From NCBI GenBank assembly GCA_900752115.1, contig CAADUC010000056.1:1-53910 (forward strand): DNA of 53,910 nucleotides, written 5' to 3'. The notes below the pieces were generated by a model. It did no database searches. It was given only the letters and a program-made list of their open reading frames with translations, and was not told where the DNA came from. Both the position numbers and the translations under genes were made by a program. This document shows, in pieces, positions 1 to 53,910 of this stretch (position 1 is its first letter; each line of letters opens with the position of its first letter). The stretch comes from Clostridia bacterium. GTDB lineage: Bacteria; Bacillota; Clostridia; Oscillospirales; Acutalibacteraceae.

Positions 1-1
1 T

Positions 2-733
2 GCCGCGCCGAGCTATACGGTGCATTATTTCAGCACGCCGGAAAGCTCACGGTCGATTGTTCTCACCGTGCCGCTTGATTATGTTCCCTCCTTCCGCAAG
101 CTGATTGCGCGCAGAACGTTCCGCAATCTTATCTGGACCGATCCCGATCCGGAAAGCGAGCTGCTGCATGGTATGGAAAAGCTGACGGAGCTTTGCACGG
201 TGCACAGCGACGCGCCCCCTGAGCTGCTGACCAAGGGGTACCTTTATACAGTCCTCGGTATTCTGGCGGATCGGCTGGGGCTGACGGACAGCCAGGAGGG
301 GACGGACGCCTTTCTCGCCCGCGATATCCTGCAATATCTCGATCAAAATTACCGCTCCGATGTGACGCTGGAAAAGCTTGCCGCCAGATTCGGCTACAGC
401 AAGAGCCGATTTTCGCACCTGTTTCACGCCTATTTCGGCTGCGGTATTCCGGAATATGTCAATACGCTGCGCTGCCGCAGCGCTGCGCTTCTGCTCACGC
501 AGGAGTCCGCTTCCATGACAAGCGCCGCCATGAATTCGGGGTTTGAGAGCATGCGCACCTTTTACCGCTGCTTCAAAAAGTCCTTTGGAATTTCTCCGAG
601 CGAATATCTGCGGGAGCGCCGCGGCCAGGAGCCGGACGATCTGCTTTATAATCCGTTTTATCTCTCCGGAGGCGTCCTGCTGCATCGCGAGGGCGGCGAT
701 CCGCAGGAAAGCGGGGAGGAACAGACAGAATAA
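2..733 (+). CDS. AraC-family transcriptional regulator, 5' end cut by the window
   Basis: The reading frame is open from base 2, so the true start and the N-terminal ligand-binding part lie outside the window. What remains is about 243 residues. The C-terminal 100 residues form a typical AraC/XylS double helix-turn-helix. The first helix pair is around LEKLAARFGYSKSRFSHLF and the second around AMNSGFESMRTFYRCFKKSFG, followed by the usual SPSEYLRERR end. The part before the HTH is too divergent to name a ligand. A short hairpin directly after the stop serves the convergent neighbour. Which genes it controls cannot be told, because AraC regulators usually act on neighbours and those to the left are not visible. 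Confidence 0.9.
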   Translation, partial: AAPSYTVHYFSTPESSRSIVLTVPLDYVPSFRKLIARRTFRNLIWTDPDPESELLHGMEKLTELCTVHSDAPPELLTKGYLYTVLGILADRLGLTDSQEGTDAFLARDILQYLDQNYRSDVTLEKLAARFGYSKSRFSHLFHAYFGCGIPEYVNTLRCRSAALLLTQESASMTSAAMNSGFESMRTFYRCFKKSFGISPSEYLRERRGQEPDDLLYNPFYLSGGVLLHREGGDPQESGEEQTE

Positions 734-765
734 AGCCCCCTTCCGGGGCCCGGTTGGGGCTGCGA
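734..765 (-). terminator. Terminator of the SPFH protein gene
   Basis: Arms AGCCCC (734-739) and GGGGCT (756-761) pair. Read on the minus strand the stem is followed by TTTATT, so it fits termination of the minus-strand gene ending at 806. It abuts the stop of the plus-strand AraC gene and may stop both transcripts. Confidence 0.5.
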
Positions 766-805
766 AAGAGGGCTTGAAAAAGGGCTTTCGGAATGGGTGC
801 TTGTT

Positions 806-1648
806 TTACTCCGTCGTGGAGGAAGCGCTGTTTGATGTGCTGCCCGCAGACGACGCGGCGCTGTCCAGAATGGAATCGATGTTGAACAGCGACTGGCCGT
901 CCGACACCACGACGGGAAGCTTGCCGTCCCACTTGTCGATGAACTCCATTTTGAGCATCTGGTCGGTAATTTCCTGCGACTTGAGCCGGTAGCTCTCGGC
1001 TTCCGCCTCAGCCTCGGCGATCTTCTGCTCCGCCTCGACCTTCACACGGGCAAGGTCCTGCTCCGCCTTGAGGGCGTTCTGCTGGGCTGTCTGTTTGGCT
1101 TCGATGGCGGCGTTGAACTCCTCAGAGAACTGAAAATCCACAATATTCACGCTCTGCGTGGAAAAACCGTAGGGGGCGAGCTTGGAGGAGATCTCCTCCT
1201 GAATCTCCGCGCCGACGGTCTGACGCATGGTGATGAGCTCCTCGGCGGTGTATTGAGCCATGACGGACTTGACCGCCTCCTGGATGGCGGGGATGACGAC
1301 TACGTTTTCATAGTTTACGCCGATATTCTGATAGACGCTGGCGGCGCTCAGGCTTTCAATGCGGTAGTTGAGCGCTACGGTGCTGTTGACGGTCTGCAGA
1401 TCCTTCGAGGCGCTTGCGGAGACTACCTCGGCCTTTGTCACCTGATTGTTCATGTCGACGACGCGCGTTACAAAAGGAATGACAACGTGCAGGCCTTCGC
1501 TCAGGACGGTGTCATCTACCGCTCCGAAGCGCGTCACCACGCCGGTGTGACCGGCGGGAACGGCGTGCAGCGAGCTGGCACCGACAACCAGCACGGCCAG
1601 TGCTATGACAACAGAGATCACGATTTTTTTAATGTTAAATGTTTTCAT
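806..1648 (-). CDS. SPFH/band-7 (prohibitin/HflC-like) membrane protein
   Basis: A 280-residue protein with one N-terminal membrane segment (residues about 8-28), a band-7/SPFH domain (about 30-190) starting VPAGHTGVVTRFG, and an Ala/Glu-rich coiled coil (about 185-235, KAEQDLARVKVEAEQKIAEA). The C-terminal tail is Ser-rich. Family members build large ring or cage scaffolds on membranes and often modulate FtsH proteolysis. The start is the ATG at 1648 because GAGAGGAG lies about 8 bases upstream; an in-frame ATG at 1672 lacks such a site. It stands alone: no NfeD-type partner or second HflK-like subunit is beside it. Role in this cell is not inferable beyond membrane scaffolding. Confidence 0.88.
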   Translation of the reverse strand: MKTFNIKKIVISVVIALAVLVVGASSLHAVPAGHTGVVTRFGAVDDTVLSEGLHVVIPFVTRVVDMNNQVTKAEVVSASASKDLQTVNSTVALNYRIESLSAASVYQNIGVNYENVVVIPAIQEAVKSVMAQYTAEELITMRQTVGAEIQEEISSKLAPYGFSTQSVNIVDFQFSEEFNAAIEAKQTAQQNALKAEQDLARVKVEAEQKIAEAEAEAESYRLKSQEITDQMLKMEFIDKWDGKLPVVVSDGQSLFNIDSILDSAASSAGSTSNSASSTTE

Positions 1649-1740
1649 AAAAGCTTCTCCTCTCAAAACCATTGCGGCGGCGTTTGGGCCGCCGTACCTG
1701 TCGAGTCGCCCGCGCGGCGTTCTGCGTAGGATTTGAGAAT

Positions 1741-1769
1741 ATTATACAGAACCGCCGGGAGAAGCGCAA
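1741..1769 (-). promoter_or_regulatory. Sigma-A type promoter of the SPFH gene
   Basis: On the minus strand TTGCGC (1769-1764) and TATAAT (1746-1741) are separated by exactly 17 bases. The predicted leader of about 90 bases contains a GC-rich hairpin (CGGCGG/CCGCCG, around 1676-1696) just upstream of the ribosome binding site. Confidence 0.6.
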
Positions 1770-1891
1770 TGCCGGAATTCGCCCGTTTTTCCCGGATTCC
1801 GGCTGTTTTGCAGTGCGGCGGAACGCTGTCTCTCCCGCAGGTATCAGGGAAAGACAGGGATTCACCGCGCGACAGCGCTTGCGGAAACCGG

Positions 1892-1935
1892 AAGCGCCGG
1901 CCTCCGGTTCAAAAACCGGGGCCGGCGCTTTTTCG
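1892..1935. terminator. Strong GC-rich hairpin after the NifX-like gene
   Basis: Arms 1892-1909 and 1914-1930 pair almost perfectly (AGCGCCGGCC with GGCCGGCGCT) and a TTTTT run follows on the plus strand. The only gene ending nearby is the minus-strand NifX-like gene (stop at 1962), about 30 bases away. The U-run points the other way, so direction is uncertain. The rest of 1649-1961 holds only the SPFH promoter. Confidence 0.5.
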
Positions 1936-1961
1936 GCAGGATAGGATACGATCCTCTTTGC

Positions 1962-2312
1962 TTATTCCTCGTGGTCGTGATGATGGTGGGCGCACAGGGC
2001 TCCCTTGTCCTTGAGCTCCCCGGCCAGCCATGCTTCGGCGGCAGTACGGGCAGGGCCCTCGGCTCCCGTGACGATCTCGACGCCGCGCTCACGGAAAATA
2101 GAGGCGGCATGAACGCCCATTCCGCCCGCAATGATGACCTTCGCGCCAAAGTCGGCGACAAGGTTCGGCAGAAGGCCGGGCTTGTGTCCGGGATTCGGAA
2201 CGGACTCCTCCTTCGTGATGACGCCGTTCTCGGCGGTAAAGAAGGCAAAGCTCTGGCAGTGGCCGAAATGGCCGGTGACGGCGGAGCCGTCGCAGGCGAC
2301 AGCAATGATCAT
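1962..2312 (-). CDS. NifX/NifB-type dinitrogenase iron-molybdenum cofactor-binding family protein
   Basis: A 116-residue single-domain protein beginning MIIAVACDGSAVTGHFGHC, the signature of the Nif11-like/NifX/MTH1175 fold (PF02579). The Gly-His-Phe-Gly-His-Cys stretch is the usual cofactor or metal contact. The central part has GAKVIIAGGMGVHAASIF. The last residues are His/Asp/Glu-rich (CAHHHHDHEE), a probable metal-binding tail. No nitrogenase genes are in the window, so a role in nitrogen fixation is not supported. Such stand-alone proteins in anaerobes are usually of unknown function, tied to Fe-S or molybdenum handling. AAAGGA about 11 bases before the ATG supports the start. Confidence 0.85.
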   Translation of the reverse strand: MIIAVACDGSAVTGHFGHCQSFAFFTAENGVITKEESVPNPGHKPGLLPNLVADFGAKVIIAGGMGVHAASIFRERGVEIVTGAEGPARTAAEAWLAGELKDKGALCAHHHHDHEE

Positions 2313-2567
2313 AAAACTCAGATCCTTTCTTTTTTATGTTGCCTGTGAATATAGTCATGTGTGGGGAATGTGTGGGAAACGCCGGGGCTGACCCGGCTGC
2401 GGCGTTCGGATTCTCCGGTTTCATTGTAGCTCTGCAGGAGGGGAAAAGTCAACTGCCGCCGGTTTTGATTGGGACGGGGCGTATTTGTTGTGTGAGGCAC
2501 ATCAGACGGAGGACAGCGATAGGCGAAACGCAATTGCCGGTATTCAAAAAAGTGATACGATGGTTTC
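2313..2567. other. Intergenic region between the NifX-like gene and the hem operon promoter
   Basis: No gene recognised. It carries the minus-strand leader of the NifX-like gene on the left. An imperfect GC hairpin lies at about 2379-2407 (AACGCCG with CGGCGTT). A plus-strand open frame from 2336 runs into hemA but has no protein similarity before 2690. Confidence 0.5.
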
Positions 2568-2596
2568 TTGTAATCAGACGAAAATCGACTTATAAT
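2568..2596 (+). promoter_or_regulatory. Promoter of the siroheme operon
   Basis: TTGTAA (2568-2573) and TATAAT (2591-2596) with a 17-base spacer. The predicted transcript starts near 2603. The roughly 87-base leader ends with a small hairpin (ACCCGGGA 2653-2660 with TCCCGGT 2664-2670) immediately upstream of the hemA ribosome binding site. Confidence 0.65.
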
Positions 2597-2689
2597 GATA
2601 CACTGGATATTGTTGTGAGACCGTTTCCGTTTTTCTCGAAATGTAAAGGATCACCCGGGAGCCTCCCGGTGAAAGAAAGGCGAATCAAC

Positions 2690-3964
2690 ATGCAGTTTTC
2701 CGTTTGGGGCGTCAGCTATCAGGAGACGCCGCTGTGTCTGCGGGACAAAGCGTCCTTCAGCGACACGCAGAAGCTTGAGGCGCTGGAAGCGCTCGGGGCT
2801 GCGGGAGTAACGCAGGCTGCGATTCTCTCCACCTGCAACCGCAGCGAGCTTTATTATATCAACCCGCGGGGAGATGTACAGGCCGACGAGGCGGTGCGCC
2901 GCATTTTTCTGGAGAAGGAGCCGCGGCTGGCGGATACCCTGTTCCACCGGCAGGGCCGCGAGGCGGTCGCTTATCTTTTTGAGGTGGCGGCGGGGCTTGA
3001 AAGCCTTGTTCTCGGCGAGGATCAGATCCTCGGTCAGGTGCAGGACGCGCTCGATTTCGCCCGGGGAGCCGGGTCGGCGGGCAAGGAGCTCACACGTGTT
3101 TTCCTTGACGCCGTGACGGCGGCCAAGCAGATGAAGACGGCGCTGCGCATCAGCGAGAATCCTCTGTCCCTTTGCTCGATTGGCGTGCACCGGCTTGCGT
3201 CGTGCGGGGCGGTGAGCGGGAAGACGGCTCTGGTGATCGGCAGCGGGAAAATGGCCGTGCTTGCCCTGCGGTACCTGACCGGCTGCGGTGCGGCGCGTCT
3301 CCTCAACTGCAACCGGAGTTTGGAGCATGCGCTTGCGCTGCGGGAGGAATTTCCCGGTCTGGAGGTTCTGCCTTTCTCCGAACGGTACGATGCGGCGCGG
3401 CAGTGCGACGTGATCGTCTCGGCGACGGCCTCTCCGCATCTCGTGCTGCGGGCGGAGCAGTTCCCGGAGCGGGAGACGCCGCTGTTTCTGCTCGATCTTG
3501 CCGTACCGCGGGACATCGATCCCGATCTTGCGTCTCGTGCCAATCTTACGCTCTTTGACGTGGACTCGCTCCGGCAGACGGCAGAGGAAAGCATGCGCCG
3601 CCGCCGGGAGCTCGAGGAGACGGGACGCGCGATGCTGCGCGGCGGCGTTGGGGAGACGATGGATTGGCTCGCGTCAAGCCGGGTCGATTCCACGGTGCAA
3701 AGCCTGCAGCAGCTCTGCCGCGAGGCGGAGGAGGATACCTGCGCGCTGCTGGAGCGCAGGCTGACGCTCAATGAGCATGAAAAGCGCGTTCTGCGCAAGT
3801 TTGTTCATGCGGGGATGCGCCGTCTCGTGCGCGCGCCCATTCTCACGCTCAAGGGACTGAGGGACGAAGGAGAGCAGGAGCGATACATGCAGGCCGTTGA
3901 ACGCCTGTTTCAGATGAAGGGGGAGAACGGACATGAAAATCAGACTGGGAACGAGAGGCTCTAA
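2690..3964 (+). CDS. hemA: Glutamyl-tRNA reductase
   Basis: First committed enzyme of the C5 pathway: reduces Glu-tRNA(Glu) to glutamate-1-semialdehyde with NADPH. The 424-residue length fits the family. The catalytic cysteine is C49 in STCNRSELY. The GEDQILGQVQDAL motif and the Rossmann motif ALVIGSGKMAVLA are clear, and the C-terminal dimerisation helix is present. The start at 2690 is preceded by GAAAGAAAGG, and similarity begins at MQFSVWGVSYQETP, so the longer open frame from 2336 is rejected. It overlaps hemC by 32 bases, showing tight translational coupling. It is the first gene of an operon that continues to 9810. Confidence 0.96.
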   Translation: MQFSVWGVSYQETPLCLRDKASFSDTQKLEALEALGAAGVTQAAILSTCNRSELYYINPRGDVQADEAVRRIFLEKEPRLADTLFHRQGREAVAYLFEVAAGLESLVLGEDQILGQVQDALDFARGAGSAGKELTRVFLDAVTAAKQMKTALRISENPLSLCSIGVHRLASCGAVSGKTALVIGSGKMAVLALRYLTGCGAARLLNCNRSLEHALALREEFPGLEVLPFSERYDAARQCDVIVSATASPHLVLRAEQFPERETPLFLLDLAVPRDIDPDLASRANLTLFDVDSLRQTAEESMRRRRELEETGRAMLRGGVGETMDWLASSRVDSTVQSLQQLCREAEEDTCALLERRLTLNEHEKRVLRKFVHAGMRRLVRAPILTLKGLRDEGEQERYMQAVERLFQMKGENGHENQTGNERL

Positions 3965-4835
3965 GCTGGCGCTCACACAGACGGAGAGCGTGGCGCAGCG
4001 GCTGCGGGACCGGAATCCGGGCCTTGCGTGCGAGCTGACGGTCATTCATACCACGGGCGATAAGGTGCAGGATAAGGCGCTCGATCAGATTGGTGGCAAG
4101 GGGGTCTTTGTGCGGGAAATCGAGCAGGAACTGCTCGGAGGCGGGATCGATCTTGCCGTCCACAGCATGAAGGATATGCCGTCTGAGCCGGCTCCCGGTC
4201 TGTGCTTCTGCCGCACGCTTCCGCGTGAGGATCCGCGGGATGCGCTGATTCTGCGCGGCGCTTCTTCTCTTTGGGAGCTTCCGCAGGGGGCTGTGATTGC
4301 CACGGGGAGTAAGCGGCGTGCGTATCAGCTTCTGCAGCTGCGGCCCGACCTTCACATCACCGGCATTCGGGGCAATGTCGACACGCGCCTGCGCAAGCTC
4401 GACGAGGGCGCGGCGGATGGCCTTGTGATGGCGACTGCCGGGCTCAAACGCCTTGGATTAGAGCATCGCATCACACGGTTTTTCGATCCGGAAACCGAGC
4501 TGGTGCCCGCCTGCGCGCAGGGCGCGCTGGCTGTCGAGTACCGTGAGGGAGATGGCGTGATCGGTCCCCTCCTTGATGCTCTGTGCGATTCCGAGGCGCA
4601 TCTGCGCACTGTATGCGAGCGTTCCTTCCTCGCTGCGGTCGGCGGAGGCTGCCATACCCCGGCAGGGGCGTACGCGCGTCTTGACGCAGGGGAGATTGTA
4701 CTGACGGCCTTCCTTGCCTCGGAGGACGGAAGCGCGTGCGGGCGGCTGACGCTGCGCGGCGCGCAGGACAAGGCGGAAGCGCTTGCACGGCAGGCGGCTT
4801 TGGAGCTGCGCGGCCGGATTGGGGAAGGAGAGTGA
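3933..4835 (+). CDS. hemC: Hydroxymethylbilane synthase (porphobilinogen deaminase)
   Basis: Polymerises four porphobilinogens into hydroxymethylbilane. It has 300 residues, the usual length. It begins KIRLGTRGSKLALTQT, has the catalytic Asp in HSMKDMP (D81), Arg-rich substrate contacts (TGSKRRAYQL, GIRGNVDTRL) and the dipyrromethane-attachment cysteine C240 in GGGCHTPAGAY. GGGGAGAA lies 8 bases before the ATG, inside the end of hemA. Stop and next start are 5 bases apart. Confidence 0.97.
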   Translation: MKIRLGTRGSKLALTQTESVAQRLRDRNPGLACELTVIHTTGDKVQDKALDQIGGKGVFVREIEQELLGGGIDLAVHSMKDMPSEPAPGLCFCRTLPREDPRDALILRGASSLWELPQGAVIATGSKRRAYQLLQLRPDLHITGIRGNVDTRLRKLDEGAADGLVMATAGLKRLGLEHRITRFFDPETELVPACAQGALAVEYREGDGVIGPLLDALCDSEAHLRTVCERSFLAAVGGGCHTPAGAYARLDAGEIVLTAFLASEDGSACGRLTLRGAQDKAEALARQAALELRGRIGEGE

Positions 4836-4840
4836 ACAGC

Positions 4841-6319
4841 ATGCCGGGAACCGTTTATCTTGTCGGGGCAGGACCGGGAGATCCGGGCCTCATGACGCAG
4901 AAAGGACTTGACTGCCTGCGCCGGGCCGACTGCGTTGTGTATGACCATCTCGCGAACGACTCGCTGCTGCTGGAGACGAAGCCGGACTGTGAAAAAATTT
5001 ACGTCGGTAAGCAGGCGGGAAACCATACCATGCCCCAGGAGGAAATCAACCGCCTTCTCGCACAAAAGGCCCAAAGCTGCGAAACGGTGGTGCGGCTCAA
5101 GGGCGGCGATGTGTATGTGTTTGGGCGCGGCGGCGAGGAGGGCGCGTGGCTGCGCCGTGAGGGCGTTCCCTTCGTCGTTGTGCCGGGGGTGACTTCGGCG
5201 ATCGCCGGCCTTGCCTATGCCGGTATTCCGATTACCCACCGCGGCGTCGCGCGCGGCTTCCGTGTGATGACGGCTCACGACAAGGGAGGCGGGCTGACCA
5301 ATCTCGATTTTGACTCCATGGCGCACACGGACGATACGCTTGTTTTTCTGATGGGACTGTCGCTGCTCGGAGAGATCACTTCCCGGTTGCTGGCTGCGGG
5401 AAAGCCGTCCGGAACGCCTGCCGCCGTCATTTCGGAGGCGACGCTCCCGACCCAGCGCGTGGTGACCGCTCCGCTTTCGGAGCTGGAAGCGCGCGTGCAG
5501 GAAAATCCGCTTCCGTCGCCCGCTCTCATTGTTGTCGGCGAGGTAGTGCGCGAGCGGGAGACGCTCCGCTTCTTCGGGGAGGGGCCGCTCGGCGGCGTGC
5601 GCGTCCTGCTGCCCTGTGTCGGGGAGACGCCCTCGCGCCTCGGCGGGATGCTGCGCGGGAGGGGAGCGTTCGTCACGGAGCTGCCGGTGCGCCGGATCCG
5701 CGAGCTGCCGGGCGTGCTCCGGCGGGACGACGTGGAGTGGGCGGAGACGCTTGTTCTGACGAGCCGCCATGCGTGTGCATTTTTCTTCGGCCAGCTCTTC
5801 GCCCTCGGTCTTGACGTTCGTGCGCTTTCGGGCGTGCGGATCGCGGCCGTCGGCCCCGGAACGGCGGAGAAGCTTTCCCGTTTCGGCCTGCGCGCCGACC
5901 TCGTGCCGGAGCCCCACACCGGGGAGGGAATGGAAGCCCTTCTGCGGCGCGAACTGACGCCGGGAACCCACGTGCTGTATCCGAAGGTCAAGGATCTCGC
6001 CCCGGAGCTTGCCGCTGCGCTGGCGTCGTTCTGTGAGCTGCGTGCACCGGAGCTCTATGAAAATCTGCCGGTCGAGGACGCCGTTCTGTCTGCGGACGCC
6101 TCGTTTGACGCCGCCGTTTTTACCTCCGCGTCGGCAGTGCGCGGCGCGATCGGCGCGCTGCGGGAGAGCGGAGTTTCCGTGAGCTCGTGCGGCCGCCTGA
6201 TTTCCATCGGGCCGAAAACGGCACGGGAGCTCAGACAAAACGGTTTTGACACGCTGGAGGCGGCGCATGCCGATCTCGGCGGGATACTGGAAAAAATGGA
6301 GGAGCTGTTTCATGAATAA
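4841..6319 (+). CDS. cobA-hemD: Fused uroporphyrinogen-III C-methyltransferase / uroporphyrinogen-III synthase
   Basis: A 492-residue two-domain protein, a common fusion in Clostridia. Residues 1-240 are the SAM-dependent methyltransferase (VYLVGAGPGDPGLMT at the N-terminus, the GGDVYVFGRGGEE motif, GVTSAIAGLAYAGIP), which converts uroporphyrinogen III to precorrin-2. Residues about 250-492 are the HemD cyclase (VLLPCVGETPSRLGGMLR, VLTSRHACAFFF, FTSASAVRGAIGAL). One polypeptide therefore closes the ring and commits it to siroheme or corrinoids. The ATG at 4841 has GGGGAAGGAG upstream; a GTG at 4832 is too near that site. It overlaps the next gene by 8 bases. Confidence 0.96.
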   Translation: MPGTVYLVGAGPGDPGLMTQKGLDCLRRADCVVYDHLANDSLLLETKPDCEKIYVGKQAGNHTMPQEEINRLLAQKAQSCETVVRLKGGDVYVFGRGGEEGAWLRREGVPFVVVPGVTSAIAGLAYAGIPITHRGVARGFRVMTAHDKGGGLTNLDFDSMAHTDDTLVFLMGLSLLGEITSRLLAAGKPSGTPAAVISEATLPTQRVVTAPLSELEARVQENPLPSPALIVVGEVVRERETLRFFGEGPLGGVRVLLPCVGETPSRLGGMLRGRGAFVTELPVRRIRELPGVLRRDDVEWAETLVLTSRHACAFFFGQLFALGLDVRALSGVRIAAVGPGTAEKLSRFGLRADLVPEPHTGEGMEALLRRELTPGTHVLYPKVKDLAPELAAALASFCELRAPELYENLPVEDAVLSADASFDAAVFTSASAVRGAIGALRESGVSVSSCGRLISIGPKTARELRQNGFDTLEAAHADLGGILEKMEELFHE

Positions 6320-6929
6320 CCGGGAAAGAATGCACACCGGCCAGCTGTACGATACGCAGGACAGCGCCATTGTGGAGGAGCAGATCAAATGTCTTGAGGT
6401 GCTCTATGATTTCAACGCGACGCGCCCGTCGCAGGGTGAGCTGCGCCAGTCGCTGATGAAGAAGCTGTTTGCCGAGGTGGGCGAGGGCTGCTGCATCGAG
6501 CCGCCGCTGCATGCGAACTGGGGCAAGTACACACACCTCGGAGACTTCGTTTATGCCAACTTCAACCTCACGCTCGTCGACGACACGCACGTATATATCG
6601 GAAATCACGTCATGATCGGCCCGAATGTGACGATTGATACCGGCACGCATCCCGTTTGCCCGGAGCTGCGCTGGCACGCGGTGCAGTACAATCTGCCGGT
6701 CCGCATCGGGGACAATGTGTGGATTGGGGCCGGAGCGATTCTCCTGCCGGGTGTGACGATAGGGGAGAACAGCGTGATCGGAGCGGGCAGCGTTGTCACA
6801 CACGATATCCCTGCGAATGTTGTCGCCGTCGGCACGCCGTGCCGCGTTTTGCGCGAGATTACCGACCGGGATCGGGAGACCTATCACAAGGGCTGGAAAA
6901 TAGATATGCCCATGAAGGAAAGGGATTGA
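6312..6929 (+). CDS. Maltose/galactoside O-acetyltransferase family (left-handed beta-helix)
   Basis: A 205-residue hexapeptide-repeat acetyltransferase of the Maa/LacA/NodL group. It has the N-terminal Mac domain (RMHTGQLYDTQDS, SQGELRQSLMKKLF), then beta-helix turns (YTHLGDFVYANFNLTLVDD, IGNHVMIGPNVTIDTGTHP) with the catalytic His in DTGTHP, and the closing VIGAGSVVTHDIPANVVAVG. The family transfers acetyl from acetyl-CoA to sugar hydroxyls. GGAGG precedes the ATG and the start lies inside the cobA-hemD end, so it is translated as part of the siroheme operon. Nothing known links it to tetrapyrroles, so its position is odd. Confidence 0.93.
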   Translation: MNNRERMHTGQLYDTQDSAIVEEQIKCLEVLYDFNATRPSQGELRQSLMKKLFAEVGEGCCIEPPLHANWGKYTHLGDFVYANFNLTLVDDTHVYIGNHVMIGPNVTIDTGTHPVCPELRWHAVQYNLPVRIGDNVWIGAGAILLPGVTIGENSVIGAGSVVTHDIPANVVAVGTPCRVLREITDRDRETYHKGWKIDMPMKERD

Positions 6930-6933
6930 TTGC

Positions 6934-7908
6934 ATGTTTTATCGTGGAAGAAGGCTGCGGACCACTCCTGTGATCCGCTCTATGATGCGCGAGACGGAGC
7001 TGTCCGCCCGCGATCTGATTCTGCCGATTTTTGTTGTGGAGGGCGAGGGCGTCTGCCGCGAAATTCCGTCGCTCAAAGGGGTCTGCCATTATTCCGTCGA
7101 TATGCTCGACGGTCTTGTGGATGAGATGCGGGAATGCGGCGTGCTCTCCTGCATTCTCTTCGGCATTCCGGATCACAAGGACGCCTGCGGCAGCGCGGCG
7201 AGCGATGAGAACGGCGTTGTCCAGCGGGCTATGCGCCGTCTGCGCGAGCTTTGCCCGGAGATGTACATCATCGGCGACGTGTGCATGTGCGAATATACCG
7301 ATCACGGCCATTGCGGCATCCTCGATGAGCACGGCTACGTGAAGAATGATGAGACGCTCCTGCACCTGAACAAAATTGCTGTGAGCTACGCCCGCGCCGG
7401 GGCTGACATGGTTGCGCCGAGCGATATGATGGACGGTCACGTGGCCTCGCTGCGCGCTGCCCTCGATGCGGAGGGCTTCGTCAATGTGGCCATCATGGGC
7501 TACAGCGCGAAGTTTGCTTCGAGCTTCTACGGCCCGTTCCGCGACGCGGCAGGTTCCGCTCCGTCCTTCGGTGACAGAAAGTCGTATCAGATGGATTTCG
7601 CCAATGGCCAGGAGGCGCTGCGTGAAATTGCCGCTGATCTCGACGAGGGTGCGGATGTGATCATGGTCAAGCCCGCTCTCGCGTATCTCGATGTGATCCG
7701 TGACGCGAGCCGGGAGTTCAACGCCCCTCTTGCCGCCTACAATGTGAGCGGCGAATACGCGATGCTTCGATCTGCCGTCGATAACGGGATCCTTGCCGAG
7801 TCTGCGATTTATGAGTCGCTCCTCGCCATCAAGCGCGCCGGAGCGAAGCTGATCATTACATATTTCGCCCTTGAAATTGCGAAAAAGCTGAAGGAGGGAA
7901 CGGTATGA
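6934..7908 (+). CDS. hemB: Delta-aminolevulinic acid dehydratase (porphobilinogen synthase)
   Basis: Condenses two 5-aminolevulinates to porphobilinogen. Length 324 residues. The two Schiff-base lysines are visible: K193 in GYSAKFASSFYG and K246 in DVIMVKPALAY. The metal motif DVCMCEYTDHGHCG (C117, C119, C127) marks the zinc-dependent class. GGAAAGGGATT precedes the ATG. It starts 4 bases after the acetyltransferase stop and shares an ATGA with hemL. Confidence 0.97.
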   Translation: MFYRGRRLRTTPVIRSMMRETELSARDLILPIFVVEGEGVCREIPSLKGVCHYSVDMLDGLVDEMRECGVLSCILFGIPDHKDACGSAASDENGVVQRAMRRLRELCPEMYIIGDVCMCEYTDHGHCGILDEHGYVKNDETLLHLNKIAVSYARAGADMVAPSDMMDGHVASLRAALDAEGFVNVAIMGYSAKFASSFYGPFRDAAGSAPSFGDRKSYQMDFANGQEALREIAADLDEGADVIMVKPALAYLDVIRDASREFNAPLAAYNVSGEYAMLRSAVDNGILAESAIYESLLAIKRAGAKLIITYFALEIAKKLKEGTV

Positions 7909-9200
7909 TCCGCGCAGCTTCCAGAGAAGCCTACGCGCGCGCCTGCGCCCTGATGCCGGGCGGCGTCAATTCTCCTGTCCGTGCGTTCCGTTCCGTCGGC
8001 GTGCCGCCTGTCTTTGCCGCGAGGGCGAAGGGGGACCGCGTTTGGGACGAGGACGGCAATGAATACATTGATTTTATCGGCTCCTGGGGACCGATGCTTC
8101 TCGGCCACTCGCCCGAGTTTCTGAAGGACGGCGCGCTCGAGGCCATTGATCGCGGTTTGAGCTACGGCTTGCCGACAAAGCTCGAAATTGAGATGGCGGA
8201 ACAGATTACCTCCGCCTACCCCGCCGCCGAAATGGTGCGTATGGTCAACTCCGGTACGGAAGCCACGATGAGCGCCATCCGCGTTGCGCGCGGCTACACG
8301 GGCCGCGATAAATTCATCAAGTTCGAGGGCTGTTACCACGGCCACAGCGACTGTCTGCTCGTCAAGTCCGGCTCCGGCACGCTGACGTACGGTGTGCCGA
8401 CGAGCCCGGGCGTTCCCGCGGATGTGGTCAAGCACACCCTTGTGTGCCGTTATAACGATCTCGACTCCGTGCGCGAGACGTTTGCCGCCAACCGTGGGGA
8501 GGTTGCCGCCGTTATCGTTGAGCCCGTCGCGGGCAACATGGGCGTGGTGCCGCCTGTTCCCGGTTTTCTCGAGGGTCTGCGCGAGATCTGCACGCGGGAG
8601 GGAGCCGTTCTCATCTTTGACGAGGTCATTACCGGTTTCCGCCTCGCCTACGGCGGCGCTTCCGAGCGCTTCGGCGTGCGTCCCGACATGGTCTGCTTCG
8701 GCAAGATCATCGGCGCGGGCATGCCCGTCGGGGCGTACGGCGGACGGCGCGAACTGATGGAGTACGTTTCGCCTGTCGGTCCCGTCTATCAGGCCGGTAC
8801 GCTTTCCGGCAACCCGCTCGCGATGTTCATGGGCCTCAAGCAGCTGCGGTATCTCGAAAGCCACCGCGAGGTCTACGAGCAGGTGGAGCAGTCTGCGGCC
8901 TTCCTGGAAGAGGGAATCCGCGCCGCGCTCCGCCGTCTCCAGCTGCCGTATGAGGTCAACCGCGCCGGATCGCTGATGTCCCTGTTCTTTACGAAGGGAC
9001 CGATCCACAGCTACGACGACGTGAAGCACAGCGACCTCGACGCGTTTGGCCGCTATTACCGCTCTCTGCTTGAGCGCGGCATTCTTGCCGCTCCCGCGCA
9101 GTTTGAGGCGCTGTTTGTCTCCGCCGCCCACAGCCGCGCCGATCTGGAGCGCGCTCTCAGCGCGATGGAAGCGGCGCTCGCGGATTCGATGGAGGGCTGA
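7905..9200 (+). CDS. hemL: Glutamate-1-semialdehyde 2,1-aminomutase
   Basis: PLP enzyme that isomerises glutamate-1-semialdehyde to 5-aminolevulinate; with HemA it completes the C5 route. It has 431 residues. The substrate loop MPGGVNSPVRAF, the phosphate-binding NSGTEATMSAIR, FDEVITGFR and the PLP lysine K267 in CFGKIIGAGMPVGAYGG are all present. The start overlaps the hemB stop by 4 bases. It ends 1 base before the next gene. Confidence 0.97.
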   Translation: MIRAASREAYARACALMPGGVNSPVRAFRSVGVPPVFAARAKGDRVWDEDGNEYIDFIGSWGPMLLGHSPEFLKDGALEAIDRGLSYGLPTKLEIEMAEQITSAYPAAEMVRMVNSGTEATMSAIRVARGYTGRDKFIKFEGCYHGHSDCLLVKSGSGTLTYGVPTSPGVPADVVKHTLVCRYNDLDSVRETFAANRGEVAAVIVEPVAGNMGVVPPVPGFLEGLREICTREGAVLIFDEVITGFRLAYGGASERFGVRPDMVCFGKIIGAGMPVGAYGGRRELMEYVSPVGPVYQAGTLSGNPLAMFMGLKQLRYLESHREVYEQVEQSAAFLEEGIRAALRRLQLPYEVNRAGSLMSLFFTKGPIHSYDDVKHSDLDAFGRYYRSLLERGILAAPAQFEALFVSAAHSRADLERALSAMEAALADSMEG

Positions 9201-9201
9201 G

Positions 9202-9810
9202 ATGAGCCTTTGTGTCGAGCTCTCTCTGGAGGGTGCGCGGGTCCTGGTTGTCGGCGGAGGAAGGCTTGCGCTGCGCCGCAGTGTGCAGCTGCAGCAGGAG
9301 GGAGCCTCCGTTTGTGCTGTCGCGCCGGAATTCCTGCCGGCCTTTGACCGCCTCCACGGAATCGAGCGCCGCATCGCAGAATATGAAGCTCCCTTCCTGG
9401 ACGGCTGCATCCTGGCCGCCGCCGCCGCTACGCCCGAGGTCAACCGCCGCTTGGCGGCCGACGCGGAAGCGCGGGGAATCCTGACGCTTGCCGCCGCTCC
9501 GGAGCAGGGCGCGCGCGCCCATGTGCTCAAGAGCGAACGGGAGGACGGAATTCTTTTGGCCTGCTCGACAGGCGGAGCATTTCCGGCGCTGAGCGCTTCT
9601 CTGCTTGATTCGATGCGGAAAGCGGCTTCTCCGTTTGCGGATCGACTGCCTCTGCTGCGCCGTCTGCGCCGTCTCCTGCTCGACCGTGGGGATGAGGAAT
9701 CTCTGATTCTTTTGGCTGAACTGCCGGAAAAGTCAAAGGAAGAGCTGGCAGTTCTTCTCCAGAGTTTGGAAAAAATTAAAAAAAGAAGAATTTTCCCCGA
9801 AAACAGATGA
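9202..9810 (+). CDS. Precorrin-2 dehydrogenase / sirohydrochlorin ferrochelatase-like protein
   Basis: A 202-residue protein like the CysG N-terminus, SirC and Met8: NAD-dependent oxidation of precorrin-2 to sirohydrochlorin, some members also inserting iron. The Rossmann motif is VLVVGGGRLALRRSVQL (residues 14-30), and FPALSASLLDSMR matches the family's dimerisation region. The conserved acidic run after the third strand (ATDDD in CysG, holding its essential Asp) reads AAAAATPEVN here (72-81), so the catalytic Asp appears to be lost. No separate SirB/CbiK chelatase is nearby. The ATG at 9202 follows GGAGGGCTGAG. It is last in the operon. Function in siroheme synthesis is strongly supported by position; chemical competence is less certain. 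Confidence 0.85.
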   Translation: MSLCVELSLEGARVLVVGGGRLALRRSVQLQQEGASVCAVAPEFLPAFDRLHGIERRIAEYEAPFLDGCILAAAAATPEVNRRLAADAEARGILTLAAAPEQGARAHVLKSEREDGILLACSTGGAFPALSASLLDSMRKAASPFADRLPLLRRLRRLLLDRGDEESLILLAELPEKSKEELAVLLQSLEKIKKRRIFPENR

Positions 9811-9850
9811 AAGACGTTCCAAAATGTGCTATAGTATTCACTATATCCCT

Positions 9851-9900
9851 GAGCAGGGGAAATCCGGGACGCCTGCGCAAAGCCGGCAGTCCCGGAAGAT
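9851..9900 (+). promoter_or_regulatory. Structured leader of the Crp/Fnr gene
   Basis: A perfect 7-bp stem CCGGGAC (9864-9870) / GTCCCGG (9889-9895) encloses GCC...GGC, and a smaller CCCT/AGGG hairpin precedes it (9848-9859). The structure ends directly at the ribosome binding site GAGGAG (9901-9906). It carries CAGGGGAAATCC and GCAAAGCC, which recall the class-I c-di-GMP aptamer core. The intervening aptamer helices cannot be drawn, so no riboswitch is claimed. Confidence 0.3.
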
Positions 9901-9914
9901 GAGGAGTGAAGGCT

Positions 9915-10496
9915 TTGCAGATTCAGGACTTCTTCAGGGAGCATTTTCAGATGGAAAACGAGGAAATGCTCCGGGCCTTGGAAGCCATTGCCCGTTTGTC
10001 TGCCACAAAACGAGGCGAGCTTTTGATCCGGGAAAATGAACGTCCCCGCGATCTCTTTTTGCTTGTCGACGGCGTGTTCCGCGGGTACTTTTATGATGAT
10101 AACGGCAGGGATATCACGGAGTGCTTCGCTTACCGTCCCGGCACTCCGGTCATGGCCTGCACGGAGCTCGGAATGCCGTCGACCATCAACCTTGCGGCGC
10201 TGAATGACAGTGTATGCCTGGCTTTGCCGATTGACGAGCTTCGGGTGCTGATGGTGCTGTATCCGGACCTGCTCAAGCTCAGCAACAAGCTGCTGCTTGA
10301 CTCGCTTCAATATCATTGGATGGTGAAATCGCTGCTGTACAAATATACGGCCAAACAGCGTTATCAATGGTTTTGTCAGACGCATCCCGGGCTGACCGAG
10401 CTTGCAGGGGCCAAATATGTGGCGTCCTTTCTCAATATGACCCCGGTGACGCTCAGCCGTCTTCGCCGTGAGCTCAAGGAGGGAGAGGACGGATAA
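9915..10496 (+). CDS. Crp/Fnr-family transcriptional regulator
   Basis: About 193 residues. Residues 1-125 form a cyclic-nucleotide-binding beta-roll (ELLIRENERPRDLFLLVDG, ECFAYRPGTPVMACTELG). The C-terminal 70 residues include a winged HTH (GAKYVASFLNMTPVTLSRLRREL). There is no cysteine cluster like Fnr and no clear cAMP-binding GEL/R-S pair, so the signal is unknown. The TTG at 9915 is chosen because GAGGAG lies 8 bases upstream; a GTG at 9906 abuts that site, and the next ATG is at 9951. It lies about 100 bases after the siroheme operon and could sense anaerobic or sulfur state (inference). Confidence 0.85.
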   Translation: MQIQDFFREHFQMENEEMLRALEAIARLSATKRGELLIRENERPRDLFLLVDGVFRGYFYDDNGRDITECFAYRPGTPVMACTELGMPSTINLAALNDSVCLALPIDELRVLMVLYPDLLKLSNKLLLDSLQYHWMVKSLLYKYTAKQRYQWFCQTHPGLTELAGAKYVASFLNMTPVTLSRLRRELKEGEDG

Positions 10497-10630
10497 CGGG
10501 ATAGGCCGCAGCCGTTAAAGCGGGCGCCGAAGAATGTTCCGCACCAAAGGGATTCAGTAGTGCAGGGTTCACGGCTGTGTGCGGATCACGTCCTGCTTGT
10601 TCCCGGGGAAAATAATTTGTGTTTTTTCTG

Positions 10631-10683
10631 AAAATGCCTCGAAGCCGCAAGAAATGCTCCTGCGGCTTCGAGGCATTTTCATG
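10631..10683 (+). terminator. Terminator of the Crp/Fnr gene
   Basis: Perfect 19-bp inverted repeat, 10631-10649 with 10661-10679 (core ATGCCTCGAAGCCGCA), loop of 11 bases, ending TTTTC. The A-run on its left side allows bidirectional use, so it may also stop the convergent GNAT gene. The rest of 10497-10852 shows no gene. Confidence 0.85.
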
Positions 10684-10852
10684 AGAAAAAATCAGGCTCT
10701 TTGATACGGATGGAAAAATTACTGTGCTTTGTCATTTCTGCGCTTCGTTTGTGAAGGCTTTTCACGCGGGGATACTCCGGCGTTTTTCAAGCACTCCTCC
10801 GGAGAAAACGACGGACGGTTTCCGGCGCAAGCGTTACCGTTTTTGCGGTTGA

Positions 10853-11464
10853 TTATTCGAGCGAAGAAGGCTGAACGCCGCATGAGGCCAAAACGCTGCC
10901 GCTCAGTGCGGGAAACGCAATGGGCGCGGCTGGGGAGCCGTCGTGCGGACCAATCCATTTTTCCATCCAGGCCAGATCGTACCACCGCCCGAATTTGTAT
11001 CCGCATTTGCGGAATTTTCCGATTTGCCGGAAGCCCATATGCTCATGGAAGAGAATGCTGGCCCGTGTCAGGTATTCGTCTTCCTCGTCCGCGCAGGCGA
11101 CGCTTGCGTTGAGGTTCACAAGATGCAGCGCCCTGCATACGGTCTCAAGAGCCCCGTACAGTCTGCGCCCCAGTCCGGCCCTGCGGCAGTCCCCGCGCAG
11201 ATAGATCGACGCTTCCGCCGCCCAGTCGCAGGCGGAACGGCCGATAAACGTTCCCGCATACGCATAGCCGAGAATTTCACCGTCCTGTTCCGCTACCAGG
11301 TATGGATACTTTTCGAGCGTGTGCGTGATTCTCCCGCGAAATTCTGTGAGAGACGGCGTGTCGTATTCAAAGGTAATGGCCGTGTGAGCAATATAGGGGG
11401 CATACACGGCGAGAATCTGCTCCGCGTCTTTCTCCTCCGCTACTCTCACGACAGGATTCTGCAT
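10853..11464 (-). CDS. GNAT acetyltransferase of the phosphinothricin N-acetyltransferase (Pat/MnaT) type
   Basis: A 203-residue GNAT protein beginning VRVAEEKDAEQILAVYAPYI, with TAITFEYDTPSLTEFRGRI and the acetyl-CoA loop RGDCRRAGLGRRLYGALE. The GFRQIGKFRKCGYKFGRWYDLAWMEK end is typical of the Pat family, whose members acetylate phosphinothricin or methionine sulfone or sulfoximine. The native substrate is unknown. The C-terminus extends about 20 residues past the usual end. GGAGG sits before the ATG. It is monocistronic between two terminators, with no operon context. Confidence 0.92.
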   Translation of the reverse strand: MQNPVVRVAEEKDAEQILAVYAPYIAHTAITFEYDTPSLTEFRGRITHTLEKYPYLVAEQDGEILGYAYAGTFIGRSACDWAAEASIYLRGDCRRAGLGRRLYGALETVCRALHLVNLNASVACADEEDEYLTRASILFHEHMGFRQIGKFRKCGYKFGRWYDLAWMEKWIGPHDGSPAAPIAFPALSGSVLASCGVQPSSLE

Positions 11465-11777
11465 ACTTTTCCTCCTTCTCCGCCGGTTGAACTTTCTGAC
11501 CGGTGAATGGATGTCCTTCTTTGTTTTCCGTATGGCATTCGCAGGATTGCTGCTTTATTCTTTATACAATGCAGTGTGATGTTTGTCAATCCCCGCATTC
11601 CTGCTTCGGTTGCAGAAGGGAAACGGCAATCATAGGAATGGTCCTGATGAGAAAAAGGGAGCTGATTTTTTGACCGCGGCGGACAGAAAAAGACCGCCGC
11701 ACAGATCATACGCTGTGTGACAGTCTTTTGAAACGTACCGGCTGTTTACCGGTGTTTCTTTTGGATTTATTGTGTTT
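11465..11777. other. Intergenic region with inverted repeats
   Basis: No gene seen. A 7-bp perfect inverted repeat GCGGCGG (11676-11682) / CCGCCGC (11694-11700) spaced by 11 bases lies in the middle. Near 11738-11754 a small ACCGG/CCGGT hairpin follows the sulfite-reductase stop on the minus strand and may terminate it, although its U-run is poor. Confidence 0.4.
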
Positions 11778-12713
11778 TTAACAGCTTGCGCCGCCGATGG
11801 TTTCCTGCTCCAGGATCTCTTCCTTGCGCTTGAGGAGATTGTCGGAAACGAGCATTTTCTCGACCTTCTGAATGCCGAGACGTTCCACCGTGGAACCAAA
11901 GCGTTCCCCGGTTTCTCCCTTGCTCTTGAAGAGAAGGATAGCCTTCTCAACAATGTCGAGGACCTCTTCACGGGTGAAGAGACGGTTCAATGGCGTACCC
12001 ATGCGTATCTGCTTGCCCCAGCGGCCGCCGACGTAAACCTTGTACAGGGTTTCGGTCTCTTCCATGGCGCCGAACGGGCAGGCCTTCAGGCAGCGGCCGC
12101 AGTTATTGCAGACGGAGCTGTCAAATACCGGCTTGCCGCCTTCCGCGGAGACGCACTTCATCGGGCAGCTTGTTTCCACAGAGCATTTCTTGCAGGAACG
12201 GCATTTTTCCGGGTTGAACTTCGGTACGCGCTGGCCGACGATGCCGAGATCGTTGAGGTCGGGCTTCATGCAGTTGTTCGGGCAGCCGCCGACGGCAATC
12301 TTGAACTTGTGCGGCAATGTCACACCGGCATAGCCGACATAGAAGCGCTCGTGGATTTCCTTTGCAAGAGCCTGGGTGTCGTAGAGGCCGAATACGCAGG
12401 TGGTCCCCTTGCAGGCGACGACAGGACGCACGCGGGAACCGGTGCCGCCGGTCACCATGCCTTCTTTTGCGATAAAGGCTTTGAAGTCCTCAATTTTCTC
12501 ATACGGAATACCGGGCAGCTCCACCGTCAGGCGGGAGGTGAAGGTCAGCGTGCCGCTGCCGAAGGTTTGGGCAGCCTCGCTCAGGCAGCGCATCTGCGCG
12601 GCGGTGAGCACGCCGTTTTCCGTGATGACGCGGCCGGAAAAATTGTCCGTGCCGCGGTTGAGCAGGAAGCCCTGCCCCTTGACGCGCTTAATATCGGTAG
12701 GGGATACAGCCAT
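11778..12713 (-). CDS. Siroheme sulfite/nitrite reductase-like protein with ferredoxin insert (AsrC-like)
   Basis: A 311-residue protein. Its N-terminal nitrite/sulfite reductase ferredoxin-like half contains GFLLNRGTDNFSGRVITENG. The coupled siroheme-[4Fe-4S] ligands are C101 and C106 (ACKGTTCVFG) and C144 and C148 (GGCPNNCMKPDLNDLG). Two further 4Fe-4S ferredoxin motifs are inserted after them (C171/174/177/183 and C202/205/208/212). The layout matches anaerobic sulfite reductase subunit C, which reduces sulfite to sulfide. The partner subunits AsrA and AsrB are absent here. GGAGGT lies 9 bases before the ATG. It is divergent from a LysR gene and uses the cofactor made by the hem operon. 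Nitrite is an alternative substrate. Confidence 0.9.
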   Translation of the reverse strand: MAVSPTDIKRVKGQGFLLNRGTDNFSGRVITENGVLTAAQMRCLSEAAQTFGSGTLTFTSRLTVELPGIPYEKIEDFKAFIAKEGMVTGGTGSRVRPVVACKGTTCVFGLYDTQALAKEIHERFYVGYAGVTLPHKFKIAVGGCPNNCMKPDLNDLGIVGQRVPKFNPEKCRSCKKCSVETSCPMKCVSAEGGKPVFDSSVCNNCGRCLKACPFGAMEETETLYKVYVGGRWGKQIRMGTPLNRLFTREEVLDIVEKAILLFKSKGETGERFGSTVERLGIQKVEKMLVSDNLLKRKEEILEQETIGGASC

Positions 12714-12794
12714 TGTTACATAACCTCCATAATCCGCGGGCGGACGAACGCGGGCACGCCGTCCGCCGCGGGAATAAAATCACGCAAGGACGCG

Positions 12795-12884
12795 CCTCTC
12801 CGAAAGCGGCGTCTTGAAAATTGAACGAAAGTAGTGTATCGTGAAATCAGCCGGGATGCTTAAACGGAACGCCGCTTTCAGAGG
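12795..12884. repeat. Long inverted repeat in the asrC-like/LysR divergent region
   Basis: The arm 12795-12812 (core GAAAGCGGCGT) pairs with 12869-12884 (core ACGCCGCTTTC) across a 56-base loop. Flanking CCTCT/AGAGG extends it. A second inverted repeat GAAGAACG (12884-12891) / CGTTCTTC (12908-12915) follows. Both lie between the divergent starts, where LysR operators and promoters are expected. Confidence 0.45.
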
Positions 12885-12966
12885 AAGAACGCTGTTTCGC
12901 CGTCAAACGTTCTTCCGGCTTGTCATGCGGCGGCTTTCAAAATGGAATACAGAGGAGGAACGGCGT

Positions 12967-13854
12967 ATGACGATTCGCCATCTGCAAATTTTTATCGCGG
13001 TTGCCGAGACGGGCTCCATGAGCGCGGCGGCCAAGCGTCTTTACATTTCGCAGCCGACCGTCAGCCAGGTGATTGCCGAGATGGAAGAGGAGTACGGTGT
13101 GCTCTTCTTTGAACGGCTTGCCAAGCGGCTTTGCATCACGGACGCAGGGAGCCGCCTGCTCGGCTATGCGCGCCACGCCGTCGCTCTCTTCGATGAGATG
13201 GAGGACGCTGTGGGCCGCGCCGCCCGCCGCCGTCAGCTGCGCGTCGGCGCAAGCATTACGGTGGGCGCCTGCTCGCTGACGGAGATTGTCCGCCGCTTTG
13301 AGGAGAAAAATCCGGATTCCGAGGTCACCGTCTTTGTGGATAACACAAGCGTGGTAGAGGCCAAGGTGCTTGACAGCTCTCTGGATCTCGGTCTGGTGGA
13401 GGGACACGTCAGCAGCGACCGCCTTGTGGTGCGGCCCGTCATTCATGATGAGCTGGTATTGGTCTGTACGCCGGATCATCCCTTTGCGGGGCGCGGCAAG
13501 GTGGCTGTGCGCGATTTGGACGGCCAGCCTTTCCTGCTTCGTGAGGCGGGCAGCGGTACGCGCGAGCAGCTCGACAGCATCCTGCGCGACCGGAATGTGC
13601 ACGTCAGGCCGAAATGGATCTGTCACAGCTCCGACGCCATCCTCAGCGCCGCGATTGGCGGTCAGGGTCTGGCTGTGCTCTCCCGCCTTCTTGTGCGGGA
13701 GGCGGAAGCGCAGGGACTGCTGTCCGTCCTCACGCTCGAGGACGCGAAGCTGGACCGCAGCTTTCAGATCATCTATCACCGGAACAAATATCTTTCCGTT
13801 CAGCTGCAATCGTTTCTGCGGGAGATTGAGCTCTCGGCTCAGACGGGCTCGTAG
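12967..13854 (+). CDS. LysR-family transcriptional regulator
   Basis: A 295-residue LTTR. The N-terminal winged HTH is MTIRHLQIFIAVAETGSMSAAAKRLYISQ (residues 1-60), followed by the linker helix and a periplasmic-binding-like effector domain (about 88-290; LRVGASITVGACSLTEIVRRF). The start at 12967 has GAGGAGG upstream; the longer frame to 12841 lacks similarity. It is divergent from the siroheme reductase and convergent with the persulfide reductase, overlapping that gene's end by 16 bases. LTTRs typically control the divergent neighbour, so sulfur or nitrogen oxyanion reduction is the likely target (inference). Confidence 0.93.
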   Translation: MTIRHLQIFIAVAETGSMSAAAKRLYISQPTVSQVIAEMEEEYGVLFFERLAKRLCITDAGSRLLGYARHAVALFDEMEDAVGRAARRRQLRVGASITVGACSLTEIVRRFEEKNPDSEVTVFVDNTSVVEAKVLDSSLDLGLVEGHVSSDRLVVRPVIHDELVLVCTPDHPFAGRGKVAVRDLDGQPFLLREAGSGTREQLDSILRDRNVHVRPKWICHSSDAILSAAIGGQGLAVLSRLLVREAEAQGLLSVLTLEDAKLDRSFQIIYHRNKYLSVQLQSFLREIELSAQTGS

Positions 13855-15515
13855 CAGGGGTGATCAGCGGCCTTCTTCTCGTTGACGACGAGGTTGTAGA
13901 AGCGCCAGCCGCCCGTCAGATTGTAGCAGTCGAAGCCGTAGCCCGCAAGAATGCGGCAGGCAATATAGCTGCGCAGGCCGCTTTGGCAGTGGACGTAGAT
14001 GGGCTTCTTCGGATCCAGCTCGCCGATGTGCTCGCGCAGCTCGTCCACCGGGATGCCGATAAAGCCGTCGATGCAGCCGTTTGCGCGCTCCGCGGCGGTG
14101 CGCACGTCGAGAAGTGTTACACTGCCGTCGCGCGGCAGGGAGGCAACCTCGTCCCAGTGGAAGGTCTTGATCTTGCCGGTCAGCACGTTCTCAATCGCGT
14201 AGCCCGCATAGTTGACCGGATCCTTTGCGGAGCCGAACGGCGGCGCGTAGCACAGCTCCAGCTCGGTCAAATCGGACGCTGTAAGACCGGCGCGGATCGC
14301 CACGGCGAGTACATCGCAGCGCTTGTCCACGCCGTCGTAGCCGACGAGCTGCGCGCCGAGCAGGCGGCCCGTGCCTTTCTCATAGAGCACCTTCATTGAA
14401 ATTCCGTGTCCGCCGGGATAGTAGGAGGCGTGGGACTGGTTATAGGTGTACATTCTGTCGTAATGGAGACCGGCAGCCTTCGCCGTGCGCTCGTTGACGC
14501 CCGTCATCGCGATGGTCATGTCGAAGAGCTTCAGGACGGAGGAGCCCTGCGTCTGCTTGTATTCGCTCGGAATGCCGCAGAGGTTGTCCGCCGCAATACG
14601 GCCCTGCTTGTTGGCCGGGCCCGCCAGCGGGATATAGCCTTTCTGCTTTGTCACAAAGTCGGTGATTTCCACCGCGTCGCCGACAGCGTAGATATCGGGG
14701 TTCGAGGTGAGCATGTGGGCGTCCGTGAGGATCGCGCCGCGCGCGTTGAGCGCGAGCCCGGCGTCCTTCGCAAGTGCCGTGTCAGGCCGCACGCCGACGG
14801 AGAGAATGACCATGTCCGTCTCAAGTTCGCCGTTCGAGAGCTTTACGCAGAGCTTGCCGCCCTTTTCCTCGATGGCCGTCACGCCGTTGTTCAGAACGAG
14901 ATTCAGGCCCTGGCTTCTCGCGTATTGATGCACCTCGCATGCCATATCGTAGTCCAGCGGGGCGATGAGATGATCGCTCAGCTCGACAATCGTTGTTTCC
15001 ACGCCGGATTTCTTGAGGTTTTCGGCCATCTCCACGCCGATGTAGCCGCCGCCGATGACGACGGCACTGTCCGGGAATTCCTCCTCGACATATTCGCGGA
15101 TCTTCTCCGTGTCGGGGATGTTGCGCAGGGTGAAGACGCGCTCGTTGTCCACGCCGGGCAGCGGCGGCACGATCGGGGCCGCGCCGGGAGAGAGAATCAG
15201 CTTGTCATAGCTCTCTTCATACTCGCCCTCGGCTGTGCGGACCGTCACGGTCTTTTCCGCCGTATGGATCGCCGTGACCTCACTGTTCACGCGCACGTCC
15301 ACGTTGAAGCGGCTCTTGAAGCTCTGGGGAGTCTGTAAGGTGAGCGCCGATTTCTTCTTGATCTCGCCGCCAATGTAATACGGCAGGCCGCAGTTTGCGA
15401 AGGAAATGTACGGGCCGCGCTCGAGCATGACGATCTCCGCCTTCTCGTCGAGTCTGCGCAGCCTGGCAGCCGCCGACGCGCCGCCGGCCACTCCACCGAC
15501 AATGACCACTTTCAT
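13839..15515 (-). CDS. CoA-disulfide/persulfide reductase with C-terminal rhodanese domain
   Basis: A 558-residue flavoprotein. The FAD motif is VVIVGGVAGGASAAARLRRL, the single catalytic cysteine of this family is in SFANCGLPYYIGG (about C43), and the NAD(P) motif is SAVVIGGGYIGVEMAENL. Residues about 455-555 form a rhodanese domain with active Cys in YVHCQSGLRSY. This CoADR-Rhd architecture is that of NADH-dependent persulfide reductases, which reduce persulfides or polysulfides and CoA disulfides. GGAGG supports the ATG at 15515. Its position beside a siroheme reductase suggests a small sulfur redox module. CoA disulfide reduction for thiol homeostasis is the main alternative. Confidence 0.93.
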   Translation of the reverse strand: MKVVIVGGVAGGASAAARLRRLDEKAEIVMLERGPYISFANCGLPYYIGGEIKKKSALTLQTPQSFKSRFNVDVRVNSEVTAIHTAEKTVTVRTAEGEYEESYDKLILSPGAAPIVPPLPGVDNERVFTLRNIPDTEKIREYVEEEFPDSAVVIGGGYIGVEMAENLKKSGVETTIVELSDHLIAPLDYDMACEVHQYARSQGLNLVLNNGVTAIEEKGGKLCVKLSNGELETDMVILSVGVRPDTALAKDAGLALNARGAILTDAHMLTSNPDIYAVGDAVEITDFVTKQKGYIPLAGPANKQGRIAADNLCGIPSEYKQTQGSSVLKLFDMTIAMTGVNERTAKAAGLHYDRMYTYNQSHASYYPGGHGISMKVLYEKGTGRLLGAQLVGYDGVDKRCDVLAVAIRAGLTASDLTELELCYAPPFGSAKDPVNYAGYAIENVLTGKIKTFHWDEVASLPRDGSVTLLDVRTAAERANGCIDGFIGIPVDELREHIGELDPKKPIYVHCQSGLRSYIACRILAGYGFDCYNLTGGWRFYNLVVNEKKAADHPCYEPV

Positions 15516-15705
15516 GGGAAAGCCTCCTTTTTGAACGGGGCGCAAACGTCCCGTGTTTCCATTTTCTGTCTCTATCAGCGTACCATGAAACGCAGGATTT
15601 GTAAAATATTTTGTTCGGATAAAATTTATAGGGAAAATACAATGAATGACATTGCCGCCGGCGCCGCGAAGCGCGGAATTTTGCCCGGCGGAGGAAGGAG
15701 ATCAC

Positions 15706-16680
15706 ATGAATGCTGAGCTGCTGCGCCGCCTGCGGGAAATCACGGACGAAGAGCGCGCCTTGCTTCAAAAAAAGGACGGCATCCGGCGAGAGCGGTATTC
15801 CTCGGACGGAGAATTTCTGGTGGACAGCGGGCGCGTTATCGGGCCGGGACGTTTGATGGACGTTTCCACGCATACCCGTTTTGCTTATTTTCCACGCCAC
15901 CGCCATAATTATGTGGAAATCATGTATGTTTGTGAGGGAAGCATCACGCACATCCTCGAGGGGGAAAAAACAGTCGTCCTTCATGAGGGGGATCTGCTCT
16001 TTCTCAATCAGTCGTGCCGTCATGAGATTCTCCCGGCCGGGGAGGGCGATATCGGCGTGAACATCATTGTGCTGCCTCAGTTTTTTCATACGGCTTTTGG
16101 AATGCTGGGCGAGGGGAATATCATGAGCGATTTCCTTCTGCACAGCCTCACGCGCGAGTATCCCACCCCTCTTTCGCTGCAATTCCACACCGCCGACCTT
16201 GTCCCCGTGCAGAATCTGATTGAAAATCTCATCTGGTCCGCCGTTTACCGCGATGAGCCGGACGGAAGGCTCAACCAGCTTACGATGGGGCTGCTGCTTC
16301 TGCAGCTGCTGCGCCACACGGAGAGCCTTTCCGCCGAGAGCGTCGGCATGGACAAGTGTGTTCTGCGGGCTCTGCGCTATATTGAGGAGCATTACGCTCT
16401 TGCCAGTCTGGAGGAATTTGCGCTGTCCGAAAGCCGGCCGATGGCGGAGATCAGCCGCGCGATTCACCGTGAAACAGGCTCCACCTTCAAGGAGCTTCTG
16501 CAGAAAAAGCGGTTTCAGGAGGCTGTGGCCATGCTGCAAAACACGTCCATTCCCGTGGCGGACGTCGCCTTTGCCGTGGGCTACAGCAACACGAGCTATT
16601 TTCACCGCCGTTTCCGAGAAATCTACGGAATGAGTCCGCGGGACTGCCGCCTGCACGCGCGGGAGGCCCCCCACAAATAA
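15706..16680 (+). CDS. AraC-family regulator, probable rhamnose regulator
   Basis: A 324-residue protein with an N-terminal cupin sensor (PRHRHNYVEIMYVCEGSITH, EGDLLFLNQSCRHEILP) and a C-terminal AraC double HTH (RPMAEISRAIHRETGSTFKE; VADVAFAVGYSNTSYFHRRF, then GMSPRDCR). The ATG at 15706 has GAGGAAGGAG upstream. It is followed by a terminator and then rhaB. Position makes it the likely L-rhamnose-responsive activator, in the style of RhaR/RhaS (inference). It is divergent from the persulfide reductase gene. Confidence 0.92.
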   Translation: MNAELLRRLREITDEERALLQKKDGIRRERYSSDGEFLVDSGRVIGPGRLMDVSTHTRFAYFPRHRHNYVEIMYVCEGSITHILEGEKTVVLHEGDLLFLNQSCRHEILPAGEGDIGVNIIVLPQFFHTAFGMLGEGNIMSDFLLHSLTREYPTPLSLQFHTADLVPVQNLIENLIWSAVYRDEPDGRLNQLTMGLLLLQLLRHTESLSAESVGMDKCVLRALRYIEEHYALASLEEFALSESRPMAEISRAIHRETGSTFKELLQKKRFQEAVAMLQNTSIPVADVAFAVGYSNTSYFHRRFREIYGMSPRDCRLHAREAPHK

Positions 16681-16715
16681 GGACGCTGTTTTTCACAAGC
16701 AGCGTCCTTTTCTTC
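16681..16715 (+). terminator. Terminator between the AraC gene and rhaB
   Basis: GGACGCTG (16681-16688) pairs with CAGCGTCC (16700-16707) and is followed by TTTTCTTCTTTTCC. It begins directly after the AraC stop, so rhaB is expected to have its own promoter. Confidence 0.8.
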
Positions 16716-16824
16716 TTTTCCGTTTCCGCCTACAATGAAAAGGAAGGGGAGCGGCAAAACGTTCCCGAGCGAAAGCGAACAAGCGGATACGATCCGCCTT
16801 CCCGGGCGGAGAAGGGAGAGGAGT

Positions 16825-18228
16825 ATGGAAACATATTATCTGGCCGTTGATATCGGAGCGTCCAGCGGGAAAATGGAGCTTGGCTGGATGGAGAACGGCA
16901 AGCTTTGCCTGGAAGAGGTCCGGCGCTTCCCCAATGGGGCGAAGAAGAAAAACGGACGTCGCTGCTGGGATACGGACGCGCTGTTTTCCGAGATCAAGGC
17001 AGGACTGCGCCGCTGTGCCGAGATCGGCAAGATTCCGTCGAGTATGGGCGTGGATACCTGGGGCGTCGATTTCGTGCTTTTGGATGAGGACGGAAACCGC
17101 CTCGGTGACGCTGTGGCCTATCGCGATGACCGCACGGCAGGGATGGACGAGCACCTGCGGGAGTTTCTCACCGAAGAGGAGCTCTACGCGCGCACCGGCA
17201 TTCAGAAACAGATTTTCAACACCGTTTATCAGCTGCTCGCGGTGAAGGAACAGGAGCCCGAGCTTCTCAGCCGTGCCGCGCATCTGCTCATGATTCCCGA
17301 CTATCTGCACTATCTTCTGACGGGAAATATCGCGGCGGAGTATACGAACGCGAGTACCACCCAGCTCCTCGACGCGAGGACGCGGAATTGGGATGATGAC
17401 CTTATCAGCCGTCTCGGCCTGCCGCGTCGTCTTTTCTCCGAGCCGAAGCAGCCCGGATTCTGTCTCGGCACGCTGCGTCCGGAGATCCGGGATGAGGTCG
17501 GTTTTGACTGCCGCGTCGTTCTCCCTCCGACCCACGACACCGGTTCCGCCGTGCTGGCCGTTCCCGCCGAGGAGAAAGATTTTCTCTTCCTGAGTTCCGG
17601 CACCTGGTCGCTTTTCGGCATGGAGCGTCCGGAACCGGACTGCTCCGAGGCGAGCCGCCGGGCGAATCTGACGAATGAGGGCGGCTTCGGCGGCACGATC
17701 CGTTACCTCAAAAACATTATGGGCTTGTGGATGCTCCAGTCCATCCGCTCCGAGCTCGGCGATGCGTACAGCTTTGCCCGTTTGAGCGACGAGGCTGAGA
17801 CTGTCGGACGTTTCCCCGCCGAAATTGATGTGGACGATCCCTCCTTCCTGGCTCCGCAGAGCATGATCGAGGCAGTGCGGGAATATTGCGGGCGTACCGG
17901 TCAGCCTGTCCCCCAGACGCCGGGTGAGCTTGCCTCCTGCGTCTACTACGGTCTTGCCGCCCGTTATCGCGACGCGGTCCGTGAGCTCGAATCGCTCACC
18001 GGCGTGTCCTGCCCGAGGCTGTACATTGTCGGAGGCGGCAGCAAGGATGGCTACCTCAACCGCCTGACCGCGTCGGCCATCGGCAAAGAGGTCTCAACCG
18101 GTCCCTCTGAGGGAACGGCGGTGGGAAATCTTCTCTCCCAAATGATCGCAGACGGCATTTTTGCCGATGCTGCCGAAGCCCGCGCCGCTGTGCGCCGCTC
18201 GTTCCCGATCGGCCTGATTCAGCCGTAA
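16825..18228 (+). CDS. rhaB: Rhamnulokinase
   Basis: FGGY kinase of 467 residues that phosphorylates L-rhamnulose at C1. The N-terminal ATPase strand reads YYLAVDIGASSGKMELGWM, the GVDTWGVDFVLLDEDGN motif is characteristic of rhamnulokinase, and PPTHDTGSAVLAVP, FLSSGTWSLFGME and YIVGGGSKDGYLNRL complete the fold. The ATG at 16825 has GGGAGAGGAG upstream. The leader contains a small GCGGAT/ATCCGC hairpin (16783-16797). It is the first gene of rhaBAD; no rhamnose transporter is in the window. Confidence 0.96.
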   Translation: METYYLAVDIGASSGKMELGWMENGKLCLEEVRRFPNGAKKKNGRRCWDTDALFSEIKAGLRRCAEIGKIPSSMGVDTWGVDFVLLDEDGNRLGDAVAYRDDRTAGMDEHLREFLTEEELYARTGIQKQIFNTVYQLLAVKEQEPELLSRAAHLLMIPDYLHYLLTGNIAAEYTNASTTQLLDARTRNWDDDLISRLGLPRRLFSEPKQPGFCLGTLRPEIRDEVGFDCRVVLPPTHDTGSAVLAVPAEEKDFLFLSSGTWSLFGMERPEPDCSEASRRANLTNEGGFGGTIRYLKNIMGLWMLQSIRSELGDAYSFARLSDEAETVGRFPAEIDVDDPSFLAPQSMIEAVREYCGRTGQPVPQTPGELASCVYYGLAARYRDAVRELESLTGVSCPRLYIVGGGSKDGYLNRLTASAIGKEVSTGPSEGTAVGNLLSQMIADGIFADAAEARAAVRRSFPIGLIQP

Positions 18229-18369
18229 AGCGGGGAAGAGCGAATTGAGCAGGAAGAGTAAATTGAGCAAAGAAAGAGCTTCCATTCCGCACGACGCTTC
18301 CTGTCCCAGCGGCAGGCAAGCTCGTACCGGAGAGCGGGGCCTCACAATCAACGACAGGAGGAAACAAAC

Positions 18370-19614
18370 ATGAAATGCTATGACGCAGCGAAAGAACGAT
18401 ACGCCGCCCTCGGCGTCGACACCGAGGAGGCCCTGCGCCGTCTCGCGGACATCAAAATCTCCATGCACTGCTGGCAGGGCGACGACGTGAAGGGCTTTCT
18501 CTTCCGCGACCGCGAACTCTCCGGCGGCATCCAGGCCACGGGTGATTATCCCGGTGCGGCACGCACGCCGGACGAGCTGCGCGCCGATATGGACGAGGCG
18601 TTTTCTCTGATCCCCGGCAAGCACAAGGTCAACCTCCATTCCACCTATGCGGACACCGATGAGAAGATCGACCTGGACGGAATTGAGTCCCGCCATTACG
18701 CCTCCTGGGTACAGTGGGCGAAGGAGCGCGGCCTCGGCCTGGACTTCAACCCCACCTGCTTCTCTCATGAGAAGGCCGAGACGGGCTACACGCTCTCGAG
18801 CGCGGATGAGGGGATCCGCTCCTTCTGGGTGGAGCACTGCCGCCGCAGCCGCCGCGTCGGCGAGTATTTCGGCAGGGAGCTCGGTCAGAAGTGCGTGACG
18901 AACGTCTGGATTCCCGACGGCAGCAAGGATATTCCCGTGGATCGTTACGCGCCGCGCCTGCGCCTGAAGCAGTCCCTCGACGAGGTTTTTGCGGAGAAGC
19001 TTGACCCCGCCGCCAATCTCGACGCTGTGGAGAGCAAGCTTTTCGGCATCGGCTCGGAGAGCTACGTTGTCGGTTCCCACGAGTTTTATATGGGCTACGC
19101 CATGAAAAACAACGTGGCCGTCTGCCTTGATGCGGGGCATTTCCATCCGACGGAGGTCATCAGCAACAAGCTCTCGTCCCTGCTGCTTTTCAGCGACGAG
19201 ATGCTGCTGCATGTTTCCCGACCCGTTCGCTGGGACAGCGACCATGTCGTCATCCTCGACGACGAGCTGCAGGAGATCGCGAACGAGGTGATTCGAGGCG
19301 GTCTGCTTGACCGTGTGCACATCGGTCTGGACTTTTTCGACGCGAGCATCAACCGCGTCGCGGCCTGGGTGATCGGCATGCGCAGTATGCAGAAGGCCCT
19401 GCTGCGCGCTCTCCTCGAGCCTACCGCAAAGATGAAGCAGCTCGAGCTCGACGGCGACTACACGGCCCGCCTTGCCTTCCTGGAGGAGATGAAGGCGATG
19501 CCGTGGCAGGCCGTCTGGGAGGAGTTCTGCGGTCGGGCCAACATGCCCGCCGGTCTGGAATGGCTGACCGAGGTCCGCGCCTACGAAAAGAAAATTTTGT
19601 CTGAGAGGGCCTGA
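18370..19614 (+). CDS. rhaA: L-rhamnose isomerase
   Basis: A 414-residue enzyme converting L-rhamnose to L-rhamnulose with Mn2+. Diagnostic stretches are [19 protein letters not shown] near the N-terminus, [36 protein letters not shown] and [18 protein letters not shown], which contains metal ligands. CAGGAGG lies 8 bases before the ATG. The 141 bases between rhaB and rhaA hold a small AATTGAGCA direct repeat but no terminator. Third step is encoded next. Confidence 0.97.
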
Positions 19615-19631
19615 GAAGGAGGAACCAGAGC

Positions 19632-20447
19632 ATGAACAATATTTTTGAAGCGCCTTTTGTGCGCGAGATGTGCCATATCACCGCCAACATGTACCGCATG
19701 GGCTGGGACGAGAGAAACGGCGGCAACATCAGCTGGATTCTCGAGCCGGAGGCCGTTGAACAGTACCTTGACCCCTCCCATGTGCTGCGCACGCTTCCGC
19801 TGAGCTTTGACGCTTCCGCGCTCGCGGGCCGTTATTTCATCGTGACGGGTACGGGCCGGTATTTCCGCAATGTCGAGCGCTGCCCGCAGGACAACATGGG
19901 CGTGATCCGCATCGCGGAGGACGGCAAAAGCTACGATATCCTCTGGGGCTTCGAGAACGGCGGCCGCCCGACAAGCGAACTGCCCGCCCACTTGATGAAC
20001 CATATCGCCCGTCTTGCCGTCGACCCGGCGCACCGCGTCGTGATGCACTGCCATCCGGCCAACACGCTGGCTATGACCTATGTCCACGACCTCGACGATC
20101 GCGCCTTTACGAAAACGCTGTGGCAAATGTGCACCGAATGCATTGTCGTATTCCCGGAGGGTGTTTCCGTGCTTCCGTGGATGGTCTGCGGCACGAACGC
20201 CATCGGAGAGGCGACGGCGGAGAAAATTCGCGATACCCGCGTGGTCCTCTGGGCGGCCCACGGCATCTTCGGCACCGGCCGCGATATGGACGAGGCCTTT
20301 GGTCTTATCGAGACGGTCGAGAAAGCCGCCGAGATCTACATCAAGATCATGAACACCCCCTGGAAGCAGTCCATCACCGACGCCGAGCTCGCCGCGCTGT
20401 GTGAGGAATTTAAACTCACTCCGCGCGAAGGGTATCTTGATCTCTGA
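19632..20447 (+). CDS. rhaD: Rhamnulose-1-phosphate aldolase
   Basis: Class II aldolase of 271 residues that cleaves L-rhamnulose-1-phosphate to DHAP and L-lactaldehyde. The zinc ligands are the two His of MHCHPANTLAMTYVHD plus the His of LWAAHGIFGTG. The N-terminal GWDERNGGNISWIL loop is characteristic. GAAGGAGG precedes the ATG, 17 bases after rhaA. Last gene of the operon. No lactaldehyde reductase follows; the aldo/keto reductase at 36.8 kb is a remote possibility. Confidence 0.96.
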   Translation: MNNIFEAPFVREMCHITANMYRMGWDERNGGNISWILEPEAVEQYLDPSHVLRTLPLSFDASALAGRYFIVTGTGRYFRNVERCPQDNMGVIRIAEDGKSYDILWGFENGGRPTSELPAHLMNHIARLAVDPAHRVVMHCHPANTLAMTYVHDLDDRAFTKTLWQMCTECIVVFPEGVSVLPWMVCGTNAIGEATAEKIRDTRVVLWAAHGIFGTGRDMDEAFGLIETVEKAAEIYIKIMNTPWKQSITDAELAALCEEFKLTPREGYLDL

Positions 20448-20530
20448 TTTTCATGCTGCCGCGCTGCATTGCGCGGAATATTTTCAAGGGAAGGGTTTGT
20501 TGCAAAATAGCCCCTCCCGAAGTAATACGC

Positions 20531-20583
20531 AAAAACAGACCTCAAGAGAGCACAAATTCGCTCCTTTTGAGGTCTGTTTTTGT
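20531..20583 (+). terminator. Terminator of the rhaBAD operon
   Basis: Arms 20531-20545 (AAAAACAGACCTCAA) and 20567-20581 pair perfectly, and GAGC/GCTC extends the stem inward. A T-run ends the 3' arm. The sequence from 20582 to 20739 shows no gene. Confidence 0.85.
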
Positions 20584-20739
20584 TGACAGGTCTATTTTGG
20601 TGCAGGCAGCGGTTGAGCTTTTATCTTGCCCACAGCCTCTTCCTGATCTTGAAGGAGTATGGCGGAGGTTTTTCTTAATTTTTAGGAGTTTTTTGGGCCA
20701 GCTGAGGCGGCTCCCTGTTTTGAGCAGGCTTTTTCAGCC

Positions 20740-22224
20740 TCACAGATTCGTATACCCCATCAGCGATTCGTCGACGGCGCGGGCGGCTGCTTCACCCTCC
20801 GCAATGGCCCACACCACGAGCGACTGACCGCGCCGCATGTCGCCCGCGGCAAAGACGCGCGGAACGTCCGTCAGATAACCGCCGGGAGCAGTCTGTGCGT
20901 TACCCCGGCCGGTGCGGGAGACGCCGAAGGTTTCAGCGGCATAAGGTTCGCAGCCGGTGAAGCCCGCCGCGATAAGCACGAGGTCGGCGGGGACCTCCTC
21001 CTCGCTGCCCTCGACGGGTACCATGCTGAGCCGCCCCGTCTTTTCGTCCTTTTCGGGGCGCAGCGAGATGAGCACGGCGGCGCGCACGGAGCCGTCCTCG
21101 TTCGCGAGGAACTCCTTGACCGTCGTCTGATAGCGGCGCGGGTCGCTGCCGAACACAGCGGCGGCTTCCTCCTGGCCGTAGTCGGTTTTCTTTACGCGCG
21201 GCCATTCGGGCCACGGGTTTGAGGGCAGACGCTCTTCGGGCGGCTCGGGCATCATCTCGAGCTGCAGAACGCTTGCCGCGCCGAGACGCACCGAGGTGCC
21301 GACGCAGTCGTTGCCCGTGTCGCCGCCGCCGATGACAAGGACATGCTTGCCCTGTACTTCATCCTCCGGCGTCTGCAGAAAGTCGCTGTCAAGAAGGACT
21401 TTCGTTACATGACCGAGGAAGTCGACCGCGAAGGAAATGCCCTTCGCCTCGCGGCCGGGAACGTTCAGATCGCGAGGCTGGGATGCGCCGCACGCGAGGA
21501 TCACACGGTCGTACTGGCTCAGCAGCGCTTCGCCGGTGACGTCCCGGCCCACGTCCACGCCGCAGACGAACCGCACGCCCGATTGTTCCATCAGATGGAT
21601 CCGGCGATCGATGACGCTTTTTTCCAGCTTCATGTTCGGGATGCCGTACCGCAGCAGGCCGCCGGGACGATCGCTGCGCTCGTACACCGTGACGCTGTGG
21701 CCGCGGCGGTTCAGGCAAAGAGCCGCCGCAAGGCCGGCCGGACCGCTGCCGACCACGGCAACGGTCTTTCCTGTGCGGACCGGCGGAGGATCGCCGGAGA
21801 CAAGGCCGTTCGCGAACGCATACTCAATCACGCGGCGCTCGTTTTCCTTTGTGGAGACGGGGCCGTCGTGAAGACCGCAGGTGCACGCCGCCTCACAGAG
21901 GGCAGGGCAGACCCGCGAGGTGAATTCCGGCAGGCAGTGCGTTGCGCTCAGGCGGACATATGCCTCCTTCCAGTTGCCGTGATAGACGAGATCGTTCATC
22001 TCCGGGATGAGGTTGTGCAGCGGGCAGCCCGAGGCCATACCCGCAATCATCATCCCTGCCTGGCAGAACGGGACGCCGCAGTCCATGCACCGCGCGGCCT
22101 GTCTCTGCTGCTCCTCGACCGGGAGGAGGGCGTGGAACTCATGAAAATGTTTGATGCGCTCGAGCGGCGGCGTGACACGTCCCTCTTTGCGCTGAAATTC
22201 CAGAAATCCTGTCGCTTTTCCCAT
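20740..22224 (-). CDS. gltD: Glutamate synthase small subunit
   Basis: A 494-residue FAD/NADPH subunit that passes electrons to GltB. The N-terminus has two 4Fe-4S sites (CMDCGVPFCQAG, CPLHNLIPEMN, then CPALCEAACTCGLHDGPVS). The FAD motif is VAVVGSGPAGLAAALCLNRRG and the NADPH motif VLVIGGGDTGNDCVG. GGAGG sits before the ATG at 22224. It starts 16 bases after the gltB stop in the same direction, so it is cotranscribed. No clear intrinsic terminator was found after its stop. Confidence 0.96.
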   Translation of the reverse strand: MGKATGFLEFQRKEGRVTPPLERIKHFHEFHALLPVEEQQRQAARCMDCGVPFCQAGMMIAGMASGCPLHNLIPEMNDLVYHGNWKEAYVRLSATHCLPEFTSRVCPALCEAACTCGLHDGPVSTKENERRVIEYAFANGLVSGDPPPVRTGKTVAVVGSGPAGLAAALCLNRRGHSVTVYERSDRPGGLLRYGIPNMKLEKSVIDRRIHLMEQSGVRFVCGVDVGRDVTGEALLSQYDRVILACGASQPRDLNVPGREAKGISFAVDFLGHVTKVLLDSDFLQTPEDEVQGKHVLVIGGGDTGNDCVGTSVRLGAASVLQLEMMPEPPEERLPSNPWPEWPRVKKTDYGQEEAAAVFGSDPRRYQTTVKEFLANEDGSVRAAVLISLRPEKDEKTGRLSMVPVEGSEEEVPADLVLIAAGFTGCEPYAAETFGVSRTGRGNAQTAPGGYLTDVPRVFAAGDMRRGQSLVVWAIAEGEAAARAVDESLMGYTNL

Positions 22225-22240
22225 GGGTGTCTCCTCCTTC

Positions 22241-25200
22241 TCAAGAGCGGATGCTCGCGTAGAACGCTTCGATCTGCGCTTCCTCACGGCTCATGCCCTG
22301 CTCCTCAAACTGGGCGGAGAGCTGCATGAGGCGCTTGTAATCCTCGGGGATGATTTTCTTGAACTTCGGCAGATAGCTTTCGAAGTCCTCGAGGATGCGC
22401 TTTCCCTTTGCGGAGCCGGTATGGCGGACGTGCGCCTCAATCAGGCGGCGTAGCTCCTCGCGGTCGGCCTTCGACTCCACCTTCTCCATGCTGACCATGC
22501 TCTTGTTCAGATTGCGGTACAGGGCGTTGTGCTCGTCAAGGACGTATGCCACGCCGCCGCTCATGCCCGCGGCGAAGTTCTTGCCCGTCGGGCCGAGGAT
22601 GACAGCGCGTCCGCCCGTCATGTATTCGCAGCCGTGCTCGCCGACGCCTTCGACGACGGCGACGGCTCCGGAGTTGCGCACACAGAAGCGCTCGCCCGCA
22701 ACGCCGTTGATGTAGGCTTCGCCCGAGGTCGCGCCGTAGAGGGCGACGTTGCCGACGATGATGTTGTCCTCGGGGACGAAGCGCGCCGCCGGGGAGGGGT
22801 GCACAATGAGCTTGCCGCCGGAGAGGCCCTTGCCGAAGTAGTCGTTGCTGTCGCCGCACAGGTCAAGCGTCAGGCCCTTCGGCAGGAACGCGCCGAAGCT
22901 CTGACCGCCCGCGCCGGTGCAGGCCACGGTGACGGTGTCGTCCTCCATGCCCTCGGGGTGGCGGCGGGTAATTTCCGCGCCGAGCAGCGTGCCGAAGGTG
23001 CGGTCGGTGTTCGTCAAAGCGACGCGGAAGGTGCGCTTTTTGCCGCCCGCGAGCGTGTCGAGAAGGCCCTTGTCGCGCAGCAGGACGGCTTCGTCCTTCG
23101 TCTTTTCCAGCTCGAAATCGTAAGCGTGATCGGGCGAGAAGGTGACGTTCTGCGCGCAGCCGGGGCAGAGGATGCGGCTCAAATCAAGCCGTGCCGCCGC
23201 GCCGGTCAGGTCGGTGCGCTGGCGAAGCAGGTCGGTGCGGCCGACCATCTCGTCCACGGTGCGCACGCCGAGCCGCGCCATGTACTCGCGCAGCTCCTCG
23301 GCAATAAAGCGCATGAAGTTTTCGACGTACTCGGGCTTGCCGCAGAAGCGCTTTCTCAGCTCCGGGTTCTGCGTCGCGATGCCCATGGGGCAGGTGTCGA
23401 GGTTGCACACACGCATCATTACACAGCCGAGCGTCACCAGCGGGGCGGTGGCGAAGCCGAACTCCTCCGCGCCGAGCAGGGCGGCGATGGCGACGTCGCG
23501 GCCGCTCATCAGCTTGCCGTCCGTCTCAATGACGACACGGTCGCGCAGGCCGTTCTGCAGCAGCGTCTGGTGCGTCTCGGCCAGGCCGAGCTCCCAGGGA
23601 AGGCCGGCGTCGTGGATGGAGCTCAGCGGAGCCGCGCCCGTGCCGCCGTCGTAGCCGGAGATGAGCACGACCTGTGCGCCCGCCTTGGCCACACCCGCCG
23701 CCACAGTGCCGACGCCCGCTTCGGAGACGAGCTTGACGGAAATTCGCGCATTCTTGTTCGCGTTTTTCAAATCGTAAATCAGCTGGGCGAGATCCTCAAT
23801 CGAATAAATGTCGTGGTGCGGCGGGGGAGAGATGAGGCTTACGCCGGGGGTGGAGTGGCGCGTTTTCGCGATCCACGGGTAGACCTTGCGTGCGGGCAGG
23901 TGGCCGCCCTCGCCGGGCTTCGCGCCCTGCGCCATCTTGATCTGGATCTCCTTCGCGCTGACAAGGTAACGGCTCGTCACGCCGAAGCGGCCGCTTGCGA
24001 CCTGCTTGATGGCCGAGCTGCGGTCATGGTCTGTTCCTGCGGAGGCGAGGCGGTCGTCGCTCTCGCCGCCCTCGCCGCTGTTCGATTTGCCGTGGAGGTG
24101 GTTCATCGCAAGCGCCAGCGCCTCGTGCGCCTCCTGCGAGATGGAGCCGTACGACATCGCGCCCGTCTTGAAGCGGCGCACGATCGACTCGACCGGTTCG
24201 ACCTCCTCGAGCGGTACGCCGTGCTCAGGGTAGGCGAACTCCATCAGGCTGCGCAGGTAGCCGGTTTGCTCCGCGTCGACGAGTTTCGTGTACTCCTGGA
24301 ACAGCTCATAGCTGCCTTCGCGGGTGGCCTTCTGCAGCAAATGGATGGTCTGCGGGTTATAGCGGTGCGTTTCACCGCCGCTGCGCAGCTTGTGGCGGCC
24401 GGGGGAGGCGAGCGTCAGGTCGGTCTCGAGGCCGAGCGGGTCAAACGCCTTCGAATGCTGATCATCGGTGCGCTTCGCGATGTCGGCGAGCGTAATGCCG
24501 CCGATGCGGCTGACGGTGCCGGTGAAATATTTGTCCACGACCTCCTGTGAAATGCCGAGCGCCTCGAAAATCTGGCTGCCCTGATACGACTGGATGGTTG
24601 AGATGCCCATCTTCGACGCGATCTTCACAATGCCCTGCAGAATCGCGTTGTCGTAGTCGTCGACGGCGGCATAGTAGTCCTTGTCAAGCAGGCCGTCCTC
24701 CACGAGAGAGGCGATTGCCGCGTGGGCAAGGTACGGATTGACGGCGCATGCGCCGTAGCCGAGCAGGGCGGCGAAGTGATGCACGTCGCGCGGCTCGCCG
24801 GACTCAAGGATGATCGAGAGGGCGGTGCATTTCTTCGTCTTGACGAGGTGCTTGTGCACGGCGGACACAGCCAGCAGCGAGGGGATCGCCACGTGGTTTT
24901 CGTCCACGCCGCGGTCGGAGAGAATGAGGATATTCGCGCCTTCGCGGTACGCCTTGTCGACGGCGACAAAGAGGGGCTCAAGCACGCGATCCATCGGCGT
25001 GCTCTTGTAGAACACGATCGGCACGGTCGTTACCTGGAATCCGGGTTTCTGCATTCCCTTGATCTTGAGCAGATCGAGATCGGTCAGAATCGGATTGTTG
25101 ATTTTGAGCACGTGGCAGTTTTCCGGCGACTCCTGCAGCAGGTTGCCGTTCTTGCCCGCGTAGACGGTGGTGGAGGTGACAATTTTCTCGCGGATGGCGT

Positions 25201-26773
25201 CGATTGGCGGGTTGGTCACCTGGGCGAACATCTGCTTGAAGTAGTGGAACAGCGGCTGATACTCGCCGGAGAGAGCCGCGATCGGCGTGTCAACGCCCAT
25301 TGCGCCGATTTGCTCGCTGCCGCCGAGCGCCATGGCGCAGATGGCTCCGCGATACTCCTCATAGGTATAGCCAAACGCCTTCTCGAGGCGGGCGGCCTGC
25401 TCGCGGGAGAGAGGCGGGACCTTGCGGTTCGGAATCTTGAGATCGCTGAGAGAAACGAGATTGCTGTCAAGCCACTCGCCGTAAGGCTCCTTCTTCGCGT
25501 ACCGTTCCTTGACTTCCTCGTCGGTGAGCACCTTGCCCTGCACGGTGTCGACGAGCAGAAGCTTGCCGGGATGCAGCCGCTCCTTCCGGAGGATCTGATC
25601 CTCGGGCAGGTCGAGAACACCGACCTCCGAAGAAAGAATGAGTCTTCCGTCCGCCATGATATAGTAGCGCGACGGACGCAGGCCGTTGCGGTCGAGAACC
25701 GCGCCCATGAGGTCGCCGTCGGAGAACAGGATCGATGCGGGGCCGTCCCATGGCTCCATCATCGTCGCGTAATACTGATAGAAGTCCCGCAGCTCCTGCG
25801 AGATGGTGTCATTGTGGTTCCAGGGCTCGGGAATCGCGATCATAACGGCGAGCGGCAGCTCCATCCCGCTCATCACGAGGAACTCGAGCGTGTTGTCGAG
25901 CATCGCGGAGTCGGAACCCGACGTGTTGACGACGGGCAGCACCTTCGTGATGTCGTCGGCGCTGAATGCCGGGGCACGCATGGTCTCCTCACGGGCGAGC
26001 ATCTTATCGGCGTTGCCGCGGATGGTATTGATTTCGCCGTTGTGGACGATAAAACGGTTCGGGTGGGCGCGTTCCCAGCTCGGGTTGGTGTTGGTGGAGA
26101 AGCGAGAGTGCACAATCGCGATCGCGGAGTCGTAGTCCTCGTCCTGCAGATCGCAGAAGAAGGTGCGCAGCTGGCCGACAAGGAACATTCCCTTGTAGAC
26201 AATGGTACGGCTCGAGAGCGACGGCACGTAGGTGTTGTCGTTGCTCTGCTCAAAGACGCGGCGCGCAATATAGAGGCGGCGATCGAAGGGGAGGCCCTTC
26301 TCCACGTCCTCCGGCTTTTTCACAAAGGCCTGACAGATGACCGGCATACAGGCGAGAGCTTTGTGGCCGAGCACCTCCGGGCAGGTTGGTACATCGCGCC
26401 AGCCGAGAAACTCGAGACCTTCCTTCTGCAGGATGATCTCGAACATCTTCTTTGCCTGACTGCGGCGCAGCTCGTCCTGCGGGAAGAAGAACATTCCCAC
26501 GCCGTATTCGCGCTCCCCGCCGATGGCAATGCCCGCCTCGGCACAGACCTTCGCGAAGAAACGGTGGGAGATCTGTGTGAGGATGCCGACGCCGTCGCCC
26601 GTCTTACCTTCCGCATCTTTACCGGCGCGGTGCTCCAGGTGTTCCACGATTTTAAGGGCGTCTGCCACCACCTGATGGCTTCTGACGCCTCTGATATTCA
26701 CGACGGCTCCGATGCCGCAGTTGTCGTGCTCGAGCTCGGGGCAGTAGAGCGTCTGCGGATTGTTTGCGTTCAT
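22241..26773 (-). CDS. gltB: Glutamate synthase large subunit
   Basis: A 1510-residue enzyme that transfers the glutamine amide nitrogen to 2-oxoglutarate, giving two glutamates. It has an N-terminal class-II amidotransferase whose catalytic Cys follows a short propeptide (ELEHDNCGIGAV), a central domain, an FMN domain (SGYDGGTGAAPLSSIHDAG), the 3Fe-4S cysteines (CVMMRVCNLDTCPMGIAT) and the C-terminal GXGXG beta-helix (GNVALYGATSGEAYING). Full length. GGAGG lies 7 bases before the ATG. An own promoter and a leader terminator precede it, indicating regulated transcription. Confidence 0.98.
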   Translation of the reverse strand: MNANNPQTLYCPELEHDNCGIGAVVNIRGVRSHQVVADALKIVEHLEHRAGKDAEGKTGDGVGILTQISHRFFAKVCAEAGIAIGGEREYGVGMFFFPQDELRRSQAKKMFEIILQKEGLEFLGWRDVPTCPEVLGHKALACMPVICQAFVKKPEDVEKGLPFDRRLYIARRVFEQSNDNTYVPSLSSRTIVYKGMFLVGQLRTFFCDLQDEDYDSAIAIVHSRFSTNTNPSWERAHPNRFIVHNGEINTIRGNADKMLAREETMRAPAFSADDITKVLPVVNTSGSDSAMLDNTLEFLVMSGMELPLAVMIAIPEPWNHNDTISQELRDFYQYYATMMEPWDGPASILFSDGDLMGAVLDRNGLRPSRYYIMADGRLILSSEVGVLDLPEDQILRKERLHPGKLLLVDTVQGKVLTDEEVKERYAKKEPYGEWLDSNLVSLSDLKIPNRKVPPLSREQAARLEKAFGYTYEEYRGAICAMALGGSEQIGAMGVDTPIAALSGEYQPLFHYFKQMFAQVTNPPIDAIREKIVTSTTVYAGKNGNLLQESPENCHVLKINNPILTDLDLLKIKGMQKPGFQVTTVPIVFYKSTPMDRVLEPLFVAVDKAYREGANILILSDRGVDENHVAIPSLLAVSAVHKHLVKTKKCTALSIILESGEPRDVHHFAALLGYGACAVNPYLAHAAIASLVEDGLLDKDYYAAVDDYDNAILQGIVKIASKMGISTIQSYQGSQIFEALGISQEVVDKYFTGTVSRIGGITLADIAKRTDDQHSKAFDPLGLETDLTLASPGRHKLRSGGETHRYNPQTIHLLQKATREGSYELFQEYTKLVDAEQTGYLRSLMEFAYPEHGVPLEEVEPVESIVRRFKTGAMSYGSISQEAHEALALAMNHLHGKSNSGEGGESDDRLASAGTDHDRSSAIKQVASGRFGVTSRYLVSAKEIQIKMAQGAKPGEGGHLPARKVYPWIAKTRHSTPGVSLISPPPHHDIYSIEDLAQLIYDLKNANKNARISVKLVSEAGVGTVAAGVAKAGAQVVLISGYDGGTGAAPLSSIHDAGLPWELGLAETHQTLLQNGLRDRVVIETDGKLMSGRDVAIAALLGAEEFGFATAPLVTLGCVMMRVCNLDTCPMGIATQNPELRKRFCGKPEYVENFMRFIAEELREYMARLGVRTVDEMVGRTDLLRQRTDLTGAAARLDLSRILCPGCAQNVTFSPDHAYDFELEKTKDEAVLLRDKGLLDTLAGGKKRTFRVALTNTDRTFGTLLGAEITRRHPEGMEDDTVTVACTGAGGQSFGAFLPKGLTLDLCGDSNDYFGKGLSGGKLIVHPSPAARFVPEDNIIVGNVALYGATSGEAYINGVAGERFCVRNSGAVAVVEGVGEHGCEYMTGGRAVILGPTGKNFAAGMSGGVAYVLDEHNALYRNLNKSMVSMEKVESKADREELRRLIEAHVRHTGSAKGKRILEDFESYLPKFKKIIPEDYKRLMQLSAQFEEQGMSREEAQIEAFYASIRS

Positions 26774-26803
26774 CGTTCATCCTCCTTGTGCGGTTTTGGG
26801 CGG

Positions 26804-26875
26804 AAAAAAGGCGCCAAAGACCATGCCGCGCACTGCGGCATACGGTCTTTGACGCCTTTGTCAAATCCGAAGCTC
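26804..26875 (-). promoter_or_regulatory. Leader terminator (candidate attenuator) of gltBD
   Basis: On the minus strand a long hairpin (arms about 26856-26835 and 26829-26810: GGCGTCAAAGACC with GGTCTTTGGCGCC, plus ATGCCGC/GCGGCAT) is followed by TTTTTT (26809-26804). It lies between the gltB promoter and the gltB start. A competing hairpin TTTGAC-AAAGGC-GTCAAA just upstream uses the left arm of the terminator, as an antiterminator would. Its six-base loop has A at position 1 and G at position 4, the hallmark of ANTAR-protein targets. The usual first ANTAR hairpin was not found. Confidence 0.6.
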
Positions 26876-26899
26876 AAAATCCTGATTTCTTTCTCTACC

Positions 26900-26928
26900 A
26901 CTATACGCTATTTTCGTCTGTTTTGCAA
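26900..26928 (-). promoter_or_regulatory. gltB promoter
   Basis: TTGCAA (26928-26923) and TATAGT (26905-26900) on the minus strand with a 17-base spacer. The transcript would start near 26893, giving a leader of about 120 bases that includes the terminator hairpin. Confidence 0.6.
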
Positions 26929-27203
26929 AGCTTTTTTTGCCTGTTTCCGCCGAATTGTCGTTGTGGGAAAAAATTGTGTGAGAAATGCTCGTCTTTCCAT
27001 CAAAATGCAATAAAAACATTCACAAGATTTATATTTTCTTTCTTCCAACTTCTGCAAACAGCCTGAAATTCCGGAATATTCCTGGAAAAACCTGAAAACG
27101 CAAAATTAACAAAGAGATTGATTTTGAAGGAAACTTGTGAGAAACTTTCAAAAAGCTGTTTCCATAAAGAGAAGGGGAAGGACTTGCCGCTGATCGATTT
27201 TCT
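26929..27203. other. AT-rich intergenic region upstream of gltB and the PIN-like gene
   Basis: No gene recognised. The segment is clearly more AT-rich than its surroundings and separates two divergent promoters. No repeat or palindrome above background was identified. Confidence 0.5.
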
Positions 27204-27232
27204 TTGCTTTTTTCTCTGATCTGGTATATGAT
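27204..27232 (+). promoter_or_regulatory. Promoter of the PIN/NYN-like gene
   Basis: TTGCTT (27204-27209) and TATGAT (27227-27232) with a 17-base spacer. The predicted start is about 115 bases before the ATG at 27354. Confidence 0.55.
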
Positions 27233-27353
27233 AGAAGCAAAATATAGAAGCGGAACAGGCCGAATGGCCTTTGGCGGAAACATTGGCTTCCCGGCGTCCA
27301 CGGGAGGCTCGAAAACGATATTTTCAAAAATCGGATAAAAAAGGAGAAGTGAT

Positions 27354-28295
27354 ATGGCAAGAAGAGTTAAATATCTGATTGATACGGAAAATGTAGGGAG
27401 CTCCTGGACGGAGCTGCTTCCTTTCCTTGGCAAGAATGACGAGATTCTGCTTTTTTACACGACCAATTCACCCGGCATCCCTTACCGGGATTTGCAGATG
27501 ATTATGGAACATCCGTTCCAGCTTGAAATGATCCCGTGCAACACGGGGAAAAACGGTCTAGACTTTCAGCTTTCAAGCTATCTCGGTTATTTGCTCCGCT
27601 CCTCCGCGAAGGCGCGGTACGTGATCCTTTCCAAGGATATGGGCTATGATCCGCTTGTCCAGTTCTGGAAGGAGCGCGGGGCGGAGATCACACGTGAGAG
27701 TGCGCAGGAGGTTGTGAAGGCCGTTCGCGCTGCCGCTGAGCAGAAAACCGTTCAGGAGGAGCAGCAGCTCCCGGCGCAGGCGGAGCTTACGGGAAGGAAG
27801 CAGCCGGAGCTTGCAGCGCAGGGAGAACCCACAGAAAAGAAGCAGCCGGAGCTTGCAGAAAAAGTGCAGCCCTCCGTAAACAAGCAGCCGGCTCTCCCGG
27901 TATGGGCGGAGTCTGCGGCAAACAAACTGCCGGAGCCGGCAAAAGCGGCCGAGACAGTAAATTTGGCACAGGCAGAGGCAGCAGATAAAGCTCCGAATGC
28001 GGCTGCGGAGCAGCAGGCTCCCGCGAAGAAGGGCCGCGGCCGGAGAAGAAAGGCGAAGCCTGCTCCTGCGCTGGAGCAGAGGGTCGAAGAGCTTGTTCCC
28101 GAGACCTTCCGCAGTCCGGAGAATATCCGCGACGTGGTAAGCATTGTGCGTGAGAATTATCCAAGCGGCCTGCAGGAGGTCAATAAGGCCCTGACCTCCC
28201 GTTTCGGTCAGGAGGGCGGGAATGACCTGTACCGTGCCCTTAAACGTTCCTTCCGCGCCATTTGCGCCGCGGAGCAGGGCAGTGAAACAACATAA
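27354..28295 (+). CDS. PIN/NYN-like domain protein with low-complexity linker
   Basis: A 313-residue protein. Residues 1-115 (VKYLIDTENVGSSW, EILLFYTTNSPGIPY, NGLDFQLSSYLGYLL, ARYVILSKDMGYDPLVQFW) follow the PIN-like/NYN fold, with Asp and Asn/Asp residues at the positions that bind metal in such ribonucleases (D11, D69 region, D97). Residues about 125-235 are a Pro/Ala/Glu/Lys linker with repeated KKQPELA-like units and an RGRRRKAK basic patch. The last 65 residues form a helical module (PENIRDVVSIVRENYPSG...SRFGQEGGNDLYRALKRSF) possibly akin to RNA-binding HTH domains. GGAGAAG precedes the ATG. Nuclease activity is inferred from the fold only. It is monocistronic. Confidence 0.8.
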   Translation: MARRVKYLIDTENVGSSWTELLPFLGKNDEILLFYTTNSPGIPYRDLQMIMEHPFQLEMIPCNTGKNGLDFQLSSYLGYLLRSSAKARYVILSKDMGYDPLVQFWKERGAEITRESAQEVVKAVRAAAEQKTVQEEQQLPAQAELTGRKQPELAAQGEPTEKKQPELAEKVQPSVNKQPALPVWAESAANKLPEPAKAAETVNLAQAEAADKAPNAAAEQQAPAKKGRGRRRKAKPAPALEQRVEELVPETFRSPENIRDVVSIVRENYPSGLQEVNKALTSRFGQEGGNDLYRALKRSFRAICAAEQGSETT

Positions 28296-28301
28296 GCAGC
28301 G

Positions 28302-28345
28302 CCCCCGGACATTCCGTTAACAACGGAGTGCCCGGGGGTTTTTCC
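28302..28345 (+). terminator. Terminator of the PIN/NYN-like gene
   Basis: CCCCCGGACATTCCGTT pairs with AACGGAGTGCCCGGGGG over a 3-base loop, with TTTTT after. It directly follows the stop at 28295. Confidence 0.85.
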
Positions 28346-28385
28346 TTTTCGGCGTTCTGCGGGGTGTGCAAGGTTACCGGCGGGC

Positions 28386-29801
28386 TCAGTCCGGGAAATG
28401 GCGGTGGCAGCTGATGCCGAGGTACTTTGCGGCCTCCTCGAGAATGTCGGCCACATGACCGCGCACAAAGCAGACATGGTGCTCAAAACCGTTCTCGCAC
28501 AGGTAACGCAGAAGCTTCTGTAATCCCGGCACGCGGCAATTCGCGACGCCGCCTTTTGTCGGGATTTTTTCAGCCTCAAACGAGCCCTCGCCCACGTACA
28601 TTTTGAGCTCGCCCCGCGCGTCGTCGGTCGAAAAGCGAACAAAAGTCATCGGACCGGGAGCTACCTGTCCCTTGCACGCGCCGAAGGTGCGCTCGCGGCC
28701 AAGTGTGCTGCCGAGTACGTCAAGGCATTCGATCTCGATCTGAGGCGCGGCAAAGAAGCTCTTCGGAAAGTTTGAACAGTGCAGCGACACACAGCAGTCA
28801 CGGTCGTCGCGGATGTTGTTGTTCCAGTCCATGAGAGCGGGGGCGCTCTGCGCGGCGAGCTGTGCCGCAAGCATGGAGACCGCGCCCGTCACGTCGCTCT
28901 CGCAGGCGCTGGGCAATCCCTTTTCGCCCATCATGCTCATCGCAAGGCAGGCGGCGCAGCCATAGTTGTTCTCAAGGCTGTCCCAGCACTGCACGGTGGA
29001 GGCGCTGCAGTCGAGCTTCCTCACAAAATCCTCCAACGCGAGGCACAGCCGCGCCTGCCGCGTGATTTTATAGTCCTCGATGGATGCCGGAATGGAACCG
29101 TACGCGCGGATCTCGGCTTCCTTCGCCCGCACGGCTTCCCCGTCCGTCATCGATTCCGCCGCCGCGATCACTTCACTGAGGTCGACCGTCTGCACGGCAA
29201 TGCCGTGCTTTTGCAGGATTTTCTCGGAGAAACGAACAGTGTTGAACGCCACGGGGCGTGCGCCGAGCATTGCGATCCGTGCGCCGCGCAGGCCGTTGAC
29301 CACGCGGCAGACCCCGGCGAAGCGGAGCAAATCGGCCTCGAACTCCGGACCGTCGATCGGACAGGTGTGCAGCTGCGTAAGGCTGAACGGGATGCCGCGC
29401 TGGTACAGGTTGTTGCACAGGCTCAGCTTGCCGCAGAACGCGTCGCGGCGGTTCGCCATGTCGAGCTTGTCGAAGTCGTCGTCGCATGCCTGCACGAGGA
29501 CGGGGACGTTCAGCCCGGCCAGCGAGATGGCCTCGGCCACGCCCAGCTCTTCGCCGAAGTTCGGCAGGATGCAGAGAATGCCGTCAATCTCGTCCGCGTG
29601 AGCCCGGAAGAGCTTTGCGCATGTCTTTGCTTCCTCATATGTCAGCACCGCACCGAATTCGGTATCCTCCTCGGAGACCATCACACAGCCGAAGCCGAGC
29701 CGGTTGAGCAGTGCGGTGATTTTTTCACGCGCCGTTTTGACAAGGTGAGACGGGAAAAAGCTTCGCGTGGTCACGATGACGCCGAAGGTTTGCTTTGTCA
29801 T
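28386..29801 (-). CDS. L-fucose-isomerase-family sugar isomerase, candidate D-apiose isomerase
   Basis: A 471-residue aldose/ketose isomerase of the FucI/AraA fold (COG2407 type). Candidate Mn-binding residues are E301 in SACESDVTG, D325 in LMDWNNN and H441/H442 in FEHHVCF. The N-terminal half is the Rossmann-like substrate domain (FGVIVTTRSFFPSHLV). It is the last gene of an operon with an FGGY kinase and a split transketolase. That set is the one described for D-apiose: isomerase to apulose, kinase, then apulose-4-phosphate transketolase. GGGAGG precedes the ATG. Fucose, arabinose or sulfo-sugar isomerase are alternatives. Family assignment is firm; the apiose assignment is an inference from context. 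Confidence 0.85.
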   Translation of the reverse strand: MTKQTFGVIVTTRSFFPSHLVKTAREKITALLNRLGFGCVMVSEEDTEFGAVLTYEEAKTCAKLFRAHADEIDGILCILPNFGEELGVAEAISLAGLNVPVLVQACDDDFDKLDMANRRDAFCGKLSLCNNLYQRGIPFSLTQLHTCPIDGPEFEADLLRFAGVCRVVNGLRGARIAMLGARPVAFNTVRFSEKILQKHGIAVQTVDLSEVIAAAESMTDGEAVRAKEAEIRAYGSIPASIEDYKITRQARLCLALEDFVRKLDCSASTVQCWDSLENNYGCAACLAMSMMGEKGLPSACESDVTGAVSMLAAQLAAQSAPALMDWNNNIRDDRDCCVSLHCSNFPKSFFAAPQIEIECLDVLGSTLGRERTFGACKGQVAPGPMTFVRFSTDDARGELKMYVGEGSFEAEKIPTKGGVANCRVPGLQKLLRYLCENGFEHHVCFVRGHVADILEEAAKYLGISCHRHFPD

Positions 29802-30138
29802 TTTTTCTTTCCTCCCAATCGATTTGTTTTGCCGTCAGAAAGCCGCCCATCCGTCTGCGCGTCAGCTGCCGGAAAACGGGATCGCGCGGCTATCAGGCTG
29901 TTATCAGAAAAATATGGTTTCTTACAGTGCGGGCAGTGCAGGATGCTTCCGGTACGTTCTCGGGAGCAGAAGGCTGCGCGCTGCGGAACGCAATGCTTCA
30001 ACGAAGCTCTCGTTCTCGGTGATCCGCACAGTGATCAGCACAGGAAACAGGGGGGCACCGTGAGCTCCTCACAACGAGCCGGATCAGCCTATTTTCGCTG
30101 TTCCGCACAGGAAACAGGGGCTTCAGCAGAGGGCCAAA
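29802..30138. other. 337-bp gap inside the transketolase-kinase-isomerase operon
   Basis: A 16-base direct repeat GCACAGGAAACAGGGG occurs at 30038-30053 and 30105-30120. On the minus strand a 67-codon open frame (30001-29798, TTG start, no good ribosome binding site) contains LHCPHCKKPYF, a zinc-ribbon-like half motif, and ends at the isomerase start. I do not call it a gene. No clear terminator or promoter was found, so it is unresolved whether the isomerase is transcribed through from the kinase. Confidence 0.4.
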
Positions 30139-31614
30139 CTACTTTCCGGCCACGGCAGCAACAGCCTCTCGCCAGCCCCGCAGAAGCTTGCCGCGTTCTG
30201 TGTTCTCCATCTCCGGCAGAATTTCGCGCTCGTGCAGACCCGCAAAGATCTGCTCTTCGGAGACAAGTCCCGCGCCGATCGCGGCGCAGTATGCCGCCCC
30301 GGCTCCGGAGAGTTCCTCCGTTTCGCTTACGAGCAGGGGCATGCCGAGCAGACCGGCTTGAAAGCGCATCAGGAAGCGGTCGCGCGTCGGGCCGCCGTCG
30401 GCGCACAGACGGGAGAGCGGTCTTCCCGCCGCTTCCGTTACGCTCTCCACCACATCTCGGATCTGGTAGGCAATGCACTCCTCCGCCGCGCGCACAAGAT
30501 GAGCGGGGCGTGTCGAGCGGTCCATCCCAATGATGGCCGCGCGTGCCTTATCGTTGAAATACGGCGCGCCCAGACCGCTGAAAGCCGGTACAAGATAGAC
30601 GCCGCCGTTGCCGCTCAGCGAGGCGGCGATGCTTCCCGACAGAGACGGCTTTTCAAGCAGCCCCATCTCCACGAGCCAGGTGATCACTGCGCCGGTGTAA
30701 TTGATGTTGCCCTCTACACAGTAGACGGCTTTGCCGCGGCGTCCCCAGGCGAGGCTTGTGACTACGCCCGCGCTCTCGCGGGGACGGACGCCGCCAGCGT
30801 TCATCATGATCGAGCTGCCCGTGCCGTACGTCACCTTGGCTGTGTACGGTTCGACACAGCGGTGGGCAAACAGGGCCGCGTGACTGTCTCCGAGCACGCC
30901 GTGGATTGGCACGGGGCGCGGCAGCAGGCCCCCGATGGTCGTCTCGCCGAAGCAGTCGTCGCTCATGCGGACTTCCGGCAGAAAGCCTTCCCGCAGGCCG
31001 TATGCTTCGAGCAGTTCCGTATCCCAGCGCAGGGTGTCGAGATTCAGCAGGCCGGTGCGGCTTGCGTTCGAGCAGTCGGTGGCGAAAACACGGCCTTCCG
31101 TCAGGCGGAAGACGAGATAGCTGTCCACTGTGCCGAGGCAGAGTGTGTTTTTCTTCGCCGATCCTGCCGTATTCGGCTCATGGCGCAGCATCCAGGCGTA
31201 TTTCGGCGCGCTGAAATACGGCGAGAGCGTCAGGCCCGTTTTCTGCCGCACGCGCGGCTCCCAGCCCTGCTCCCGCAGCCCGGAGGCAATGGAAGCCGCC
31301 CGCCCGCACTGCCAGACAATCGCCGGACAGAGCAGTTCGCCGGTTTCCCGGTTCCAACAGCAGGCTGTTTCGCGCTGGTTGGAAAGCCCCAGAACGGCGA
31401 CATCGGCGGGGGGGAGGCCGGCCGCGGCGAGCGCTTCGCGCGCCGCTCTCTGCACGCTCTCCCAGATCTCCGCGAGGTCGTGGCTGACCCAGCCCTCGCC
31501 GCTGACAAGCTGGCGGTGCGGTACGTCCGCCCGGCCGAGCAGCGCGCCGTCAAAACTCCATACAAGCCCCTTTGTGCCCTGTGTGCTCTGATCGATCGAG
31601 AGAATGACGCTCAT
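30139..31614 (-). CDS. FGGY-family carbohydrate kinase, candidate apulose kinase
   Basis: A 491-residue FGGY kinase. It starts ILSIDQSTQGTKGLVW and has glycerol-kinase-like motifs (LGLSNQRETACCWNRETGE, IVWQCGR, LTLSPYFSAPKYAWML), the nucleotide motif VTYGTGSSIMMNAGG and the C-terminal FGGY signature region (YLVPAFSGLGAPYFND; LCADGGPTRDRFLMRFQAGLLG). It overlaps the transketolase C-subunit stop by 4 bases (ATGA), so it acts with that enzyme. A kinase feeding a transketolase needs a ketose phosphate, which favours xylulose- or apulose-type substrates over glycerol. A GGAGG-like site precedes the ATG at 31614. The substrate is inferred. Confidence 0.9.
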   Translation of the reverse strand: MSVILSIDQSTQGTKGLVWSFDGALLGRADVPHRQLVSGEGWVSHDLAEIWESVQRAAREALAAAGLPPADVAVLGLSNQRETACCWNRETGELLCPAIVWQCGRAASIASGLREQGWEPRVRQKTGLTLSPYFSAPKYAWMLRHEPNTAGSAKKNTLCLGTVDSYLVFRLTEGRVFATDCSNASRTGLLNLDTLRWDTELLEAYGLREGFLPEVRMSDDCFGETTIGGLLPRPVPIHGVLGDSHAALFAHRCVEPYTAKVTYGTGSSIMMNAGGVRPRESAGVVTSLAWGRRGKAVYCVEGNINYTGAVITWLVEMGLLEKPSLSGSIAASLSGNGGVYLVPAFSGLGAPYFNDKARAAIIGMDRSTRPAHLVRAAEECIAYQIRDVVESVTEAAGRPLSRLCADGGPTRDRFLMRFQAGLLGMPLLVSETEELSGAGAAYCAAIGAGLVSEEQIFAGLHEREILPEMENTERGKLLRGWREAVAAVAGK

Positions 31615-32561
31615 GCTCGCCGTTCCTCCTTCTGTGCAATCACCCCGCGCGCAGCGGCGGCGATGTGTTCCGCCGTCAGACCGTAGTGGCGGAAGAGGTC
31701 GCCGGACTTCCCGACAAGCGTCTCCTCGTCCGGGAAGCCAAGGACGCGCACCGGGACGGGACAACCGGCGCACACGGTGTGTGTGACGAGCTCGCCGAGT
31801 CCGCCGTTGACGCTGTGCTCCTCAACGGTAACGATGGCTCCTGTCTCCCGCGCGGCGCGGCGGACCGCGTCCTCATCGGCGGGCTTGAGGAAGAAGAAGT
31901 CGAGCACGCGGGCGCTGATTCCTTCGCGTTCGAGCAGGAAAGCGGCTTCTTTCGCGTGCCAAACCATCTCGCCGCAGGCGATCAGCGTCACGTCGGTGCC
32001 TTCCCGGACGGTTTTCGCTTTTCCCATCTCGAACGACTCATTTTCTCCGTATACGGCCTCAACGTCGCCGCGTCCCATACGCACGTAGGCGGGGCCGTGA
32101 TGAGAGACGAGGTAATCCGCCACCGCGCGCGCCTGTACGGCGTCCGAGGGGGCGATCACCTCAAGGTTCGGCAGGCTGCGCATGGAGGCGAAGTCGTGCA
32201 GGCTGGTGTGCGTGCAGCCGAGCGGGCCGTAGCTTACGCCCGCCGAGACGCCGATTATTTTGACATCCGTGCAGTTGTACGCCACGTCGACTTTCACCTG
32301 CTCATACGCGCGAGCCGCCAGAAAGCAGGCCGGTCCGCAGGCGAAAACCGTTTTTCCGGTCAGCGCCAGCCCTGCCGCCACCGCGACGGCATTCTGCTCC
32401 GCGATGCCGAGTTCGACGAACTGCTCCGGAAGCTCCTCGGCCATTGCGCCGATGGTGACGCTGCCCCGGCTGTCCGTGCACACCGCCCAAATCCGCGGGT
32501 CCTGCCGGGCCAGCTCCAGAATTCTCGCGCAGATTGCCTTTCTGCAAGATACCTTTGCCAT
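31611..32561 (-). CDS. Transketolase, C-terminal subunit
   Basis: A 316-residue split transketolase half with the pyrimidine-binding (PYR) domain. The catalytic Glu that activates TPP lies in FVELGIAEQNAVAVAAGLAL. The substrate loop is GVSYGPLGCTHTSLHDFASM, and the C-terminal transketolase domain begins near TDVTLIACGEMVWHA. It starts 3 bases after its N-terminal partner stops and has GAGGAGG before the ATG. Together the pair equals one complete enzyme that moves a two-carbon unit between sugar phosphates. In the apiose pathway such a pair (AptA/AptB) splits apulose-4-phosphate. Confidence 0.93.
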   Translation of the reverse strand: MAKVSCRKAICARILELARQDPRIWAVCTDSRGSVTIGAMAEELPEQFVELGIAEQNAVAVAAGLALTGKTVFACGPACFLAARAYEQVKVDVAYNCTDVKIIGVSAGVSYGPLGCTHTSLHDFASMRSLPNLEVIAPSDAVQARAVADYLVSHHGPAYVRMGRGDVEAVYGENESFEMGKAKTVREGTDVTLIACGEMVWHAKEAAFLLEREGISARVLDFFFLKPADEDAVRRAARETGAIVTVEEHSVNGGLGELVTHTVCAGCPVPVRVLGFPDEETLVGKSGDLFRHYGLTAEHIAAAARGVIAQKEERRA

Positions 32562-32564
32562 GGA

Positions 32565-33383
32565 TCAGCCCTCCTCTGCGGCCCGGAGCAGATCGGCCCG
32601 GATCGCCTCATACTGTGCGTCGTTCGGAATCAGGTGGTGCCATTCGGCCTTGTTCTCCATGATGGGGGAGCCTTTGCCCTTGACGGTGTCGAGAATTATC
32701 GCTGTCGGTTTGCCCGGCACGCGTGTCAGGAAAGCTTCTTTCATCGCCGCGTAATCGTGGCCGGAGCAGCCGGCGACGTTCCAGCCGAAGACGGCGTATC
32801 GTGCGCCGAGATCGCCGAGCGGCATGACCTCCTCCGTCGTCCCGCTGATCTGCAGATGATTGCGATCGACGATGGCTGTCAGGTTGTCGAGTTTATACTT
32901 CGCCGCGAACATGACGGCCTCCCAGACGCTGCCTTCCGCCTGCTCGCCGTCGCCCATGAGGGTATAGATGTGGCCGGGCGTTTTGTCCCGCTTTTTGCCG
33001 AGCGCCATGCCGCAGGCTACGGAGAATCCATGCCCAAGCGCGCCCGTAGCCACGTCAATACCCTCAAGTCCGTGCGTTGGGTGCTCGGCGAGCTTAGTGC
33101 CGAACTGCGCATACGTCTGAAGCCGTTCCTTCGGGAAAAAGCCGCAGTCCGCGAGAACGGTGTAAAGCGCCTCGGCGCAATGCCCCTTGCTCAGGATAAA
33201 ATGGTCGGCGTCCGGCGCGTTTTCCTTCCGCTTTTCCACGTCCATGACCTCGTAGAACAGGGTGACGAGGGCGTCCATACACGACATATCGCCGCCGATG
33301 TGTCCGCTTCCTGTGCGGTACACCATCTCCAGAACTTCCAGCCGCCTTTCGTATGCGATCTGTCTGAGTGCTTTTGTGTCCAT
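32565..33383 (-). CDS. Transketolase, N-terminal subunit
   Basis: A 272-residue TPP-binding half. The ThDP motif is LMGDGEQAEGSVWEAVMFAA followed by NLTAIVDRNHLQISG; substrate His residues appear in TGSGHIGGDMS and LSKGHCAEALY. It is first in the operon, with GGAG before the ATG and a strong promoter about 70 bases upstream. The split arrangement is natural for this family and is not a frameshift, because each half has its own ribosome binding site. General pentose-phosphate use remains possible, but the kinase and isomerase partners argue for a dedicated sugar. Confidence 0.93.
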   Translation of the reverse strand: MDTKALRQIAYERRLEVLEMVYRTGSGHIGGDMSCMDALVTLFYEVMDVEKRKENAPDADHFILSKGHCAEALYTVLADCGFFPKERLQTYAQFGTKLAEHPTHGLEGIDVATGALGHGFSVACGMALGKKRDKTPGHIYTLMGDGEQAEGSVWEAVMFAAKYKLDNLTAIVDRNHLQISGTTEEVMPLGDLGARYAVFGWNVAGCSGHDYAAMKEAFLTRVPGKPTAIILDTVKGKGSPIMENKAEWHHLIPNDAQYEAIRADLLRAAEEG

Positions 33384-33458
33384 AAGCCGTCTCCTTTTTT
33401 CAGCGAAGGGGAACCGTGTCCGTCTGCTCGCATAGGTGGGCCCCTTTTTCTGCCTCCC

Positions 33459-33487
33459 ATTATAAATATAATATTATAAAAGATCAA
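33459..33487 (-). promoter_or_regulatory. Promoter of the transketolase-kinase-isomerase operon
   Basis: TTGATC (33487-33482) and TATAAT (33464-33459) with a 17-base spacer on the minus strand. A 22-base perfect palindrome lies just upstream of the -35 element. Confidence 0.7.
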
Positions 33488-33493
33488 TACGTA

Positions 33494-33515
33494 TTTATAT
33501 AAAATTTTATATAAA
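33494..33515. promoter_or_regulatory. 22-bp perfect palindrome upstream of the operon promoter
   Basis: TTTATATAAAA followed by its exact reverse complement, centred at 33504/33505 and 7 bases upstream of the -35 box. It may be an UP-like element or an operator, although it lacks the central CG usual for LacI-family operators. Confidence 0.4.
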
Positions 33516-33925
33516 TATTTTAAATTAAAATTTAGAGAAGATAGAGGCCTTGTTCCGGAGATGAGGAAAAAGATGAGCTCGCTCTTCGGGAAAGACGTAA
33601 GAATTTTCTGGATGGTTTCTGGATGGAAAGAAGGATTCCTCTGTGTGGTTCTTCGTCCGGAAGTGTGTGAGAATAGCATAAAAACGCGTTGTGAAGGGAG
33701 AAGCTGAATAAGATGAACCAAGTGAAAGCCTTCTTTGAATTCTCTCTCTCTTCTATCCGCCCGTATCGCGGAAATCCGGTCGGTAAATGTTTAAAGTCTC
33801 AATAAAATGTCCCGAACCTCTGGTTTTTGATTTGCAAACAAAAAGGATACATGTACGGCCTAATGGTGAAAACAAAATATGATTTAAAATGTTATAAATA
33901 GTTTTATTAAAATTTCCGCTTGAAC
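33516..33925. other. Intergenic region between divergent sugar operons
   Basis: No gene identified. It is AT-rich with a short direct repeat (TTCTGGATGG-like, about 33605-33625). Ribosome-binding-like GGGAG near 33696 is not followed by a convincing frame. It carries the upstream region of the LacI gene. Confidence 0.45.
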
Positions 33926-33954
33926 TTTACAAGGCGTTTTTTTCATGCTAAGAT
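33926..33954 (+). promoter_or_regulatory. Promoter of the LacI-family gene
   Basis: TTTACA (33926-33931) and TAAGAT (33949-33954) with a 17-base spacer; predicted start about 45 bases before the ATG. Confidence 0.6.
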
Positions 33955-34005
33955 GAGGCTGTGTGAATGTGCTGTGTCAGAGCACAGGCAAAGGGGGACT
34001 GATGG

Positions 34006-35013
34006 ATGAAACCAGGTTTGCGTGAAATCAGCGAGGCCACCGGTTTTTGTACCGCCACCGTGTCCAACGCCCTGAATCGAAAAAAGGGCGTGAATCCGGA
34101 GACGGCGGCGCAGATTTTCGCAGCGGCAAAACGACTCGGATATTTTTCCAAAGCGAAGCTTGAGGCGGTGCGTTTTGTACAGTACAAAAGCAGCGGTCTT
34201 GTTGTGACGGACACGCCCTTTTTCGCCGCGCTCGCGCACGGTATTGAGCAGGAGTGCCGTGCCCTCGGACTGGAAGCCATTCTCACGACGATCAGCCGGT
34301 CGGAGCCCGATTTTGACGATCGACTCGGGCAGCTTCTCGGAGACGCGTCTTGCGGTGTCATCCTGCTGGCGACGGAGGCCTCAGAGGAAGAGATGAAGCT
34401 CTTTGCACAGGCGATCGCTCCGCTTTTGATCCTCGATAATTGGCCGGAAAGCTCTTCCTCGAGCGCTCTTTTGATCAGCAACACGGACAGTGCCTGCCAC
34501 GCCGTTGAGCATCTGATCGAAAAGGGGCACAGGGAGATCGGCTACCTCAGGAGCGATGTGCGCATTAAAAACTTCTTTTACCGGCAGGAGGGCTACCGGC
34601 GCGCGCTGGCTCTGCACGGCCTCGTGCCGCAGGAGCATTTCGAGGTCCCCCTTCCGCCGGATACCGCCGGAGCATGGGCGGCCATGAACGCGTGGCTTGC
34701 GGCAAAACCGGAGCTTCCCACCGCTTTTTTTGCGGACAACGACAACATTGCCCTCGGCGCGCTGAAGGCGTTTGAGGAGAATGGTATCCGCGTCCCGGAG
34801 GATGTCTCCGTTGTCGGCTTCGACGATATGCCGTTCGCTGAGTTTTCCACCCCGCCTCTGACCACCGTGCGCGTCGCCAAGGAGGAGATGGGCCGTCTTG
34901 CCGTACGGATTCTTGTGGGCCGCGCGCACGCGGAGTTGTCCTCCGCCACGAAGACGCAGATCTGCACCACGCTGGTGGAGCGCGGCAGCGTCTGCCCGCC
35001 GCGCTGCGGGTAA
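34006..35013 (+). CDS. LacI-family transcriptional regulator
   Basis: A 335-residue repressor. The N-terminal HTH is LREISEATGFCTATVSNALN with the hinge helix near ETAAQIFAAAKRLGYFSKAK. The sugar-binding domain has VEHLIEKGHREIGYL, FADNDNIALGALKAFEENG and VVGFDDMPFAEFSTPPLTTV. GGGGGACTG precedes the ATG; a nearby ATG at 34003 is out of frame. It lies between the divergent transketolase operon and the glycoside hydrolase, so it is the natural regulator of one or both, sensing the sugar they release (inference). Confidence 0.94.
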   Translation: MKPGLREISEATGFCTATVSNALNRKKGVNPETAAQIFAAAKRLGYFSKAKLEAVRFVQYKSSGLVVTDTPFFAALAHGIEQECRALGLEAILTTISRSEPDFDDRLGQLLGDASCGVILLATEASEEEMKLFAQAIAPLLILDNWPESSSSSALLISNTDSACHAVEHLIEKGHREIGYLRSDVRIKNFFYRQEGYRRALALHGLVPQEHFEVPLPPDTAGAWAAMNAWLAAKPELPTAFFADNDNIALGALKAFEENGIRVPEDVSVVGFDDMPFAEFSTPPLTTVRVAKEEMGRLAVRILVGRAHAELSSATKTQICTTLVERGSVCPPRCG

Positions 35014-35114
35014 AGAACGTCTGCCGGATAGGTAAGGAGTGCCTGTCCGGCATTCGTAAAAGGGGTTTTCAGGTGTCCAACGGAGCCTTTTTATGATTGA
35101 GGGAGGAAACATAA

Positions 35115-36626
35115 ATGCTGACCTATCCAAAGACCGCAGAGCGCTGGGGCGTCTTTGAGGCGTCCCTGCCGGGCAAAACGGAGGGAAATCCCTTCACCGA
35201 TTACACAATGGAAGCTACATTCGTATCCCGGGGAGAGACGGTGCACGTTAACGGTTTCTATGACGGGGACGGTATGTACCGTGTCCGCTTCATGCCGTCC
35301 TTCCCTGGGGAGTATACCTTTACCGTCTCGGGAAGCTTTTCCGACGAGGGGGAACAGGCCGGTTTGTTCACCGTTCTGCCCGCCTCCGCGGGCAACCATG
35401 GTCCGGTAAGGGCGAGGGGGTTCCATTTCGAGTACGAGGACGGCACGCCGTACTATCCCATGGGAACGACGGCGTACGTGTGGGAGCTGCAAAGAGAGGA
35501 ACTGCGCCGCGGGACGCTTGAAGAACTTGCAAAGGGGTACTTCAACAAGATCCGCTTCTGCGTATTTCCGAAGCATTATCTCTATAATCTTCATGACCCC
35601 GTCTCTTTCCCGTATGAGGGTACGCCCTGCAAAATCGATCCCAACGACAGGGAACTCGGTTTCCGCATGGAGGTGCAGCCGGGGAACGACTGGGACTTCA
35701 CGCGTCCGAACCCTGCTCACTTCCGTTTGGTGGAGGAGTCCATCCGCGCGCTCGGGGCGATCGGCGTTGAGGCCGATCTGATTGTGATGCATCCGTATGA
35801 CCGCTGGGGCTTTTCCCACATGTCGGCGGAGCAGGATGACCTGTACTGGCGCTATGTGATTGCCCGCTTTGCCGCTTTCCGCAATGTCTGGTGGAGCCTC
35901 GCGAATGAGTATGATATCCTCGCTGACAAGACGATTGCCGACTGGGAACGTTACGCGCAGATTCTCGTCGACGAGGATCCGTACCGTCATCTCCGCAGCG
36001 TCCATAACTGCCTGACGATGTATGATTATACCAGGCCGTGGATTACCCACTGTTCCATCCAGCGCACGGATCTCTACAAATGCGCCGAGTATACCGACGA
36101 CTACCGTACCCGCTACGGCAAACCGGTTGTGCTCGATGAAATTGCCTACGAGGGCGACATTGATCAGGGCTGGGGCAACATCAGCGGGCAGGAGCTGGTC
36201 CGCCGCTTCTGGGAGGCCGCACTGCGCGGCGGCTACGCGACGCACGGTGAAACCTTCGACCGGGGCGACAATGTCCTCTGGTGGAGCCACGGCGGAAAAC
36301 TGCACGGCGAGAGTCCGGCGCGCATCCGTTTTTTGCGGCAGATTCTTGAGCAGACGCCGGGAGCCGGTCTGCGCCGTATGAACGGCCAGTGGGACGAGCT
36401 TGCCGCGACGGTTGACACAATGGGCGACAGCGGCTATTATCTTTATTATTACGGCTTCCTGCGTCCCAGCCGCCGAACGTTCTCTTTTCCGGAGAATGTG
36501 AAGCTTGAGGCAGAGATCATCGATACCTGGAATATGACTGTCACCCCTGCCGGGACGCATACGGGCCGCTTCACGCTCGAGCTGCCGCGCCGGGAGTATA
36601 TGGCTGTCCGTCTGCGCCGCGTCTGA
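35115..36626 (+). CDS. Clan GH-A-like glycoside hydrolase (DUF5060/DUF4038-type), candidate apiosidase
   Basis: A 503-residue protein without signal peptide, so probably cytoplasmic. Residues 1-90 form a beta-sandwich of the DUF5060 kind (FTDYTMEATFVSRG, MYRVRFMPSFPGEYTFTVSG). Residues 100-420 form a (beta/alpha)8 barrel of the DUF4038/GH140 kind (YPMGTTAYVW, KIRFCVFPKHY). The acid/base is likely E265 in WWSLANEYDI and the nucleophile E342 in VLDEIAYEG. A C-terminal beta domain (420-503) ends it. GH140 includes the rhamnogalacturonan-II apiosidase. The adjacent transketolase/kinase/isomerase set would consume apiose. The ATG has GGGAGG upstream. Other related barrels act on different glycosides, so specificity is an inference. 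Confidence 0.82.
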   Translation: MLTYPKTAERWGVFEASLPGKTEGNPFTDYTMEATFVSRGETVHVNGFYDGDGMYRVRFMPSFPGEYTFTVSGSFSDEGEQAGLFTVLPASAGNHGPVRARGFHFEYEDGTPYYPMGTTAYVWELQREELRRGTLEELAKGYFNKIRFCVFPKHYLYNLHDPVSFPYEGTPCKIDPNDRELGFRMEVQPGNDWDFTRPNPAHFRLVEESIRALGAIGVEADLIVMHPYDRWGFSHMSAEQDDLYWRYVIARFAAFRNVWWSLANEYDILADKTIADWERYAQILVDEDPYRHLRSVHNCLTMYDYTRPWITHCSIQRTDLYKCAEYTDDYRTRYGKPVVLDEIAYEGDIDQGWGNISGQELVRRFWEAALRGGYATHGETFDRGDNVLWWSHGGKLHGESPARIRFLRQILEQTPGAGLRRMNGQWDELAATVDTMGDSGYYLYYYGFLRPSRRTFSFPENVKLEAEIIDTWNMTVTPAGTHTGRFTLELPRREYMAVRLRRV

Positions 36627-36642
36627 GACGGATTCAGTTCGC

Positions 36643-36668
36643 CCGGCGCACGAGAATGGGTGCGCCGG
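36643..36668. repeat. Perfect 9-bp hairpin after the hydrolase gene
   Basis: CCGGCGCAC (36643-36651) pairs with GTGCGCCGG (36660-36668) over an 8-base loop. It lies 17 bases after the stop and directly before the main terminator. Confidence 0.5.
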
Positions 36669-36671
36669 AGG

Positions 36672-36726
36672 GAAGCGTCCCGGTGGTTCCCGCCGCGAAG
36701 CGGGGGCCGGGGCGCTTCTGTTTTTT
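36672..36726 (+). terminator. Terminator of the glycoside hydrolase gene
   Basis: GAAGCG...CCCGC pairs with GCGGG...CGCTTC and is followed by TTTTTT (36721-36726). The stem is long and GC-rich. Confidence 0.75.
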
Positions 36727-36832
36727 GAAAGGAGCTTTGCCTTTTTCTTTCCACCGCGGGAATGGAAAGGGTGGAAAACCGGAAGGCGGAGCAATGCTTG
36801 GATAAAATCCGAAAAAGGGAGGAACAGTAACG

Positions 36833-37804
36833 ATGAAGGAAAAACAGCTGCATCGGGATCTTTTGCCCGTGACGCCCGTCTGCCTCGGAACGGCGCAATT
36901 TGGAACTTCGCTGAGTGAGAAACAGGCAGGGGATATTCTTGACGCGTATACAGGCAGCGGCGGTAATTTTCTCGATACGGCCAACTGCTACGGCCGCTGG
37001 CTGCCGCACGGAGAAAACGTCAGCGAGCAAATCCTGGGGCAATGGCTGCGCCGTCACGGCGGAAGGCACAGTCTTGTGATCTCCACCAAGGGAGGTCACC
37101 CGCCGTTTGACGCGATGACGAAAAGCCGTCTGCATGAAAACGAGCTGCGGCACGATCTTGAGAGCAGTCTTACTGCGCTCGGCACGGACTACGTGGATTT
37201 CTACTGGCTCCACCGCGACGACATTTCTATCCCGGTGGGGGAGCTCGTCGAGCGGCTCGAAGGATTCCGCCGCGAGGGAAAGCTCCTCGCCTACGGCGTT
37301 TCAAATTGGTCGGCTGCCCGTGTGCGCGAAGCGGCCGACTACGCCGCTTCCCACGGCTGCAGGGGCTTTGGCGGCGTGCAGAATCAGTGGAGCCTGGCCC
37401 GCGTCGTGCCGGAGCGCATCGCTGATCGGACGCTTGTCTGTATGGATGAGGCGCTGTACAAGCTGCTGTGCGAGCGTGAGGATTCGCTGTGTACGCTTGC
37501 TTTCTCCGCGATGGGGAAAGGTTATTTTACAAAAGCCGCGGCCGGGACGCTGCGGGAGGGCGCGCTCATGGAGTACCGCTGTGCGCTCAACGAGCGGCGG
37601 CTTGAGGCACTGCGGCGTCTTTCCGAAGACAGACACGTGCCGATTGCCTCGCTTGTTCTCGCGTGGATGAGCGCCAAGCCGTTTGCTGCTGTCCCGATCG
37701 CCGCCGTGTCCTCTGCTGCCCAGCTCGGGGATTTGGCTGCGGCCTTCGATCTCTCCCTGAATCCGGAGGAAGTTTCCCTCCTCGACGCCGGGGAGGAATA
37801 CTAA
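36833..37804 (+). CDS. Aldo/keto reductase
   Basis: A 323-residue AKR barrel. The catalytic tetrad is visible: Asp in NFLDTANCYGR with Tyr, Lys in VISTKGGHP, and His in YWLHRDDISIP. The NADP end motif is FAAVPIAAVSSAAQL. It resembles the YajO/Tas/L-glyceraldehyde-3-phosphate reductase group. GGGAGG precedes the ATG. It has its own transcript start region after a terminator but sits directly after the candidate apiosidase. A role in sugar aldehyde reduction or sugar 3-oxidation chemistry is possible; no substrate can be assigned. It ends 23 bases before gatC. Confidence 0.93.
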   Translation: MKEKQLHRDLLPVTPVCLGTAQFGTSLSEKQAGDILDAYTGSGGNFLDTANCYGRWLPHGENVSEQILGQWLRRHGGRHSLVISTKGGHPPFDAMTKSRLHENELRHDLESSLTALGTDYVDFYWLHRDDISIPVGELVERLEGFRREGKLLAYGVSNWSAARVREAADYAASHGCRGFGGVQNQWSLARVVPERIADRTLVCMDEALYKLLCEREDSLCTLAFSAMGKGYFTKAAAGTLREGALMEYRCALNERRLEALRRLSEDRHVPIASLVLAWMSAKPFAAVPIAAVSSAAQLGDLAAAFDLSLNPEEVSLLDAGEEY

Positions 37805-37827
37805 GTCGGACAGAACAGGGGGATACG

Positions 37828-38106
37828 ATGGAATTTTCTATCAATGAAATCGCGCAGCTTGCAAACCTGCGGCTCACGCAGGAGGAAGAGGAGGAGCTGC
37901 GCGGCGATCTGGAGTCGTTTCTGCGCCTTGCCGCACAGATGAAGGAACCCGGAAACAGAGAGCAGGAAGCGGAATTGCCGCCTGTTTTGCGGGAAGACCG
38001 CGTTTTCTCCTCGCTGACACGGGAAGAGACGCTTCGGAACGCTCCTGAGTCGCGGGACGGCTTTTTCGTCCTGCCGCGTGCGATAGGAGGCGGGAGTCAT
38101 GCATGA
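37828..38106 (+). CDS. gatC: Asp/Glu-tRNA amidotransferase subunit C
   Basis: A 92-residue GatC, the small wrapping subunit of the GatCAB complex that converts Glu-tRNA(Gln) and Asp-tRNA(Asn) to their amides. It begins MEFSINEIAQLANLRLTQEE as usual and ends SRDGFFVLPRAIGG. Start at 37828 is supported by AGGGGGA and by homology; the open frame runs further upstream without similarity. It overlaps gatA by 8 bases. Confidence 0.93.
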   Translation: MEFSINEIAQLANLRLTQEEEEELRGDLESFLRLAAQMKEPGNREQEAELPPVLREDRVFSSLTREETLRNAPESRDGFFVLPRAIGGGSHA

Positions 38107-39529
38107 GGGGCTGCCCGAGAGCGCAGGGGCGCTCTCCCGTGCGCTGCGCCGCCGTGAGCTTTCCGCCCGGGAGGCGGCGCTTGCCTGCCTGTCCCGCATC
38201 GAGGAGCGCGAGGGTACGCTCCGCGCATTCCTGACGGTTACGCGGGAGGAGGCGCTCGCCGCGGCGCAGCGCGTTGACGACCGTCTGGCTGCGGGAGAGG
38301 AATTGCCGCCGCTCTCCGGAATTCCGATGGCGGTGAAGGATAATCTCTGTACGAAGGGCGTGCGTACCACCTGCGGATCACGGATGCTTGAGCATTTTGT
38401 CTCTCCGTACGATGCGACGGCCGTTGCCCGGCTGCGGGAGGCGGGAAGCGTTCTGCTCGGCAAGACGAACCTCGACGAGTTTGCCATGGGCTGTGACACA
38501 GGCACGTCCGCTTTCGGCCCGACGGCCAATCCCGTGGATCCGTCGCGCGTGCCGGGCGGCAGCTCCGGCGGGTCAGCGGCTGCCGTTGCGGCGGGGGAAG
38601 CCTTCTTTGCCCTCGGGAGCGATACCGGCGGCTCGGTGCGTCAGCCTGCGGCGCTGTGCGGCGTTGTTGGCCTGCGCCCGACCTACGGGAGAATTTCGAG
38701 ATATGGCCTGACAGGCTTTGCGCCTTCTCTCGATCAGATCGGTCTTCTGACGCGCACGGTAGAGGACTGCGCCGTCCTGTTGGAAACAGTCGCGGGCTTT
38801 GATCCGCACGATGCGACGAGTGCCCGCCTTTCCCCGGATGGTTTGGCGCGGGCCGTTGGGGAAGGAGTGCGCGGCTTTTCGGTTGCTCTTGTGCGCGAGA
38901 GCGAGGAGGAGGCCTCTCCCGGCGTACGTCGGGAGCTTCTGCGCGCTGTCCGCTGTCTGGAATCGCACGGTGCGCGGGTGGACGAACTTTCTCTGCCGTT
39001 TCTGAGGGATATGCTGCCGGCCTATCATATTTTATCGGCTGCGGAAGCTTCCTCCAATCTTGCGCGTTTTGACGGTGTGCGGTATGGTTTCCGTGCACCG
39101 GATGCGGAAAACTGGCAGGAACTGATTTGTGAGAGCCGGAGCCGCGGCTTTGGTCTTGAGGTCAAGCGGCGGATATTGCTCGGGACGTTTGTCCTCACGA
39201 AGGAGCGGTATGAAGAATGCTACGGCAGGGCGAGCCGCATTCGTGCTGCGACGTCCGCAGCCCTGCGGGAGGCCCTTGAGCGTTTTGACCTGCTGCTTCT
39301 GCCTGCCTCTCCGGAAATCGCGTGGAGGCGCGGTGAAAAGCGCGATCCAATTTCTCTGTACCGCAGCGACCTTTTCACGGTCCCCGCAAGCATCGCGGGG
39401 TTGCCGGCTGTTTCCGTCCCCTTCGGTACAGAGAAGGGACTTCCGGTCGGAATGCAGTTCGTGGGCCGTGCGTTTGGGGAAGACATGCTTCTGCGCGCTG
39501 CCCGCGTACTGGAGGAGGAGAACGCATGA
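38099..39529 (+). CDS. gatA: Asp/Glu-tRNA amidotransferase subunit A
   Basis: A 476-residue amidase-signature enzyme that releases ammonia from glutamine. The Ser-cisSer-Lys triad is in MAVKDNLCTKG (Lys), PGGSSGGSAAAVAAG and SDTGGSVRQPAALCG (Ser). The start overlaps gatC and the end overlaps gatB by 4 bases, so the three subunits are translationally coupled. Confidence 0.97.
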   Translation: MHEGLPESAGALSRALRRRELSAREAALACLSRIEEREGTLRAFLTVTREEALAAAQRVDDRLAAGEELPPLSGIPMAVKDNLCTKGVRTTCGSRMLEHFVSPYDATAVARLREAGSVLLGKTNLDEFAMGCDTGTSAFGPTANPVDPSRVPGGSSGGSAAAVAAGEAFFALGSDTGGSVRQPAALCGVVGLRPTYGRISRYGLTGFAPSLDQIGLLTRTVEDCAVLLETVAGFDPHDATSARLSPDGLARAVGEGVRGFSVALVRESEEEASPGVRRELLRAVRCLESHGARVDELSLPFLRDMLPAYHILSAAEASSNLARFDGVRYGFRAPDAENWQELICESRSRGFGLEVKRRILLGTFVLTKERYEECYGRASRIRAATSAALREALERFDLLLLPASPEIAWRRGEKRDPISLYRSDLFTVPASIAGLPAVSVPFGTEKGLPVGMQFVGRAFGEDMLLRAARVLEEENA

Positions 39530-40938
39530 GCACACGCTATGAAACGGTTATCGGCCTTGAGACGCATATTGAGCTCAAAACGGAGACGAAGGCCTTCTGC
39601 TCCTGCTCCGTCGTGTTCGGCGCAGAGCCGAATACGCACTGCTGTCCGGTTTGTACCGGGATGCCGGGGGCGATTCCCGTTCTCAACGAGAGAGCGGTTG
39701 AGTACGCCGTCAAGGCGGGGCTGCTGCTGCACTGCCATGTTTCCCTGTGGTCTCGGATGGATCGGAAAAATTACTACTATCCCGATCTGCCGAAGGCGTA
39801 CCAGATTTCCCAGTACGACCACCCGATCTGCACGGATGGCTGGCTTGACATTCCCGCTGCCGGCGGGACGAAGCGCATCCGCATTGAGCGGCTGCATCTG
39901 GAGGAGGACGCCGGAAAGCTGATGCACGGGGAGGGGGGGACGCTGCTCGACTGCAACCGCTGCGGCGTGCCCCTCATCGAGATTGTGACGAAGCCTGATT
40001 TCCGCAGCGCGGCTGAAGTGACAGCCTATTTGCAGGAGCTGCGCGAACGGATTCGCTTCGCCGGGCTGTCCGACTGCAAAATGAACGAGGGCTCTTTGCG
40101 CTGCGACGTCAATCTCTCTCTTCGTCCCGCCGGTTCCGAGCGCCTCGGTGAGCGGGCCGAGCTCAAAAATCTGAACAGCTTCCAGTTTGCCGCGAAGGCG
40201 ATCGCATACGAGGAGGAACGGCAGGCTGCCGTTCTCGACGCGGGCGGGACGCTCTTCGCCGAGACGCGCGGCTTTGACGAGAAGACGGGACAAACGTTTC
40301 CGATGCGCCCGAAGGAGACGCAGGAGGACTACCGTTTCTTTCCGGAGCCGGATCTGCCGCCGATTGTCCTCTCTCCCGAGACGGTGGCCCGCTGGGAAAG
40401 CGAGCTGCCGGAGCTTCCTGCTGCCCGCCGCGCACGGTATCTCGATCAGTACGGCGTAAACCGGGAGACGGCTGAACTGCTGACCATGTCGCGTGCCGTC
40501 TCCGACGCGTTTGAGGAAGCGGCTGCGCTTACACGGTATCCGCGTCAGCTTGCCACGCTGCTTGCCTCAGACCCGGATCGTCTGGAGGAGGAAGCGATCC
40601 CCGTCTCCGTTCCGCATCTTGCCGCCCTCGCCGATCTCGCGGGGGAGAAGACGATCGGCACCGGCACAGCGCGGGAGCTGCTCGCGCTGCTTTGGCGGGA
40701 GGATCAGGATCCGCGCGAGGCCGTTGCCCGCCTCGGTCTCGGCAAGGTGACCGATCGGGACGCGCTCGCGGATCTTGCCCGTGAGGTGATTGCTGACTGT
40801 CCGCGCGCGGCGGCGGATTTCCGTGCCGGAAAGACCGCTGCCCTGCAGGCTCTGCTCGGCCAGATGATGCGCCGTACGCAGGGGCGGGCAGATCCCTCCC
40901 TCGCGCGCGAAGCTTTGCTTAGCCTGCTTTTATTGTGA
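39526..40938 (+). CDS. gatB: Asp/Glu-tRNA amidotransferase subunit B
   Basis: A 470-residue kinase/transamidase subunit. It begins YETVIGLETHIELKTETKAF, has the zinc cysteines FCSCS and HCCPVCTGMPG, the RCGVPLIEIVTKPDFRS motif and the C-terminal YqeY-like tail (FRAGKTAALQALLGQMMR). Full length. It completes a single gatCAB operon. The window contains no glnS or asnS, consistent with reliance on the indirect pathway. Confidence 0.97.
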   Translation: MSTRYETVIGLETHIELKTETKAFCSCSVVFGAEPNTHCCPVCTGMPGAIPVLNERAVEYAVKAGLLLHCHVSLWSRMDRKNYYYPDLPKAYQISQYDHPICTDGWLDIPAAGGTKRIRIERLHLEEDAGKLMHGEGGTLLDCNRCGVPLIEIVTKPDFRSAAEVTAYLQELRERIRFAGLSDCKMNEGSLRCDVNLSLRPAGSERLGERAELKNLNSFQFAAKAIAYEEERQAAVLDAGGTLFAETRGFDEKTGQTFPMRPKETQEDYRFFPEPDLPPIVLSPETVARWESELPELPAARRARYLDQYGVNRETAELLTMSRAVSDAFEEAAALTRYPRQLATLLASDPDRLEEEAIPVSVPHLAALADLAGEKTIGTGTARELLALLWREDQDPREAVARLGLGKVTDRDALADLAREVIADCPRAAADFRAGKTAALQALLGQMMRRTQGRADPSLAREALLSLLLL

Positions 40939-41014
40939 GAATAATTGCCGAAGGATAAAGTGAAGTTTTCGCCTGCTTTTTCACAAAAGAGCTTCGCTGT
41001 TTTCGATAAACTGA

Positions 41015-41050
41015 AACGCCCGCATGGCTTCTTGTGGCCATGCGGGCGTT
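41015..41050 (+). terminator. Hairpin after gatB
   Basis: A perfect 14-bp inverted repeat, AACGCCCGCATGGC (41015-41028) with its complement (41037-41050). Only a short T-rich tail follows, so termination is probable but not classical. Confidence 0.6.
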
Positions 41051-41157
41051 CCTGCAGCTATAAGGAATAAAATTGTGATAATAGCCGAAGCCGGATATAA
41101 CAACCGATCGTTGAAATGAAAATTGGAGCATAAATGGTGGGTTTGTTCTCATCGAAT

Positions 41158-41181
41158 AAAACATGCGCCGCATGTTTTTTC
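41158..41181. terminator. Bidirectional hairpin between gatB and the hydrolase gene
   Basis: AAAACATG (41158-41165) pairs with CATGTTTT (41171-41178) with CGCCG as loop and T-runs in both directions. It can end transcripts from gatB and from the minus-strand hydrolase gene. The rest of 40939-41293 has no gene. Confidence 0.6.
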
Positions 41182-41293
41182 GTTCGCATGAAACAAGTGT
41201 AACGCTTCCATTTCTCTGAATTTGAGCCGGACAGAGGAGAAGCAATTCTCTGTTTGAGGGAACTGTTGGTTGTGATTAAATTCTCCAGAGCTG

Positions 41294-41884
41294 TTAAAGC
41301 TCTATCTCCTGTCCCGGCTCGAGAATGAGCCGGCCCGGGCCGGTGAAGCGTTCTGCCCTCGCACGGTCAAAGAGCTGACCCGGCGCCATGTGGATGGGAA
41401 TGCTGTGACGGGCAGCGATCAGCTCCGCGCATGCGGAAGCCTCTTCGAGATCCATATTGTACACGCCATCGCAGGGAAGGAGGGCGTAGTCGATGCTGCG
41501 CGCGGCAAATGTTTTCATTTGTTCTGTGCGTGAGGTGTCGCCTGCGAAATAGACGAGCTTGCCGTCCAGTTCCACGAGAAAGCCAACGCATTCGTCCCTC
41601 TTGTGGTTCTTGTTGTAGGCCTGTACAGCCTCCACACGCAGACTGCAAATCGTCTCTGTTTTGTAGACGCCGCCTACGAGCGCGTCGCTGTTCTGCCAGA
41701 CAATGCAATCCGACTTTTTCGCCGGAAGCTGGAGCTGATTGTGGTCGCCGTGCTGATGTGTGACGAGGATGAGGTCAGCGGGCAGATCGTAGCCGTCTCC
41801 CGCGAACGGATCGACGTAGAGGACGATCCCTGCGTCCGTTACAGCGCGCAGGCTGCCGTGTCCCTGGTACAAAAGCTTTGCCAT
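41294..41884 (-). CDS. Metallo-beta-lactamase-fold hydrolase (UlaG-like)
   Basis: A 196-residue metal-dependent hydrolase with the HxHxDH motif in VTHQHGDHNQL (about residues 43-48), a later metal His in the PCDGVYNMDLEEASACAE/HSIPIHMAPG region and FAGDTSRTEQ as the conserved GD site. The family covers lactonases, phosphodiesterases and related enzymes, so no substrate is assigned. The ATG at 41884 has AAAGGAG upstream, which is preferred to an upstream ATG at 41911. It is divergent from the MATE gene. Confidence 0.9.
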   Translation of the reverse strand: MAKLLYQGHGSLRAVTDAGIVLYVDPFAGDGYDLPADLILVTHQHGDHNQLQLPAKKSDCIVWQNSDALVGGVYKTETICSLRVEAVQAYNKNHKRDECVGFLVELDGKLVYFAGDTSRTEQMKTFAARSIDYALLPCDGVYNMDLEEASACAELIAARHSIPIHMAPGQLFDRARAERFTGPGRLILEPGQEIEL

Positions 41885-41932
41885 ACTGAATAACTCCTTT
41901 CCTTCTTTCATGCTCTTACGGTGAGGAACGTC

Positions 41933-41961
41933 TTGCGGCGTTTTCTCCCGTGTGCTATACT
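41933..41961 (+). promoter_or_regulatory. Promoter of the MATE leader
   Basis: TTGCGG (41933-41938) and TATACT (41956-41961) are spaced by 17 bases. The start would be near 41968, 250 bases before the MATE start codon. Confidence 0.55.
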
Positions 41962-41967
41962 GAAAAC

Positions 41968-42197
41968 AGCGGAGCCCTTTCGAGGCGCTCTGCTTTTTCT
42001 GCGCGTCTGCGGCGGGCGTATCGTGAACGCTTCCTCCGGTCGCCCGGCTGGGTGCAATACGGATACTTTTCCGCCCGCGTTGCCTCCCGCGCTGCGTCCC
42101 GGGAGCATGTCCAAACCGTCCCGCGCCGAACAGCCTGTGATTCTCTCGTGACTGCCGCGCGGGCAGTACGTGCAGGCTCAGCCTGCCTTTATTTTAT
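41968..42197 (+). promoter_or_regulatory. Long structured leader with terminators upstream of the MATE gene
   Basis: The leader opens with a hairpin AGCGGAGC (41968-41975) / GCTCTGCT (41987-41994) followed by TTTTTCT. It ends with ACTGCC/GGCAGT (42151-42167) and GCAGGC-TCA-GCCTGC (42172-42186) followed by CTTTATTTTAT. The last is a plausible intrinsic terminator placed just before the MATE ribosome binding site. This arrangement is typical of riboswitch or attenuator control. No known aptamer class was recognised between the hairpins. Confidence 0.45.
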
Positions 42198-42219
42198 CAC
42201 AAAGGATGGTGCCCGGCGA

Positions 42220-43590
42220 GTGAAAGAAAATCAAAATTTGCTTACGGTGGGAAGCGTGCCGAAAAAGATGCTGCTTTTTGCGATTCCCATTTTCCTGAGC
42301 AACCTGTTCCAGCAGCTCTATAACGCGGTCGATTCTCTGATTGTCGGTAATTTTGTCGGCGAGGAGGCTCTCGCGGCGGTCGGTTCCTCCGCAAGCCTCA
42401 TTATGCTGCTCATTGGTTTTGTCAACGGTGTTTCCCTGGGCGCGGGCGTGCTCGTGGCGCGCTTTTTCGGCGCGGGGGATGAGGAGGATATGGAGCGCGC
42501 CGTTCACACTACGGTCGCCCTCGGATTGTGTGCAGGCGTTGTGCTTTCCGTGGTCGGCGTTGTTCTTTCACCGCAGATTCTTCGTCTCATGGGGACGCCT
42601 GAGAACGTCATGCCGAACTCCGTCTTGTATTTCCGCATCTATTTTGCCGGGGCGCTGGCCGTGGTCCTTTATAACCTCGGCGCGGGCATCCTGCAGTCGG
42701 TGGGCGACAGCCGCAGTCCGATGAAGTATTTGATCGCTGCCTCACTGACAAATGTGGTCCTCGATCTGCTTTTCGTCGCCGTACTGCACATGAGCGTTGG
42801 CGGTGCGGCTCTTGCCACGGTGGCGAGCCAGTCGCTCAGTGCGTTTCTTGCATTCCGCAAGCTCATGCGCGTCCATGCGGGTTACCGCGTGCGCTGGCGC
42901 CGCGTGCGCTTCGATCGCGCGATGCTGCGCCGTGTCGTTTCGCTTGGAGTACCTTCCGGCGTACAGAACTGCGTCATTTCGCTTGCAAACGTGATTGTGC
43001 AGTCAAACATCAATGCCTTTGGCTCTTCTGCGATGGCAGGGTGCGGCGCATATGCCAAGCTTGAAGGTTTTGCGTTCCTGCCTGTGACATGTTTTGCTCT
43101 TGCGCTCTCCACCTTTGTCAGCCAGAATCTCGGAGCCGGACGGCAGGATCGCGTCAAGGCCGGCGTTCGATTTGGTCTGGTATGCAGCCCCATTCTCGCG
43201 GAGGGGATCGGTTTTCTGATTTTCGGTTTCGCTCCCGTTCTTGTCGGAGCGTTCAATAACCAGCCGGAGGTTGTGTCTTTCGGCGTAACGAATGCGAGAA
43301 CCGTCTCTCTCTTTTACTGCCTGCTCGCCTTCTCGCACTGTTGTGCGGGCATTCTGCGCGGCCTGGGACGTCCTGTTGTCCCGATGGTGATTATGCTTTC
43401 CGTCTGGTGCCTGTTCCGCATCACTTATATCACCGTGACCGTGCGCCTTATCCCCGATATCCGTGTTGTTTTCTGGGCTTACCCTATTACCTGGACCATC
43501 AGCTCCATTCTCTTCGCCGTCTTTGTTTTCCGTCTCCTTCGAAAGCAGCGGGCTGAGCCTGCACGCACTGGGGCCGCGCAGGCAGGCTAA
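42220..43590 (+). CDS. MATE-family efflux transporter
   Basis: A 456-residue integral membrane protein with about 12 transmembrane segments, two homologous halves and the usual N-terminus (KKMLLFAIPIFLSNLFQQLYN; AVDSLIVGNFVGEEALAAVG). The family exports cationic drugs, dyes or metabolites by Na+ or H+ antiport. Similarity begins at the GTG at 42220, with AAAGGA upstream, rather than at the open frame from 41950. The unusual feature is the long leader with a terminator. The last residues are Ala/Arg-rich. Substrate unknown. Confidence 0.9.
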   Translation: MKENQNLLTVGSVPKKMLLFAIPIFLSNLFQQLYNAVDSLIVGNFVGEEALAAVGSSASLIMLLIGFVNGVSLGAGVLVARFFGAGDEEDMERAVHTTVALGLCAGVVLSVVGVVLSPQILRLMGTPENVMPNSVLYFRIYFAGALAVVLYNLGAGILQSVGDSRSPMKYLIAASLTNVVLDLLFVAVLHMSVGGAALATVASQSLSAFLAFRKLMRVHAGYRVRWRRVRFDRAMLRRVVSLGVPSGVQNCVISLANVIVQSNINAFGSSAMAGCGAYAKLEGFAFLPVTCFALALSTFVSQNLGAGRQDRVKAGVRFGLVCSPILAEGIGFLIFGFAPVLVGAFNNQPEVVSFGVTNARTVSLFYCLLAFSHCCAGILRGLGRPVVPMVIMLSVWCLFRITYITVTVRLIPDIRVVFWAYPITWTISSILFAVFVFRLLRKQRAEPARTGAAQAG

Positions 43591-43617
43591 AGCTGCACGT
43601 ATTGCGGAGGCGAGAAA

Positions 43618-43701
43618 ATGACAAACAAATCCGTGTGGGTCAATCGGTACGGGACAGCCTGGGATGTTTATGAGTTCCTCTCAGGAAGCGGGCGCGGGTA
43701 A
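43618..43701 (+). CDS. Possible 27-residue small protein
   Basis: A short open frame (MTNKSVWVNRYGTAWDVYEF, then LSGSGRG) has GGAGG 7 bases before its ATG, as good as any gene here. It lies 27 bases after the MATE stop and upstream of that transcript's terminator, so it would be cotranscribed. No membrane segment and no family is recognised. It may be a chance frame or a remnant of a longer gene. Confidence 0.3.
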   Translation: MTNKSVWVNRYGTAWDVYEFLSGSGRG

Positions 43702-43802
43702 AATAGGACTTGAGCTGTGTTCCGCCCTGGCGGCCGGCGGCTGCGGTGCCCGAGTTGCCTGCCACAGGTAGGCGAGACGTTTTTATTCGTAGGGAACAGA
43801 AG

Positions 43803-43848
43803 AAAAGCCGTATCCCTTCCCCGGACAGGGAAGGAATACGGCTTTTTC
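43803..43848 (+). terminator. Terminator of the MATE transcript
   Basis: AAAGCCGTATCCCTTCC (from 43804) pairs with GGAAGGAATACGGCTTT, loop of about 8 bases, ending TTTTTC. Beyond it, up to the nifU stop at 44022, no gene is visible. Confidence 0.85.
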
Positions 43849-44021
43849 TATATGCGATAATGGTCAGTATGTGGTACGCTTTTCCAAGAACATGTCTGAA
43901 TCAACCTGTGCGGTCGGACGACGAAATGGTTGCGGCCTGTTTGAATCCGTTCCCGTCAGCAAAGCAGAACGCGGCCTTTGAAGTGTGGTTTTCCGGTTCA
44001 CCGGGACCATGAAGCGACGAT

Positions 44022-44471
44022 TCAGATACCAGCCGAGGAGGAACAGGCACAGGCTTCCTCTTCGCAGTCGTGCAGCTCGCCAACGATCGGCACAGGATCG
44101 ATTCCAAGACGGCGATAATAATCGGAGACAGCCGCTTTGATCGCCTGTTCTGCGAGTACGGAACAATGGACCTTTACCGGCGGCAGGCCGTCGAGCGCCT
44201 CCATAACAGCACGGTTTGTCAGTTTCAGCGCCTCGTCAATGGTCTTGCCCTTGATAAGCTCTGTCGCCATTGAGCTTGTCGCGATGGCCGCGCCGCAGCC
44301 GAACGTCTTGAAGCTGACGTCCCGAATCACGTTGTCCTCCACCTTGATGTACATGCGCATGATATCGCCGCATTTCGGATTGCCCACTTCACCGACGCCG
44401 TTTGCGTCCGGCAGTTCGCCTACGTTGCGGGGATTCGCAAAATGCTCCATGACCTTTTCACTGTATGCCAT
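44022..44471 (-). CDS. NifU-like iron-sulfur scaffold protein
   Basis: A 149-residue IscU/NifU-N type scaffold of the clostridial sort. The three cluster cysteines are in GNPKCGDIM, KTFGCGAAIA and VHCSVLAEQA. The C-terminal extension (HDCEEEACACSSSAGI) holds further cysteines. It receives sulfur from the cysteine desulfurase encoded just upstream and builds 4Fe-4S clusters, needed here by the siroheme reductase, GltB/GltD and others. GGAGG before the ATG. It starts 39 bases after the nifS stop and is cotranscribed with it. Confidence 0.95.
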   Translation of the reverse strand: MAYSEKVMEHFANPRNVGELPDANGVGEVGNPKCGDIMRMYIKVEDNVIRDVSFKTFGCGAAIATSSMATELIKGKTIDEALKLTNRAVMEALDGLPPVKVHCSVLAEQAIKAAVSDYYRRLGIDPVPIVGELHDCEEEACACSSSAGI

Positions 44472-44510
44472 AAGGAAACAGCCTCCTTTAATTTGAAATT
44501 TGCGCGAACC

Positions 44511-45722
44511 TTAAAAATCACGAATCTCGTACTGAATGTTATTTTTCTGAATCGTCTCCCAAAGCGGGCTCATCGCGCGCAGGCGCTCAACGATGCCGGG
44601 AAGCACAGAAAGGATGTAGTCGACGTCCTCTTCAGTGTTTCCATCGCTGAACGAGAGGCGAAGCGAACCATGCGCGACCTCATGCGGCAGACCGATAGCG
44701 AGCAGCACATGACTCGGATCCAGCGAGCCGGAGGTGCATGCCGAGCCGGAGGAAGCACATACACCGGCGAAATCGAGCAGCAGAAGAAGGCTCTCTCCCT
44801 CGATGCCTTCAAAGCACAGGCTTACATTGCCGGGCAGGCGGTGAACCGGGTCTCCGTTGAGGCGGCTGCGCTCAATTTTAAGAGCTTCCCCGATAAGCCT
44901 GTCCCGCATTTTCGCGAGGCGCTCTCCGCGATCCGCCATGGTATCGCAGGCCTCGCGCAGCGCAGCGCTCATGCCGACGATTCCGGCCACGTTTTCCGTT
45001 CCGGCCCGCCGCCCGCGCTCCTGTGCGCCGCCGTCGATCAGGTTCGGCAGGGCAATCCCCTTACGGCAGTAGAGCAGGCCGACGCCCTTTGGACCGTGAA
45101 ATTTATGTGCTGAGAGTGAGAGCATATCAATGTTCTGCGCCTTCACATCGATCGGCACGTTGCCTGCGGCCTGTACCGCATCCGTGTGGAAGAGTACGCC
45201 GCGGCGGCGGCAGATTTCACCGATTTCCTCAATGGGCTGAATGGTGCCGATTTCGTTGTTTGCGTACATGACAGTAACGAGAGCCGTATCCTCCCGGATA
45301 GCCGCTTCGACTTCCTCGGGCCGTACGATTCCGTTTCGATGCACTTCCAGATAGGTGACCTCGAAGCCTTCCTTCTCGAGGGAGGCGCAGGCGTGCAATA
45401 CGGCATGGTGCTCAAATTTCGTGGTAATGATGTGGCGCTTGCCTTTCTTTGCGAGCAGATGCGCCGTACCCTTGATGGCCCAGTTGTCGGCTTCACTGCC
45501 GCCGGAGGTGAAGAAAATCTCGTTCGGATCGGCGTTCAGGCAGGCCGCGATATTGCGCCGCGCCTCTTCGAGCGCTTTCTTTGCCTTTTGTCCCACTGAG
45601 TAAAGGCTCGAGGGATTGCCGTAAAGTTCCGTATAAAAAGGCTCCATCGCGCGCAGGACGGAGGGGGAGACCGCCGTGGTGGCGGCATTGTCCGCGTACA
45701 CAAAGCGTTTTGATTCTGCCAT
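44511..45722 (-). CDS. Cysteine desulfurase (NifS/IscS type)
   Basis: A 403-residue PLP enzyme giving sulfur from cysteine. [12 protein letters not shown] at the N-terminus, the PLP Lys in [12 protein letters not shown] and the persulfide cysteine in [19 protein letters not shown] define it as class I (IscS/NifS). The ATG at 45722 is chosen over the one at 45740 because AAGGG lies upstream and homology starts there. It is first in a nifS-nifU operon with a strong promoter. No IscR regulator is adjacent. Confidence 0.95.
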
Positions 45723-45775
45723 GAGCTTCAGTCCCTTCATAAAACAAGAATGATTCTTGAATTTTCCGTATTTTT

Positions 45776-45804
45776 AATATACACCTTTTTAGTATATTTT
45801 TCAA
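45776..45804 (-). promoter_or_regulatory. Promoter of the nifS-nifU operon with inverted repeat
   Basis: TTGAAA (45804-45799) and TATATT (45781-45776) with a 17-base spacer. AATATAC and GTATATT, 7-bp inverted arms spaced by 9 bases, overlap the spacer and the -10 box. They could be an operator for an Fe-S-responsive repressor, but they do not match the known IscR consensus. Confidence 0.6.
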
Positions 45805-46106
45805 TCCCTTTTTCAAAATTATTTTTTCTCTTACCCATAAAAAGATACAATCTCCCGGAAACAAGGCGAACTCTTTCCTGTCAAAGGAAGGTTCTGTGAT
45901 TACATATGCAATTTGCCCTGTTCACTCACTTCTTTGAAACGGCCCAGGAATGCGGGCGCAGGTTTCCACAGCCGGATTCCGTGCCCAACTCCAGCGGGTA
46001 CAAAAGCGCTTCAGGCCACAGGCGCGGGAGTATGGAGGAAGCTCGCTGATCTGTTTTGTACTGCGGCGGGTGGGCTGCTCTCTTTTATCGGAAGAGCTTC
46101 CAGGAG
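45805..46106. other. Intergenic region between nifS promoter and rnhA terminator
   Basis: No gene or repeat identified. Short open frames on the plus strand here have no family resemblance. Confidence 0.5.
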
Positions 46107-46142
46107 AAGAAACAAGACTTTTCGGTTCTCGATGGAAAAGTC
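46107..46142 (-). terminator. Terminator of rnhA
   Basis: On the minus strand GACTTTTC (46142-46135) pairs with GAAAAGTC (46123-46116), followed by TTGTTTCTTC. It lies 11 bases after the rnhA stop. Confidence 0.6.
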
Positions 46143-46152
46143 CCTGTGGTTT

Positions 46153-46596
46153 TCAGCGGGCGGCGTGCTTTGCGGTTTCCGCCACGGCGAGACGATCGCA
46201 GCGTTCGTTCTCCGGATGACCGGCGTGGCCCTTCACCCACACGACCTTTACCTGATGAACGTCGAGCAGGGTGAGAAGCCGCTCCCACAGATCGACGTTA
46301 AGGGCGGGGGATTTGTCACTCTTGCGCCAGCCGTTTTTCTTCCACGATTTGGCCCAGCCCTTCGTGATGGCGTCACAAACGTATTTTGAGTCGCTTGTCA
46401 GTGTGACGGAGCAGGGTTCTTTCAACTGTTCGAGTCCTGCAATGACGGCGGAAAGCTCCATGCGGTTGTTCGTCGTGTGTGCATCGCCGCCGGAGAGCTC
46501 TTTCTCGTGCTGCTGATAGCGCAGAATGGCACCCCAGCCGCCGGGGCCGGGGTTTCCGGAGCAAGAGCCGTCGGTAAACAGTTCTACAGATTTCAT
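46153..46596 (-). CDS. rnhA: Ribonuclease HI
   Basis: A 147-residue RNase H1 that degrades RNA in RNA:DNA hybrids. The catalytic acids appear in order: [19 protein letters not shown] (Asp), [14 protein letters not shown] (Glu), [10 protein letters not shown] (Asp) and [11 protein letters not shown] (Asp). The length is typical of the E. coli type. The ATG at 46596 has AAGGAG upstream. It is monocistronic and divergent from the tandem-repeat region. Confidence 0.96.
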
Positions 46597-46794
46597 AAAG
46601 GAGTCTCCTTTTGTCCGCACAGCGGATGGTGATGTCATCAACGCCCAGTTCCTGTCAGAGTAATGCAGGGCTGAACGCAGAAAAGTTGGATGAAAGAAAA
46701 CCGGCGTGGTTTGCCGGTATCTCCCGCGAGGGAGGAATGTGTCCATTATAGCACAGCAAAGGCAATTCTTCCTATACAACAAATCAAATTTATA

Positions 46795-46800
46795 GTATAA
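46795..46800 (+). promoter_or_regulatory. Possible promoter -10 element before the tandem repeat
   Basis: TATAAT at about 46795-46800 is preceded at 17 bases by a weak TATACA. If used, transcription would run through the tandem repeat into the DUF6054-like gene and folC. Confidence 0.3.
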
Positions 46801-47006
46801 TAACCGCAGGCAGAATGCAGCGCGGGCGAGTGGGTCTGTTGGTATCACCCTGCTCCGGCGGCCTGTGGCCGCAGTGCGCGATTTGCCCACCGCAGGTGTG
46901 GTCTCATAACCGCAGGCAGAATGCAGCGCGGGCGAGCCGGTCTGTTGGTATCACCCTGCCCCGGCGGCCTGTGGCCGCGGTGCGCGATTTGCCCACCGCA
47001 GGTGTG
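46801..47006 (+). repeat. Tandem 106-bp imperfect repeat, possible structured RNA or intergenic element
   Basis: Unit 1 starts at 46801 and unit 2 at 46907, both with TAACCGCAGGCAGAATGCAG. About 100 aligned bases differ at only four positions. Each unit has a perfect hairpin GCGGCC-TGT-GGCCGC, a GGT...ACC stem around CTGTTGGTATC and an ACCGCAGG motif near each end. Some differences fall in loops or give wobble-compatible pairs. The pair lies upstream of the DUF6054-like gene and folC. It matches no riboswitch I recognise. Confidence 0.85.
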
Positions 47007-47101
47007 TATCATTATGATCAATGGCTCCGGAGAGGCTTGTTTCTGGAGTACAGGGTTCCTCTACACAAACATGTGGAGGATCCGGGAGGAGGTTTATTAG
47101 A

Positions 47102-47437
47102 ATGGCACAGTCTTTTTTTGTTTCCCTTTCCCCTCAGGACGCAGAGGAGAGAATTTATCAGGCCGTTGTGGGCGGCAGTGTAACAGGCGAAGCGATTGAT
47201 CGCTTCCAGCTGAGCGGGCAGGGAGGAGATATCTGCCTGGTGTCCATCTTTGAAAAGCACTACTGGCGCGCGGGCAACCGTCTGACACTGACGGTGACCG
47301 TTGACAATTTGCAGGGGCACACGCGCGTCCATCTTGTGAGCGGCGGCGGCGGAGAGGGTTTGTTCCGCTTTGACTGGGGCGCATCGGAAAGCTTTGTGTC
47401 CAGTGCGATCGATGCCCTTGAGCCGTACCGAATTTGA
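47102..47437 (+). CDS. Small conserved protein resembling DUF6054
   Basis: A 111-residue protein with alternating beta strands (DRFQLSGQGGDICLVSIFEKHYW, NRLTLTVTVDNLQGHTRVHL) and an SGGGGEGLFRFDWGASESF stretch. It resembles the DUF6054 family of Firmicutes, which has no known function. No signal peptide, no membrane segment. GGGAGGAGG lies 10 bases before the ATG, about 100 bases after the tandem repeats. Its stop overlaps the folC ribosome binding site, so the two are cotranscribed, and a link to folate metabolism is possible but unproven. Confidence 0.65.
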   Translation: MAQSFFVSLSPQDAEERIYQAVVGGSVTGEAIDRFQLSGQGGDICLVSIFEKHYWRAGNRLTLTVTVDNLQGHTRVHLVSGGGGEGLFRFDWGASESFVSSAIDALEPYRI

Positions 47438-47451
47438 GGAGGTCCTGTCCG

Positions 47452-48741
47452 TTGACATACGAAGAAACCATTGCCGCGCTTGACAGTATTCCCGCTTTTC
47501 CGGGAAAGCCAGGACTTGAGCGTATGCAGCAGCTGCTTGAGAGACTTGGCAATCCACATCAGGGACTCAAATACGTACATGTTGCCGGGACAAACGGAAA
47601 GGGCTCGACATGCGCTCTTCTTGCCGGAGTCCTTTCGGCGGCGGGATACCGCACAGGGCTGTACACCTCCCCGCATCTGACGGATTTCGCAGAGCGCATC
47701 CGTGTGAACGGCGAAGAGATTCCGCATGCAGACGTCGTGCGCCTCGCGGAGCGCGTTATGGAGGAGGCCGGGCGCTGCCGGGCTGCCGGCGCGCCTCTGA
47801 CGGAATTTGAGGTGATTACCGCGATGGCCTTTCTCTGGTTCCGTGAGCAGGGCTGTGAAATCTGCGTGCTTGAAACGGGGCTGGGGGGCCGGTGTGATGC
47901 GACGAACGTGATAGAGTCTCCCGAGGTAACAGTGATTACCTCCATCTCCCTTGACCATACGAAAATCCTGGGAGATACGGTGGAACAGATTGCTTTTGAG
48001 AAGTCCGGCATCCTCAAGAGCGGCGTTCCGTGCGTCTGTTACCCGGATTTGCCGCGCGCCGCTCTCGGCGTCATTCGGACGACGGCACAGGTGCAGCGGG
48101 CTCCGCTGATTGTCGCTCCGCTCAAGGATCTGACGTACGTTGACGCTTCTCTGCGCGGGACGCGCCTGCTGACGGAGACCAGCCTGCCGCTGACGCTTCC
48201 GCTTCTCGGCGAACATCAGATGAAGAATGCCGCCGTTGTGATGGCCTGTGTGAAGGAGCTGCGCGGCCGCGGCTGGACAATTTCGGACGAAGCTTTGCAG
48301 AAGGGATTCGCGTCCGTTTCTTTTCCCGCGCGGATGGAGGTCCTTTCTGAGTCTCCGCTTGTTCTCCTTGACGGTGCGCACAATCCGGAGGGGACAGCCG
48401 CCCTTGCCAAGGCGGTCAAAAAATATGTGACAAAGAAGCGCATGATCGGCGTGTCCGGCATGATGGCCGATAAGAATGTACGGGAGGCTGTGCGCAAGCT
48501 CGACGGCGTGATGGAGAAGGTTTTCACCGTCGCGCCTGATTCCCCCCGGGCGATGAGCGCTGCCGATCTTGCCGCCGAGTGGGAGAAGCGCCGTATTCCC
48601 GCCGAACCGGCGGATTCGCTGGAAGAGGCGTTGAAAAAAGCGCTCGCGGAGGGCGCGCAGCGCGGTGTCCTTGTTTGCGGTTCGCTTTATTTGGCCGGAG
48701 AGGCCCGCCCGCTTTTGAAGAAACTGTTAAATCAGGCGTGA
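47452..48741 (+). CDS. folC: Folylpolyglutamate synthase / dihydrofolate synthase
   Basis: A 429-residue Mur-ligase-like enzyme that adds glutamate to dihydropteroate and folates. The P-loop is HVAGTNGKGSTCALLAG, with TGLYTSPHLTDFAERI and FEVITAMAFLWF following, and the C-terminal ligase motif VLLDGAHNPEGTAAL. It starts at TTG (47452) because AGGAGG (47437-47442) lies 9 bases upstream and similarity begins with TYEETIAAL. Last gene of its transcript. Confidence 0.95.
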   Translation: MTYEETIAALDSIPAFPGKPGLERMQQLLERLGNPHQGLKYVHVAGTNGKGSTCALLAGVLSAAGYRTGLYTSPHLTDFAERIRVNGEEIPHADVVRLAERVMEEAGRCRAAGAPLTEFEVITAMAFLWFREQGCEICVLETGLGGRCDATNVIESPEVTVITSISLDHTKILGDTVEQIAFEKSGILKSGVPCVCYPDLPRAALGVIRTTAQVQRAPLIVAPLKDLTYVDASLRGTRLLTETSLPLTLPLLGEHQMKNAAVVMACVKELRGRGWTISDEALQKGFASVSFPARMEVLSESPLVLLDGAHNPEGTAALAKAVKKYVTKKRMIGVSGMMADKNVREAVRKLDGVMEKVFTVAPDSPRAMSAADLAAEWEKRRIPAEPADSLEEALKKALAEGAQRGVLVCGSLYLAGEARPLLKKLLNQA

Positions 48742-48763
48742 AGCCCATGCTTCGTGCAAATAC

Positions 48764-48826
48764 GCGCAGAAAATCCCCTATCCTGAGAGAGACAGGCTCT
48801 CCGGGACAGGGGATTTTCTGCGTTTT
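48764..48826 (+). terminator. Terminator of folC
   Basis: A perfect 15-bp stem, CGCAGAAAATCCCCT (48765-48779) with 48808-48822, ends in TTTT. The inner loop of about 28 bases contains a smaller GAGAG/CTCTC pairing. Confidence 0.85.
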
Positions 48827-48939
48827 GACCGTCCTGCGCATAAACCGGCCCGAATCGGGGGAGACTGATCGTATCCGACAGTATTCGCAGGGCAGGCGCG
48901 CCGCGTGGAACGTCGGAAGGAAACAGGAGGTAAAAGGAA

Positions 48940-49266
48940 ATGGCAGTTCAGCTGCAAATGAAACAGGGAGAGCTTATCGCCCTCCTCGACGGAGAAATTG
49001 ACCATCATTGCGCCCGCGAGCTGCGGGAAGAGATCGACAGCGCCGCCTCGCGCACGAAGCCCCGTGTGCTTACGCTGGACTTTTCCCGCGTACAGTTCAT
49101 GGACAGCTCCGGTGTGGGATTGATTATGGGCCGGTACCGGCTGGTGAGCGAATGGGGCGGCGAGGTTTGTGTAGCCAATCTTCCCAAACGGTTGGAAAAG
49201 CTTGTCTCGCTGGCCGGAATCCGTGAGCTGTGCACCGTTGTGAGAGAAGAGGAGGAAGAAGAATGA
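48940..49266 (+). CDS. spoIIAA: Anti-sigma-F factor antagonist SpoIIAA
   Basis: A 108-residue STAS-domain protein. Unphosphorylated, it frees sigma-F by binding SpoIIAB in the forespore. The phosphorylated serine is in QFMDSSGVGLIMGR (S56/S57). The C-terminus is acidic (EEEEEE). AGGAGG precedes the ATG; the stop overlaps spoIIAB by 4 bases. Confidence 0.95.
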   Translation: MAVQLQMKQGELIALLDGEIDHHCARELREEIDSAASRTKPRVLTLDFSRVQFMDSSGVGLIMGRYRLVSEWGGEVCVANLPKRLEKLVSLAGIRELCTVVREEEEEE

Positions 49267-49712
49267 AAACGCAGCCGCTCAATGAGATGAAGCTTGTATT
49301 CCCCAGCAGTTCAGCGAATGAGTCATTCGCCCGCGCGGCGGTTTCCGCCTTTGCCGCTCAGCTGGATCCTACCGTGGACGAGCTCAGCGATATTCGTACC
49401 GCCGTTTCCGAGGCCGTGACCAATTGCATTGTACATGCTTACCGCGACACCATCGGCGAAATTACCCTTACGGTCCGCCTGTTTGAAGGGAGGCGTCTGA
49501 TCATTCAGGTGAAGGATAAGGGGTGCGGAATAGAGGATGTGGAAAAGGCGATGGAACCGCTCTTTACGACCGGAGGCGAGGAACGCGCCGGTCTCGGCTT
49601 CGCTGTGATGGAGAGCTTCATGAACCGCCTGCACGTCACGTCCCGTCCGGGAAAAGGAACGTCCGTCACGATGGAAAAACGGCTGTCAGGCCGTTCTGTC
49701 CATGGACGCTGA
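49263..49712 (+). CDS. spoIIAB: Anti-sigma-F factor and serine kinase SpoIIAB
   Basis: A 149-residue GHKL ATPase that holds sigma-F inactive and phosphorylates SpoIIAA. The N box is AVSEAVTNCIVHAY, the G1 box VKDKGCGIEDV and the G2 box EERAGLGFAVMESF. It starts inside the end of spoIIAA and overlaps sigF by 11 bases, the conserved tricistronic layout. Confidence 0.95.
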   Translation: MKTQPLNEMKLVFPSSSANESFARAAVSAFAAQLDPTVDELSDIRTAVSEAVTNCIVHAYRDTIGEITLTVRLFEGRRLIIQVKDKGCGIEDVEKAMEPLFTTGGEERAGLGFAVMESFMNRLHVTSRPGKGTSVTMEKRLSGRSVHGR

Positions 49713-50355
49713 GGAAAGGGTCCGATCCAGCTTGGCGCTTGTACATAGTTGTGCGCAGCGTTTCCGCGGCCGCGGCATCGAGTATGACGATCTTTTTCAG
49801 GCGGGCTGCCTCGGACTGATAAAGGCGGCGGAGAATTTTGAGGAAAGCCGCGGCCTGCGTTTTTCCACGTACGCTGTTTTCCTGATTCTCGGTGAGATGC
49901 GACTGCTCTTCCGCAAAGGCGGGACAGTGAAAATGAGCCGGGCTCTGCGCGAGCTTGCGGTACGTGCGTCGCGTGCGCGGGATGATTTTTTTCAGCGGGA
50001 GGGGAGAAGTCCTACCGTGGGCGAAGTAGCGGAACTTCTCGGCGTGGAGCCGGAACAGGCCGCTCAGGCGCTCTCGGCAGCGCAGCCTGTTCTTTCTCTG
50101 ACGGAGAGCGAGGAGGACGGCGGCGGCCAGGCAGACGTTGCCGTTGACAGCGGAGAGGAAGCTGCTCTGGAACGCCTTTCCCTGCGTCAGGCAGTCGGAG
50201 AGCTTGAACCCCGCGATCGGAAAATTGTTTATCTGCGTTACTGTAAAAGCAGTACGCAAACCGAAACGGCACGTTGCCTCGGCATGACGCAGGTGCAGGT
50301 TTCCAGACGTGAGAAGGTGATTTTGCAGCAGCTGAGGCAGAAGCTCGCAGAATGA
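49702..50355 (+). CDS. sigF: Sporulation sigma factor F
   Basis: A 217-residue sigma-70 family factor, first forespore-specific sigma. Region 2 is YDDLFQAGCLGLIKAAENFE with FSTYAVFLILGEMRLLFR, region 3 is around SPTVGEVAELLGVEPEQ, and region 4 has the HTH TQTETARCLGMTQVQVSRREK. It lacks region 1.1 as expected. The ribosome binding site is poor and the start overlaps spoIIAB, so it depends on coupled translation. Its presence identifies a spore-forming lineage. Confidence 0.95.
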   Translation: MDAEERVRSSLALVHSCAQRFRGRGIEYDDLFQAGCLGLIKAAENFEESRGLRFSTYAVFLILGEMRLLFRKGGTVKMSRALRELAVRASRARDDFFQREGRSPTVGEVAELLGVEPEQAAQALSAAQPVLSLTESEEDGGGQADVAVDSGEEAALERLSLRQAVGELEPRDRKIVYLRYCKSSTQTETARCLGMTQVQVSRREKVILQQLRQKLAE

Positions 50356-50588
50356 GCGCAAACCGCATCCTTATGGGATTTTTCCTAAAAACCGCATGGA
50401 TAGGGAGGAATTCCTGTGCGCTAATTTTTTCGAACATAGAAAATGAGGGAAAAAGCCCATAAAACCCCATAAAAAGCCTTGCAGAACCGCATGGGATGGG
50501 GTAAAATAAGGGTCGCAGGTTCGCGAAAATATGCTGCGAAGGTTTTTATATGAATGTTGCCGCAAGGCTGTTACAGGAGGGATTATTC
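50356..50588 (+). other. Spacer after sigF with repeated AACCGCAT motifs
   Basis: AACCGCAT occurs at 50361, 50390 and 50484, each followed by G-rich or CC-rich bases, and CCCATAAAA occurs twice near 50456-50475. These can pair with TATGGG at about 50372. A weak hairpin ATCC/GGATTTTT near 50366-50382 may end the sigF transcript. No gene seen. Confidence 0.4.
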
Positions 50589-50957
50589 ATGCCGAGAACC
50601 AAGAAAGCGACGGCGCCGAAAACGGCGGCTGTCGAAGTGAAAAAGGAAGCGCCTGTTCAGGCAAAGGCTGAGGCCCCCGTCGAAGTGAAGACGGAGGTTC
50701 CTGCTGAGGTCAAAAAGGCGGCACCGAAGAAGACCGCCCCGAAGAAAGCTGCCGCGCCGGTGGAAATTGTTCACGTTCAGTTTGCCGGAGATGAGTGGAC
50801 GGTGTCTGAGCTGGTAGAGAAGGCGAAGGCTGCCTATGCCGCCGCAGGCGGAAATGTGTCTGAGATCAAAGAGCTTCAGCTCTATATTAAACCCGAAGAG
50901 CATAAGGCATACTATGTTGTCAACGGCGAAGCCGCCGGATGCAGCATCGATCTGTAA
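50589..50957 (+). CDS. DUF6465-like protein with Lys/Ala/Pro-rich N-terminus
   Basis: A 122-residue protein. Residues 1-60 are a basic low-complexity tail of PKKA/EVK repeats (KKTAPKKAAAP), like histone-H1-type or nucleic-acid-binding tails. Residues 62-122 form a compact domain (VHVQFAGDEWTVSELVEKAK, LQLYIKPEEHKAYYVVNG) matching the DUF6465 family of Clostridia. Function unknown. CAGGAGG precedes the ATG at 50589. It stands between sigF and a terminator and may be sporulation-linked, but no sigma-F type promoter could be assigned. Confidence 0.75.
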   Translation: MPRTKKATAPKTAAVEVKKEAPVQAKAEAPVEVKTEVPAEVKKAAPKKTAPKKAAAPVEIVHVQFAGDEWTVSELVEKAKAAYAAAGGNVSEIKELQLYIKPEEHKAYYVVNGEAAGCSIDL

Positions 50958-50978
50958 GCATTGCCTGCAAAACGGAAG

Positions 50979-51018
50979 AAAAACCGGGGCCGCGTTATGT
51001 GCGGTCCCGGTTTTTTTC
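50979..51018 (+). terminator. Terminator of the DUF6465-like gene
   Basis: AAAAACCGGGGCCGC pairs with GCGGTCCCGGTTTTT over a 7-base loop and runs into TTTTTTT. Confidence 0.85.
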
Positions 51019-51097
51019 GTTTATCCATTGATGCAGCAGGCGGCGGAGTTTTTTCATGAAAGAATTTTTCTTCGTGCAGCGTGCAGCTCTTTTTATC

Positions 51098-51973
51098 TCA
51101 TGGTACGAGTTTGAAATCGTCCGTTTTCACCGAAAAGCCGGATGACGTCTGTCTGCGGAAGACAGAGGGGGAAACACCGGCAGTTTTTGTAAAAGCGAGG
51201 GCGAAGTTCTGGCGGCTGTTGAATCCTACTTCCTCTGCAATATCGATTTGCCGCATGGAGGTGTTCGTGAGGAGAAATTTAGCCCGGTTGATCCGCAGAC
51301 GATTCACGTATGCCATGACGCCGCATCCAAACTCCCGGTGAAACAGTGCTTGCAGGTAGCTGCGGTTGACTCCGGCCTCCCGCGCGGCGTCTTCCACAGT
51401 GACTGTCTCTGTACAGTGCTCTTCCAGATAAGCAGCGGCACGGCGTACATAGATCAGGCTGCCGCTCGTCTTTTCCTTTGCAGAGGCCTCTGCAAGCTCA
51501 CAGATCGTGCGCTCCAGCAGGTTTCCGATCAGAAAACGCGTGTCCGGTGTGTTTCCGCGTTCCAGTTGGGCGACGAGATCTTTCATCACAGAGCCGAAGC
51601 TTTCTCTTCCGTTTGCCGTAAAATATGGTTTTGCCGCCCGGAAAAATGCCTGCACCGACGGGCAGGCAGCCAGCGCTCCCCGCACACATGCCGCACCGCT
51701 GTCCGCGCGGCACGCAAACTCAATGTTCATGATGCTGCAGCCGCGCGGATCGTCGATAGACAGCCGATGGGGACCGCCCTCGTCGAGGAAAATATATTGT
51801 CCGTGCGACAATTCATGGCGCTTTCCGTCCGCTTCCACCGCCGAGCGTCCGGAGAGCACATACATAATTTCACAGCGAGGATGGCTGTGCGCCGCCATCG
51901 AGTAGCGCTGCAGGGAAAGCGAATAATATGCCTCCGGCTGCAGCCAAGGTGTTTTTGTGTTATAAAGGCTCAC
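51098..51973 (-). CDS. AraC-family regulator with cupin sensor
   Basis: A 291-residue regulator. The N-terminal cupin contains AAHSHPRCEIMYVLSGRSAV and LSHGQYIFLDEGGPHRL. The C-terminal HTH pair is VEDAAREAGVNRSYLQALFH and QIDIAEEVGFNSRQNFALAF with the AGVSPSVFRR end. It starts at GTG (51973), since GGGGGAGG is about 8 bases upstream and an ATG at 51980 is out of frame. It is divergent from the GH4 glycosidase gene, 298 bases away, and most likely activates it in response to an oligosaccharide (inference). Confidence 0.93.
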   Translation of the reverse strand: MSLYNTKTPWLQPEAYYSLSLQRYSMAAHSHPRCEIMYVLSGRSAVEADGKRHELSHGQYIFLDEGGPHRLSIDDPRGCSIMNIEFACRADSGAACVRGALAACPSVQAFFRAAKPYFTANGRESFGSVMKDLVAQLERGNTPDTRFLIGNLLERTICELAEASAKEKTSGSLIYVRRAAAYLEEHCTETVTVEDAAREAGVNRSYLQALFHREFGCGVMAYVNRLRINRAKFLLTNTSMRQIDIAEEVGFNSRQNFALAFTKTAGVSPSVFRRQTSSGFSVKTDDFKLVP

Positions 51974-52271
51974 GCTGCATTCCTCCCCCTTCTCAAATAA
52001 TAATAAGACAATTTATTGCATCTGTAAAGGCGCGCCCACAGAAGCTTCCATCCGGTCCATTACTCCCTGCTATACTGGAGGCACAATCCCGGGCCGGAAA
52101 AAACAGCGGTCGCCGCGTCCGGCGGGCATCCGTGAAAGGTGCCGCTCGTGAAAAACATTCGGCTGCGGATGGGACTTCTCTGCGAAAACCGTGTTTGCCG
52201 GCTTTTGCGGCAGGACCAGGCGCGGGAAGTCCGAAACAGAGCGTTTGAAGAAAAGAAGGGGGAACTGTTGT

Positions 52272-53777
52272 ATGAGCTTTAAAATTGCATTTATCGGAGC
52301 GGGAAGCATCGGCTTCACAAGACGGCTGCTGGCCGATCTTCTTACTGTCCCGGAGTTCCATGACATTGAGGTGGCGTTTACCGATATTAACGCGGAGAAC
52401 CTGCGTATGGTATACGAGCTGTGCCAGCGGGATATCGAGGCGAACGGCCTGCCGATCAAAATTACCACCACACTTGACCGCCGTGAAGCGTTCCGCGGCG
52501 CAAAGTACGTGATCAACTCCGTGCGCATCGGTATGCTTGAGGCATTTGAGATGGATGTGAACATCCCGCTCAAATACGGTGTGGATCAGTGTGTGGGCGA
52601 TACTCTTTGCGCGGGCGGCGTGCTGTACGGCCAGCGCAGCGCGTATGCCGCGCTCGAGTTCTGCCGCGATATCGAGGAGGTGGCGGCTCCCGGCTGCATT
52701 CTCCTCAACTACGCCAACCCGAACGCCATGGTGACTTGGATGTGCAACAAGTACAGCTCCGTCAAAACCATCGGCCTGTGCCATGGCGTGCAGGGCGGTC
52801 ACCGCCAGATCGCCGAGGCGCTCGGTTACCGTCAGGATGAAGTGGATATCATCTGTGCCGGCATTAACCATATGACCTGGTATATCAGTGTCAAGCACAA
52901 CGGCGAGGATCTGACCGGCAAAATTCTTGAGGCGTATGAGAATGATCCGAAGCTCAGCCGTACGGAGAAGGTGCGCATCGACATGCTGCGCCGATTCGGT
53001 TACTATTCCACCGAATCGAACGGCCATCTCTCGGAGTACATTCCGTGGTACCGCAAGAACGAGAAGGAGCTGCTCAACTGGATAGACCTTGACGTGTGGG
53101 ATCATGGCGAGACGGGCGGTTACCTGCGTGTTTGCCAGGAGGGCAGAAGCTGGTTTGAGACGGATTTCCCGAACTGGATGAAGGAGCCTCCGATGCAGTT
53201 TGTTCCTGAGAAGCGCAGCCAGGAGCATGGCTCATACATCATTGAGTCGCTTGAGACGGGACGCATTTATCGCGGTCACTTCAACGTCGTGAACAACGGC
53301 GCGATTTCCAACCTGCCGGACGATTGCATCGTGGAAGTTCCCGGCTATGTCGATGCAAACGGTATTAACATTACCCGTGTGGGCGATCTTCCGCTTGGCC
53401 CGGCCGCCTGCTGCATGAGCAATATCAACGTGCAGCGGCTTGCCGTCGAGGCCGCTTACCGCGGCGACGATCTGCTGCTGAAGCAGGCTCTCATGCTTGA
53501 TCCGCTTACAGGAGCAGTCTGCACTCCGCCTCAGATCTGGCAGATGGCTGACGAGATGCTGATTGCGGAGGAAAAATGGCTGCCGCAGTATGCAGACGCT
53601 ATCGTGAAGGCGAAGATCCGTATGGAGGAAGGCCGCAAAAACGGTACGCTTCTTCCTACCCGTGAGGGCTACCAGGGGGCAGCCCGCCTGCACACCAAGA
53701 CGGTGGAGGAAATGCGCGAGAATCGTGCCGAGGCCACCCGCAATGCCGCTGAAGCAGATAAGTCCAAGAAAGACTGA
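52272..53777 (+). CDS. GH4-family alpha-glycosidase (alpha-galactosidase/alpha-glucosidase type)
   Basis: A 501-residue cytoplasmic hydrolase using NAD+ and a divalent metal. The NAD motif is KIAFIGAGSIGFTRRLLADLL, the sugar-binding NYANPNAMVTW follows, and the metal ligands are C170 in IGLCHGVQGG and H200 in AGINHMTWY. The CHGVQ/GINHM combination is seen in the alpha-galactosidase/alpha-glucosidase (MelA/AglA) branch rather than in phospho-glucosidases. The C-terminal tail is longer than in MelA and highly charged. The ATG at 52272 has AAGGGGG upstream. No transporter is beside it. Exact sugar specificity is open. Confidence 0.92.
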   Translation: MSFKIAFIGAGSIGFTRRLLADLLTVPEFHDIEVAFTDINAENLRMVYELCQRDIEANGLPIKITTTLDRREAFRGAKYVINSVRIGMLEAFEMDVNIPLKYGVDQCVGDTLCAGGVLYGQRSAYAALEFCRDIEEVAAPGCILLNYANPNAMVTWMCNKYSSVKTIGLCHGVQGGHRQIAEALGYRQDEVDIICAGINHMTWYISVKHNGEDLTGKILEAYENDPKLSRTEKVRIDMLRRFGYYSTESNGHLSEYIPWYRKNEKELLNWIDLDVWDHGETGGYLRVCQEGRSWFETDFPNWMKEPPMQFVPEKRSQEHGSYIIESLETGRIYRGHFNVVNNGAISNLPDDCIVEVPGYVDANGINITRVGDLPLGPAACCMSNINVQRLAVEAAYRGDDLLLKQALMLDPLTGAVCTPPQIWQMADEMLIAEEKWLPQYADAIVKAKIRMEEGRKNGTLLPTREGYQGAARLHTKTVEEMRENRAEATRNAAEADKSKKD

Positions 53778-53812
53778 TTTATCATTTGGTCTATTGGCCG
53801 CTATGCTGTTTT

Positions 53813-53850
53813 AAAAGCTCTCCGGCGAGTTTGCCGGAGAGCTTTTCTTT
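53813..53850 (+). terminator. Terminator of the GH4 gene
   Basis: AAAAGCTCTCCGGC (53813-53826) pairs perfectly with GCCGGAGAGCTTTT (53833-53846), followed by CTTTT. Confidence 0.85.
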
Positions 53851-53853
53851 TGC

Positions 53854-53882
53854 TTGACAAATGTACGATTTCGTACTATAAT
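53854..53882 (+). promoter_or_regulatory. Perfect sigma-A consensus promoter at the right edge
   Basis: TTGACA (53854-53859) and TATAAT (53877-53882) with a 17-base spacer, matching consensus in every position. The gene it drives starts outside the window. Confidence 0.85.
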
Positions 53883-53908
53883 CCCGTTGGATTGTACGAT
53901 TTCATACT
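53863..53908. promoter_or_regulatory. Two palindromic operators in the edge promoter
   Basis: GTACGATTTCGTAC (53863-53876) is a perfect palindrome filling the spacer. A second copy with one mismatch, GTACGATTTCATAC, begins 31 bases later at about 53894, after the -10 box. The spacing is about three helical turns, typical of a dimeric repressor (TetR- or MarR-like) controlling its own gene. Confidence 0.75.
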
Positions 53909-53910
53909 AA

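What the first reader, a model, noticed from the sequence alone, without database searches (positions are those of the whole stretch)
28386..36626. Candidate D-apiose utilisation locus: isomerase, FGGY kinase, split transketolase, LacI regulator and GH140-like hydrolase
Seen: a minus-strand operon of split transketolase subunits (32565-33383, 31611-32561), an FGGY kinase overlapping by 4 bases (30139-31614) and a fucose-isomerase-family enzyme (28386-29801), divergent from a LacI regulator and a DUF5060/DUF4038-type hydrolase. Known: in characterised bacteria D-apiose is isomerised to apulose, phosphorylated by an FGGY kinase and split by a two-subunit apulose-4-phosphate transketolase, and GH140 contains an apiosidase. 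Inference: this locus frees and consumes apiose from apiin-like glycosides or rhamnogalacturonan II. A LacI-controlled version with its own hydrolase in a spore-former would be new to me.
Basis: partly seen in the sequence, partly recalled or inferred. Interest (0 to 1): 0.8.

Follow-up and report, generated by a model that had tools for sequence, protein, structure and literature searches.

The report
LacI-controlled D-apiose utilisation gene cluster
A bacterium carries a gene set that very probably breaks down apiose, a branched plant sugar, by a route already known from other bacteria; the one uncertain and fresher part is the enzyme that would cut apiose off plant molecules.

Summary
The genes are there as described: a minus-strand set (split transketolase, FGGY kinase, fucose-isomerase-family enzyme) facing a LacI regulator and a DUF5060/PF13204/DUF5605 hydrolase. 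Comparative evidence supports the known D-apiose transketolase pathway. Both transketolase subunits lie with the isomerase in 34 of 39 Bacillota/Bacteroidota loci (the 5 misses are contigs under 10 kb) and in 0 of 10 loci of other phyla. The kinase groups with E. coli AplK (99/99), apart from 14 glycerol-kinase-type sequences, and shares AplK's pocket motifs. The N transketolase subunit groups with AptA (100/99). Three of 8 close enterobacterial AptA plasmid records hold a homologous isomerase (46-47%), and at least 5 of 49 loci hold a GH140-type gene. The window's hydrolase is not a canonical GH140: it has Glu where apiosidase has Asp, another C-terminal domain, and a GH5 mannanase as nearest characterised fold. 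A LacI gene with this hydrolase recurs in 4 of 39 loci and in Monoglobus pectinilyticus, so the arrangement is not unique. Substrate and activities are inferred. Verdict: a new member of a known kind, with an unproven, possibly new, apiosidase type.

The parts
28386..29801 (-). Fucose/arabinose-isomerase-family enzyme, proposed D-apiose isomerase (ApsI-like)
30139..31614 (-). FGGY kinase, proposed D-apulose kinase (AplK-like)
   Evidence: 37% to E. coli SE15 AplK; clade with AplK 99/99 apart from glycerol kinases; GDSH and GTGSS signature
31611..32561 (-). Transketolase C-terminal subunit (AptB-like)
   Evidence: PF02779/PF02780; 42% to E. coli AptB; no tree was built for this subunit
32565..33383 (-). 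Transketolase N-terminal, thiamine-diphosphate-binding subunit (AptA-like)
   Evidence: PF00456; 39% to E. coli AptA; clade with AptA 100/99 apart from the other split transketolases in the tree
33459..33487 (-). Promoter-like site TTGATC-17-TATAAT of the catabolic operon
   Evidence: consensus match 10 of 12; 5 such sites in the 9.7-kb stretch against a mean of 2.3 in shuffles; not evidence of function
33492..33517 (.). Perfect 26-bp palindrome next to the promoter-like site; candidate LacI operator
   Evidence: 13+13 nt, 100% complementary; a half-arm this long arose in 11 of 20000 mononucleotide shuffles and 3 of 2000 neighbour-preserving shuffles of the local 90% AT stretch; the same sequence was not seen upstream of the relatives looked at
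33926..33954 (+). Promoter-like site TTTACA-17-TAAGAT before the LacI gene
   Evidence: consensus match 9 of 12
34006..35013 (+). LacI-family regulator, proposed repressor of the locus
   Evidence: PF13377 145.3, PF00532 72.4, LacI HTH 26.7 bits against a 27 cut-off
35115..36626 (+). DUF5060 / PF13204 / DUF5605 glycoside hydrolase, proposed intracellular apiosidase

Best explanation
This is a D-apiose utilisation locus using the transketolase route. Proposed steps: (1) an apioside enters the cell through a transporter encoded elsewhere; (2) the hydrolase releases D-apiose; (3) the isomerase turns apiose into apulose; (4) the kinase makes apulose 4-phosphate; (5) the two-subunit transketolase moves carbons 1-2 of apulose 4-phosphate to glyceraldehyde 3-phosphate, giving xylulose 5-phosphate and dihydroxyacetone phosphate. 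The LacI protein represses the divergent promoters until the sugar or a derivative binds. Gene identities, order, family placement and kinase signature are shown by computation. Substrate, reactions, regulation and the hydrolase's specificity are inferred; the reaction scheme is recalled from Carter et al. 2018, which I could not read.
For: In 34 of 39 Bacillota/Bacteroidota loci both transketolase subunits (170 bits or more) lie with the isomerase, and in 31 of 39 an AplK-like kinase (230 bits or more) lies there too. Kinase tree: 38 cassette kinases including E. coli AplK form one clade (99/99); Ser replaces GlpK's Phe in 38 of 38, and GDSH occurs in 37 of 38, against GDQQ and Phe in 14 of 14 glycerol-kinase-type sequences. 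Transketolase N tree: 41 cassette rows including AptA, 100/99. E. coli strains with this AplK/AptA/AptB cluster grow on D-apiose (PMC13001218, passages read). Of 8 plasmid records with AptA at 60% identity or more, 3 (Rahnella, Sodalis, Klebsiella) hold a homologous isomerase, which lies beside aptA-aptB and a kinase. A GH140-type gene lies in at least 5 of 49 loci. Each of the 13 genomes with a transketolase of the cassette also holds a further transketolase, and 13 of 14 hold a separate glycerol-kinase-type gene.
Against: No activity data exist. No biochemically tested ApsI sequence was in hand, so the isomerase step rests on synteny, and 5 of the 8 close AptA plasmid records showed no such isomerase (in the one of them that I opened, Erwinia, neither isomerase nor kinase is annotated beside the pair). 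Homologues of the isomerase at 45-51% identity in 10 loci of other phyla lie without the transketolase pair or an AplK-like kinase, so the isomerase family alone is not diagnostic. In the Acetanaerobacterium genome (G014) isomerase and a kinase fragment are present, but of its three split transketolase hits two fall outside the AptA clade and one (38%) was not placed (the contig ends nearby). No transporter lies beside the window's genes. The PDB match of the N subunit is best to a general split transketolase (217 bits), although the tree separates cassette and other split transketolases.
Confidence: 0.85

Rival explanations
1. Same chemistry, different sugar: the set acts on another aldose of the fucose/arabinose-isomerase range (D-arabinose, L-fucose or another branched pentose), and resemblance to apiose clusters reflects shared ancestry only.
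For: The isomerase fold is that of L-arabinose and L-fucose isomerases. Isomerase homologues in 10 loci of other phyla lack the transketolase pair. Monoglobus combines the same transketolase and kinase types with a very distant isomerase, 27%.
Against: Kinase and transketolase fall in clades that include the enzymes of the E. coli cluster that goes with growth on D-apiose. GH140-type genes sit in at least 5 of 49 loci. D-arabinose or fucose catabolism needs no dedicated transketolase (general knowledge).
Confidence: 0.09
2. General glycerol and pentose-phosphate metabolism: the kinase is a glycerol kinase and the split transketolase is the cell's housekeeping one.
For: The kinase scores 491.5 bits with TIGR01311 and 419.9 bits with a Thermus glycerol kinase. 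The transketolase halves match the general split transketolase of Carboxydothermus best in the PDB.
Against: The kinase is under the TIGR01311 cut-off of 590.35 and outside the glycerol kinases in the tree, with changed pocket motifs. Relatives carry separate glycerol-kinase-type genes (13 of 14) and further transketolases. The E. coli AplK also scores high but under cut-off with TIGR01311.
Confidence: 0.03
3. Sulfo-transketolase pathway for sulfoquinovose.
For: The isomerase's only NCBIfam hit is sulfoquinovose isomerase SftI, and sulfo-TK pathways use a transketolase without a kinase step (recalled).
Against: 96.7 bits against a cut-off of 700. A kinase is present, and no sulfoquinovosidase or sulfonate gene appears among the 8 consecutive genes assigned to families.
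Confidence: 0.01
4. The catabolic set is for apiose, but the adjacent hydrolase cuts a different linkage (for example a mannoside) and is not an apiosidase.
Against: Family members lie in the isomerase locus in 7 of 39 loci plus Monoglobus, in L004 between the two transketolase genes. The protein passes the PF13204 cut-off, and Glu at this position occurs in 17.3% of PF13204 members (PMC4032388, passages read).
Confidence: 0.45

Closest known systems
D-apiose transketolase pathway (ApsI, AplK, AptA, AptB) of Pectobacterium and other bacteria (Carter et al. 2018, recalled; cluster comparison in PMC13001218, passages read)
   Same: Same enzyme types; kinase and N transketolase subunit fall in the clades of E. 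coli AplK and AptA; a homologous isomerase beside AptA-type genes in Rahnella, Sodalis and Klebsiella plasmid records
   Different: LacI regulator where those records annotate a 'sugar-binding transcriptional regulator', no adjacent ribose-type ABC transporter, and a linked hydrolase gene; gene order transketolase-kinase-isomerase rather than transketolase-isomerase-kinase
Monoglobus pectinilyticus cluster (L115: LacI, isomerase, transketolase pair, 'glycerol kinase', DUF5060 protein)
   Same: Same set including LacI and the DUF5060 hydrolase; kinase and transketolase in the same clades
   Different: Isomerase only 27% identical and far out in the tree; genes in another order, followed by an SGNH hydrolase gene
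GH140 apiosidases (BT_1012: 3kzs, 5msy; 8t9w)
   Different: Glu in place of the catalytic Asp187, DUF5605 in place of PF12904, an added N-terminal DUF5060 domain, 15-16% identity
BVU_0362 of Bacteroides vulgatus (4n0r), putative glycoside hydrolase
   Different: The PDB title names no activity, so it does not settle the substrate

Membership tests
D-apiose transketolase pathway locus | Kinase of the AplK type, not glycerol kinase | tested here: met
   Clade with E. coli AplK 99/99; GDSH and GTGSS signature as in AplK
D-apiose transketolase pathway locus | Dedicated split transketolase of the AptA/AptB type | tested here: met
   N subunit in the AptA clade, 100/99 (the program called the bootstrap values rough); C subunit 42% to AptB by BLASTP only
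D-apiose transketolase pathway locus | D-apiose isomerase ApsI | tested here: inconclusive
   Homologue (46-47%) beside AptA-type genes in 3 of 8 close plasmid records, but no sequence named ApsI was retrieved and the enterobacterial rows' place in the tree is open
D-apiose transketolase pathway locus | Catalytic activities and growth on D-apiose | not testable with these tools
   Needs enzymes or the organism
GH140 apiosidase | PF13204 catalytic domain | tested here: met
   54.8 bits against 26.5, but far below the 281-343 bits of three GH140-type neighbours
GH140 apiosidase | Catalytic Asp (Asp187 of BT_1012) with Glu284 | tested here: not met
   Glu265 stands at the Asp position in the window protein; Asp in 5 of 5 GH140-type neighbours; the second Glu is shared (residues from PMC4032388)
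GH140 apiosidase | PF12904 C-terminal domain (usual, not universal) | tested here: not met
   DUF5605 instead; [quoted passage not shown]
Glycerol kinase GlpK | TIGR01311 curated cut-off and place among GlpK sequences | tested here: not met
   491.5 against 590.35; outside the GlpK-type rows in the tree
Sulfoquinovose isomerase SftI / sulfo-transketolase pathway | NF048012 cut-off | tested here: not met
   96.7 against 700
L-fucose/L-arabinose isomerase superfamily | Fold and C-terminal domain | tested here: met

The most novel reading that the evidence does not exclude
The DUF5060/PF13204/DUF5605 proteins linked to apiose cassettes form a second class of apioside hydrolase, distinct from GH140, working inside the cell with a Glu/Glu pair on imported apiosides. 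The family is large (7951 of the 8000 candidates scored in one capped search matched), so an assigned activity would annotate many genes.
Probability: 0.4. Interest if true: 0.5.

Novelty: new member of a known kind. Interest (0 to 1): 0.35.

Why it matters
It extends a recognisable apiose cassette across Bacillota and Bacteroidota, many of them metagenome-assembled genomes by their titles. It gives a simple sequence rule (GDSH plus GTG-x-S against GDQQ plus GTG-x-F) that separates proposed apulose kinases from glycerol kinases, as which one of them is annotated (Monoglobus). It also names a concrete, testable candidate for a non-GH140 apiosidase. If confirmed, apiose from pectin RG-II, flavonoid apiosides or saponins could be assigned to specific bacteria from genome data.

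Tried and rejected
Housekeeping transketolase plus glycerol kinase: rejected by trees, signature and gene content. Sulfo-transketolase: rejected by the isomerase cut-off and the presence of a kinase. A shared LacI operator across relatives: scans for 16-bp palindromes with at most one mismatched pair, in upstream stretches of L003, L007, L009, L011, L014, L017, L018 and L024, gave palindromes in some but no common site by eye. The 337-bp kinase-isomerase gap as a structured RNA: no Rfam match at gathering score in the window, fold z-score 0.59. The DNA of the locus has no near match in 72,556 plasmid records. PDB sequence search for the isomerase, single and by profile: no hit. My initial recollection that ApsI is a xylose-isomerase-type barrel was dropped. 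Literature: 'apulose' gave 0 papers; 'apiose' with 'GH140' gave 0; six apiose-catabolism terms gave only PMC13001218 as a relevant one among the 25 listed of 809. The primary paper (Carter et al. 2018) is not held.

Rows left out of trees: kinase tree used 55 of 65 candidate rows; the ten left out were L048 (a cassette kinase, omitted from my list by oversight), L080, L109, L078, L045, L044, L030, L050 and two of L049. Transketolase tree used 57 of 58; L048 was again omitted. Isomerase tree: L026, L047 and L048 are absent, as their frames are cut by a contig end or broken. Gene calling in the loci was mechanical and put wrong-strand frames in several loci, so the counts of GH140-type and nucleoside-hydrolase-type neighbours are lower bounds. 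An earlier count said 14 of 14 genomes hold a separate glycerol kinase; the table shows 13 of 14 (G001 has none), and the report uses that. In a second set of 11 genomes at least 9 show one; G017 showed none and G024 is unclear (motifs not checked there). L069 entered the kinase tree labelled as a glycerol-kinase paralogue and proved to lie in a second cassette; I count it with the cassette kinases.
Full report
What is there. The transketolase C gene and the kinase gene overlap by four bases, the two transketolase genes are three bases apart, and 337 bp separate kinase from isomerase. The opposite strand carries LacI and the hydrolase. Promoter-like sites stand on both sides of the 622-bp divergent gap (5 sites in 9.7 kb against 2.3 expected), and a perfect 26-bp palindrome sits beside the one for the catabolic genes. 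No whole genome is held for the window.

Context across genomes. One scan for the isomerase gave 49 loci. Counting matches of at least 170 bits (transketolase) and 230 bits (kinase), both transketolase subunits lie with it in 34 of 39 Bacillota/Bacteroidota loci, an AplK-like kinase in 33, and all three in 31; the five without the pair are contigs of 4.9-9.6 kb. L014, L015 and L047 have the pair without a kinase in the locus. In 10 loci of other phyla the isomerase (45-51% identical) has neither, so the isomerase family alone does not define apiose use.

Anchor to a tested system. PMC13001218 (passages read) names aplK, aptA and aptB of E. coli SE15, says E. coli lacks apsI and has two oxidoreductases instead, and reports growth on D-apiose of strains with the cluster and not of K-12. 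I fetched that cluster (L001). The window's proteins are 37%, 39% and 42% identical to AplK, AptA and AptB. Of the 8 plasmid records with AptA at 60% identity or more, three (Rahnella, Sodalis, one Klebsiella; AptA 78-79%) hold, next to it, a fucose-isomerase-family gene 46-47% identical to the window's, with a kinase and a ribose-type ABC transporter. The other five showed no such isomerase in the plasmid search, among them three with AptA at 89-91%; in the Erwinia record neither isomerase nor kinase is annotated beside the pair. The inference that this gene is ApsI is mine.

Kinase. Its first impression is glycerol kinase: 491.5 bits with TIGR01311, cut-off 590.35, but AplK scores 495.3 with the same model. 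In a 55-row tree rooted on three distant kinases, the 38 cassette kinases, including AplK and one of a second cassette in genome G004, form a clade (99/99) apart from 14 glycerol-kinase-type rows (13 from cassette genomes plus E. coli GlpK), which do not themselves form one clade. The position of GlpK's Phe in GTGCF is Ser in 38 of 38 cassette kinases and Phe in 14 of 14 glycerol kinases; the other motif is GDSH in 37 of 38 (GDSQ in L026) and GDQQ in 14 of 14. That this Phe lines the glycerol pocket is recalled. A wider pocket fits apulose, whose end carries two CH2OH groups on one carbon, like glycerol (inference).

Transketolase. In a 57-row tree of the N subunit, 41 cassette rows including AptA form a clade (100/99); 10 rows of other split transketolases, one further copy in L026 and five fused ones fall outside. 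The program said its bootstrap values were rough. Of 14 genomes searched, the 13 with a transketolase of the cassette hold at least one more (the further one of G008 has a stop inside its frame). The exception against my reading is G014 (Acetanaerobacterium): isomerase and a kinase fragment are present, but of its three split transketolase hits two fall outside the AptA clade and the third was not placed; the contig ends nearby. No tree was built for the C subunit.

GH140 neighbours. At least five of 49 loci (L017, L019, L021, L022, L045) hold a GH140-type gene; the three tested score 281-343 bits with PF13204, and the one compared with the PDB matches BT_1012 at 421.8 bits. Together with the AplK/AptA clades this is the strongest evidence for the substrate.

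Comparison and novelty. The pathway is known. LacI of at least 150 bits occurs in 12 of 39 loci, with the hydrolase in 4 of them (L003, L011, L017, L027) and in Monoglobus. The window is a new member of a known kind; the hydrolase is the open point. My literature searches covered only the held open-access library, so a published description elsewhere is not excluded.

Noticed in passing
15646-20447: L-rhamnose operon: AraC-type regulator (by eye), rhaB (538.7 bits, cut-off 527.95), rhaA (731.6, cut-off 584.95) and rhaD (421.3, cut-off 400.95). RG-II contains both rhamnose and apiose (recalled), so the two loci may serve the same diet, but rhamnose use is common.
   Followed up: partly
51098-53777: A GH4 alpha-galactosidase-type gene (NF011657 584.7 bits, cut-off 486) divergent from an AraC-type regulator.
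   Followed up: no
49702-50355: Sporulation-type sigma factor, SigF/SigG-like but below NCBIfam cut-offs; the only check made of the 'spore-former' label.
   Followed up: no
L009:4518-6617, L048:4386-6425, L024:1978-2907, L002:11632-14007, L032:9099-10559, L038:18346-19935, L042:18413-19945: Nucleoside-hydrolase-like or Sde182-type genes (9 proteins in two BLAST clusters; 3 checked singly with Pfam; further matches) lie in 7 of the apiose-cassette loci, up to about 8 kb from the isomerase. Enzymes of this kind cut furanosides (recalled), so some could be apiofuranosidases.
   Followed up: partly
flanks of cassette loci: Among 91 flanking proteins scanned, taken from up to 29 loci, esterases recur (BD-FAE 5, Esterase 4, COesterase 3), with single GH127, GH95, GH36, GH1 and pectinesterase genes: a plant cell-wall setting.
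   Followed up: partly
L027:3981-5867: In this clostridial locus one 628-aa ORF covers both transketolase halves: the split pair occurs as a single fused frame.
   Followed up: no
L115:5589-6989: Monoglobus has an isomerase only 27% identical to the window's beside the same kinase and transketolase types, suggesting replacement of the isomerase between subfamilies.
   Followed up: partly
L133:4627-7834: Genome G004 holds a second transketolase-kinase set with ribose-type ABC transporter genes (BLASTP labels) but no isomerase beside it.
   Followed up: no
36833-37804: Aldo/keto reductase gene downstream of the hydrolase on the same strand (PF00248 172.7 bits); no NCBIfam cut-off reached, relation to the locus unknown.
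   Followed up: no
29802-30138: The kinase-isomerase gap is unusually long and holds three imperfect 26-nt direct repeats, with no RNA family and no unusual fold.
   Followed up: partly
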